DNA of 64,000 nucleotides from assembly GCF_047511655.1 (NCBI RefSeq), contig NC_133389.1, positions 156,193,973-156,257,972 on the forward strand. Direction: 5' to 3'. The stretch is from Castor canadensis. Taxonomy: Eukaryota; Chordata; Mammalia; Rodentia; Castoridae. Under the pieces are notes generated by a model that was not told where the DNA came from, did not search any database, and worked only from the letters and a program-made list of their open reading frames with translations. Below are positions 1 to 64,000 of the stretch, piece by piece (position 1 is the stretch's first letter; every line of letters starts with the position of its first letter). The translations under genes were made by a program, and so were the position numbers.

Positions 1-121
1 TCTTAAATATATTTCTTAATGTATCATTTAAGAATTTCTCTAGTGTTTACATCAAGGTGTGAGATTGCTTACTTATGGGATATGTTTATGTTTAACTCTT
101 TTCTCTAGTGACTGTACCACT

Positions 122-208
122 TTTTTTTATGGCAGTACTGGGGTTTGAACTCAGGGCCTTGTGCTTGCTAGGCAGGTGCTCTACCACTTGAGCCACTCTG
201 CCAGCCTC
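122..208 (-). repeat. ID-type tRNA-derived SINE
   Basis: On the - strand it reads GGCTGGCAGAGTGGCTCAAG... with tRNA-like A and B boxes (GTTCAAACCCC) and ends in an A-rich tail, seen as the T run at 122-130. The same unit recurs at 12.9, 24.3, 31.0 and 45.4 kb. Confidence 0.85.
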
Positions 209-3200
209 CACTTTTAATTTTTAACTTGAAGAATTTGTTAGACTGCAGGATTTATAAGCATTTCATTTTTGGTACAAATTGTAGAATAATAAATTGACAT
301 AGCAAAAAAGAAGCTTGCCATTACCTAATTGAACTTGCTCAGTTTCCAGAACATTGATGCACTGGAGAGATGAAATGACTTGATCAAAGTTCTAGACACA
401 ATGAACTTTCAGATGCATCCCAAATAACTTGTGTAAGAACCATCATCTTCCATTTCTCAAATATTTAGTTTTGTAAGTAATAATAAAACTTTCATTTTTA
501 GAATAAGGGAGTTAACTAAGAAAATGAAAGGATAAGCAACAAATTTATCCTAAATTAAACTTGAATGTGCTTGATGCACAGTGGGGTTAACCTTGCTGAT
601 GGCCTACAAGAAAGTTGTTCCTAAGTCCATAGATAGAGTGCTTATTTTCTCCCATTGGAGCTCTTGTTTCCGGACTTGCTTGCCTCTACAAATGACCATG
701 TGACCCAGCTAAAGTAACTAACATGTGTTGCAAGCCTAAGTCCACTGAAATGCAAATGCTTTTTACTTTCTTGCTTTAAAAGGAACAGATGTGATTGGCT
801 GGAACAATCCATCAAGTCCCATTTTGCCTTAAATGTAAATGAGATGTCTGGAGCTGTGGCAACCAACTGTGAGTGCAAGAAAGGTCAAGAGAATCATCAA
901 ATCATAGGGCCTGATGTCCTTGAGTCACTGACTTGACATCTGTAGCCACATGCTTTTATAGATATTTATCTTATCTAATAAAACTTCATGTTAGACAAGG
1001 TAAATAAAACTCTGTGTTTAAACTATGGTAGTCAGATTTTCTGTGACTTGCAACTTCATGCATGTCTGGCTGATAAGAAAACTACCTGTTAAAAAATTGT
1101 CTCAAACTATATTTGGAATATTTATCAATTTCCAAAGACTTAAATTTAAACTCTTGTTTTTGAAAGTAAAATAACTTTTCCTCAGGGCAAAATAATTTTT
1201 ATACTTTCATACTTGTTATCTACTTTTGTAAGATTTTAGTCTTTCAATAAAAAACTTTACTTCAGAAGTTGTATCCATAATCACACGAAAGGAATACCCC
1301 ATTCAGAAGAAGGTTAATTAAAAATTTGGGCACTGGGTGAAGAAAAAAGAAAACTAAGTTGGCTGATTGAAATTTTCACTCCTTTGTCAAGTCATAGGAA
1401 AGAAAATTCATCAAAGTTGATTAATGACTCTTACTACTCCAGTCTTAAGTTCAAAATGGTACTATTCTCATAAATTAATTCAGCCAACATTGATTAAGAA
1501 ATTATTATACACGTATTTTTCACTAAGTCTGACAACATTTAGATGTGATCATCACTCTAAAGTTACTCTCAGTCTGCTTGGGGTGAAGTAGGGAGGGAGG
1601 AAAGACAGAGAGCATGACTAGTAATTAGAATACAGTAAGTTAACAATGAAAGTATGAAAAAATTGTAGCACAGAACAGAGCCGTGCTACCTTCCTTACAC
1701 ATACAAAAGTCAAGGAAAAGTTCTTCATCCCAGGAGCCCTCCTCAGATGTTTTTATGCATTAACAGATAGGTCTATGTCCTCATTTGTCTACTTGCCAAT
1801 GTTTTCCTCTGGGCAGAAGTCTATGATTATCAATGACCCCTGGCTTTCTGGACTGTGGATCCCCTGTTCCTTCTACATAGTGTTGAGGTAGAGATTTTAT
1901 ATTGTGCGTTTTGCTACTCCATCATTGCTGAAGTCTTAGGAAAAAGAAATTTACTATTGCCAAAGCCTTAAGCCATTGTCATAGTTGTCTTGGTATGTAA
2001 ACCAAATTGAAAAGGAATCTCTTAAATCATAGTATCCATTGAAAATAAGTAGGAAAAAAGAAAGGAGAAGTCTAAAAGTCAGTAACTGTAATGATAACTC
2101 TTATTACACTGCTGCAGTAATAGCGAGAGATAAACTCAAGCCTTTACACAACCATAGGGATCCTATGGCTTTGCGACCTAGAAAAATGGACAAAGAATGG
2201 AAGAACCTTGAGAGATGCCCTGAAAAGAAATCACCACCTCTCCTATGGTTACGATTGCAGTGTCTTTAATTGGTAAAACAGGAGAAATATGAATGAAATG
2301 TTCCTGAATCCCCAAGTAACTTTCCTTTTCCAAACATTTTGGAGTCGTTGTTCAGGATCACCTGACTCCTTCACTGCAGATTGTCCTTGCGCATTTGGTG
2401 GCACTTAGGAGTGACTCATCCACTCACCCAGTGGGCATTCCAGGAGATTGTTCTTGTTCATTGCCATTTTCAAATGGTGGAAAAGCACAAAAGAATGAGA
2501 GAAAAATAATTATTTTTTTACTATCTGATCCTCAATGTTAAAGAAGCACCCTATTCTTAAATGATGTCCTCATCAATTGCAATGTTAATGCATTGCTGAA
2601 GATGCAAACTATCTATATAACTGCTCTTGAATTTCATGGCAATTACTCGCAAGTCCCTTTTAATGTCTTTGAGAATTGCTTCAAGTGGCAAAAATCAGAA
2701 AATCTACCCATGGGGCACATTCAGCTAATTGCAATTTACTTTTCAACCAGTCATTCTTAGCCTAAGCTGCAACTGCTTAAAACTGAAACAACTCTGGAGG
2801 ACAAATGCCAGTTAAACCAGTTATTTAGCATCCTGTATTTTAAATGACACATTGATTTCCTGAATATTTTTTAACAAGTCAAAATAACAATGTGATGAAC
2901 TGAGATCAGAGGTAACTTGTTAAAATTCTTTTCTCTGTGCTTTGAGTCCACCATATGCTTACCTCGCCCCAAGTTGGTATTGGGGAGCAAGTAGGGAAAT
3001 AGGAATAGATTATATAAGGAAGAGAACAGAAAGTGACAGTGCCTGTGTTTATATGTGCATACCACTTAGGACAGAAAAAAAAAAAAAAACAATGTATAAA
3101 GCTGAGTTTGGGGGACAGAACCATACTCTTACACTTACCAGCTACCCAAGGAAAAATTCCCTAACTTAATGATACAGTGGGGAAAAGGTAGATCAAAATG

Positions 3201-4260
3201 GTCTTTCCTGAGCTCATCACATGAGACCATCATAAGAAAATAGTGTTTGGTGAATTGTATGTACTGACCAGAAGTTAGTTGTTGCTTGAGAAAGTCTAGT
3301 CCATGAAAATGAAACCATTAAGGATAAGTCAGGCTAGGTATCCTTAAGTGTTCCACAACAGACAAAGTATTTTGTTCAAACGGTTTAGTGGTGCTTTTCT
3401 TTCCATCTAAATGCAAGAATTGGTATCTCATTTTCATCTTGCAAGCTGAGAGTGACATTCAGGATTTTTTAAACAACACATATTCTCCTTTCTAAGAATA
3501 TCTCCAAACTGCCAAGATAGTCAAGGGATATAAAATACTTGTTACAACAGAGTATGCAGTGGTTAGGATCTTATTCTAAATAAAAATATTCAAGCAAATG
3601 ATGGCTTGAATTTAAGTGAAAGCTGGTAATTTGTATTTACAAGACATGTTTAACCAGGGCATTATTATATTTTAGGGTGGAAGTACAAAAATCTTATTAA
3701 AAGTCAAAATTACAATGAGAGAGAGAGAGAGAGAGAGAGAGAGGCATCTGAATAGAAAACAGATATGCTTTAGTTAATTAATTAATTAATTAATAAGTAG
3801 CATCTTTCTCTCCCATTGGCAAGAGCTGACCTAGGCTATCTGGTTGGGAGAGAATTCTCAAAACCCTCAAACAGGGACAACCAGTTCCATTCTTACCTTC
3901 AGACTTATAGGATAGGCAGAACTTAACTGCAGTCCCTTTGTATTTACCCTTCTTTTCTGGCCACTCATTTCTGTAAAATCAGAAAATCTATTCTATCTCT
4001 AAAGTCTGATTCTTAATCTCCCTATCCCTAACTATTCTTTGCTCTCCTTATACCAGTCGCTCCCCCTTCAATGGAACTTCTAGTTTCCCACCTTTCCTTC
4101 CAGTATTTATCTTTCTATCCCCAGTCTTTTCTTTTTCTAACATGCTTATTGTATCTCTGATTCCCTCATATTCTTGTTATTCATGAGCACCTTTCCAAAA
4201 GACATTGACATTGAACTGATGTCATAATGACCACCCATTTCTCCAGTCAGCTAAGCACTG
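209..4260. other. AT-rich intergenic stretch, no gene seen
   Basis: I see no exon with coding and splice support here. Simple repeats are present: GA dinucleotides at 3717-3743 and a TTAA/AATT tract at 3774-3795. Sequence 3' to the neighbouring upstream gene (ADAM23 is expected from human synteny) could extend into this part but cannot be recognised. Confidence 0.4.
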
Positions 4261-4269
4261 CAGAAGAAA

Positions 4270-4400
4270 AAAAATAACTAATTTTTGTCAAGTTCTTGCT
4301 ACATGTAGTACCATTCTAAGTGTTTTCTCATTTACTTTCACTAACCATAAGGGAGATTTTTTTGCCCATTTTACAGGCAAGAAATTATTTCATAATTAAT
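4270..4400 (+). repeat. MIR-like SINE fragment
   Basis: The core pattern of MIR is visible: a diverged ...CTACATG...CACTNTTCTAAG... followed by CCCATTTTACAGGCAAG. It is old and degraded. Confidence 0.6.
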
Positions 4401-5436
4401 TAAATTTCGCAAAGCATTACATCAAATCAAAAATACCATCAACTGTGGACATTCCATTATTTTAAAAATGTAGAAGCAAGTGCTGAAAATTTAATTACAA
4501 GGGTGCTATCAATTTCAGCAGCTTTAATTGTGCAAAAAGAATCAATGATGTATAAGTGAAAGGTACATGGTGCAAACATATGTAATTGGGATCCAAAGCA
4601 TAATAGTTTATTACATCATTATGCTATGCTGCCTCATAAAAACATTGAAGGATACAAAAATGATATATATTATAAATTCACAGTCTCAAACATTATCTGG
4701 GCTTTTAGTCCTGACCTTTAGTCTCTGTCTTCTCTTCCCTCCTTTAATGATACTCCTAAGCTTTTCTATACTCTTTAAGCTCCCTACTTAACAATTGCCT
4801 TCCTTTATTTTTGTGAATAACCATTCATCTTGATTGAGAAAATGAATACCACCAATCACCATCTCACTCAGCTCCTGCTCCTCTACCTACCACAATACCT
4901 AGAGAGATACATATTTACAGGCAGTCTTCCCTCTTCCTTCTTTTCAGAGGGCAGTTTATCTCCTTTCTGTAAGATGTTGGCTCCCCTTGTTTCCTTGTTC
5001 CTCCTGCTTCTACTTCCTGAGATTATTAGTCAATCTTCCTTCCTAAGGCTCAACCCCTTTTTCTTTATTGGCTTTTCTCCCTCAACTATAAACATGACCA
5101 AGACCAAACCCCTAACCTTCTGTTCCAATCTTTCTCTTTCTTCTTATCAAAACTCTGTAAGGAGAGCTCCACAGGTAAAATCTTCATCTCCTTAGTTTCC
5201 ATTCCTGCTTCAGTCCATCACAAACAGCCCCCTCCCAACACACTCAGTTGAAATTGTTCTTAATAAGCTCCTCAGTAACCTTCTATTTTTTTTAGATACA
5301 ATGGAAAATTCTTTTTCTTCATTTTATTACATATTTTACTGAATCTATGTGATGTTGATTTCCCCCCACTTTGTGAAAAGCTATGTCTCATTGACTTCCA
5401 AGATACTATACACTTCTTACTCACTATTCCTTAATC

Positions 5437-5464
5437 AATCTCTCTCTCTCTCTCTCTCCCTCTC
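5437..5464. repeat. CT dinucleotide microsatellite
   Basis: (TC)n tract directly beside the A-box side of the composite SINE; probably grew from its tail. Confidence 0.9.
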
Positions 5465-5465
5465 T

Positions 5466-5683
5466 GAGACTGGGGTTTTGAACTCTGGGCTTTGCGCTTG
5501 CAAAGCAAGTGTTCTACCATTTGAGCCACACCTCCAGTCTATTGTTTTGGTTAGTTTAGAGACTGGGTCTAGAGAACTATTTTCCTGGGCTGACCTGGAA
5601 CTGCAATACCTCCTGATTTCAGCCACCTAAGTAGTGAGGATTACAAGTGTGAGCCACCGAGCCACTGGTGCCTGGCTCCTTAA
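5466..5683 (-). repeat. Composite 7SL-ID SINE
   Basis: On the - strand a 7SL/B1-like unit (GCCAGGCACCAGTGGCTC..., TTGTAATCCTCACTACTT) is followed by an ID tRNA-like unit (GGTGTGGCTCAAATGGTAGAAC) and the CT/GA tract as tail. Confidence 0.8.
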
Positions 5684-5761
5684 TCTCTTAACTGTTGGCA
5701 TTTTCCAAATTCTAACCTCAAGCTACTGTTTACTCACTTTCCATAATTTCTGTTGCTATGA

Positions 5762-6134
5762 TACTTTAAAGCAACTGAGGCCAATAGGAGAAGGGGACCA
5801 GGAACTAGAGAAAAGGTTAGATCAAAAAGAATTAACCTAGAAGGTAACACCCACACACAGGAAATTAATGTGATTCAACTCCCTGTATAGCTATCCTTAT
5901 CTCAACTAGCAAAAACCCTTGGTCCTTCCTATTATTGCTTATACTCTCTTTTCAACAAAATTAGAGATAAGGGCAAAATAGTTTCTGCTGGGTAGTGAGG
6001 AGATGGGGGGAGAGGGAAGGTGTGGGGGGTGGGGGGGAAGGTTAGGGAAGGGTGGGGGAAGAGGGGAGAAATGACCCAAACATTGTATGCATATATGAAT
6101 AATAAAAAAAAAATTCCCACTACCACCAAAAAAA
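5762..6134 (+). mobile_element. 5'-truncated L1 (3' UTR only) with 17-bp target-site duplication
   Basis: The sequence corresponds to the reverse complement of the 3' ends of the L1s at 17.6 and 33.5 kb, including the G-rich tract at 6003-6066 and the A-rich tail. It is flanked by identical 17-bp repeats AATTTCTGTTGCTATGA at 5745-5761 and 6135-6151. No ORF2 sequence remains. Confidence 0.92.
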
Positions 6135-6599
6135 AATTTCTGTTGCTATGAACTGTCACCTACACATTGATAAATTTCCAAATCTAGACTGCTATCCTTA
6201 TCCCTGAATCTCAAATGATTATCTCCAGTTTCCACCTTACCCCTGCCTCTGTAGTGTCTCCATTTGATTGTCACTCATCTCACACATCAAGTGTTCAAAA
6301 CCAAAATCTTATTTCCCTTTCCCAAGCCTATTTTTCAACCCATTTTTCTTCTAAACTGTTGGTAATCCCAAACTTCCAGTCACTTAGCTTCCAATGGGTG
6401 GTATTATTTTCAATATTTGTCTTTCTCTTGAAACCCACATCCAGTCCACCAATAAGTCCTGTCCTTTGCACCTTTAAAATATATGAAGAATCTGATGGTT
6501 TTCACAGACTCCCCTGGCTCTCCTGTGCATTTCTATCCCTATGGTCACTCTGTGTTAAATGCTCCATTTCCCTGATCACCTTCTCCAAAAGGACCTGAG

Positions 6600-7290
6600 T
6601 TCTATGAAATTCAGGAAGCAAGACCAAGACCTCATTCATCTTTTCCCACATCATAGTGGGTAAATCGAAGCAGGCTCAAACATGGAGAAACTGAAGTCCA
6701 CTCCATCCAGTTTCAGAGTGAAAGGAAAAGCCTGGAGCCCCTTCAGATTCCTCTTCAGAGCTCCTTCCTGTCACTTGGGGGAGGAAGTTGGTTTTCTGTG
6801 GCTTCAGTTAAACTCGAGTAATGACTCTGCGCCTCTGGAAGGTGACCATGGATACAATTAAGTGACATAAAGGCCCTCAGTTAGTGGAGTCTACAACTGT
6901 CTTTTAGAACATGGAGGGGATTTTTAGGTGAAGGACAAAACCTGGAAACATTTGGAAATGGAGGATTTTTGCCTAAGATCCCTTGGCTGGGTGTGTGTCA
7001 GTGAAGATGGGCGCTAACGCTAGCAGAGCCCTGGAGAAGTGACAGAGCTCTAACCCCAGGACTAAGATTAAGTAGCCATGAAGTGAGAATCAAAGGGAAT
7101 CCTGGGTGCTTCCTTTTTTTGGCAAGCAGGGAATTCTGGAGAGAAATGAGAACAGCAATGGCAGCAACAACCCAGGCTGAAGATAATAGGTCTATTAGTT
7201 AGGGAAAGTTTCCAGCAGCGCCAAGTCCGTTCCCACTTCTCTGTCCAGGCCAGGTCCTCAGTCACATCCAGATTATCTGGGGAATCACCT
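6600..7290. other. Unique sequence upstream of the CpG island
   Basis: No repeat family or coding exon recognised. It could hold distal promoter elements of FAM237A. Confidence 0.3.
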
Positions 7291-7479
7291 TATTTCTTTG
7301 ATGCCTTTTCTGCCTGGAGACCGGGAAGGCGCCCATGTCCCTTTTCTGACCCCCAAGATTTTAGGTTTCCCTCACATCCTCTTATGCAAAGATGAGAGAC
7401 ACATGGGAAACGGGGACCTGGGGATCTCCATTCTCCGGTATAGGGGCATAAAGCAGGTCCCCAACTTTCCAGCTCCTGC

Positions 7480-8060
7480 CGACACCATTCTGCCTGCCAC
7501 GGGTCGGTCGGGAAGCCGATCCACACAAAGGCTGCCTTCCACTGGGCGGAGGATGGGTGTGGGTCAGGGTCGGGGTCAGTGAGGGTGAGTGCGGCTAAGC
7601 CTCCTCTTTCCTGAAACGAAATCCTCGGGGGAGGCAGGAAAGAGGAAGGTGCGGGAGGTGGACTTGGAGGCGAGAGGTGGCTGCAGCTTCCAGGCGCTTT
7701 GACGTAGACTTGAAGAGGCGCCGAACACTCCCACTACTTCAGAAGAGGCGCGGTAGCATCCAGGACGCGGAAGCTGGGGACAGGCACTCGCGAAGGAAGC
7801 AACGAGAGCCACTCCTCTCCACGCTCTCGAGGAACCCTCTCCACGCGTTCGAGGGAACCCCAATAGGGCAGAAGAGCAGGCCAGAGCCCTTCTGCCACCT
7901 GGTAGTGGAGCTGCGGCGGTGAGGAGGTGAGTGGGTCCCCAAGGCAGAGCGGGTCTAAGGCAGCTCTGCCCTGCGCGGCTGAGGCCGTGGAACCAGGTGC
8001 GGTGCCAAGACTCGCCAAGCGCGCGCGGGTCTCCCACCAGGGCGCACTGAGGACCCCGGG
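7480..8060 (+). promoter_or_regulatory. FAM237A: CpG island and probable FAM237A promoter with noncoding first exon
   Basis: This is the only stretch of the window dense in CG dinucleotides; everything around it is CpG-poor. It lies 1.5-2 kb upstream of the FAM237A start codon. A strong splice donor (GAG|GTGAGT) follows position 7926, and a good acceptor (TTTTTTCAG) ends at 9430, 56 bp before the ATG. The simplest model is a noncoding first exon ending at 7926 and spliced to an exon starting at 9431. The transcription start cannot be placed from sequence. Open frames inside the island (for example 7576-8037 on the - strand) are best explained by high GC content. Confidence 0.5.
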
Positions 8061-9456
8061 GTTAAAAAGCTCACAGAAACACCTCTCCAGGCTCGGATAG
8101 CCCTTTCCTAAAAGAAGGGACTTTTAAAGGAGTCAATGTGAGCATTGTCGCTTGAGCTCAACAGGAGTCCGAGATCACGCCAACTTCAGCACCCTGGACA
8201 GCGTCCCGCCCTTTGTCTTTTAAAAAACTTAGAACAGCTAAGTTTTAAGGAAAAAATAACCTTTGCGGAATCTCGATTTAGGTATTTTAGTTCAGAAAAG
8301 AACACAATATCCTTCTCAAGTGCTTCAAATAGAGAGAATTAGGGTGACCTTGAATCTTGAACATGTCCCTTCAAAATAGGAATGTGTGCGTTCAAGGACC
8401 GTTTGCTTATGGAGTAGTCAGTGGTATTGCGATACATCCTGCGGCTGTGCGGAGGGGTAAGAGTCCATCTTATGTTGCTATATCTCTGTGCTCCGACACA
8501 GGAATGTTCCCATGAGATTTACTTTGCTTGCCTTTGTGACACTAACCTCTAAAATGTTTGGAAAGGTTAAAGTGGAAGTGAGCTGTGTGTCCCGTCTCTT
8601 TCTTCTTAATGTCGAAGTTGTTTAACTGTGATACGAGTCTCTTATCATCCGTGAGAAATGATAAGCTTGTTCTCTGGGAAAAAAGAAAATTTGAGTTCTT
8701 TGAAGATCATAACTTCTCATTGCACTTGTCTGACTTAGTAACATAAGACTATGTGGTATGTGTCTCCCTGATGATTTTAAGGCATTGAGAGCCAGAAAAT
8801 TTGAATGACAATCATTTTCTTTAAAATCCTTGAAATTCATAGCAAGAAGTTTTTAAAACATTATCATTATTAAAATTTTATCAGAATCAAGGAGCATTGT
8901 AGTTGCTTGTAAAAGGTCAATTGAGTCTATTCTAATGTGTTGGATGTATGTCCTTCAGTTTGTTTACCCACACTTTTAGCATCTATTTTGTATTTTTTAT
9001 AATAACATTATATAATTCTGATGTCTTTTATGAAACTAAAATCCACTCTGAATAGAAAAGCATGCAAAGGTAAAAACATTCAAATTCTTTGTTGCACAGG
9101 AATCTTAGGTTAGGATGACTGGGTTTGAGATATTATGGGTTAATTAAAGCCATGTGGCAAGATTTAAGATTTTTGCTTACTATTCTTTTCAACTATATTC
9201 TTCCGTAGTAAGGAAAACCAGGTGCACTTATTCATCTTATGAAGCAACACATCTTGGGAATATTTCTTAGCCTGACTGTCTTGATTTTACACTTACCTGT
9301 CCTGGTAATGAGTCATTTTAGGTAGAATGAGCTGTGATATGGGAAGTGGAATTAGATTTTCCCATTTAGTGACAGTGAATGTGCTTATTTGCTGGGACTA
9401 GGGTTCTTAAGGGCATACTTATTTTTTCAGCTGAGTAGGATGTAATGGGAGACTAA

Positions 9457-13717
<4,261 letters not shown>

Positions 13718-14179
13718 ATCGAACCTTAGAGTAACTCATGCCTCAGAATTTAAAAAAAATGATTATTTTTTCTTAAGAATTTGTCGTTGGTTCATTTTAG
13801 ATAGCGGAATATTCAGAGATAAATATTATGCTAAATTCTCTAATAATGCTTATTTAAGGCTTCTTTTAGTTTGCTAGCATGTTCCTCCAAATGGTGACTA
13901 CTGCCAGACCATCTCACTGTCAAAAGAATTAAGACTTCCGAAAGTGACTTGGGAACTTGGAGACTGCCTCTTTGTAGACGTTTGATAATTTGTTTGGGAT
14001 ACTTACATTGTTAATTAACTGGAGAGCCATCCATGTAACCTGAATGTGCTGCATGAATTCCAAACCATTAACCACTGGATTGCTTATGCACTGGCAGATG
14101 AGGAATTATACATATTAATAACCAGATATGATAGTCTGTGGTAACTAAATTTTGTTTGAGATAATATTTTTGACTACTA

Positions 14180-14207
14180 AATAAAGCCCAAAATAAAACA
14201 AAATAAA
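14180..14207 (+). terminator. FAM237A: Candidate FAM237A polyadenylation signals
   Basis: Three AATAAA hexamers occur at 14180-14185, 14192-14197 and 14202-14207, about 465-490 bp after the FAM237A stop. No other gene on this strand needs them. A real cleavage site cannot be proven from sequence. Confidence 0.45.
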
Positions 14208-15679
14208 AAAACCCCTCAAGGAATAAAGCATTCTACTAATGGAAACAAAAGTAATAAAAGTTTTGGACCCCAAGCAGTGTTATTGGAGTCTCTTTATTTC
14301 AATATTTAATGCTACCACTAATGATGTCCAAACTCTAATCAAATAGCATAAGTGTAAATTACTGCCCAATTATATATTTGCCATTCAGTTAAATATTAAA
14401 ACTCTGTAAGTGGTTATACTTTGTATTGAAAAGCAAAAAAAAAAAATGAACAGCATAAGAAGAAGCTATAAATATTTTTTCCCCTGAAAAATGACCAGGC
14501 CTGGGTGACAGTCATAACCAGAAAGTCTAGTTAGCAAATTTCCTTGAGTTCTAGACACAGTGCTACTTTTCTCTCTTATTATTCCCGTGTCTCTAGTGTT
14601 TCTCTTATAACCATGATTGAAGCCAGTTTGAATTTCAGATATGTTAGAAATTCTCTCGCTTTTTCCAGGTCCAAAGAAAGCCTCAGTAAATGCTTCACTG
14701 GAGGTTTGAGGCCCTACAGAACCTAGAAATCTTATCAAAAGGGGTATTTCTAGAAGGCACAGTTTCCTCTGAAAATTAGCCATGTCCTATCAATAGGAGA
14801 AAGACCAGAAAAGGGAGGAGATTTTGGTTGACTGGGAGAATGAGAACATGAAACAGCTGCCACCATTTGGCTACCTTTTCTACATGGACGCATAAATTTG
14901 CTCTCATGCTCTTTTCTCTAATGTCTTTCAACATATTCTTCAAAACTGTATAATGAATTCATCACCTCTTATGAATTGCTGTTAAGACATGACTTTTAGA
15001 GAGTGGAGCCTGATCTTGACTCCTCCCTCCCTTTCCTTGGCACTCCACAATAGGACTTAGTTGGCATTACTTTTCTGTAAAGGGTCAGGTAGTAATTATT
15101 ATCAGTTTTGTGGGTCATCCTGTCTCTGTTGCAACTAATCAAGTCTGCCTTGGTAGCACAGAAGCTACAGCAATAGATACATAGAAGAGCGGTTGTGTTC
15201 CTATAAAACTTTGTTTATGGACACTGAAATTTGAATCATACAATTTTTTAGGTGTCACAAAATATTCCTTTTCAACCATTAAAAAAACTTTAATAACCAC
15301 CCTTAGCTCATGGTCTGTACAAAGCAGGTAGTAGGTAGAATTTGGTTTATGGGTTATGTAGTGTGTTAACCTATGTTTTTGGACATTGTAAGGAACACTC
15401 TAGGATAAGAGTAAGAAAGAAAGTGAATATGCTAAATGAAAAAAACAAAATAAAAAAATTACTGTAAGCAAATAGGAAAATTTAAATATTGGGATGAAAT
15501 CAAACACAGATCTAGTTCTAATCCTATCTAATTTGATATTCATTTCGTTCTGCAAAATATGACAGATTATATAAATAAAAAACTTATAGTATCTCTGTGT
15601 TATGGACTGCAGATCAAAATACTGGAATCACAGCAACAATAAAATTTATTGGGAGAAATTAGAGTTGTAATTAGAGTAC

Positions 15680-15830
15680 AGAATCAAGTACAGGTCAAAT
15701 GATTTTGGAAAAGTTACTAAACCTCTTTGTGCCTCATTTTTCTTACAAAATGAGGTAAGTACTTTCTAGGCACATTGTAAGGATTAAATGAATTGTTACA
15801 TAGAAAATGCTTAGAAAGTAAGTGCTTTAG
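15680..15830 (-). repeat. MIR-like SINE fragment
   Basis: Reads as antisense MIR: ...ACCTCTTTGTGCCTCATTTTTC..., then AAAATGAGGTAAGTAC... and AAGGATTAAATGAATTG. Confidence 0.65.
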
Positions 15831-16587
15831 TTGTCAAAACATGTTACCTATTACTCTGGAAATTAAGTTTAGCATCTGTACCTAATCCAGCATGGGTAGA
15901 AAGGACCCATGCAGGTGCTTTCAAGAAACTCTTTGGATGTGAGGTTTTAGATAGAAATATTGATACACACTTTTTAAAAATTTGAGATACTTGTTGATTT
16001 ATATACAGTTGTAAGAAGTAATACAGAGATATCTGTATACCCTTCATTCAATTTCCCCAGGAACACCATGTATAAAAATAGCACAATATCACAACCAAGA
16101 AATTGATATTTGCAATTCAGACTTTATTCAGATTTTACCAGTTTGCATGCACTTGTGTGTGCGTGTGCACGCACATGCATGTGTTTAATTCTTTGCCAAG
16201 CTTGTTCTTCAGAAGGAGCATCCAGAGGAAATTAGGCCATCAATACAGTCATTTAAATGATACTTGAAGAAGACTGTTGCATATGTTCATGTAGCCCACA
16301 TACTTGAATATACTACCAAACTATTCAAAGTAAGAATGGAAACTCATCATGGCTGGATTTGACTTTGCTGCTGGGTCTTTTGTATTTCCTTCCCTACCTC
16401 TCACACTCAAGAATTCTCTGAACTAAAGAACTAAGATACATGAGGAAAGAGACTAAAAAATAAATAAAACGTCTTCATAGTTCACAGCAACTATTGAGAG
16501 AGAGGTAGAAGCCTTAATTATTTTAATTTAGATTTTGAAAATGTGTTTTGTCATGACACCAAGGAACCTTTGAGCCTGGACTCCTTT

Positions 16588-16691
16588 TCACTTCAAGTTA
16601 GACAAGGTGATTTGATCCACGAGTGCAGAGAAGGCCTTGCAAATCCTCTCCGCTCCACTATACAGGTCCACATTCGCTGAAGACCGCAGGC
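16588..16691 (-). CDS. DYTN: DYTN last coding exon
   Basis: The acceptor is TTGTTGATTTCAG. Two bases complete the glycine codon begun at 29410; then come 33 codons ([20 protein letters not shown]...) ending LSNLK and TGA at 16590-16588. The motif [17 protein letters not shown] is the conserved dystrotelin C-terminus. The exon is separated from the previous one by a 12.7-kb intron holding a full-length L1. Candidate poly(A) signals downstream on this strand are ATTAAA at 16527-16522 and AATAAA at 16128-16123. Confidence 0.9.
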
Positions 16692-19600
16692 CTGAAATCA
16701 ACAAACAGGAGAGGCTTTCAGAGAAACACACTTGTAAGTTCTCAAGCCAATCTGACCAAGGCTCTCACACAGAGAACGGAATCCATCATTCTTCAATTCC
16801 TGAGGACAATGCCCTTTGCCTAAGTGGGCTGGCAAATAAGGTGGTTAACAATTATCATGATCAATGTGTATTTGTACTAAGACCCCAGGTGAGAGCAATG
16901 CTGCTGGCTTGGGAACCAGGCTTTGAGAACTACTGTTCTATGGCTACTTAATAATGGTCACAGTGGTCTCCTGTGATCTGTGGTAACAGGGAGTGTGTTG
17001 TAGAAAGAATGGAATTTTGCAGTTACCAACCAAAAGTTTGGTGTCCATAATCTTTAACCTAAGAGTTCTTTTTAAAGGAATTGGTCCAATTTATATAAAA
17101 GTATAAATACATATAAGTATATATGATATTTACCAAAGCCTTTTGTGATAATAAAAAATTGGAAGCAACTTAATTATACATCACTAAATAAATTATAATA
17201 CATTCATACCCTGAGATATTATGCAGATTTGAAAACATGACATCACTCAATGTTTAAGATATCAAACAAGTGAAAAAAGCAAAAGTATAGTGTGATCTAA
17301 TTTATCTTGAAAAAGTAAAAACACACATATGTGCAGAGTAAAACGTTTGAAGAAAAATTCCCTAAACTGTAAACAGGGCTTACCTCTGACAGGTAGGAGG
17401 GTGAGGAAGATGTGATGATGAATTCATTTTTAGGAAAAGCTATGCACTTCAACACTTATTTATTTATTTAAATTTGAAATATTTTTCTTGTTAATATTGT
17501 TGAACATGTCTCTTTTTCTGAAAAGATTGAAATGGAATATTCCAGACTTTTAAATTGCCAAATGAAATGTTGCAGTGCATATTGTACCTGTTCATTTTTT
17601 TCCATTTATTCATATGTACATACATTGTTTGGGTCATTTCCCTCCCCTCTTCCTCCACCATCTCTCCCCCATCTTTCCTTGCTTCCAGGCAGAAACTGTT
17701 CTGCCCTTATCTCTAATTTTGTTGAAGAGAGAGTTAAACAATAATAAGGACAAAGCATTTCTGCTAGTTGAGATAAGGGTAGCTATACAGAGAGATTCCT
17801 AGCATTGCTTTCATGTACAAATGTGTTACTTTCTAGGTTGATTCTTCTTGAACTGATCTTTTCTCTAGTTGCTGATCCCCTTCTCCTATTGACCTCTGTT
17901 GCTTTAAAGTTTCTGCATTAGTTCCTCTGCATTGAGGAGATCAAATTCTAGCATGATTTTTGGGTTTCTTATCTATCCTCATACCTCCCGTGTGTGCTCT
18001 CCCCTTATCATGTGACCCAACCACATTGCTGTATTTGCCCTAGATCTAAAGTCTGCAAATGAGGGAGAACATACGACTTTTGGTTTTCTGAGCCTAGCTA
18101 ACCTCTCTCAGAATGATGTTCTCCAGTTTCATCCATTTACATGTGAATGGTAAGATTTCATTCTTCTTCATGGCTGAGTAGAATTCCATTGTGTATAAAT
18201 ATCACATTTTCCATTCATCAGTAGTGGGGCATCTTGGTTGTTTCCATAACTTGGCTATTGTGAATAGTGCTGCAATAAACATGGGTGTGCAGGTGCCTTT
18301 GGAGTAACCTGTGTCACATTCCTTTGGGTATATCCCCAAGAGTGGGATTCCTGGCTCATATGGCAGATCAATGTTTAGATTTCTAAGAAGCCTCCAAATT
18401 TTTTTCCAGAGTGGTTGTACCAGCTTGCATTCCCACCAGCAATGTACAAGCGTTTCTTTTTCCCCACATCTTCACCAACACCTGAGGTTAGTGATGTTTT
18501 TGATGATGGCTATTCTAACAGGGGTGAGGTAAAATCTTAGTGTGGTTTTGATTTGCATTTCCTTTATGGCTAGAGATGGTGAGCATTTTTTCATGTGTTT
18601 TTTGGCCATTTGAATTTCTTCTTTTGAGAAAGTTCTGTTTAGTTCACTTGCCCATTTCTTAATTGGTTCATTGATTTTGGGAGAGTTTAATTTCTTAAGT
18701 TCCCTGTATATTCTGGTTATCAGTCCTTTGTTTGATATATGGCTGGAAAATATTTTCTCCCACTCTGTGGGTGTTCTCTTCAGTTTAGAGACCATTTCTT
18801 TTGTTGTGCAGAAGCTTTTTAATTTTATGAAGTCCCATTTGTCCATTCTTTCTCTTAGTTGAGCTGCTGGGGTTCTATTGAGGAAGTCCTTGTCTATACT
18901 TATTACTTCCAGAGCGTTTCCTGCTACTTCCTATACTAACTTCAGTTTTGGGTCTAATATTAAGGTCCTTGATCCATTTTGAGTTGATACTAGATATACA
19001 GGGTGATAGACATGGATCTAGTTTCAGTTTCTTGCAGACGGATAACCACCTTTCCCAGCAACATTTGTTGAAGAGGCTGTCTTTTCTCCATTGTATATTT
19101 TTGGCACCTTTGTCAAAAATAAGGTGGGTATAATTGTGTGAATTCATATCCGGGTCCTCTATTCTGTTCCACTGTTAGTCATGTCTGTTTTTGTGTCAGT
19201 ACCATGCTGTTTTTATTGCTATTGCTTTGTAATACAGTTTGAAGTCGAGTATTGTGATACCTCCAAAATTGCTCTTTTTGCTGAGTATTGCCTTGGCTAT
19301 TCATGGTCTCTTGTGTTTCCAAATGAACTTTAGGGTGGATTTTTCAATCTCTGTGATGAATGTCATTAGGATTTTTATGGGAATTGCATTAAACATGCAG
19401 ACTGCTTTTGGTAATATGCCATTTTTACTATGTTGATTCTAACAATCCTTGAGCACGGGAGATCTTTACATCTTCTGTAGTCTTCCTGATCTCTTTCTTC
19501 AGGGATTTGTAGTTCTCCTTGTAGAGGTCACTCACATCCTTTGTTAAGTTTCCTCCTAGGTATTTGATTTTTTTTGAGGCTATTGTAAATGGAATTGTTT

Positions 19601-22600
19601 CCAGGAATATATTCCTTCTCAGTTTGTTTGTTGTTAGTGTATAGAAAAGCTAATGATTTTTGTAAGTTGATTTTGTATCCTGCCACCTTGCTATAGCTGT
19701 TTATGGTGTCTAGGAGTTTTTGGGTAGAGTTTTTTGGGTCTTTAAGGTATAGGATCATATTGTCTGCAAATAGGGATATTTTGACAGTTTCTTTACCTAT
19801 TTATATTCCTTTTATTTCTTCTTCTTGCCTAATTGCTCTGGCTAGGAATTCTAGTACTATGTTGAATAAGAGTGGGGATAGTGGGCACCTTTGTCTCATT
19901 CCTGATTTTAGGGGAAATAGTTTCAGTTTTTCACCATTAAGTATGATGTTGGCTATAGCTTTGTCATATATAGCCTTTACAATGTTGAGGTACATTCCTT
20001 CTATTCCTAGTTTTCTTAGAACTTTTATCATAAAGTGGTGTTGGATCTTGTCAAAGACTTTTTCTGCATCTATTGAGATGATCAAGTGGTTTTTGTCTTT
20101 GCTTTTATTAATGTGCTATATTACATTTATAGATTTGTGTATGTTGAACCACCCCTGCTTCCTGGGGATGAAGCCGACTTGGTCACGGTGGATGAACTTT
20201 CTGATGTGCTGTTGGATTCGGTTTGCCATTATTTTATTGAGGATTTTTGCATGGATGCTCATTAAGGAGATTGGCCTATAGTTCTCCTTTTTGGAGGTGT
20301 CTTTGTCTGGTTTTGGGATGAAAGCAATATTGGCTTCATAAAATGAGTTAGGCAGTGCTCCTTTCCTTTCTATTTCATGGAACAGTTTAAGGAGGGTTGG
20401 TATTAGTTCTTCTTTAAACCTCTGATAAAATTCAGCAGAGAATCCATCAGGTCCTGGACTTTTCCTTTTTGGGAGACTCTTTATTGCTGCTTCAATTTCA
20501 TTTTGTGTTATAGATCTATTCAGGTGATTAATATCCTCTTGGTTCAGCTTTGGATGGTCATAAATATTTAGAAATCTTTCCATTTCTTCAAGATTTTCAA
20601 ATTTATTAGAATATACTTCTCAACGTAGTCTCTGATGATTTCCTGGATTTCCTTGGTGTTTGTTGTTATCTCCCCTTTTGCATTTCTGATTTTACTGATT
20701 TGGGTTTTTTTTCTCTCTGCATTTCAGTTAGATTTGCCAAGGGTCTATCAATCTTATTATTTTTTTCAAAGAACCAGCTTTTTGTTTCATTTATTCTTTG
20801 AATGTTTTTTTTGTTTCTATTTCATTGATTTCAGCCCTTATTTTTATTGTTTCTTTCCTTCTGCTTGTTTTGGGATTTGCTTGTTCTTGTTTTTCTAGGA
20901 ATTAGAGATGTAGCATTAGGTCATTGACTTGAGATCTTTCTGACCTTTTTAGTATATGCATTCATGGCTACAAACTTTCCTCTCAGGACTGCCTTTGCTG
21001 TGTTCCATAGGTTCCGGTAGATCATGTTTTCATTTTCATTAACTTCCAGGAACCTTTTAATTTCCTCTTTTATTTCATTAATGACCCATTGATCATTGAG
21101 CAATATGTTGTTCAGCTTCCAATTGTTTGCATGTTTTTTGCTGTTTTTGTTGTTGATTTCTAGTTTTAATGATTGTGATCAAATAGAATGCATGTGATTA
21201 TTTCTATTTTCTTATATTTGCTGAGGCTTGCTTTGTGCCCTAAGATATGATCATTTTGGAGAAGGTTCTGTGAGCTGCTGAGAAGAATGTATATTGTGCA
21301 GAAGTTGGATGAAATATTTTGTAGACATCAGCTAGGTCCATTTGATCTATGATGTGATTTAGTTCTAGAATTTCTTTATTGATTTTTTGTTTGGATGATT
21401 TAACTAATTGTGATGGGGGGTATTAAAGTCTCCCACGACCACTGTGTTAGAGTCTATGTATATTTTTAGGTCCTTCAGAGTATGTTTGATGAAATTGGGT
21501 GCACTGACATTGGGTGCATATAGGTTGATAATTGTTATTTCCTGCTGGTGTATTTCCCCTTTTATTAGTATGGCATGTCCTCCTTTATCTCATTTGATCA
21601 ATGTAAGTTTGAAGTCTACTTTGTCCGAGATAAGTATTTCTACCCCTGCCTGTTTTCAGGGGCCATTGTCTTGGTAAATCTTCTTCCAGCCTTTCACTCT
21701 CAGTCAGTGCTTGTTTCTGTTGATGAGATGAGTCTCCTGTAGGCAGCAGATTGTTGGATCTTCCTTTTTAATCCAGTTTGCCAAATGGTGTCTTTTGATG
21801 GGGAAATTAAGTCTGTTAATATTCAGTGTTAGTATTGATAGGTATGTGGTGATTCTTGTCACTTAGTTGTCTTTGTTGTTCAAGGGTTTGGTTGTGTGCA
21901 GCTGAATCAATGTTACTCTCTAATTTCTTGCCTTTTCTTCCCCTGTGGTTTGGTACTGCCTGCTCTTTCATGGTTATGTTTGCTTTCACTTTCTCTGTGC
22001 AGAATTCCTTGAAGAATCTTTTGTAGTGGTGGTTTGGTGGTCATATATTGTTTTAGTTTCTGCTTATCAGGGAAGATTTTTATTGCCCCATCTATTTTGA
22101 ATAATAGTTTTGCTGGGTAGAGTATTGTAGGGTTGAAGTTATTTTCATTCAGTGCCCAGAATACCTCACTCCATGCTCTTCTTGCTTTTAATGTTTCCAT
22201 TGAGAAATCTGCTGTGATTTTGATGGGTTTACCTTTATATGTTATTTGTTTTTTCTCTCTTAGAGCCTCCAATACTCTTTCTCTATTCTCTGTGTTTGTT
22301 CTTTTAATGATAATATGTCATGGGGGTAGTTCTATATTGGTCAAGTCTGTTTGGTGTCCTGGAGGCTTCCTGTACCTGAATGGGCATAGTTTTCTCTAGA
22401 TTTGGGAAATTTTCTGTTATGATTTTGTTGAATATATTATGAATTCCTTTTGCTTGCACCTCTTCTCCTTCTTCAATGCCTATGATTCTCAGGTTTGGTC
22501 TTTTGATGGAGTCAGTGAGTTCTTGCATATTCCTTTCACAGGACTTGAGTAGTGTGACTAATAGTTCTTCAGTTTTTCCTTTAATTTCTATTTCATCTTT

Positions 22601-25600
22601 AAGTTCTGAGATTCTGTCTTCTGCTTGTTCTAGTCTGCTGGAGTGCCCTTCCATTTTGTTTTGTATTTCTGTTTCATTCTTTGAGGTTTTCCATATCATG
22701 GGTCACTTCCTCTTTAATATTGTCAATTTTCATCCTTAATTCATTTATCTCTCTATTTATGGTGTTCTCTGTTTCACTTTGGTGTTTATTTAGGTCTCTT
22801 ATGAGTTCATTTATTTGTTTTTGTGTTTTCTCATATTCTTTATTTTTGTTGTCCTGGAATTTCTTGAGTGCCTCCTGTACGTTTTGGTTGACCATGTCTA
22901 GTAACAGCTCTGTGAAGTTCTCATTGATTACTTGCAGGATTTTCTTCTTTCAGGGTGTTCTTGTGGGCTTTGTTGGATTCCTTGGTATAGTTTATCTTTG
23001 TTTTGTTGGAGTCTGGATCTGGGTATCCATTTTCTTCATTTCCCTCTGAATTCTGTACTAATTTTTTTTTTGGAGAGGGGAGAATGGTTTCCATCCCTTT
23101 TTTGTCTTCCCATCATTTCACTTGGTACTCTTTCTGTCCCTGGTCTATGTGTAATTTAGTATTAGCTAACTTACAATAGTAAAACTAACAAAACCAAGAA
23201 AGAGAGAGAAAAAAGAAAAAGAAAAAGAAAGAAAAATGGAGAACCAAAGAAATCAACAGGGAGAGATGGTAGACAATTAAACAGTGAACAAGACGAACAC
23301 TTAAAGAAAAGAGAAAAAATATATATATATAAATAAATTCCTGGTTCAGGAACAGTAGAATTTCAGTCTTAGTAATTCTGGTGTCACTCTTTTAGCACTC
23401 AGTCCTGTTTGTCTGTGCGTCCTAGGCAGGTTGGAGCCAGCATCTGGTGGTGCTTGAGCCCTCCTGTTTTCTCCATGTAACGTGGTGTGGAGAAGCTTTT
23501 TATGGGCTGGGAGTTCAGGGTTTTGGAGTTTTGTTTCTTCTTCTTTTTTTGCCAAGTGTGGCTCCAGCAGGAAAGTATTCTGTTTGATCTGCTGAAGGTC
23601 TCCCAAGCACGTTTGGAGCTGGCAGCCAGTGGGTTGGTGGGCAGGCAGGTGGTAGCTGGTGTGCTGGCTGGCAGTGGGCTGGCAGGTAGATGGGCAGGTG
23701 GGCAGGTGGCAGTGGTGTGGGTGTGGTGGTGGCGTGGGTGTGGCGGCCCTTCTGTTCTTTCAGTGTATTTTGGTATGGAGAAGACTTCCATGGGCTAGGG
23801 GTTCAGGGTGCTGAAGTTTCAGCTCTCCCAGGTGCTTTACCTCAGCCAAGTGTGTCTCCAGCATCTCAGCAAGGTCCCTGATTCAGGTAGCTCATGCAGT
23901 CTGTGTCTGTCCCAGTTGCCATTTTGGATCCTCCTTCAGCACTTATTTATGATAAACATGTAGTATTTTGTTATTTGTGCAATTGACAAAAGTGAGATCA
24001 CAGGAAATTAAAACATGGAAAGGCTTATTGTGTTAGGTAGATGCTTTTTAGCTCTATGATGTATATCTTGGCTCCAACTGCACTGTTTTCTGTTGAGTGT
24101 AAGAGGAGCTCATGTCATTTTTAACTCCTCTAACACTGCTCCAGAGCTACAAGGCCCTTGAATAAACCATATTTCATTGCCTGACTAAGACATCTTATCC
24201 AGGGACAAATTTATTTTAAGATGTTGCTTTTCAAACTACAATAATAAAAACTTTAAACTACAATGATAAAGAAATAGAAAAGCTGGGCTGGTGGAGTGCC
24301 TCAAGTGAGAAATCACCTGTGTAGCAAGCCTGAGGCCCTGAGTTTCAAGCCCCAGTACTGAAATAAATAAATAAATAAATAAATAAAAATCTACCCCATT
24401 TCAAAATGAAATTGGTCCATTTGGTTTGCTAGTGCTGTCAAGTCCACTATTTCCTTACTAGTTCTCTGTCTGGATATTCTAGCTATTACTGAAAATGGAG
24501 TATTGAAGTTCCCTACTATTACTGTGTTGCTGTCTTTTTATCCTTTCATTTCTGTCAATGACTGCTTTAGATACTAGTTGTTCTAATATTGGGTACATAT
24601 ATTGCTAGACTTGTTATATCTTCCCAGTGAATTGATTCTTTTATCATTATGTAATGTCTTTTTTTTGGGTCTCTTGTGCCAGGTTTTGACCTAAACTAAT
24701 TCATAATAATTGTAGGCATGCTTGACTTTTTAAGGTACCATTGACATGGAATACCTTTTCCTACCACTTTACTTTCAGCCTGTGTGTCCTTAAATCTAAT
24801 TTACAGATAATGATTTATAGATATAATATAGTCTGAGCCTGTTTTTTTTTTTTTGTTTTAATCCATTCAGCACCTCTAAATCCTTTGTTTGGGAACTTTA
24901 ATCCAGTTACACTTAACTTAATTTTGGGAGGAAGGAATCCTATTTGCTAGTTGCTTTCTATCTTATACTTCTTTTGTCTCTCTTTTCCTCTGTTACTGTT
25001 TTCCTTTCTGTTCATTGTTTTCTTCATTGCTATGATTTGATTGTTTTCTTTGCTTATCTTTTACAGATATTTTTTGGTTTACACTAAGTATCTTGTAGTT
25101 GTACTTGTCTTTTTTAGCTGATAACAACTTCAATTGCATACAAAAACTATTCACTATTAAACCTTGTAAGACATTTTATGTTATTGACATAAAATGTATC
25201 TTTTAATATTGTTCATTATCACATTTTCATAGTAATAGTCATTTTTAATATTTTTGTCTTTTACTTTTTATAAAAAGTAAATTACACACTGTTTCAATAT
25301 TATGGTATTCTGTATTTGTCTTCAACATAGTTAATTTCTCCAATGACTTTTTGGATAAAATATTTTTGGTTGGCAGTTTTTTCTTTCAGCACTTTAAGTA
25401 TATCTTCCCATTTCATTCTGGCTTTTAAAATTTCTGCTGAGAAAACTTTTTATAATTTTATGAGAGTTATTTGTACATGGCAAGTCACTTTTCCTTTACC
25501 ACTTTAAAAAGTCTCTTTTTTTTTGTTTGACTACTGACAACATGATTATAATGTGTCTTGGTATGGTTTTCTTTGAGTTTACCCAGTTTGGGGTCTATTG

Positions 25601-28600
25601 AGCTTCCTTAATTTGGATCTTCATTTTCTTCCCCAGATTCGATAAGTTTTGGGTAGTTATTTCTTTGAGTGAGCTTTCTGATGATCTTTCTTTCTCTTCT
25701 GCATCCAGAATTTCCATAATGCATATATTGGTAGAGTTGATGATATCTCATATATCCCTTAAATTTTCTTCACTCTTTTTCCTTTTCTTTCTCTGATTGG
25801 ATGATTTCAATGCTGTCTCTTTGAGCTTGTGATTCTTTTGTTTGATTCTAGTTTGTTTGAATGTTCTACTGTGAAGATATCAGCACAAAGAGTAAAGAAA
25901 GAGGAGGGAAACACGGTGCAAATACAGGAATAAGACAGTTCCAGAAACAGACCCTTATGGAACAAAGATATATGAATTTTGACAGGGAATTCAAAATAAC
26001 TACCATGAAGATATTCAGTGAGCTCAGGAGAACAATGCTGTTTGCCATTGAATACTTCTGTTGAAATTTTCACTTCAGTTGTCATATTTTTTTCAGCCTT
26101 AAGGTTTCTATTTGTTTCTTCTAAATTGTTTCTCCTTGTTGAAATTAACTTTGTTCATGAATATTGTCCCATCAATACTCAAAGACATATGATACAAAAG
26201 GCAGTCTTGAATAGCCCCCAGAATGGCTAGAATGTTGAATGTATGATAAAACTATTTCCCTTCTGTCCAAAAAGCTGGGATTTGGGTTTTATTTACCTGC
26301 ACGCTTTGTACTGAACTTGGAGAAGGAACTATGGCAAGTGCTTTCTTGCTAGTCCAACTCACCATCTTTGATTTTAAACCAGACCCTCCTAATCCAACCA
26401 CCGAACCACCTGTTTTCCCTTCTTACCACTGAAACATACAGAGGAAAATGGATGGCAAGAGGGATAGGAGAGAAGATGAGAGAAGAATTTCAGAGATGTA
26501 GATAGGACATTTCACTCTCAAATTAGAAGAAAATAATTTTATAGGACAGTTAAACTACATGATTATGTCCTTTTACCATGAAAGCAAAGAATATTAAATA
26601 CTTTTTCAAATCTCATTTCTTTACTGCAAGTTTAAACCAAATTGTTTGCTATTGATTTTCAACACTCAGGCTGTAAAGATGTTTGGGGTCCTCTTTATAC
26701 ACAACATTCTCTCTTCCATGAAGCACTCATAGTCTCTTGAAATCACACTATCTTCGATAATGATACTAAATAACTCTCTTCAGTTAGTGTCAACAACTGC
26801 CAAAGAACAGCCACCATGTTTGCTGTTTTAGTCCCATTAAGCCTTTAAGAAATGTAAAATTCATCTTCGTTTTCACAGTATGGTTGCTTCTTAGTAAAAT
26901 TGTAATCTAAAAGGGCAGTCAACTATCAGGTTTATTGCTGCACTTGGTGACTGTACTCACATTCTGAGTAAATCTTAGTATATTACAAATAGATATTTCC
27001 ATTTTTCCCAAAAATTTTTTAAAAAAAACCCTGGTCAATAAGGTGATCTGACACTACCTGCTGTTGTCTGGTGCTTCCATCATAGAGATAGAAGCAAAAA
27101 ATGGTAAACAATACCTTAACTTAGCTTGCTTCACTTTCTATATCTTCATCAATGTGCTTATCACACTTTTGGATTAACTTTGATGTAATTTTGGTGAGTA
27201 TATATAGATTATATACAAATTATGGAGTGTATTTTTATAATCCATGTTACCAATGGCTAAGTAGGGTTTAAAACAGGATCATATTCAATATAAGACTGAA
27301 TAAGGGTCAAACATAACTAGATATATTTGAGTAAGGAGTGATAGATAATGTAAAAGCATAACCATGAAGATGAACAGATCCTCATGTTTTATGCATAAAG
27401 ACCTCAAAGAAATAAGACTAATAACAAAAAATAATTTAAATCTTGAAAATTAGTATTTGTTGAATCATAAACATATTTGTACAATAACACATACTTCTTA
27501 TAGAAACATCTCAATGGTTCTATTGAAATTATAAATGGAAACAGGTGAATTTTTTGAGACATACTTCTAGATTTTCTAAAATATTGGATAATACTCATAT
27601 ACTTACGCATCATCACATCATCTGAATTTACAAATATCCTTTACTCTTTTATGATGCCCGAATAGGTACATGAAAATGTATTTTTATTGAAAGATCTTGA
27701 TAAAGTCATTTAAAATATGCATTAATCTTTTTCCATCAGGTATTAAACTGGATACGTGTGAGATGTTGTCTTCTAAATATGAATAGTAGACCCAGTCCAT
27801 AACTATTCTAAAAATGTACATTGTAACCTCTACATTTGTGGTTTTAGAATATAACATTTTGGAAACTGGCAACTTTCACTAGCTCATTTGGAGAAACAAA
27901 AACAAAAAAGCCAAACAAGATGTCAAAGACTAAAAGAAATTTTCTATTTGGCTCACCTTTTATGTGAAATGTTATGTGAATTCTTTTCTAAAAAAGTCAA
28001 GTGGACTTTGCTTGGAATACTATCATGACCCTAAGGATATTTAGCTGGAACCATACTGTGTGGAATTTTGTGTTGGCTTAAGAATCAGGCATAAGGAGCT
28101 CCCATTCTGTCTTTGTCTTAGGCAGCCTAAGCATGCTTCTGACTTCTCTGTGAATTCTTTTCCTCCAATACTAAGATTATAACTCCAACTTCACTTACCA
28201 TACAGCTTTTTAGAATCATTTAGAATCACCAGTATATAGCTCTCCAACTTTCACAGGCTGAATTGTGTTGTCCCCCCATCTCCAAATTTATATATTGAAG
28301 TCACCTCAAAATGTGACTGTATTTGAGATATGGTCTCTAAAGAGGCAATTCAATTAAAATGAGGCCATTAGGATGAATGGACCCTACTCTAACATGACTG
28401 GTGTCTATAAGAAGAGGGAATGTGGATATAAACATATACATTCTGTCTAGGGAGAGGTAGAGGTGGCATTCAATAAGTTAAGGAGAGAGGCCTCAGAAGA
28501 AACCAATGCTGCTGACACCCTGATCCTGGACATCTAACCTTCAGGTCAGTAAGAAAATGATTCTTCTTCCTTCCTTCCTTCCTTCCTTCTTTCCTTCCTT

Positions 28601-31600
28601 CCTTTCTTCCTTCTTTCTTTTCTTCCTTCCTTCCTTCCTACCTTCCTTCCTTTCTTCCTTCCCCCCTCATTCTTTTTCTCTTTCTTTCATTTAAGCCACC
28701 TAGTCTATGATACGTTGTTATGGTTACCCTAGAAAACTAATATAGATATATTGAAAAGGCCTCCTCTGATGCACAAACACATGAGAATGTTATTCTTTAT
28801 TTAATCATAAATCTCTAGACAGATCACCAGTCTCCAACATAAATGCTGTTAGCCTTTCTCAAAAACAAATACATATGCATATATATTCTAGAGAAAAATA
28901 AGACAATATCACTCTAAAACAGAAGAAATTATTTCAGTAAAAGACTTTTTAAAGGCCTTTAGAATTCAGCAGCAAGTCATAGCTTATGAGGAAAATGATA
29001 ATGATGGTGCTACTTACAATATAGAAACCTTAATTCTCCTTTAGAAAGAGTAGCATTATTGCCCCCATCTTTAAATGGCTACATCAAACTGATCAGTTAT
29101 ATATGATTTAAGGTCACTACTACTAATAATCACAGTAAGAATATAATAAATATTCATTTAATGCTTACTATGTGGCAGGTGCTGTACTAAAGTCTTGCAT
29201 GGTTTATCACCTTTAACTCTCACAGAAATCCAATGAATTACTCAATACTAGAAAACAAATTCACAGCTGCTGCCAATGTCCAAAAGGTTCAGAACTCTGT
29301 TACACACCAGACAAACCATAGCTATGGGGCTAATGTTAGAAAATCAAAGGTTTTAAAAGGCACTCTTATTCCCTGGTCACTGCTATCTCTCTTGACTATG
29401 AAATCTTACCTGATGTTGTTTCTAGATTAAAGGCATCCAGGAGCTTTGACAATAGTTCTTGTGGTTCGTCTTCCTCCTGTTCATTCTTTCTCTCTTTGAT
29501 GTTAACTATCTCTTTTCTATCCGCAGGTGCATGATCAGGACTGCTCATTTTAGTAGGAGAAATTTGAGGGTTGTTCTGCAGCATTTCATCCTGGTAACTG
29601 GGTAGGAGACTAAGGATTTCATTCGCCATCTTTGGTGAATGGTTTTGCCCCCCAGTGCCTTGCAAAATGTTCTCTGGTTGTTCTGAATTTGGCAGAGTGT
29701 GCTCGGCATTTGCTTGACTTCTGTCAACCACAGTAGGGTGAGGAAGAGGTTCCTGTTCTGGACCGTTCTCAGTGGGATTCCTAATCTGGAAAGAATCTTC
29801 GCCCTTCCAAAACCTATCTGCTGAAGAATAGTCAATCTTGGACACTGCGTTTTGACAGGAAGATGAAGGATGGGCTAGTTGCAACATTGTCTGGGCAAAG
29901 AAAATCTTATTTATGAAGAAATACTTATTTTACTTTTTAACAAGTGCATTAAATTTCAATATTCCAACAGGAGATGCTAATGTAACATATTTCTTTTTCC
30001 TCTCTTTATTTTGTTACTTCAATATCAACCTCAAACTTTGTATAAGAATTGGAATACCCTGAGCAGTAAAATATCACAGTGAATAATTACAACAAATTGG
30101 AAAAAAATTCTAGGTTCTCAAAAGCCCAGGTCCTAAAAATGTCATAAGGGATTTCTGAAAACAGAAGCATATGTTGAATTGATAAGTAAAAATTATTACA
30201 ATAAAACATGGTCATAATTATTTGTCTAGTAAGGATGTGGTGAGGGCTTTCACATGAAGTCACATGTACAAACTCTAGGGATGTTCATATATGGCATTGT
30301 TCTCAAAGTGTCCTCAGGCACCTGAGACCATTTCAGGGGCCTGCGAAATAAAATAATTTTCATAATGATTTGTTGATGCTATTTGTTCATTGAATTGGTG
30401 TGTTCTCTGATGGTACAAAATCAACAATAAGTATAGCCGTTGGTGCCTCAATAGGAATCCAGACAGCATCACCATGGTACTGCCAGTCAGGAAACTTTCA
30501 CCATCTATACTGCCAGTTTAAAAAAATGACAGCTTAATAACAATCCAGGCCTTTGAAATGTTGTGTGGGATGAAATGGGAAGTGTGCACAAGACACTTCA
30601 GATGCATACTTCAAGTCAAGTGGTGGCTTTTGTGCCAGAGAAAGACGGGCAGTCACACCATGACTATTCCAACTTGGGTATTTGGCAAATATTTTCTGAA
30701 AAGACTGAACAAAGCAAGAATGTCACTGCAAGGAAAACAATTACTGTATTTTTATCATTTATGACAGTCAAGCTTTCAAGCAAAAATTAGTAGTTGGAAA
30801 ACTTGCAACTATCACCACGAGCTTGGTAGCTTTCCAATTCTTAAAAACTTTCTGATAAAATTAGCAGTGGCACTAATGAATGTGAATTTTTTTTGATCTC
30901 TAATGAAATAGGTGAGCCCTACAAAGTTCAGCATAGCTCAGTGTGCCAGTATTTTTCAAAATGACCAATAAATGTTACAAAATTAAGCATGGGGAGATTG
31001 AAAGAGTGTACTAGACACTAGATTTTTTTTGGTGGTACTGGGATTTGAACTGAAGGCTTTGCACTTGATAGGCAGGTGCTCTGCCACTTGAGCCACACTG
31101 CCAGTCCTTGAGCCCAGATTTTAATGAAACAGATTGGGTCTCAGATTTCACATTGCAGTTATCCTTTAAGAAACTGTTTTGTTTTATGTTTTGGTAAAGT
31201 ATCAAAGAAAAGTACCTCCACTTATTTGAAAAGCTATAAAAATACCTCTTTTTGACTGCAATTCTACACAATTCTATGTGAAGCCAGATTTCTTCATGTA
31301 CTTTGACCAAAGAATCTTGTAACAGATTTATTGCTAAAGCAGTTATAAAAAATTTACCTCTTTCATTAAGCCAGACATTAAAGAGATTTGTAAAAAATGT
31401 AAAACACTGCTATTCTTTGAGGTCCCACCCCACTCCTGCCACCGTGGTGCTAGGGATTAAACCCAGAACCTGTGCATGCTAGACCAGTGCTCTACCACTG
31501 AGTACATCCCTAGTCCCTGAGTTTTTGAGAGAGGATCCCCCTGTGGATTTTGAACTCGATATCCTCCTGCCTTCATCTCCCAAGTGCTGGGATAACAGGC

Positions 31601-34600
31601 ATGTACCACCATGCTCGGTTCTTCTAGGCTTTTAAATATATATAGTTATTGTTTAAAAATGTGACATATATAGTGTTTATTATTTTCGCGTCAATTAGTT
31701 AATGAATATACTTTAAAACCACTTCTCAGTTTTAATTTTTATTATGGTGAATAGCAGGAAATATAACCCACAAGACAAAAGCTCCTTGGGGGTTTCAACA
31801 TTTTTAGGAATGTACAAGGGATCCTGAAATGAAAAAGTTTAAGAACCAATGCTATAAAGAATTGCTTTGCCCAGGTCTATTGTTTCTAAATGGTACTGGT
31901 CCTCCAATGGTGCTATTGTCCAGCTGGGGAAGCATATGGTCTGGAGGATGAAAGTGGGAGAGAGCAAGGAGAGAGGTGGTCAAGATGAGGTGTGAAGCTT
32001 TGGGCTATAGCCCTCCCTGGGCTGGAGGACTCAAGGTTATACTTCCAGGTGGTCTAGGTAGCCAGTATCTCCTACATTTTTTACCTTTAGGTCCTGCTCC
32101 ATCTGCTGTATTGCAGTCCATAGACTATCCTGCTTGGTTCTGAGCTCATGAATCATTGTTTCAAATCTGCAACTTTTTTCTTCATGAGAGTTGTATATTG
32201 CTTGCAACTTGTCTTTGTGTCGGTTTAACTGTTTTTTAAGGAGCCTAAGAAGAGAACAGGGTTGAGTGGTTTGGAAGTGCAAGAGACCAGCACTCTCCCT
32301 AGAGCCCTAGCAAGATCTCCTTCACACCAGGCTTTCCTGTGGCTCATCTAACCTTGATTGCACTGCTTCATGCTGTTTGCTCTCCATGTGCGGCTGCCAT
32401 GTCCCAATATGCACCCAATTCCCCTAACAATTCCTTTGACTTTGAGGTGTTTTAGAAAACTCACCAGGCATGTTTTGCATTACTTTTGACGCCATACCTT
32501 TACCACCTACTTAAAATTGAATATTGACGTTACTCATACTTCTGTCTAGAATCACTCCATTCAGGAAGATTGTACACCTAGCATGGCCAGACACCCAACC
32601 TTTGATCAAGACAAGACCACAGGGTAGGAATGATGATACAGCTCATGTTTTGTGGCTTTTTTTTTTTTTTTTTGGTTTTTCTTCCCTTCTCGTTGTTCAT
32701 TAGTTTAAGAATGGCTGGGCGTCGTGGTGTACTCCTGTAAACCCAGGAACCTTGGAGGCAGAGGCAGTAGGAACATGGTACAAGTCAAGTCTGGATAAAA
32801 CACAAGTCCCTATCTGAAAAATAAACTAAAAAAGGATTGAGGTGTGGCTAAATTATGAGATCCTGAATTCAAATCAAAACACACACACACACACAAAGAA
32901 CATAAAGTCGGGTCATTTCCTTACGGTGCTTAAAGCCCTGCCACAGTCTACCCCTCAATTTAGACTCAGCTGAAGTCTTTACAAAGGTAAATGAGCCCAA
33001 AAGCTGGTAAGTGTACATCCCTTCCCCTGCCCTCTGAGCTCATCTGCTTTCCTTTGCTCACTCATGACCTTCCACAATACGGAGATTCTGGTTACTCTCT
33101 GGACACACCAGGCATCTTCTCTTCTCTGAGTTCCTGCTCTTTTTTACTCCTTCTTCTTGGCCCGTTGTTCTCTCCCAAGTTCCTGCTTGATTTGCTCTCT
33201 TATTTCCTTTAAGTCTTTGCTAACATATTACATTTTCAACAAAGCCTTCCTTGACTGTCCTACTAGAAACCAGAAACCATAACCCCAGAATCCCCTCTGG
33301 CATGTGGCACTGCACAGCCCCTTCCCTTCTTTATCTGCATGGTTTTTCACCTCTAATCACTATAGAGCTCCATGACATCTCAGGTTTTGATCTAGCTTCC
33401 AGCCTTTAAATTTCTAGACCTCATGCTCTATGACATACTATATGTTTTACTTATATATTACTCAATTATTTATTTGCTATTGCCTCTTTTTTTTATTGTT
33501 TTATCATTCATATGTGCATACAACGCTTGGGTCATTTCTCCCTTCTGCCCCCACCCCCTCCCTTCCCACCCACTCCACCCCACCCCCTCAATACCGGGCA
33601 GAAACTATTTTGCCCTTATCTCTAATTTTGTTGAAGAGAGAGTATAAGCAATTATAGGAAAGAACAAGGGGTTTTGCTGGTTGAGATAAGGATAGCTATA
33701 CAGGGCATTGACTCACATTGATTTACTGTGCGTGGGTGTTACCTTCTAGGTTAATTCTTTTTAATCTAACCTTTTCTCTAGTTCCTGGTCCCCTTTTCCT
33801 ATTGGCCTCAGTTGCTTTAAGGTATCTGCTTTAGTTTCTCTGCATTAAGGGCAACAAATGCTAGCTAGTTTTTTAGGTGTCTTACCTATCCTCACCCCTC
33901 CCTTGTGTGCTCTCGCTTTTATCATGTGCTCATAGTCCAATCCCCTTGTTGTGTTTGCCCTTGATCTAATGTCCACATATGAGGGAGAACATACGATTTT
34001 TGGTCGTTTGAGCCAGGCTAACCTCACTCAGAATGATGTTCTCCAATTCCATCCATTTACCAGCGAATGATAACATTTCGTTCTTCTTCATGGCTGCATA
34101 AAATTCCATTGTGTATAGATACCACATTTTCTTAATCCATTCGTCAGTGGTGGGGCATCTTGGCTGTTTCCATAACTTGGCTATTGTGAATAGTGCCGCA
34201 ATAAACATGGATGTGCAGGTGCCTCTGGAGTAACAGTCTTTTGGGTATATCCCCAAGAGTGGTATTGCTGGATCAAATGGTAGATCGATGTCCAGCTTTT
34301 TAAGTAGCCTCCAAATTTTTTTCCAGAGTGGTTGTACTAGTCTACATTCCCACCAACAGTGTAAGAGGGTTCCTTTTTCCCCGCATCCTCGCCAACACCT
34401 GTTGTTGGTGGTGTTGCTGATGATGGCTATTCTAACAGGGGTGAGGTGGAATCTTAGTGTGGTTTTAATTTGCATTTCCTTTATTGCTAGAGATGGTGAG
34501 CAATTTTTCATGTGTTTTTTGGCCATTTGAATTTCTTCTTTTGAGAAAGTTCTGTTTAGTTCACTTACCCATTTCTTTATTGGTTCATTAGTTTTGGGAG

Positions 34601-37600
34601 AATTTAGTTTTTTAAGTTCCCTATACATTCTGGTTATCAGTCCTTTGTCTGATGTGTAGCTGGCAAATATTTTCTCCCACTCTGTGGGTGTTCTCTTCAG
34701 TTTAGAGACCATTTCTTTTGATGAACAGAAGCTTTTTAGTTTTATGAGGTCCCATTTATCTATGCTATCTCTTAGTTGCTGTGCTGCTGGGGTTTCATTG
34801 AGAAAGTTCTTACCTATACCTACTAACTCCAGAGTATTTCCTACTCTTTCCTGTATCAACTTTAGAGTTTGGGGTCTGATATTAAGATCCTTGATCCATT
34901 TTGAGTTAATCTTGGTATAGGGTGATATACATGGATCTAGTTTCAGTTTTTTGCAGACTGCTAACCAGTTTTCCCAGCAGTTTTTGTTGAAGATGCTGTC
35001 TTTTCTCCATGATATATTTTCAGCGCCTTTGTCAAAGACAAGTTGGTTATAGTTGTGTGGCTTCATATCTGGGTCCTCTATTCTGTACCACTGGTCTTCA
35101 TGTCTGTTTTTGTGCCAGTACCATGCTGTTTTTATTGTTATTGCTTTGTAATATAGTTTGAAGTCTGGTATCGTAATACCTCCAGAATTGTTCTTTTGAC
35201 TGAGTATTGCCTTGGCTATTCGTGGCCTCTTGTGTTTCCATATAAATTTAATGGTAGAATTTTCAATCTCTTTAATAAATGTTATTGGAATTTTGATGGG
35301 AATTGCATTAAACATGTAGATTACTTTTGGGAGTATAGACAGTTTTACTATGTTGATTCTACCAATCCATGAGCATGGGAGATCTCTCCACTTTCTATAG
35401 TCTTCCTCAGGGAGATTCCAAGATGGCGGCTAGAGGGAGGAAGCAGAAAGCGACTCTCCTCTAGTGAAATCTTGGAGAGACGCTGGAGACACACTTTGCA
35501 GGCATAATCACTGAGAAAAGGCATAACTTTGACCCCTCCACATCTCCAGCCGGTGCAGAGAATCTCCACTTCACGTTAAATGGAGAAACGAGGAGGGCCC
35601 CCGGGGCCACCAGTGGCCGGCGCCCATACTGCTTGGGAAGACGTGGACCAGGTGAGCTTCACGGTACTGCAGTACCCCCACAGACAAGCCTGGGCCAGAG
35701 CAGCATAGCCCCCTGGACAGACTGACCTCCACCCAGGAAAAAAAGAGAAACTGAGTAATAAGCAATAAGAACAGTTAAGACACGCAGGAAAGAGGGTGGG
35801 GCGCCCTGAGCGCTGAAGATTGGGGGAAGGGAACCCTTCCCGGGACTGTAAATAAACAAGCCGGGCGGCTGGAGAGGCTCTGGCGGGAGCGGGGTGCGCG
35901 CCCAGCAACCAGGAGCGGGATCGCTTGTGAGAGTGGAGGAGGGAGGAAAACTCCACAGGAGAGGAAGGAAGACCCACCTCCCACGTGACCTGTAAATAAA
36001 CAAGGCTGCCGGCAGGAGCAGCAGCACCACCCAGTAAGCAGGAGCAGGAAAGCTTCTGAAAGTGGCAGTGGGAGGAAAACTTCAGAGGAGAGGGGGGAAG
36101 ACCCACCTCCCACATGAACCGTAGATAAACACGCAGGCCTGACACGCGGGGGCAGTGTCACCTTTCCCAGTGCTTGGAAAGGGGAAAGCCTGTAGCAGAG
36201 GCTCCCGCACAGGAGAACTCTGAGCAAACAAAGCCTGTGGGACCAGGTGAGTGCGAAGTTCACCCCAGAGACCTGCATAAATAACACCGCCAGCTACAGG
36301 CTGAGAGCAGCAGGCAGGCAAGCCACAGTTGCAGATACCACTCTCAGAACTGCCTCCAGACGCTTTTTTTTCTTTTTCTCCCTACCTTTGATGAGAGAAC
36401 AACCGAATTACACCTGCAAGCCGAAAAACTTACTGAAACTGTATCGCATTTGAACTTGGGACACTTGGTGGGGCTTTTGTGTGTGTGTGTGTGTGTGTGA
36501 GTGTGTAGTTTTGTTCCACTTTATGCATCCCCTTTGATGAGACAACTACAGAACAACATCTGAGGCACCAACTCCAGGACTGGAGATTGAGACGGACACC
36601 CAAATTATTAAGACTGAAACTGCATTGCATATAAACTTGGAAGTTTTTTTTTTTTTTTAATTTTCTATTTTCCATTTTATTTTAATTCATTTTTATATAT
36701 AGATATTTCTTTCATTTACTTATTTTTTATTTTTTTATCTTTGATTTTCAATCCTCTCTCTGTCTCTCTAATGTCTGTTCAGCTTACTGTCAATTAGTAC
36801 ACTAACACTCCCTGTTTATACCTTTGAAACTCTCTTGTCTGATACCTTGTTCTGCTTTCTCCCTCTTGTCTGTATATTTGTTTTCCCCTTTTCTTTAACT
36901 TCTTGTTTTCCATCTCAGCTCACTGTTCCATTCTAAATATTACCACTGTTTTTATTGCAAGCTAGAAAATACTTAATTGCACACAGTACAGGGACAGTAA
37001 CAATACCAAGGACAATGACAGGAAGACAGAAAAAACAGGGAAACCAGTTTCCTCACAGCAAAAATTAGTCTTCCTCAATCTCTTTCTTCAGAAGTTTATA
37101 GTTTTCCTTGTAGAGGTCTTTCACATCTTTTGTTAGGTTTACACCTAGGTATTTGATTTTGTTTGAGGCTATTGTAAATGGAATTGTTTTCATACATTCT
37201 TTTTCAGTTTGCTCATTGTTAGTGTATAGAAATGCTAATGATTTTTCTATGTTGATTTTATATCCTGCTACCTTGCTGTAGCTATTGATGATGTCTAGAA
37301 GCTTCTGAGTAGAGTTTTTTGGGTCTTTAAGGAATAGGATCATGTCATCTGCAAATAGGGGTATTTTGACAGTTTCTTTATGTATTTGTATTCCTTTTAT
37401 TCCTTCTTCTTGCCTAATTGCTCTGGCTAGGAATTCCAGTACTATGTTGAATAGGAGTGGAGATAGTGGGCATCCTTGTCTTGTTCCTGATTTTAGAGGG
37501 AATGGTCTCAGTTTTTCTCCGTTAAGTATAATGCTGGCTGTAGGTTTGTCATATATAGCTTTTATAATGTTGAGGTACTTTCCTTCTATTCCTAGTTTTC

Positions 37601-40600
37601 TTAGAGCTTTTATCATGAAATGGTGTTGGATCTTATCAAAGGCTTTTCCTGCATCTATGGAGATGATCAAGTGGTTTTGTCTTTGCTTCTGTTAATGTGG
37701 TTTATTACGTTTATTGATTTTTGTATGTTGAACCACCCCTGCATTCCTTGGATGAAGCCTACTTGGTGGTGGTGAGTAATCTTTTTGATGTGTTGTTGAA
37801 TTCGGTTTGCCATTATTTTGTTGAGGATTTTTGCATCAATGTTCATTAAGGAGATTGGCCTATAGTTCTCCTTTTTGGAGGTGTCTTTGCCTGGTTTTGG
37901 GATAAGTGTAATACTGGCTTCATAAAATGTGTTTGGCAGTTTTCCTTTCCTTTCTATTTTGTGGAACAGTTTAAGGAGGGTTGGTATCAGTTCTTCTTTA
38001 AAGGTCTGATAGAATTCAGCAGAGAATCCATCAGGTCCTGGACTTTTCTTTTTGGGGAGACTCTTGATTGCTGCTTAATTTCATTTTGTGTTATAGGTCT
38101 ATTCAGGTGATTAATTTCCTCTTGGTTCAGTTTTGGATGATCATACATGTCTAGAAATCTGTCCATTTTTTAAGATTTTTTAATTTATTTGAATATAGGT
38201 TCTTGAAGTAGTCTCTGATGATTTCCTGGACTTCCATGGTGTTTGTTGTTATCTCCCCTTTAGCATCCTGATTCTACTAATTTGGGTTTTTTCTCTCCTC
38301 ATTTTAGTCAGGTTTGCCAGGGGTCTATCAATCTTGTTTGTTTTATCAAAGAACCAACTTTTTGTTTCATTAATTCTTTGTTTGGTTTTTTTGGTTTCTA
38401 TTTCATTGATTTCAGCTCTTATTTTTATTATTTCTCTCCTTCTATTTGTTTTGGGATTTGCTTGTTCTTGCTTTTCTAGGAGTTTGAGATATATCATTAG
38501 GTCATTGATTTGGGATCTTTCAGTCTTTTTAATATATGCACTCATGGCTATAAACTTTCCTCTCAGGACTGCCTTTGCTGTGTCCCATAGGTTCCGGTAG
38601 GTTGTGTTTTCATTTTCATTGACTTCCAGGAACTTTTTAATTTCCTCTTTTATTTCATCAATGATCCATTGTTCATTAAGTAATGAGTTATTTAGTTTCC
38701 AGCTGCTTGCATATTTTTTGTCTTTACTTTTGTTGTTGAGTTCTAGTTTTACTGCATTGTGATCAGAAAGTATGCATGGTATAATTTCTGTTTTCTTATA
38801 TTTGCTGAGGCTTGCTTTGTGCCCTAGGATATGATCTATTTTGGAGAAGGTTCCATGGGCTGCTGAGAAGAATGTATACTGTGTAGAAGTTGGATGAAAT
38901 GTTCTGTAGACATCAAGTAGCTCCATTTGATCTATTGTATGTTTTAGATCTTGGATTTCTTTATTGATTTTTTTGTTTGGATGACCTATCTATTAGATAA
39001 TGGGGTGTTAAAGTCTCCCACAACCACTGTGTTGGCATTAATATATGCTTTTAGGTCTTTCAGGGTATGTTTGATGAAATTGGGTGCGCTGACATTGGGT
39101 GCATACAGGTTGATAATTATTATTTCCTTTTGGTCTATTTCCCATTTTATTAGTATGGAATGTCCTTCTTTATCTCATTTGATCAATGTAGGTTTGAAGT
39201 CTACTTTGTCAGAGATAAGTATTGCTACTCCTGCCTGTTTTTGGGGGCCATTGGCTTGGTAAATCTTCTTCCAGCCTTTCATCCTAAGCCTATGCTTATT
39301 TCTGTTGGTTAGATGGGTCTCCTGTAAGCAACAAATTGTTGGATCTTTCTTTTTAATCCATTTCGTCAAGTGGTACCTTTTGATGGGTGAATTAAGTCCA
39401 TTAACATTAAGAGTTAGTACTGATAGATATGTGGTGATTCCTGTCATTTAGTTGTCTTAGTTGTTTGAAGGTTTGATTGTGTGTACCTAAGTTGAGGTTA
39501 CTCTCTACTCTCTTGCTTTTTCTTTTCCTGTGGTTTGGTGTTGCCTGTCTTTTCATGGTTAAGTTGGGTTTCACTTTCTGTGTGCAGAATCCCTTGAAGA
39601 ATCTTTTGTAGTGGTGTCTTTGTGGTCACATATTGTTTTAGTTTCTGCTTATCATGGAAGACTTTTATTGCTCCATCTATTTTGAATGATAGCTTTGCTG
39701 GGTAGAGTATCCTGGGGTTGAAGTTATTTTCATTCAGTGCCCGGAAGATCTCACCCCATGCTCTTCTTGCTTTTAATGTTTCTGTTGAGAAGTCTGCTGT
39801 GATTTTGATGGGTTTACCTTTGTATGCTATTTGTTTTTTCTCTCTTACACCCTTCAATATTCTTTCTCTAGTTTCTGAACTTGTTGTTTTAATGATGATA
39901 TGTCATGGGGTAGTTCTATTTTGATCTGGTCTGTTTGGTGTCCTGGAGGCCTCTTGCATATGGATGGGAATATCTTTCTCTAGATTTGGGAAATTTTCTG
40001 TTATTATTTTGTTGAATATATTATGCATTCCCTTTGCTTGCACCTCTTCTCCTTCTTTGATGCGCATGATTCTCAAGTTTGGTCTTTTGATGGAGTTGGT
40101 GAGTTCTTGCATTTTCTTTTCACAGGACTTGAGTTGTTTAATTAATAGTGCTTTGGTTTTTCCTTTAATTACCATTTCATCTTCAAGATCTAAGATTCTG
40201 TCTTCTGTTTGTTCTATTCTTCTGGATTGGCCTTCTGTTTTGTTTTGCAGTTCTGTTTCGTTCTTTTTTCCTGAGGTTTTCCATATCTTGGGTGGTTTTC
40301 TCTTTAATGTTATCTATTTTTTCCTGAGTTCATTTATCTCTTTATTAATTGTGTTCTCTGTTTCATTTTGGTGTTTATACAGTGCTTCTATGGTTTCCTT
40401 TATTTCTTCTTTGCTTTTTAAAATTCTCTATTTTCATTGTCTTGGAATTTCTTGAGTGTCTCCTGTACATTTTGGTTGACCATATCCAGTATCATCTCTA
40501 TAAAATTCTCATTGAGTACCTGCAGTATGTCTTCTTTTAAAATTATTCTTATGGGCTTCATTGAGTTCTTTGGCATAGTGTACCTTCATTTTGTTGGAGT

Positions 40601-43600
40601 CTGTATCTGAGTATCTGTTTTCTTCATTTCCCTCTAGTTCCTGTACTAATTTTTTGCTGTGGGGAAATTGGTTTCCCTGTTTTTTCCATCTTCCTGTCAT
40701 TGCCCTTGGTGTTATTACTGTCCCTGTACTGTGTGCAACTGTGTATTTTCTAGCTTCTAATAATAACAATGGTGATATTTAGAATGGAAGGGTGAGAGGA
40801 GATGGAAAGCAAAGAAGTTAAAGAAAAAGGGAAAAACAAATAAACAAGTAGGAAAAAACAAAACAAAGAATCAAACAAAAGAGTTTCAAAGATATAAACA
40901 GGGAGCATTAGTGTACTAATCGACAGTAAGCTGTACAGGCATTAGAGAGACAGAGAGAAGATTGAAAATAAAAAATAAAAAGAATAAAGATAAGAATAAA
41001 AATTTAAAAAAATAAATGAAAAAAAAATATGTATATAAAAATAAAATAAAATATAACAAAATGAAAAATAGAAAAAAAACCCTCCAAGTTCAAATGCAAT
41101 GAAGTTTCAGTCTTAATAATTTTGGTGTCCGTCTCAGCCTCAAATCCTGGAGATGGTGCCTCAGATGTTGTTCTGTAGTTGTCTCATCAAAGGGCACGCA
41201 TAAAGTAGAACAAAACTGCACACACACACACACACACACACACAAAACAAACCCACAAAGTGTCCCAAGTTCAAATGCAATACAGTTTTAGTATGTTTTT
41301 CAGGATGCAGGTGTAGTTCAGTTGTTTTCTCATCAAAGGTAGGGAGAGAGAAAAAAAAGAGTCTGGAGACAGGTTTGTGAATGGCCACCTGTGGCTGTGG
41401 CTTGCCTGCCCCCTGCTGTTAGCCTGCTGTTGCTGGAGGCGTTATTTATGCAGATCTCTGGGGTGAGCTTAGCACTCACCTGGCCCACAGACTTTTTTTA
41501 CTCAGAGTTCTCCTGTGCATGAGCCACTGCTACAAGCTTTCCCCTTTCCAAGCACACTGGGGGAGGTGACACTGCACCCACTTTCTCTGACCTGCGTGTT
41601 TGCTTACAGCTCACGTGGGAAGTGGGTCTTCCCCCTCTCCTGTGGAGTTTTCCTCCCACTGCTGCTTTTACAAGCTTTCCCGCTCCTGATTGCTGGGCAT
41701 GTGCCGCTGCTTCTGCCGGCCATCGTGTTTGTTTACAGCTCATGTGGGAGGTGGGTCTTCCCCCCTCTCCTGTGAAGTTTTCCTCCCTCCACCACTCTTA
41801 CAAGCTTTCCTGCTCCTGATTGCTGGGTGCACACCCCGCTCCCACCAGAGCCTTTCCGGCCAGGCCTGGCTTGTTTATTTACAGTTCTGGGAAGAATTAC
41901 CCTCCCCCCATCTTCGGTGCTCAGGGCGTCCCACCCTCTTTGCAATGTGTCTTTATTGTTCTTATTGCTTATTACTCAGTTTCTCTTTTTTCCCCAGGTG
42001 GAGGTAGGTCTGTCCAGGGGGCTATGGTGATCTGGCCCAGGGTTGTCTGTGGGAGTACCGCGTACCGCTTAGCTCACCTTATCTGCGTCTTCCCAAGCTG
42101 TCTGGGTGTGGGCAACTGGCGGCCTGGGGGCCCTCCAGGTTTCTCCATTTAACGTGAAGTGGAGATTCTCTGCACCGGCTGGAGGTGTGGAGGGGTAAAA
42201 GTTTTGCCTCTTCTCAGTGGTTTTGCCTGCAAGGTGTGTCTCCAACATCTCTCCAAGATTTCACTACAGGTGGCATGCTTTCTGCTTCCTCCCTCTAGCC
42301 GCCATCTTGGAATTTGCTATTGTCTCTTGATCATGGAATTTTTTTCTATTTTGTTTATTACTATGTCCCCAGGCTCTGGCTTAAAATAATCTCTATCATA
42401 CGGTAGGTATGCGATTAAAATTGTTTAAATGTAGTTTTATTCTTTGATCACCACTGTTGGTATATTTATAGAATTTGTTGAAATTGGTTGTCTGGTGCGA
42501 AATGCAACATTTCTCAATGTCAGAATCCTTAAAATTCCTAATTGCCATAATGCTTGCAGAGGTCCTAGAGTATAGTTTGTGATGCCATCCAAGGCTGGTG
42601 TCTCTGAAAGATAGTCTTCAAGTGTCAGTCAAACAGGTGAGAGAGGAATCTGACTCTAAAGTCCTTGATTGTAATTGGAGTGTCAAACATGACCATAGGA
42701 TGGGTTTTTCAGAAAGGAGTCAGTCAAGGGTTTTATATAAATGACAACAAAGAAACACACTCAGAAGGCTCTAGACATGGTTCTCTGTACCTAAAGTGTG
42801 CCTGTTTTGGTTGCTATTGCTAACAGTCTCTCTCTTTCATATTGTACACCACACACATCCCTCCCTCCTCTCTGGCTCATCCACCATCCTCGGATAGCTA
42901 GGAGTCTTGTGTGTCATTCTTCCACAGTACAGGGGAATGTAGCAGAGCATTATCAGATACCCAGTTATTTTCTTACTCTGCTTTTATGTTTTAAGAAGAA
43001 ATTTTTATGGAGTGTTTCTAGTAAGCAGAATTCATCTGATAGAATTATTTCTAGCATCTGGAAGCCCACTACTTTCCAAGCAAATATCCACTATTAACAA
43101 ACAGTTCAGATAATCTGAGCAATAATTTCTCTCAAATGACCTGAAATCTACCTTTCTAAATTTTCATTCTTTTAATATGTATTTCTGCTTTCTGTAGCTA
43201 AGCAGTTTGAATCTCATTTTCAACAAGAGCCCAACTGCTCCCAAGAAAGTGAATTATGCACAGTGCAGTGAAATATGACTTCCCCTGATGAGTCCCTAGT
43301 ACATTGTAGAGTAATAAATAGGTCACCAACAACTGAATCACCCTCTTTCAATATATAATCAGACTGTGCTGCTTTTTAAATAATCAGTGATGTAATGCTG
43401 TTATGAACTTGCATTTAACTGTATGTCTCAGTTCTTTCACACTGTTTGCTGTAAATCTGGGTCTACTGCTATAGGCTTCTGTTTAATACCTTAGAATTTG
43501 GTCCTTATTAATTGCTCTATTGTTCTAGACTATTATATCTTAATGATTGAAAATTGTTATAAAGCTTATAAACTATGCTTTTACTATCATATCACACACA

Positions 43601-46600
43601 TTTGAGAGGCATGCCATCTATAATTTTATACAAATCACTGATAAAATGATGGTGCAAACATGAACAAAAATGGACCAACCTTACACCTAGGCATGCTTAT
43701 AGTGATAAATACTTTATTAGGCTACCAAAGATGTATATAGCAGATGTAGATTATACAAAAAAGGAATAATTTAGCTTTAAAGAATTAGTTTTAAAAATTA
43801 TTTTAGAATTTAAGTTTTAAAAGAACTAAGCTTCAAAATTTCCTTTTTATTTCTACATGTTAACTTTTAAAATTGCCTTTTCATGCCACTTTCTCTGATT
43901 TTATTTCCATTTTTTTAATTCCATGAAAAAGATTAAAATTACTTAATATTTCAGTTACTTTCATACTTTTTATTAAGCTTTTATGAGTTATCACAGAATT
44001 TAAAAACATCTCTTTTTTTCATACATTTAGATTATAAATAATATCTCATCACAGATAGAGTCATTAATTTATTGAGCATCCATTAGCTATTAATTTTGTG
44101 CCTGAAAATAAGGGGTAATTTCTTGTTGAGGAATCAGGGATTCTGTATTCTAAAAGAATGGCAACAGGTGACAGAAAATGAAATAATGATTTCCTTTTTG
44201 ATGGTGGACAGTTTCCAGTCAACTTAGTAAACCTAGTAAAAGATGTTGTTGGAGAAAGTGTGCTGATTTCTTTAGAAACAGGCAGGACACACACAAGACA
44301 TACATAAGGACCCACACTTCACTGAAAATGCTTAAACAGCCTTTGAGGAATAAATTCAGGTAATCAAAAATAAAAGCTTGCTACCACAAGCTGGGTGAAT
44401 TTTTATTATGCCTAACTACTCAAATAGATTCCAACGACTCTTTTACCTTCATATCAGAATGACAGGACTTCTCTGCTTAAAGAATTTGTTTCAAATTAAG
44501 ACTGGGATTGATGGCTCATGACTATAAACCAAGCTACTTAGGCAGAAATTAGGAGGATTGTGGTTCAAGGTCAGCCTGAGCAAAAAAGTTAGCAAGACCC
44601 GAATCTCAACCAGCAAGCCACACATGATGATGCGTGCTGGTGATCCCAGCTGTATGGGAGGCAAAGGTAGGAGAATCTCAGTCTAAGGTTTGCCCTAGGC
44701 AAAAATATGAGACGTTATCTGAAAAATAACTAAAGCCAAAAAAAAAAAAAAAAAGGTGATGGTGGTCAGGGAGTTTGAGGCATGGCTCAAGTGGTAGAGT
44801 GCCTGTCTAGCATGTGTGAGGCCCTAAGTTTAAATCCCAGTACTACCAAAAAATTGTTTCCAATTAAATAAAAGGAGCAAAGTAAAATCCTTGTACAGAA
44901 TTTTTCTATAGAAGCTAAGGGAGCCCTGCTGATTTGTCTCAGCTGGCAGCATTTCTGCATCACACATGGTCCTTACCTTCTTTCCCTGTGCAGAGCATTA
45001 ATGGATTCACGAGTTCTCCACAGTTCCTTCTTAATGCCAACTGTGGTCTACAGAAGCAAGAAATAGGGGAAATGAAGTTTTGGTTTGAACTTAACCCACG
45101 TCCCTAAAACTCCACTATAAGAACATGATAGTGATTTTTTAATTAAAATACAGTCTATTTCCAAAACCAGCTGATGTTTGGGTTTATGGTCATGAACATG
45201 ACAAACATATCGACACACTCAAGTATAGTCACACATCTAATGTACACAAGAGTCGCCTGGGTATGTATGCATCTCCAGTCATATTGTAAACATGAAATAT
45301 GCATCACTTTTTACATGTCAATCATACCTCCATAAAGTGGTTTAAAATAAAGGATGAACTTGCTCTGCAATATGTGAATAGATATTATAATGCTAGAATA
45401 ATTCAAATAACTTTTTTTTTGGCGGTACTAGGGTTTGAAGTCAGGGCCTTGTGTTTGCTAGGCGGGTGCTCTACCACTTGAGCCACTCTGCCAGTTCTCA
45501 AATAATGAGTTCTTATGTAAAAATTTAAAAAAGCAACTGAATTGAATAGAAAGCTCTAAAATAGTGAACATTTTAGTACATAGTAAAGGAACCAAGATAC
45601 ACATATAGAGAAAGAAAACAGTTAAGTAAAACAGAAGCAGGAAATTATCATCACCTCTTATCATGCATCAAAATAAAAGTCAGATTTAAACGTTAAATGT
45701 TAAGACAAAACATGTTAAAATAAAATACAGCTAAAGAGTTTTTTTGATTTCTTCATGGAGAACTTTTTATTAAACATAAAACTGTAAGAAATTACAAAGG
45801 AAAAGGTGGATAGTGTTTTATAAGAATTGAAAACATCCCATATACTGAGACATGTTTTGAATAAGACTAAAAGGAAATAACTAGGAAGAAAGGAAGGAAG
45901 GAAGGAAGGAAGGAAGGAAGGAAGGAAGGAAGGAAGGAAGGAAGGAAGGAAGGAAAGAAGGAAGGAAGAAAGGAAGGAAGGAAGGAAGGAAGGATTGGAG
46001 ATAGAATGTTGCTTAAGAAATATGTTCCTAGATGTTTTTGGACTCACCTGGTGATGTGGGGTGTTGTCATCTACTTGTGGAACCCAAGATATTCCCTGGT
46101 GCACATGTTTGGAGGCCTCTCTGGCTCCTGTCCCCACTGACCCAGCTGGCATTGCATACACTGGTACTTTAGAACTATTGTGCTGAATGGAGAGCCTGTT
46201 AGAAAGTACAGTTTTATAAGTTGGAGTGGTTTTTCATGATCAGTTATGCATTGAGGAAAGTCTTTTTCAAAAATGTTAAATACCCCCAAAAAGCAGTAAA
46301 GTAACCCAACATTTCCCTCTGTTCTTTTCCACACATATTAGCCAATAGCAGGAAGGAAAATTACATTTCCCTTCTCCACGACAATCCAGATATGTGAATG
46401 CAAAGGAATTCAGGAATGACAGCAGAGGATCTCCCAGGTCATCTTGTTCAGGTCATATACTAGGGATTCTAAGTAGACATGTGTGTTTATCATCTGAAAG
46501 AACACAGACCAGTTGAAGGTCAGGCATATTTGACTTTGTACAATTCCATTTAGCTTTATTCCTTAATTTAAAAAGAAATTTTAAAGTATCTGATCATCTT

Positions 46601-49600
46601 GAGTTACTGCAGTTAAAAGAAAAAGAAGAAAACAACAAAAAGCAGAGAACTCACTGCTCACAGAGACTTTATATCTAACAAACAGATAAATATAAAATTA
46701 CTTTTGACATTTTGTAATGATGTCTAAAAGACACAATGACAGCCACTGGGAAAGAAGAGATTATTCTAACATTTTCTGAGGATGTACTCTATTCCTACCC
46801 CATCTGAGATCATTCTAATGTTTGGGATTGTTCTACTTTGTCTTCTTTTGGGCTGCTATGAAAAAATACCATAGGCTGTGTGGCTTAAATAACACATTTA
46901 TCATATTACAGCTCTAGAGACTGAGAGTCTGAGATGAGGGTGCCAGTGTGGTCTCTCACACACATTTTATTTAGTCCTACAAACATTTCTAAACATCAAA
47001 ACATATACTAAATTTGTTTTTTAAACAAAGATGGAATAACTCCCTACATATCGTTCACCACTTGCTTTGTTTCTCCCTGGATGTGATGATATCAGCTCTG
47101 GTATAACAGCTAGGAGCTAAAACTCGTTCTTTTAGGCAGGTTTATTAGATACTGATATATCGTATCATACGCATTTCACCATCTTTCTGTCAGGGAACCC
47201 TGAGATTGTTTCTGTTTTATTTCCCTGACTGTCAATGCAGCACTAAACATTCTTGTCTACTATATAGCGTGCTTTCATTCCTATATGGTAGTTTCATTGC
47301 TATAGAGTAAAGTTCCATTTGGCCAAATCTTGCATTTCTTTTATTGCTTCATAGATACTAGTCTTCTAAAGCAAATTCTCCATATTGCATCTCGCCTCCA
47401 TCTCACCAAATCATTAATTTCTCTCATTATAAATTCACTTCTTTCAAAAACATGAATTTGTTATTTTCTTCATCATAACTAAACACTCTCTTAACCTTAG
47501 TCTCCCTACCACTTATACTTTCCCCCCCCCTCTATAGTCAGAAATTCTGGAATTTTCTTACTTGGTATTTTCAATTTCTCAGTTCGTATTCTTTCTTTAA
47601 CCCTCTCTAGTCTGACTATTTCTGGTACCAGTGTCTTACGATGTTCTTTTCAAGGTCATCTATGACCTCATTGTTAAATCAGAAGACCAAGTCTACCTTG
47701 TCTAGCAGTAGCCTTTCACATAGCAGGCGTCCAGGCCCTCTTCCTTGAACACTTTCTTCACCTATTTTCCAAGAATCTTCACTTTCTTGGCTTTTCTCCC
47801 ACCTCAATCACCATTCTTTCTCAGTCTCTTGTTGGTTCTTCCTCCTCTCCTTTACTTTGTAACATAGAATGTTGCAGGGCTCAGCTTCTGATCATCCTCT
47901 TTTCTTTATTCATATTCTCTTTGCTGATCTCACTCACTTTTAGATCTCATGGCTCTAAAAACCACAGACATGCCAACAGTTGCCAAATTTACATCTACAG
48001 CACATACATTTTCTCCAAATTCCAGACATGAATAGCCAACTGCCTACTCAACATCTCCACATGGATGCCCTAGTTGTCATGTGTCCCAAACAGAACTCCT
48101 GATCTTCCCTCCCAAACCTGCTCTATATACACATTATCTCATTAAGGCACATCATAGATTTCTTGTGAGTAGGAGCACTGGACAGGACTATGGCATGACA
48201 CTTGAGGGTCCTTTCCAACAGTGACACCACCTACAAAAGGCACAAAATTGTGAGCAACATGGCCTAGAATAGACTGTGTGAAGGACATTTGTTTGCAGTA
48301 TGAGAACTGAAACAACAAGGCAGAACACCTGCAGTTCAATCCCAACTGAAAATGTATGTGTTGGCAACTTGAATGTTTTTCCTTTCTGCAGATGTCTGTA
48401 AATACAGCATAGTGCCTTCAATATTAATTATGAATTATAAATAAAATTTTGAAAGTAGGTGAATTTGTCAATAGTGAATCTGTGAATAAAAATAATAAAA
48501 AAAATAATAACTGTATTATTTTTGGGAACATGACATAGTTATGCTAGGGTCATCCCCTTTAGGTATTCGGTATTTCTCCTTTTGTTCAAGTCCTATTTTC
48601 TGTACTCAATGGAATGTTATTATTTTATTTATATGAGTTTTATTTTTCATTAAATTTTTTCCTATTTTCTTTTTAAAACAAAATTTATATTAATTATAGA
48701 TAAGGTTTTGATAAAAATTCTAGCTAGTTGTTGCTAGTTGAGTGACAAACTATGAATTTTGTGGATATTTATTTATGCTCCACCATCATTCAAAGCCTAT
48801 TAATTCTAGTAGTTTTTGCTAGAGTGACTTGGGGTTTCTTGGGGATTCACAATTATATTAGCTGAAGATGGAAGTAATTTTGTCTGTTCTTTTTCAACAT
48901 TTTAATTTTCCTTTCTATTACATTTGCAAGAACATTCCCAAATATTCAATAACAGTAGTGATATTTGTCACATAGCTTTCAATTATGTTCTTGCAAATAA
49001 AAGCATTACTCTCAGTATGAACAATTATATAGAAATTAAATCTATATCAAAAGGGAGGAAGGTTTTTACCAGGCAGATCATTTGCTGAATCACTGAATAA
49101 ATTCAGTATTATCACTTGGCAATAACCATAAACCTCTTAGAAGATGGTCAGTGCTAATGTGCCCATTTAATAGGTATCAAAGATGAGTTTTTTCCTATTA
49201 TCACATGGTGAAGTGGGAATAGTCTGCATTCATTTTTCCTAGATCAGTCACCAATCAGAATCTCAGGACTCATCAAAATCCAGGGTAATTTGAAAATTAT
49301 CACACACTGTTATCTTGGGGAAGCAACCCTATCTTGTTTGAGGAAGACAGAATATAGCACAGTGAAACTTAAATAGTCTTTAGTGTTACATAGCCTTTGC
49401 AATTCTCTATTTTTTTTGTTTTGTTTCATCTTCACAAATACTACTCAGAGTATGAAGGAAAAGTTATCTCTGTTGTTTGGTAAAGTAAATGAGTCATAGC
49501 AAAGAAAATTGACCCTTCCTTGCCCCACAGTTACTTTACTTGACTCAGGACAAGGCTTCTGTGTCTGTCTCTGTTCCAGGCTCAATTAAACTTTACCACC

Positions 49601-52600
49601 TGTTCCAACTCTGGGTTCCATCTCTCCTTCTGACTCTCTTTCATGCTCCATTCTGAAAGAAATTGTGATCCAACTTATCTATTGTACATGCATCCATTTT
49701 ACTATTCATCCATCTGTCCATCTACCCATATCCAACAATCAGCATCTACCATATTCAGATGCCAGTATAAATTCTGGTAATACAACTGGAATCAATGAAA
49801 GATTCTTTCCATCACAAAGCATACATTAACAGTGCAGGATACAGTAGTAAACAAATAAATTAAATAATAAGATCTATAAAATGTCTGACAGCAAACAAGG
49901 GCCAGGCATGGTCACTCACACCAGTAATCCTGCTACTTGGGAGGCAGAGATTGGGAGGATCACAGTTCAAGGCCAGCCCAGGCAAAAAACTAGGGAGACC
50001 TCATCTTGACCAATAAAAGCTGGTTGCTGTGGTGTGTGCCTGTTATCCTGGCTATGTGGTGAACATAAATAAGAGAATGGAGGTCCAGACTGGCCAGGCA
50101 TAAACACAAGACCCTATTCAAAAAATGCCTAAAGCAGAAAGAGCTGGAGCATGACTCAAGCTAGAGCACCTGGCTAGCAAGCATGAGGCCCTGGCTTCAA
50201 ATCCCAGTACCACCAAAATATAAAATAAGGGAGGATGACTGATAGTGACAGAGTGAAGACAGGGGCTGAAATGGTAAATGGTCATAAGAAAAAAGATTAA
50301 GGAAGAGATGACATCTGAGCAAAAACCTTTGATGGGTTGTTAGGTGAAGTATCAAACCATGTAGGAAGGGGGCATAAGGGTACCAATGCCCAGATGTGCC
50401 CAGGAGCAGAAAGGCGAGGTATATGGCTGAAGTGGAACAAGTCAGAGCAGGTGGGGAATGGAATTTTTAGAACCAGGAGAAAAGCAGTTGGGAGAGCTTT
50501 GGCTTCCTTTGATGGTGGGAAGCCAGCAGAAGGTTTGTGAGAGTGACACGAAAGGACCACCCTGCCTGTGGCACTAGAAATAGATGTGGAGAGCCCAGTG
50601 AGTTTATCTTAGCAAAATAATAAAAATGTGGGAAGATGCGTATAGAGGGATGTTAGCTACAGAATTATGGAGGAGGGGGAATTTGGAAATAAACACTTTC
50701 AGTGATAAGAGATTACTTACGATTTATTACATTTCCTTTTAAAGATGTGAATAAGGTTGATAAAAATGATGATTTGGAAGCTAATCACATGGGCACAGTC
50801 TTCATTTAATGTAGGTGAAAAGAAAAATGAAAAACTGTATCGGAATGGTAGCAGAATGCCTGTTTTACTAACATTACAATGTAAAAGCACTTATCTGTGA
50901 GTGGTGGGATACAATATGTCTTTTTTATTTTTAAAGAGTAAACTATAAACTTTTAATTCATTTTTCAAAAGCAAAACAGCAAAAACTGGGACTATAAAAC
51001 AAAGTTATCCCAATTGTCCAAGGATTGTCTGTCTCTTTCTGATGCCTTCCTTCAGTTGCAGTAATTACTTTAAATGGTTGAATAGTCACTAAAAGGTGTT
51101 CTTGCCTCTTAGTTCTACTATAAAAGTAAAGACCATTCATTTCTAGAGGGAAAGGTTCCTTAATCTTTCCTTCTACCACCTTCCTTCTTTAGCATTAGAC
51201 AACCTGCTGCCCTGTCCTATGCTGGCCGCGGAACCCAACACCTAGGTCCTCTGTGCTGCCAATCTGAGGGACTGTCACTCATAGACACTCACCTGGCCTG
51301 CACATGGTTAGCCATGACTTTTGGATTCACCTGGCCCAACAGCCACTGCCTTCTCATAGCTTCATTTCTCCTAAGGCACCCCCGGAGCAGGTTGTTTCTG
51401 AGGGTTCTGAGGAGGAGTTTTGTATTTTCCTTTGCTGACAACTGCTGGAATGGCCAAGGTTATAAAAGACATCACATGGTTCTAAACATGGTTTTCTTTC
51501 CTTGCTTCGGTAGACTGTCCACCACGAAAGCTTTTGGAATTATTTCTCTTACTTTTATTTATTAAGATTATTTACTTAGGAATATAATCTTAGTTCTTTA
51601 CTCTGAAATTTTCTTCCCTTTTCTCTCTATAGAAACCCACACACAAATCTCCAAGTTGAATGCAGCAACTCCCTGAATAACTCCTCTTCCTTAGGGTAAC
51701 CCAGTAAGTAATTGGCAATTCTAAAGCTAGAGGAGAGAATGAAAGGAGTAAGTCTATGTTTGTTAAAGGAAGTGTGATTCCTTTGCAAGTTGGATAACAT
51801 GTGAATTTAACTCCACAAAAAACATCACAGATTTAATTCTGTGTCCAATTTCAGTGGATTCGTGGGCCACTTGAAATTCATCCATCTTCCCGACCTTGAG
51901 AACTTCTACCAAAAAGAAGGAATAGGATGTTTGATTAAAGGCTGTTCAGCCCTTGAAATTTAAAGTGTAATAAAAAAGGTGGTCACACGGTGTCACTGTA
52001 ACATCATCCAAACCCTAGCTTTTCAAGACCCAGAAGATCACAGGCCAATGAGCGTGGACCACAGAGTTAATGCAGGTTACCAAGGAAATGCTCTCTGGAA
52101 CTTATTTGACAAGATCCAGGCACTTGCCTTTTGTGGACCATTCATGTTAAAGATAGGAGGGGAAATTCTCCTTGGCAAAGGCAACCAATCAACATCCATC
52201 ATCACTTGGTGCTGGGTGTTTAAGAGGGATGCTATTTACATGGAGAAACTGAGTCACAGGAAATTAGTGATGGAAAGATAAATGTTTTTTCTGGGAAAAA
52301 ATAGGCTGCTTTCTGCTTAAAATGTACCATTATATTTCCCCTTCTTAGAAAGAACTAAATTTACTTGCGGGTTCTACTAACTTTCTTCCAAAATGAAGCA
52401 TTAGCCACTCTTCCAGGAAAAACCTAGATAATAATCTTTCTTTTTCTTTTTTTTCTAAAGAAAAAAATACTTGAAACTTAGGGTTCAGGGGAAGACATGT
52501 TAAAAAAGAAAAAAATCATCCAAAAATATAACAACTGTAAGTTGTATTACATCATTTTTGCCAAATCAGAGCCTTTTAATTTTCCATCCATACCAATTTC

Positions 52601-55600
52601 TGATGCCTCTCTTGATTAACTTTCACAGATATTTTCTAGCTCATTAGAGGGGATCAATGGTCAGGTTGGACTCTATTTAACATTTTCTTGTCCTCAAATG
52701 CTTTTATTAGAATCTGCAATGTAAAGAAAGCACATTTGCATTGAAAGGTATTTAAGGCTGAGTTGTCAATTCTTTGTCTTAAATATTTTAAGATATGATA
52801 GAAGAAGAATCTGTGGTTTATTGGAAGTAAGGTTTTTTGATGGCTGTATCTTATAAGGACTTGAAAAATAAATACTTCAGTATGTTGTATTAGACATTAT
52901 CTGAACACAGTGTTCGACGTCAGGATGTAGCTTCTGGTGGGACTTGCTGTGAAGACCAGATATGAAACACCCTTGGCAAATGTCAAAGTTTAGGCACTTG
53001 AGACAGCGGTATCTGTCAATTAAAATGGAAAAGCACTGTACATTGTTACCAGTAGGGAATCAAATAAATAACATTCAGGCAGAGAAAGAGCATCCCAAAA
53101 CATACAGGAGATGTCTGAGCTAGCTAATGAGTATAAGGTTTCTATCAAAGTTGATAGGGATGTTAGATGACTCCAATTTCTTATTTAATCAAAGAAATTT
53201 TCTTTTAATAGTATTTTATAAGGCATTATGTCAATATGGTTTTTATCCAACATACTATGCTATAAAAGTCTGATTTACCTTCCCTGCCCCAACCCCAATA
53301 CCAAGTGCCTTCTATAGGCTGGGCACTGTGTGCCACAAGCTGTAGAGAACCCTTAAGTCTGCAGCCATATTTTGTGTAACTGAACAATGCACTCTCATAG
53401 TGCGAGTTTATTTCCTAACTCCATACAGCTGTAGTGGGCTTGCCTAGGACCATATGCTAACTCTGTCCTTAAATTTGTTCCTCTGTCCTCTGACACCATG
53501 TACAGATGTTGTTTGTTGTTGGTGCTTTTACCAAATAGAGAACCAAGGACTTCCCCCAATCTTGTCTTAACCTTACATGGTTCTTCAGAGCATAAATGTA
53601 TCATGTCCCTCTAGAATTTAATTCTCTGATTAGGGACATTCTTTGGTCCTTGTGCCTTTTCTTTCTTTAGAAGGCTCAGTTTTTGCCCTTTTTCTGCTGC
53701 CTTCAGATCTGTGGATGCTTCCATTCTCCAGTGGCTTTATTAATCTCTCTAAATCTAAAGCCATTACTGGGAGTGTTTGGGAGCCAAAAACTGAAATTTA
53801 AGGTAAGGATTGTAAAGTGTACAAACTTTTTTTTTTCTTGAAAGTACAGGGGTTTGAACTCAGAGCCTTGTGCTTGTTAGGCAGGTGCTCTACCACTTGA
53901 GGGGCCTCCAGTCCTTATTGCTTTAGGTTATTTTTCAGATAGAGTATTTTTCATTTTTGGCTAGGTCAACCTCAGACTGTGATCCTTCTATGTGTGCTTC
54001 TTGTGTAGTTGGCATGAGGCACTGTGCCCTGACCAAACAACTTTTAATAGACTCCGACAGCTGGAGGTAAAAGACCTCTAAAAACCGTTGATACCCCCTC
54101 CTTTTTTTTTTTTAACCTTGCCTTGGATGTCTGGGAAGAAAGTTAGTTCACATGGAAGTATTTCTAAGAGGAAGCTTAATCTATTTTTAACCGATAAGGA
54201 CATATTCTAAAACTCAAAGTATGGCACTTTTTTGTGTATTGTGGTACTGGGGTTTGAACTTGCTAGGCAGGCACTCTACCACTTGAGCCATGCAGCCACA
54301 TTTTTCTTTGAATGTTTTTTCAAATAGGGTCTCATTTTTATGCCCAGGCCAGCCTGGACTGTGATCTTTGTATTTTAGCTTTCTGTTAGCTGGGATGACA
54401 GACATGTGCCATGTCTGTCATGTGCTCTACTTCTTTTCATTGAGATGTGGGTCTTTCTAACTGTTAGCCTGGGCTGGCCTCAAATCCACAATCCTCTTGA
54501 TCTCTGTCTCTAAAATAGCAAGGATTATAGGCACTAGCCACTATGCCCAGCCAAAGAATGTCATTTCTTGTTCTGTGTTTTGTTCTTTTCTTGGATGATC
54601 TGAGCAAGTCACTTAAAATCTTTGATATTCAATTTTTGCCATCTATAAATTAGGAATACTAACACCTGATTTATGTCATACATAATGATTTTGAAAAAAT
54701 ATTTTAAGGTAAAAGTTGTGTTTTATATAATTGCAAAATTAATTCTATACCTGGCTCAGTCTAAGAATTATACAAAAACTTTTTTTTCAAAAACAACTTT
54801 TAATATTGCTTGTTGATTAAGTGATTATGACATGTATGTAACATGGTAAATGACATTCCTGTGCCTCCAGTGTCCAATATAAGAAGAGTATTTTTCACTG
54901 TACTATGGATATTTCTCTGGTCCTGCTTGCTTGGCTTCAAACAGTCCTGCCTGTTGATATATTTTATCATCTCAAGTTCAGTTATGTGTAAAGAGCTTTT
55001 TTATGAGCCACATTTCCCTGTGTCCTCCAAATTCCCTGCAAACTCAATTCATTTTCTCAGCAAAATTAAGACTTCATATCCAGGCTTTTTATGGGCAGAG
55101 CAGTTTATTTTACAACTGTGGGAACAGTGTTTAATTTCTAAGCTAGTTAAGGTTGGGAAATATGGGAAGGGAAGTGAAATAAAGTGAGCAAGAGCCAAGC
55201 CTCCAGACCCCTGCCCACCTGGGCACCTCAGGTATGAGCTTCACTCCTACCTCTTCTCCATTCCTGTGTTCACCCATCACAAATAATGGGCCGTCTGTGC
55301 CTGCTCTAGAACTTTTAGTTTCCTTCTCTCCTTCCCAAACCTGTAATAATAACAACTCTAATTTTACATCCTCATTGTTTAGTTTTTGGGAGACCTACAT
55401 CAACCATTCTCTAAGATGGGAGTTTGCCTGTCATCCTGAAAGCTGTTGTAAGGTCTGAATCACTCAGCCCTAAACCTAGCTGCCCTTGTCTCTCGGCAGG
55501 CCATGTGGCTCTCACAAATGCACGTTTTTCCTTTGAGTCCCATCCCTTGTTTCCAGTTGTCTACACAGGGAGGCAGCATAGCGCCACAGTTGCAAGGCAG

Positions 55601-56532
55601 GGACTCTGGCTTCAGAATGCAGCCTTTGCCACTTGCTAACCACGTCAATTTAACGTTTCTGCAAATTGGAGACAGTAATGCAACCTTTTCAAAAGGCATG
55701 TAACATGTTTGAAATGAAATAATTCATGTGAACTGCTCACTCTAGTCTAGCATTTGCTTAACAGTTAACAAACATAAGCTGTTCTTATTACAGGTGGCCT
55801 CCAAAGTGTGTAAGTAAAAGTGTAATTTTTTTTGAAACAAGAGATCATTTTTCCCTTTAGAGGAATAAGAATGTTTAGTAGTCAGTGTATAAATTAGTAG
55901 AAGAGTTTAACATTCCACGAATTATAGGAGATGACATAAACTTATTTTTGGCTAGGATGCCTCAGACAGGGAATTGTTGAGCTGAAAAAGTCAACTGAGT
56001 TCCAGATATGTGAGAAGAATCTAGAGAGATGTGGCTCCTCTGTTAGAGGAATATTTCTGTCTGTGAAATACCATGATGGTTCTACCTTAGTCCTGTAATT
56101 GGGAAGGTCTTGCAGGCACCGCACCGAACAGGGTAAGTGGCCTGTTGTGTGGTTGACAGGCGGTAGCAGGTTGGGAACCACAGGAGAATGAGAGGCTCAG
56201 ACAGAATCCAAGACAGGAATTTCTCCTCCTTGATTCCTGGGCTCAACACCTGAAAAACAATGGCACAAAAGTGCATTTTTAGGCATGATTCGTACTTTTC
56301 TTTTCTGGCTCTGTTTCTGTCAGTTCTGCAGGAGAAGTTTACCACAGAAACAGTTACAGGCAAGGCTACCTCCTAAATTAGGTTGTCTACTTTAAATCAG
56401 TCAGCCAAACTTTTCAAGCCTGTCTGCTCTGGCTCCCAGAGACATTTTCATAGCACTGACCCCTCGGAAACAGCTGAGGACGGCACTTTCCACAGAGCAC
56501 AGTGTGCGACTCTCTCCCACGACAGATGGGAT
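16588..56532 (-). CDS. DYTN: Dystrotelin (DYTN), nine exons, 5' part not found
   Basis: Dystrotelin is a ZZ-type zinc-finger protein of the dystrophin/dystrobrevin superfamily, reported in the nervous system and testis; its function is poorly known. Exons on this strand, in transcript order: 56532-56461, 56249-56086, 53012-52901, 51441-51293, 46195-46048, 45047-44977, 32244-32085, 29890-29410, 16691-16588. Every junction is phase-compatible and no exon has an internal stop. Joined, they encode 486 codons, or 413 without the 46 kb and 45 kb exons. The order is: end of the EF-hand-like region, ZZ domain, basic helix, coiled coil, acidic low-complexity region, conserved short C-terminus. The N-terminal roughly 160 residues expected from the family are not seen. 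One donor is broken (see exon 53012-52901), so the gene may be impaired. Confidence 0.88.
18472..21103 (-). pseudogene. Broken L1 ORF2 (endonuclease/reverse transcriptase)
   Basis: Fragments in shifting frames at 21103-20921, 20583-20116 (fingers/palm, [14 protein letters not shown]), 20085-19801 ([13 protein letters not shown]), 19758-19528, 19147-18875 and 18846-18472. Family order is retained, but stops between the blocks show it is inactive. Confidence 0.88.
21913..22895 (-). pseudogene. Broken L1 ORF1 (RNA-binding protein)
   Basis: Three overlapping pieces in different frames: 22895-22674 (coiled coil, [17 protein letters not shown]), 22699-22304 (RRM-like, [14 protein letters not shown]) and 22272-21913 (C-terminal domain, [16 protein letters not shown]). 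L1 ORF1p is the nucleic-acid chaperone of the element. The frame is interrupted, so no functional product is expected. Confidence 0.85.
23955..24280. other. DYTN intronic sequence, nothing recognised
   Basis: No repeat or exon recognised between the L1 right duplication and the SINE at 24283. Confidence 0.4.
24283..24388 (+). repeat. ID-type SINE with AAAT-repeat tail
   Basis: GCTGGGCTGGTGGAGTGCCTCAAG start, tRNA-like B box, then (AAAT)n at 24361-24388 grown from the poly(A) tail. Confidence 0.8.
24410..25860 (-). repeat. Old L1/HAL1-type LINE
   Basis: Antisense blocks are recognisable from L1 endonuclease and ORF1 regions, for example around 24730-24790 (ACCATTGACATGGAATACC...TTTCAGCCTGTGTGTCC) and 25600-25740. 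It is heavily diverged. Sequence at 25870-26040 looks like LINE coiled-coil sequence in the opposite direction, suggesting an internal inversion. Confidence 0.6.
26230..28250. other. DYTN intron, no coding feature recognised
   Basis: AT-rich. Open frames at 27404-27616 and 27684-27872 on the - strand lack splice or family support. No clear repeat family seen. Confidence 0.4.
28255..28745 (+). repeat. MaLR-like LTR fragment split by a TTCC microsatellite
   Basis: The old repeat reads CACAGGCTGAATTGTGTTG..., ATGTGACTGTATTTGAGATA..., GAGGCCTCAGAAGAAACCAA... and ends GTTATGGTTACCCTAG. A TTCC/TTTC microsatellite occupies 28563-28690. A piece of the same family occurs in reverse at about 46835-46960. 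The family name is uncertain. Confidence 0.5.
29150..29330 (+). repeat. MIR SINE fragment
   Basis: Contains AATGCTTACTATGTGGCAGGTGC and CACCTTTAACTCTCACA, typical MIR core order. Confidence 0.7.
29410..29890 (-). CDS. DYTN: DYTN large exon, acidic low-complexity region
   Basis: The 481-bp exon encodes 160 codons plus one base. The acceptor is TTTGCCCAG and the donor TCAG|GTAAGA. The first codon is ACA; the product begins [14 protein letters not shown]. It is rich in Pro, Gln, Asn, Ser and Glu and probably disordered. Near the end is a conserved acidic helix ([19 protein letters not shown]) followed by [10 protein letters not shown]. The long uninterrupted frame in a region with little structural constraint argues that the gene was under selection until recently. 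Confidence 0.93.
31023..31107 (-). repeat. ID-type SINE
   Basis: Antisense tRNA-like unit with T-run tail at 31023, inserted in the hAT-like element. Confidence 0.82.
31425..31622 (-). repeat. B4-like composite SINE
   Basis: On the - strand a B1-like unit (TGGTGGTACATGCCTGTTATCC) is followed by an older ID-like unit (GATGTACTCAGTGGTAGAGC), the order typical of rodent B4. Confidence 0.65.
32085..32244 (-). CDS. DYTN: DYTN coiled-coil exon
   Basis: The 160-bp exon has acceptor GTTCTCTTCTTAG and donor AAG|GTAAAA. It encodes one completing base plus 53 codons beginning [14 protein letters not shown] and ending QQMEQDLK. The Leu/Ile spacing and high charge indicate a parallel coiled coil, equivalent to the dimerising helices of dystrophin and dystrobrevin. 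Residues such as [15 protein letters not shown] are close to the family sequence as I know it. Confidence 0.92.
32712..32897 (+). repeat. Composite 7SL-ID SINE with CA tail
   Basis: GGCTGGGCGTCGTGGTGTAC start of a 7SL unit, a decayed ID half from about 32835, and a (CA)n tail at 32880-32896. Confidence 0.7.
32905..33472 (+). repeat. L2 LINE 3' region
   Basis: Shows the L2 3' pattern: GCTTAAAGCCCTGCCACAG..., CCTTTAAGTCTTTGCTAAC..., CAAAGCCTTCCTTGACTG. Truncated by the L1 insertion at 33488. Confidence 0.65.
33966..35315 (-). pseudogene. L1 ORF2 C-terminal part, 449 codons open
   Basis: This is the longest open frame in the window. It starts in the connection region ([19 protein letters not shown]) and includes the L1 C-terminal zinc-knuckle-like motif C-x3-C-x7-H-x4-C ([14 protein letters not shown]...). 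It ends LICGH. The open frame and low divergence suggest a fairly recent insertion, but the remaining ORF2 is cut off by the inserted fragment. Confidence 0.9.
35410..37065 (+). mobile_element. 5'-end-only L1 fragment (5' UTR plus start of ORF1) inside the L1
   Basis: Begins GGGAGATTCCAAGATGGCGG, the intact L1 5' end, and stops just after the ORF1 start (ATG at 37016; GGAAACCAGTTTCCTCACAG shared with ORF1). It is flanked by perfect 12-bp repeats TAGTCTTCCTCA at 35398-35409 and 37066-37077. No poly(A) tail is present. It corresponds to the reverse complement of about 40650-42312. GT microsatellite at 36479-36506. Confidence 0.88.
35850..36130 (+). repeat. Monomer-like tandem units in the L1 5' UTR
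   Basis: Two tandem units (35850-35993 and 35994-36122), each starting AAATAAACAAG and ending GACCCACCTCCCAC...GT, followed by the start of a third (AGATAAACACG). Equivalent units lie in the - strand L1 at about 41550-41890. Confidence 0.7.
37065..39447 (-). pseudogene. L1 ORF2 N-terminal part (endonuclease and reverse transcriptase), broken
   Basis: ORF2 opens at 39447 with the endonuclease ([17 protein letters not shown]), continues at 38926-38249 and, after frame breaks, at 37670-37065. That last piece contains the reverse-transcriptase block [18 protein letters not shown] and the catalytic FADD box near 37350. The frame enters the inserted fragment at 37077/37066 and resumes at 35315. 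Confidence 0.9.
39498..40701 (-). pseudogene. L1 ORF1, broken
   Basis: The start is ATG at 40701 ([17 protein letters not shown]), followed by frame breaks. Pieces at 40175-39903 ([14 protein letters not shown]) and 39857-39498 ([16 protein letters not shown]) hold the RRM and C-terminal domains. Confidence 0.85.
42330..44485. other. DYTN: DYTN intron, no coding feature recognised
   Basis: AT-rich intron upstream (in gene direction) of the L1. No convincing exon; open frames at 42798-43097 (+) and 44064-44315 (-) lack support. Confidence 0.4.
44500..44853 (+). repeat. Trimeric 7SL-7SL-ID SINE with target-site duplication
   Basis: First 7SL-like unit from 44501 (ATGGCTCATGACTATAAACC), second from about 44625 (GATGCGTGCTGGTGATCCCAG), an A-run at 44738-44755, then an ID unit (GGCATGGCTCAAGTGGTAG). 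Flanked by TTGTTTCMAATTAA at 44486-44499 and 44854-44867. Confidence 0.8.
44977..45047 (-). CDS. DYTN: DYTN exon, start of coiled coil (cassette part 2)
   Basis: The 71-bp exon has acceptor TTGCTTCTGTAG and strong donor AAG|GTAAGG. The 23 codons ([20 protein letters not shown]...) are charged, with heptad-like spacing of hydrophobic residues, and run directly into the coiled coil of the next exon (RLLKKQLN). The phase is 0 in and 2 out, completing an Arg codon with the next exon. It is too short to stand out by itself; the call rests on splice sites, phase and the continuity of the coiled coil. Confidence 0.65.
45411..45498 (-). repeat. ID-type SINE
   Basis: Well-preserved antisense ID unit with T-run at 45411-45419. 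Confidence 0.85.
45890..45994. repeat. GGAA tetranucleotide microsatellite
   Basis: About 100 bp of nearly pure (GGAA)n with a few AAAG/AGAA interruptions, about 54 bp downstream (gene direction) of the donor of the DYTN exon at 46048. Confidence 0.95.
46048..46195 (-). CDS. DYTN: DYTN exon, Ser/Gly/His-rich linker (cassette part 1)
   Basis: The exon is 148 bp with acceptor CTTTCTAACAG and donor CAG|GTGAGT. One base completes an Arg codon; then come 49 codons starting [11 protein letters not shown] and ending DDNTPHHQ. The composition suggests a flexible linker, and no domain is recognised. It enters in phase 2 and leaves in phase 0. With the next exon it forms a frame-neutral pair, because the flanking exons at 51.3 kb and 32.2 kb could also join directly. 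From memory the human protein lacks this stretch while the mouse protein is longer; I cannot check this. Confidence 0.68.
46830..46965 (-). repeat. MaLR-like LTR fragment
   Basis: GGGCTGCTATGAAAAAATACC..., GTGTGGCTTAAATAACAC..., ACAGCTCTAGAGACTGAGAGTC: reverse of the repeat seen at 28.3-28.7 kb. Short and old; family name uncertain. Confidence 0.45.
47560..48140 (+). repeat. L2 LINE fragment
   Basis: Degenerate L2 reverse-transcriptase sequence: CAAGGTCATCTATGACCTCA..., CAAATTTACATCTACAG..., ACAGAACTCCTGATCTTCCC. Confidence 0.65.
48430..49890. other. DYTN: DYTN intron, no feature recognised
   Basis: AT-rich; no exon or clear repeat family. Confidence 0.4.
49896..50222 (+). repeat. Trimeric 7SL-7SL-ID SINE
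   Basis: 7SL unit (GGCCAGGCATGGTCACTCAC), second 7SL-like unit from about 50028 (GCTGTGGTGTGTGCCTGTTATC), then ID unit (GAGCATGACTCAAGCTAGAGC). Confidence 0.8.
50235..50640 (-). repeat. L2 LINE fragment
   Basis: Antisense L2 3' pattern: GATGACATCTGAGCAAAAACC, then GGAAGCCAGCAGAAGG. Confidence 0.5.
51293..51441 (-). CDS. DYTN: DYTN exon, basic helical segment after ZZ
   Basis: The product reads [17 protein letters not shown]... and ends NHVQA plus two bases of an Arg codon (AG|G). The donor is CAG|GTGAGT type and strong. The acceptor is a tandem NAGNAG (CCAGCAG|TTG), so use of the first AG (exon start 51444) would add one Gln. The chosen start keeps alignment with the family. The segment is rich in Arg, Leu and Asn and probably helical. 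Confidence 0.85.
51450..52895. other. DYTN: DYTN intron between ZZ exon and next exon
   Basis: No further exon recognised. The 100-codon open frame at 51979-52281 (+) has no family resemblance. Confidence 0.45.
52901..53012 (-). CDS. DYTN: DYTN exon, core of ZZ zinc finger; donor mutated
   Basis: One base completes the Arg codon; then come 37 codons starting [12 protein letters not shown] and ending VEHCVQ. The CxxC pairs in RCLKC and ICQGC, with the downstream His-rich HSKSHQKLH stretch, complete a ZZ finger that binds two zinc ions. The acceptor is AATTGACAG. The last codon CAG is followed by ATAATG, where CAG|GTAATG would be expected, so the +1 base of the donor is A. Other GTs nearby (52908-52907, ACT|GTGTTC) are poor, though that one could join in frame to a later AG in the next exon. 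Confidence 0.88.
53280..53510 (+). repeat. MIR-like SINE fragment
   Basis: Pattern CCAAGTGCCTTCTATAGGCTGGGCACTGTG and a decayed 3' part. Confidence 0.45.
53828..54043 (-). repeat. Composite 7SL-ID SINE
   Basis: Antisense ID unit (GTTTGAACTCAGAGCC...) followed by a decayed 7SL unit ending GGCATGAGGCACTGTGCCC. Confidence 0.72.
54225..54554 (-). repeat. Trimeric 7SL-7SL-ID SINE
   Basis: Antisense ID unit at 54240-54297, then two 7SL-like units, the second ending CACTATGCCCAGCC at 54554. Confidence 0.78.
54590..54720 (-). repeat. MIR-like SINE fragment
   Basis: GAGCAAGTCACTTAAAATC, GCCATCTATAAATTAGG: antisense MIR order. A similar fragment occurs at about 56805-56900. Confidence 0.55.
55600..55790 (-). 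repeat. MIR-like SINE fragment
   Basis: GCCACTTGCTAACCACG..., TTTCTGCAAATTGGAGAC..., antisense MIR order. Confidence 0.55.
56086..56249 (-). CDS. DYTN: DYTN exon, linker and first ZZ cysteine pair
   Basis: The 164-bp exon runs from a TTGTTTTTCAG acceptor to the donor AAG|GTAGAA. The product begins [14 protein letters not shown] and contains the superfamily motif of aromatic and hydrophobic residues around [11 protein letters not shown]. It ends at [15 protein letters not shown] plus two bases of an Arg codon. The CGAC pair supplies the first two zinc ligands of the ZZ finger. The phase is 0 at the start and 2 at the end, matching the next exon. Confidence 0.93.
56461..56532 (-). CDS. DYTN: DYTN exon upstream of ZZ domain (72 bp)
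   Basis: The exon encodes 24 residues starting IPSVVGES and ending SCFRG, homologous to the dystrophin segment just before the WW/EF-to-ZZ linker (the pattern ...SCFQ is conserved in the superfamily). The acceptor is strong (CCTCTTGCAG). The exon starts and ends in phase 0. The donor reads GGG|GTCAGT, usable but weak. A diverged copy of this exon with its flanks lies at 57961-58097 and keeps CAG|GTAAGT. Confidence 0.82.
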
Positions 56533-57111
56533 CTGCAAGAGGAAACCTCATGCCAGCTGTTGGAAAATGGAGAAATATGTGGCCCCTCACTCATTATGCC
56601 TGGGCAACGGTGCTCACAGCCATGGAGGCACAGGTATTGGGTTCCTGACACTGGATGGACTGTCTGAATCAAAGCAAAAATGAAATGTCTAGTTTTTGTG
56701 GAATGCTTAAATTGAAACAAGGAATGAACCATTTGGAAGAAGAGAAGGGAGGAAGATGAGAGAAGAAAGTCTGGCAATGGAATGATAAAGAGATGGCTTG
56801 TTGTGTCAGTTCTTATGACCTGGTCAAATTATTTTAATTTTTCTTTGCCCTTATTTACCTATGAAATGCAGATCACAATGATATGGCATTAAAGTTTATA
56901 GCACTTTTCTTTTAGTGAAAGTAATAGTAAAGTTTATTAGGAAAAGAATTTAATACAACAGGATAAAGTGGGAGAGAAATGGGGGACAAACAAAGGAACA
57001 CTTTCTGTTCCCCATGCAGGAAATGGGAGCAGACTCCAAAGTTATAGTATGTTTAAGGAGAACCTTTCAAATGTTTTCATATCACATCATCTTATCAAAT
57101 GCCAATTGTTA

Positions 57112-57540
57112 GTCAATTTTTTTGTCACTATGACAAAACATCTGACATAAACAACTTAAAAGTAGCAAAGATTTGTTTTGGCTCATGGTTTCAACTCTTG
57201 GTTGGCTGGGTCCTTTGTTTCCGGGTTGTGGTAAAGTAGAACATCATGGCAAAAGGGTACGGTGGCCAGGAAGCAGAAAGAGGTAGGGTCCTGGGACAAT
57301 TCATCCCCCTATATCATACCCCCAGTGACCTACCTCCTCCAATTAGGCCCTACCTTTGAAGTTTCTACCACCTCCCACCAGTCCATTCTAATAACGAATC
57401 TATAATTATGATCAATCAATCCATTGAATAAGTCAGAGCCTTCATGATCCAATAGTCTCCCAATGATTAGATCCACTGGCTGAGGACCACACCTTTGACA
57501 CATGATTCTTTTTGGGAATACTTCATATCCAAACCATAAC
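57112..57540 (-). repeat. LTR-like interspersed repeat
   Basis: TCACTATGACAAAACATCTG..., GGCCAGGAAGCAGAAAGAG..., CACATGATTCTTTTTGGGAA..., TTCATATCCAAACCATAAC. The same family is present in the opposite direction at 63690-63998. It resembles MaLR-type LTRs; exact family uncertain. Confidence 0.55.
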
Positions 57541-57589
57541 ATCAGTCTTTGAGGTAGGGGGTAATCATTATCCTTATCAAAAGCAAGTG

Positions 57590-58430
57590 GTGACAGGAAG
57601 TGACATTGCTATGTCAGAGAGATATTTGCATCCCTATGTTCATTGCAGCATTATTCACATTCGCCAAGACATGGAAAAAACCTGGGTGTCCATGGACACT
57701 CATGAATGGAGAAGATGTGATGCATATAAAATAGAATACTGCCAAGTCTTCAAAAAGAAGGAAATCCTACCATTTGCTATAACATGGATGAACCTAGAAA
57801 ACAATATGCTAAGTGAAACCAGCCAGACACAGGAATACTACGTGGGAAATCCGAAAAAGCTGAACTCATAGAAACAGAGAGTAGAATGGTGGTTTCCAGG
57901 AGCTGGGGTGGAAATGGGGAGATGTTGCTAAAAGAGTATAAACCTTAAGTTTACTTTAAATGTCTACTTTAAATCAGTCAGCCAAACTTTTCAAGCATGT
58001 CTGCCCTGGTTCTCAGAGACATTTTCATAGCACTTACCTGTTGGAAACAGCTGAGGACAGCACTTTCCACAGACTCTCTCCCACAACAGTTGGGATCTTA
58101 ATTATAAGATAATTAAGTTATGGGGGTCTAATATACAGCATGGTATTATATTGTTCACTTGAAATTTGATAAGAGAACAGATTTTGGGTCTCCCCTTCTC
58201 TCCAACCCCCTCACAGTGACTATAGGTGATTATGAGTGTGATGGATGTGGCTAAGTAACTTGATCATGGTAAACATTACACTGTGTGTATATGGGAAAAA
58301 ACCCACATCTTTTCTTTTTTTGGGATGGGGCTGTCTGTGCTGGTCTTGATCCTCCTTCTTCTTGCCCTGGAGTAGCCAGAACTACATCTTGAATATGTAT
58401 AATTTTTTTATTTGCCAATTAAATTGGGGG
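57590..58430 (+). repeat. Old L1 3' end (ORF2 tail and 3' UTR)
   Basis: Typical mammalian L1 3' sequence: CCCTATGTTCATTGCAGC, GAACTCATAGAAACAGAGAG, then after the inserted DYTN copy (57961-58097) GGGGGTCTAATATACAGCATG and CACTTGAAATTTGATAAGAG. A short T-rich repeat piece (58308-58380) interrupts the end. Confidence 0.75.
57961..58097 (-). pseudogene. DYTN: Diverged partial copy of the 72-bp DYTN exon with flanking intron
   Basis: This segment matches 56384-56534 over its whole length (3' intron flank, donor, exon, acceptor edge). It keeps the IPTVVGES coding start and a canonical donor (CAG|GTAAGT) but lacks 13 bp in the middle of the exon, which shifts the frame. Its acceptor side has lost the pyrimidine tract. 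It lies inside an old L1 3' end whose sequence resumes on both sides. Confidence 0.75.
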
Positions 58431-58705
58431 TGGTGGTCATGAGTGCTGGGGTTTGAACTCAGGGTCTCATGCTTGCTAGGCAAATGCTCTACCACTTGAC
58501 CCACATTCTTATCCCTTTTTATTTGGTTTATTTTTCAGGTAGGGTCTCACTTTTTGTCTGGGCCATCATACTCCTACCTGGGACCATGGGCCCATGCCAC
58601 CATGCCCAGATTATGGTTGAGATAGGGTTTTGACTTTTTTTGGGGGAAGGGGGTCTAGTCTCAATCCTCAACCCTCCCAATGATCTCTGTCTCCTGAGTA
58701 GTTCC
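58427..58705 (-). repeat. Composite 7SL-ID SINE (probably trimeric)
   Basis: Antisense ID unit (GGGTTTGAACTCAGGGTC) followed by decayed 7SL-like units ending near TCTGTCTCCTGAGTAG. Confidence 0.7.
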
Positions 58706-59736
58706 AATTAAATAGTTTTCTAAAAATTGAGGATGTGATGATTGTGATTGGACATTTTGCTTACTCTTTATTCAGGGTTTTTCATAAGGCTTTGTAATAA
58801 GGCTTAATGTACATTTTTCAATCACAATCACCTTAAGGAATATAACTAAGGGACTGTGAACCTCCTGTGACTTCCAAGATAGCCAAGGACTTGGCTTTGA
58901 CATCATCCATATGCACAGATATGTATACTTGTCACCCCCATCAATTCCTATTTGGTCATGAGTCCCAATTCCACATCTGATCTCTTCCGAGACACAAGAT
59001 GTCAGCAGGCAAAAGTAATCTCAGAGAACTCCTGCTGAGTTCATCAACTTGAATGAACATTCTTCTAATCAGGGAAGTGGCACTTAAAACCTCTTTGCTG
59101 ACAATTAGGCAGAAGTAAACAAACATTTGTGTAATAGTGACAAGATGGCTTGTACTTTAAATTGATAATAACCCTATCACCAGTGAAATGTAAGTAACTA
59201 TTCTTTATGTTATTTGTCATTTGTGAAAAATAACCCATTACTCATCTTTTGGCTTTTGAATGGTGATGAACTAACTGGACCACTTATTTAGACAGTGTTG
59301 CTGACTCAACATTCACCTTCCTCTGGTGTCCTTGAGCCATGGGAAAAGAATTTAATTTCACATGTAAAATAAAGGAGGTAGATAACATGAGATCAACTTG
59401 CCAGCTCTGAGATTCTAACACTACTGAAAAGAAAATTCACTTCTGTAGTGGGTTTTAACCTACATTTCTTGCTATTAAGTGTGCATAAAGATTTTGTAGA
59501 TTAATTGCCATTTGAATAATTTCTTGCAGGTGTTCTATGGAAGAATAAGCATGACTAGATGGTATGCTGGCGCAGGCAGAATGACACTTGAAATGATAAT
59601 TAGGATTCTTAAGAGAGGATTTGAATCACATAGTGGGGACTGGAATTTTCTGTGGGAATCCATCCTTGAGTCCATAATGGCAGTCAACAGAATGATAATT
59701 TGCTAGACAAATCTCCACCATCCTAACAGCTTTCTC

Positions 59737-59810
59737 AGGAGCATACCAATGCATGGAGATGGGGAAGGAGGGGAGGAGCATACTAACGCATGGAGATGGG
59801 GAAGGAGGGG
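59737..59810. repeat. 37-bp tandem duplication
   Basis: Two adjacent 37-bp units starting AGGAGCATAC and ending GGGGAAGGAGGGG, differing at two positions (CAATG/TAACG). Confidence 0.9.
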
Positions 59811-60829
59811 AGGGTGGGGTGTGTTAGGATAGCTGACATTTTAGCAGCTCATTGACCTTAGTTGAGTTTGGAACAAGGGCAGCATTTTAGGGCCTAATGG
59901 ATGGACTATGCTAGTCTGGAGACATCAGTAAGAGTCAGAAGGGGAACACAAGGAATTCTAGAAGAAAAAGAAAATGCCCCTTAGCCCATCTCCTTTCATC
60001 ACATACACTTAATATCTGATTGTGAACAGATTTTCCTACCCTCACTGGCTCCCCGCCTGCTTGAGTTCTGAGACGTGGGGTTGTTGGGGAACAGCATCTG
60101 CCATGGTGGGGCCCTGAGACCTGTCTGAGAGTCTGCAGCAAGTTGGCAATCTCTATGTGCTGTTGCAACCAGCAGAATAGTTCAAAAGTATCTATTCCTG
60201 ACATTTTCACCTTATAAAAAATTTAAAGTACCACTGTATTTAAGAAATACAAACATCTTGGAGAAAAGAGGAGAGCAGAGCAATATGGGAGGAAAGGACT
60301 CTTCAGCAATTGCCACCCTCTGCAGAAACATCAATTTGAACAAATACCTATTAGCTCAAATATCTTCTTAAGAGTTAAACCAGGTAAGAGATCAAAGTAC
60401 TTGGTTATAGCACAATAATAAGAAAAACACTATTGAAGAGGGCAGGAAAGATAGTTTTCCATTGCCTGTGTTATTCTTTCCTCAAACCAAGGCAGAAGAG
60501 TGTTTGGGGGAAAGAGAAGGTAAGTGTAGCAATTTGCAGTGGATCCAATACTGGGTTCATTACAGTAAGATTGAGCACAAAGAGATACCCATAACCCCTG
60601 ACTATAGGCTGTTACCTGTGGTCTGAACCTTGAATTTGTAGATAGGCTTACTGTTGAAGGACATTCCCAGACAAAGGTAGGTTGCAAAGACTGAAGTAGC
60701 TACCTATTATTTCAATGTGCAAACATAAAAATATGACCATAGGAACAAGAATAACCAGGTAAACATAAATGTCACCAGTGACTGACTCTGACAAAATAAG
60801 GTGCCAGTGACTGACTCTGAAGAGATGGA

Positions 60830-62215
60830 AATGTATGAACTGCCCGACAAAGAATGCAAAAAACATTTTAAGGAAGTTTAGCAAACTTCAAGGAAATATA
60901 AAGAAACAATTCTGAAATTTATCAGAAAAATTGAAATAATAAAAAAAATCAAACAAATACTGGAGCAGAAAAATACAATGAACAAAATGAAAAATATGGT
61001 AGAGGGCTGTAATCTTAGAATTGATCAAGCAGAATGATGAATGTTTGGATTTAAAGACAGGTCATATGAAAGAATATTGTTAGAGGAAAACACAGAAAAA
61101 GATTGAAGAAAGCTTACAGAATTTATGGAACAGCATCAAAAGAGCAAAGATATGAGTCATTGACATTCAAGAGGGGGTAGAAAGAGACAAAGAGGTAGAA
61201 AGCTTATTTAAAGAAATAGATAATAACAGCAGAAATCTTTCCAGGAGGAGAAGTAATAAAGGAGAATGATGGAAGGGGCGAATCTAACTAAGATATATTG
61301 TAAGCACGTTTGTAAATGTCACAATGTACTCCAGTATAACAATAATATGCTAACAAAATAAGATTAAAAAAAGAAAACTTTCCAAACCTAGTAAAAGATA
61401 TAAATACCCAGATACAGGAAGGCCAAAGATCTCCAGTGAGATTTAGTCTCAGTGAAAGTACTCCATGATGACAATCAGTATTCCATACCTGCAGTTTACA
61501 CGTCCATGGATTCAAACACCCATGATTAAAAAGTGTTTGAAAAGTATTTTATAAGTAATGAATTTTTACCACTTTTTTCTTGTCACTGTTCCCTACATAA
61601 TACAGTATGTAACTATTTAGATGGTATTTACAACACATTAGGTATATTAAGTAATTAGAGATGATTTAAAGTATACAAGAGATGTGTGAGATTATATGCA
61701 AATACCATGCTGCTTTATAGATGGGACTTGTGCTTCCATGGATTTTGGTGTTCACAGTGAGTGCTTAAATCAATCCCCTTGGACACTGAGAAACAGATGT
61801 ATCATAATTAAACTGTAGAAAACAAAGACTGCCTGAAAGTTTCAAAAGAAAAGCAGCAAATAACATATAATGGAGTTCTAATGTGTATGTCTATGTCTAG
61901 TTGTAGACTTCTCAGCAGAAGCCTGTATAGACTAGGAGGGAGTAAGAGATCATATTCAAAGTGCTGAGGGAGAAAGAAAACAAACCCTGCCAACCAAGAA
62001 TACTGAACCCAGCAAAGTTGTTCTTCAGAAATGAAGAAGAGATCAAAAAATTTCCACGAACAAATGTTGAGGGTTCTTTACCACCAGACCTGTCTTACAA
62101 AAAATGCTAAAGGGAGTTCTTTAAAAGAATGCTAATGAAAACATCTGAAAGTATAAAACTAAAGCTGAAAACACTGTCAAATTCAGAACACTCAAAAAAT
62201 GTAATGGTGCTGTTC
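60830..62215 (+). repeat. Old HAL1/L1M-type LINE, interrupted by a MER2-like element
   Basis: ORF1-like coiled-coil sequence (60840-61010) and, after the interruption, ACCAAGAATACTGAACCCAGC... AAATGCTAAAGGGAGTTCTT. No open frame of note. Confidence 0.6.
61471..61800. mobile_element. MER2-like (Tigger-group) nonautonomous DNA transposon
   Basis: Segment with TCCATGGATTCAAACACCC near the left end, the internal AGATGATTTAAAGTATACA, ATATGCAAATAC, and CCATGGATTTTGGT...CAATCCCCTT near the right end: the MER2 order. Diverged ends, no transposase. Confidence 0.65.
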
Positions 62216-62369
62216 AAACCACATACATCTTTAGTGTGAGGGCTGAAAGTCAAAACCAGTAAAAATAATCATAGCTACAATTTGTTGAAGTGTATGCAAT
62301 AGAAAAAGATGTAAATTGTGATCCCCAAATTAAAAATGTCTGGAGAGGGAGTGGAATTAAAATGTAGAG

Positions 62370-62504
62370 TTTTTTTTGTTTTGTTTTGTTTGCTTGTTTG
62401 AGACAAGGACTCCCTAAGTAGCCCTGGCTGGCCTGGAACTTGAGATCCTTCTGTCTTAACCTCCTGAGTGCTGGATTAATAGGTGGGTACCATGACAACC
62501 AGTA
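62370..62504 (-). repeat. B1-like 7SL-derived SINE monomer
   Basis: Antisense B1: (T/G)-rich tail, GAGACAAGGACTCCCTAAG, GGCTGGCCTGGAACTTGAG, CTCCTGAGTGCTGGATTA. Confidence 0.75.
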
Positions 62505-63689
62505 AGATTTTTTTCTATCAAGCATATGATTATCAGTTTAAAATAGCCCACTATAACTACAAAATTTGTTTGAAACCTCATATTAGCCACAGTGCAAAAA
62601 CCTATAATAGACACATAAAAAATAAAAAGCAAAGAATGAAAACATATAACTAGAGGAATCATCTAACCAGAAAAGAAGATGGTAAGAGATAAAGAATTTA
62701 ATTTTTCTATAAAAAATTAAAGAAATTAAAATTTAAAAATACATATAAAAACACATACACATAAAATCAGGAAAAGAATGAATAACCACTTACACACAAG
62801 ACAACCTGGAATCTGCTACATGCATTTGCTATAGTGTCTGCTTGGTTATGTCATTTCTTATTGTTTTAACATTGAAGACAACTTAATTAACTTTAAGTTA
62901 AATTCCCTTGCCTGGTAGGACGGAAACAAAATCTATAAATGAAAGTAAGATATAATAAGGCCCTGAGCCTCCAGTAAAGCATCCAGTAAAATTTGACAAA
63001 TGTCACAAAGTTATGCATGGGGAGTTAAGCTGTGAGTCTGGAGGTGACCATTGAACTGATGTTGAAAGACAGTATTTGTCCAGTGAAAGGATATGCAATG
63101 GCAAAGTCAGACATGGAAAATGCTGTGCATGTGAGGCACAATGCAGATTTTGAAATGCATGAGTTAACAGGGAATAAGAACTGTAAGGAAAAAGCAAATA
63201 CTTTGCAATAAACAAAAGAGACCACTGGTTATCTTATCAATGGTGCTTATCTGAACCTACAGGGTAATACATCATTGTCTTTGACTAGATATTTTATAGC
63301 TCTGTAGAGATTAAAGTTAACTTAGACAAAACTGATAGCAGTGCAAATAATTCTTGTCTATGAACATGTAAATAAATTCTATCCTGGTTGAGGGACAATA
63401 CTCTATCACCAAAAGTCTGTTTTGTATCCATCTGCAAATTCATCTTAATATTCCTAATCTTACAATTTGTCTGCTCTTTGGTTTTATTCCTTTCAGTCAC
63501 CTTAATTTAATTAATGAATAAAATAGACTTTGGACTCATATTCCCTTTATTTTTGTATGGTAATCATGATTTCATCTGTTTTTAAAGAGTAGGATTAGGT
63601 CAAATTGCAGAATTTTGCCTGTGATGCTTAGGAGGTAAGACTTTATCCTAGATAAGAACGGCCAATGAAAAATTTTAGGTATGGGGGTG

Positions 63690-63998
63690 TGCTACAGACT
63701 GGTTCTTGAGAGTCCCATTATGGCCACATGTTAAAGGCTTTGCTCCCGGCTTAGTGCTATTAGGAGGTGGTAGAAACTTTAAAAGCAGGGCCAAATAGGA
63801 AGTTTTAGGTCACTGGGGGTGTTCCCTCAAAGTGGATTATGGGATACTGATCTCTTCCTCTCTCTTTGCTTCCTGGCCGGCATGAGGTGAGTAGCTTCCT
63901 CTACCACATGGTCCTGCCATGATGGTCTGCCTTGTGGCTGACTGACCATAGGCTAAAACCTCTAAAACTGTGAGCCAAGATAAACTTGTCCTCTTTTT
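63690..63998 (+). repeat. LTR-like interspersed repeat
   Basis: CATGTTAAAGGCTTTGCTC..., GGTCACTGGGGGTGTTCCC..., GAGCCAAGATAAACTTG at the window edge. Same family as 57112-57540 in reverse. Confidence 0.55.
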
Positions 63999-64000
63999 AA

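Follow-up and report, generated by a model that had tools for sequence, protein, structure and literature searches.

The window, by which we mean the whole 64,000-nucleotide stretch of Castor canadensis DNA analyzed here, carries seven exons of the dystrotelin gene (DYTN) on the minus strand, which we label a to g in the direction of transcription. The exons were placed by tblastn with the human DYTN protein as a guide, and the splice sites were then read at their edges; exons a to e gave E-values between 8.6e-22 and 5.2e-8, exon f 0.020, and exon g 1.8e-9. The features of the gene model, with a slash at each exon/intron boundary, are as follows.

56461..56532, minus strand: DYTN exon a, 72 nt, donor GGG/GTCAGT (tblastn, splice-site reading)
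56086..56249, minus strand: DYTN exon b, 164 nt, first half of the ZZ finger, weak donor AAG/GTAGAA
52901..53012, minus strand: DYTN exon c, 112 nt, second half of the ZZ finger, entered after two codon bases and ending at a codon end
52905..52906, minus strand: in-frame cryptic GT with a very poor score, -6.4 (frame test, rough matrix)
52899..52900, minus strand: AT in place of the intron c donor GT (sequence reading, gene model)
51442..52900, minus strand: intron c, 1459 nt, AT...AG
51293..51441, minus strand: DYTN exon d, 149 nt (or 152 nt with the upstream AG of its CAGCAG acceptor), donor CAG/GTGAGT
32085..32244, minus strand: DYTN exon e, 160 nt, donor AAG/GTAAAA
29410..29890, minus strand: DYTN exon f, 481 nt, donor CAG/GTAAGA
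16588..16691, minus strand: DYTN exon g, the last coding exon, 104 nt, ending in a stop

When joined, exons a to g give 413 open codons (1239 coding nt) that run to the exon g stop, in agreement with the original statement that the other exon frames are open. The assignment to dystrotelin follows from the ZZ and C-terminal exons, which lie in order, keep their phases, and share one open frame. With the joined exons b to e as the query, the Pfam ZZ model PF00569 matches across the b-c junction (E 2.7e-11, 43.5 bits versus a cut-off of 21.4), and dystrophin chains in the PDB match exons a to c with a best E-value of 4.2e-24. Exon f encodes a 13-residue stretch that resembles the human motif IKERKDELEEE described by Jin et al. 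(PMC1790709). The tblastn search did not recover the N-terminal (EF-hand) exons; above exon a it returned just a degenerate copy of that exon (E 0.29) and a chance-level hit on the plus strand (E 6.3), and the N-terminal exons may lie beyond position 64000. No counterparts of mouse DYTN exons 11 and 12 were recognized in the window. The acceptor of exon d is a tandem CAGCAG (51442-51447, minus strand), either AG of which keeps the frame.

All seven placed exons have AG acceptors, and the donors of exons a, b, d, e, and f are GT; that of exon c is AT. Exon c closes with GTT CAG and intron c opens with ATAATG, so that the minus-strand boundary reads GTGTTCAG on the exon side and ATAATGTC on the intron side, with G at 52901 as the last exon base, followed by A at 52900 and T at 52899 where GT is expected. 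Intron c thus lacks the GT at +1 and +2 of a U2-type GT-AG intron. Our minus-strand reading confirms both the letters and the coordinates of the AT previously reported at this donor, and it bears out the claim that the final CAG joins TTG exactly, in that the frame is kept into the TTG at 51441. Exon c appears to be the sole copy in the window; it gave the only significant tblastn match, and two further hits (E 1.2 and 6.3) were no better than chance.

We scored the donors with a rough matrix of consensus frequencies, in which only the ranking is meaningful. The exon c donor scores -2.75 and the other five 4.35 to 12.8. When positions +1 and +2 are left out, the remaining seven positions of the exon c donor score 3.85, which is the 98.3th percentile of the minus-strand 9-mers of the window, and the site then ranks third of the six, below d and f and above a, b, and e. 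Since its context outside +1 and +2 lies in the top 2% of 9-mers, the donor appears intact save for its first base, as would be expected of a donor that was recently lost. CAG/GTAATG had been called a strong donor; by the rough matrix its context comes third of the six, below d and f. Among the five GT donors, that of exon b, AAG/GTAGAA (intron part at 56080-56085, minus strand), is the weakest by the same matrix.

The predicted consequences for the transcript were computed on the joined exons a to g, to whose 413 residues all residue counts refer, and the RNA behavior itself is a projection from the sequence. If exon c is skipped alone, the frame shifts and a stop follows after 107 residues. 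If intron c is retained, seven new residues (IMSNTTY) are added before an in-frame TGA at 52879-52877, after 123 residues; an AATAAA starts at 52822, 55 nt past this stop. Seven of the eight cryptic donors that we tested (at -97, -70, -8, +5, +25, +167, and +307) lead to a stop after 112 to 146 residues, and the sole frame-keeper is the GT at 52906-52905, six bases inside exon c (-6). A shifted donor was rejected as a remedy: use of the GT at 52908 or of that at 52895 disrupts the frame, and the in-frame GT at 52906 has the very poor score listed above. The alternative GT at 52908-52907, which had been put forward earlier, is thus out of frame. Double skips of c and d (261 nt, 87 codons) or of b and c (276 nt, 92 codons) keep the frame to the exon g stop; a triple skip of c, d, and e does not.

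Taken together, the letters at this boundary make it fairly probable, in our judgment, that a substitution at +1 inactivated the exon c donor and that DYTN is a recent null, or nearly so, in this animal or species. The A at the first intron position of c is observed, and the G that would have preceded it is our reconstruction. As we envisage it, a single G-to-A-type substitution would have killed the donor of exon c, the second ZZ exon, in the sequenced animal, after which the transcript would skip exon c, retain intron c, or take one of the poor cryptic donors. Nearly all of these outcomes would lead to a stop after 107 to 146 of the 413 residues, with loss of the C-terminal half, and much of the DYTN mRNA would presumably be degraded. 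A pseudogene might be expected to carry further disabling changes; none was found in the 1239 coding nt or at the other intron ends of the model. The 413 open codons and the absence of a second lesion across the seven exons suggest that the event was recent. If substitutions are assumed to accumulate at 2 to 4e-9 per site per year, and indels at one-tenth of that, one lesion is expected per 1.6 to 3.2 My; for a sequence that shows none, the 95% upper bound is 4.9 to 9.7 My. Such a bound fits a recent loss, and it fits the absence of any loss just as well.

An open frame elsewhere is also what an intact gene would give if the A at 52900 were a sequencing or assembly error, or one of two alleles, with most copies of the gene spliced normally. 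We consider this somewhat unlikely, although it is the main rival to a true donor loss, and it draws on the fact that one base alone is affected while the rest of the seven placed exons is intact. Against it, the published lability of DYTN makes true lesions comparatively likely (PMC1790709), position 52900 lies outside a homopolymer as judged by eye, and a random error would seldom be expected to hit any of the 24 terminal letters of the six model introns. A different possibility is that intron c, which does start with AT, is still spliced out as a non-canonical intron, of either the U12 or the U2-type AT-AC kind. We rejected this as extremely improbable on the strength of its ordinary AG acceptor (CAGCAG/TTG) and weak motif matches. 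Six AC dinucleotides lie between 60 nt upstream and 40 nt downstream of the acceptor, and none of them, taken as the intron end, preserves the frame. The U12 donor motif ATATCCTT is matched at four of eight letters, and the U12 branch site TTCCTTRAY reaches at best 6/9 in intron c versus 6-7/9 upstream of five other acceptors, so that the earlier statement that intron c is not of the U12 type holds. In addition, the review PMC3584512 describes AT-AG combinations as disfavored and poorly spliced in U12 introns.

The loss of the donor might also have left DYTN with a remade product that the animal retains, whether an in-frame double-skip protein or a short EF-hand/ZZ-only protein ending in the intron; we hold this to be quite unlikely. 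This reading forms a subset of two wider ones. That an in-frame double skip (c and d, or b and c) still yields a protein, one without a complete ZZ finger, strikes us as very unlikely; such a skip would parallel that of exons 11 and 12 in human DYTN, both double skips here keep the frame to the exon g stop, the exon b donor is the weakest of the five GT donors, and double skips have been documented after splice-site mutations, as PMC8865296 relates, but the exon d donor CAG/GTGAGT scores best of all, so that single skipping should compete strongly. Highly improbable, by our estimate, is the proposal that intron c stays in the transcript once U1 no longer binds and that an intronic poly(A) site is used, giving a short dystrotelin made of the EF-hand/ZZ half and the seven new residues. 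The retention stop at 52879-52877 and the AATAAA at 52822 lie in the right order for it, and PMC3865583 documents retention after two donor mutations in dystrophin; however, AATAAA is ordinary here and occurs in 12.4% of 100-nt minus-strand windows. All three options offered originally, namely skipping or mis-splicing, a recent pseudogene, and a polymorphism or base error, are still live, with the recent donor loss as the one that we favor.

A recent donor loss in exon c would be of a known kind, at another exon of DYTN, and not new in kind. In human, the exon 12 donor of DYTN has changed from GT to AT and the exon is skipped (Jin et al. 2007, PMC1790709), which is the same gene and the same donor change as at exon c here. 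Amplified human cDNA lacks both exon 11 and exon 12, which removes 75 codons and keeps the frame; chimp and rhesus share these site defects, and mouse DYTN has the two further exons, 11 and 12, that are skipped in human (PMC1790709). The gene was amplified in brain in that study. The two cases differ in that the human exons, poorly conserved (11) and very small (12), are lost together in frame, whereas here a ZZ-finger exon is affected whose single loss shifts the frame. The chimp gene, with three nonsense mutations confirmed by genomic PCR (PMC1790709), is likewise a recent loss in one species, but its lesions are nonsense changes verified by PCR and ours is one splice change read from an assembly. 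Human disease-type splice-site mutations, as covered in PMC8865296 and PMC3865583, are of the same kind in mechanism, and those cases are RNA-based; single skips, double skips, and cryptic sites are all among the outcomes given in the former.

A recent null in this animal or species would fit what has been published on primate DYTN, namely its splice decay and its dispensability. Our literature searches pairing DYTN with pseudogenes, or with gene loss in mammals, found no relevant report, and the papers found on gene loss in rodents did not name DYTN in their titles or in the opening lines of their abstracts. Taken alone, the observation is one base change in a gene that is already known to decay. 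If it is real and fixed, it would add one more lineage with a damaged dystrotelin, a fast-evolving relative of dystrophin, and would help in asking whether DYTN is dispensable across mammals. A remade product, if true, would mean that GT-to-AT donor changes have remodeled dystrotelin twice independently, the primate case being the first.

The window holds several further features. A degenerate second copy of exon a and the start of its intron lies 1577 nt upstream on the minus strand (57961-58073 versus 56384-56496), with 92% identity over 113 nt and similarity that starts at about the 5' end of the exon. This copy has 13 nt missing inside the exon, which gives a frameshift, and is without a clear polypyrimidine tract; its donor is the consensus CAG/GTAAGT, and that of exon a itself is GGG/GTCAGT. 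Long L1-like ORF fragments, recognized by eye, occur within the DYTN introns at 17982-22949 and 33845-40313 on the minus strand, and look-alike G+C-rich ORF blocks were noted, also by eye, at 35576-36381 and 41473-42152. Finally, the stretch at 7250-8249 is G+C-rich, with up to 64% in 500-base windows versus 38% for the whole window, and is possibly a CpG island.
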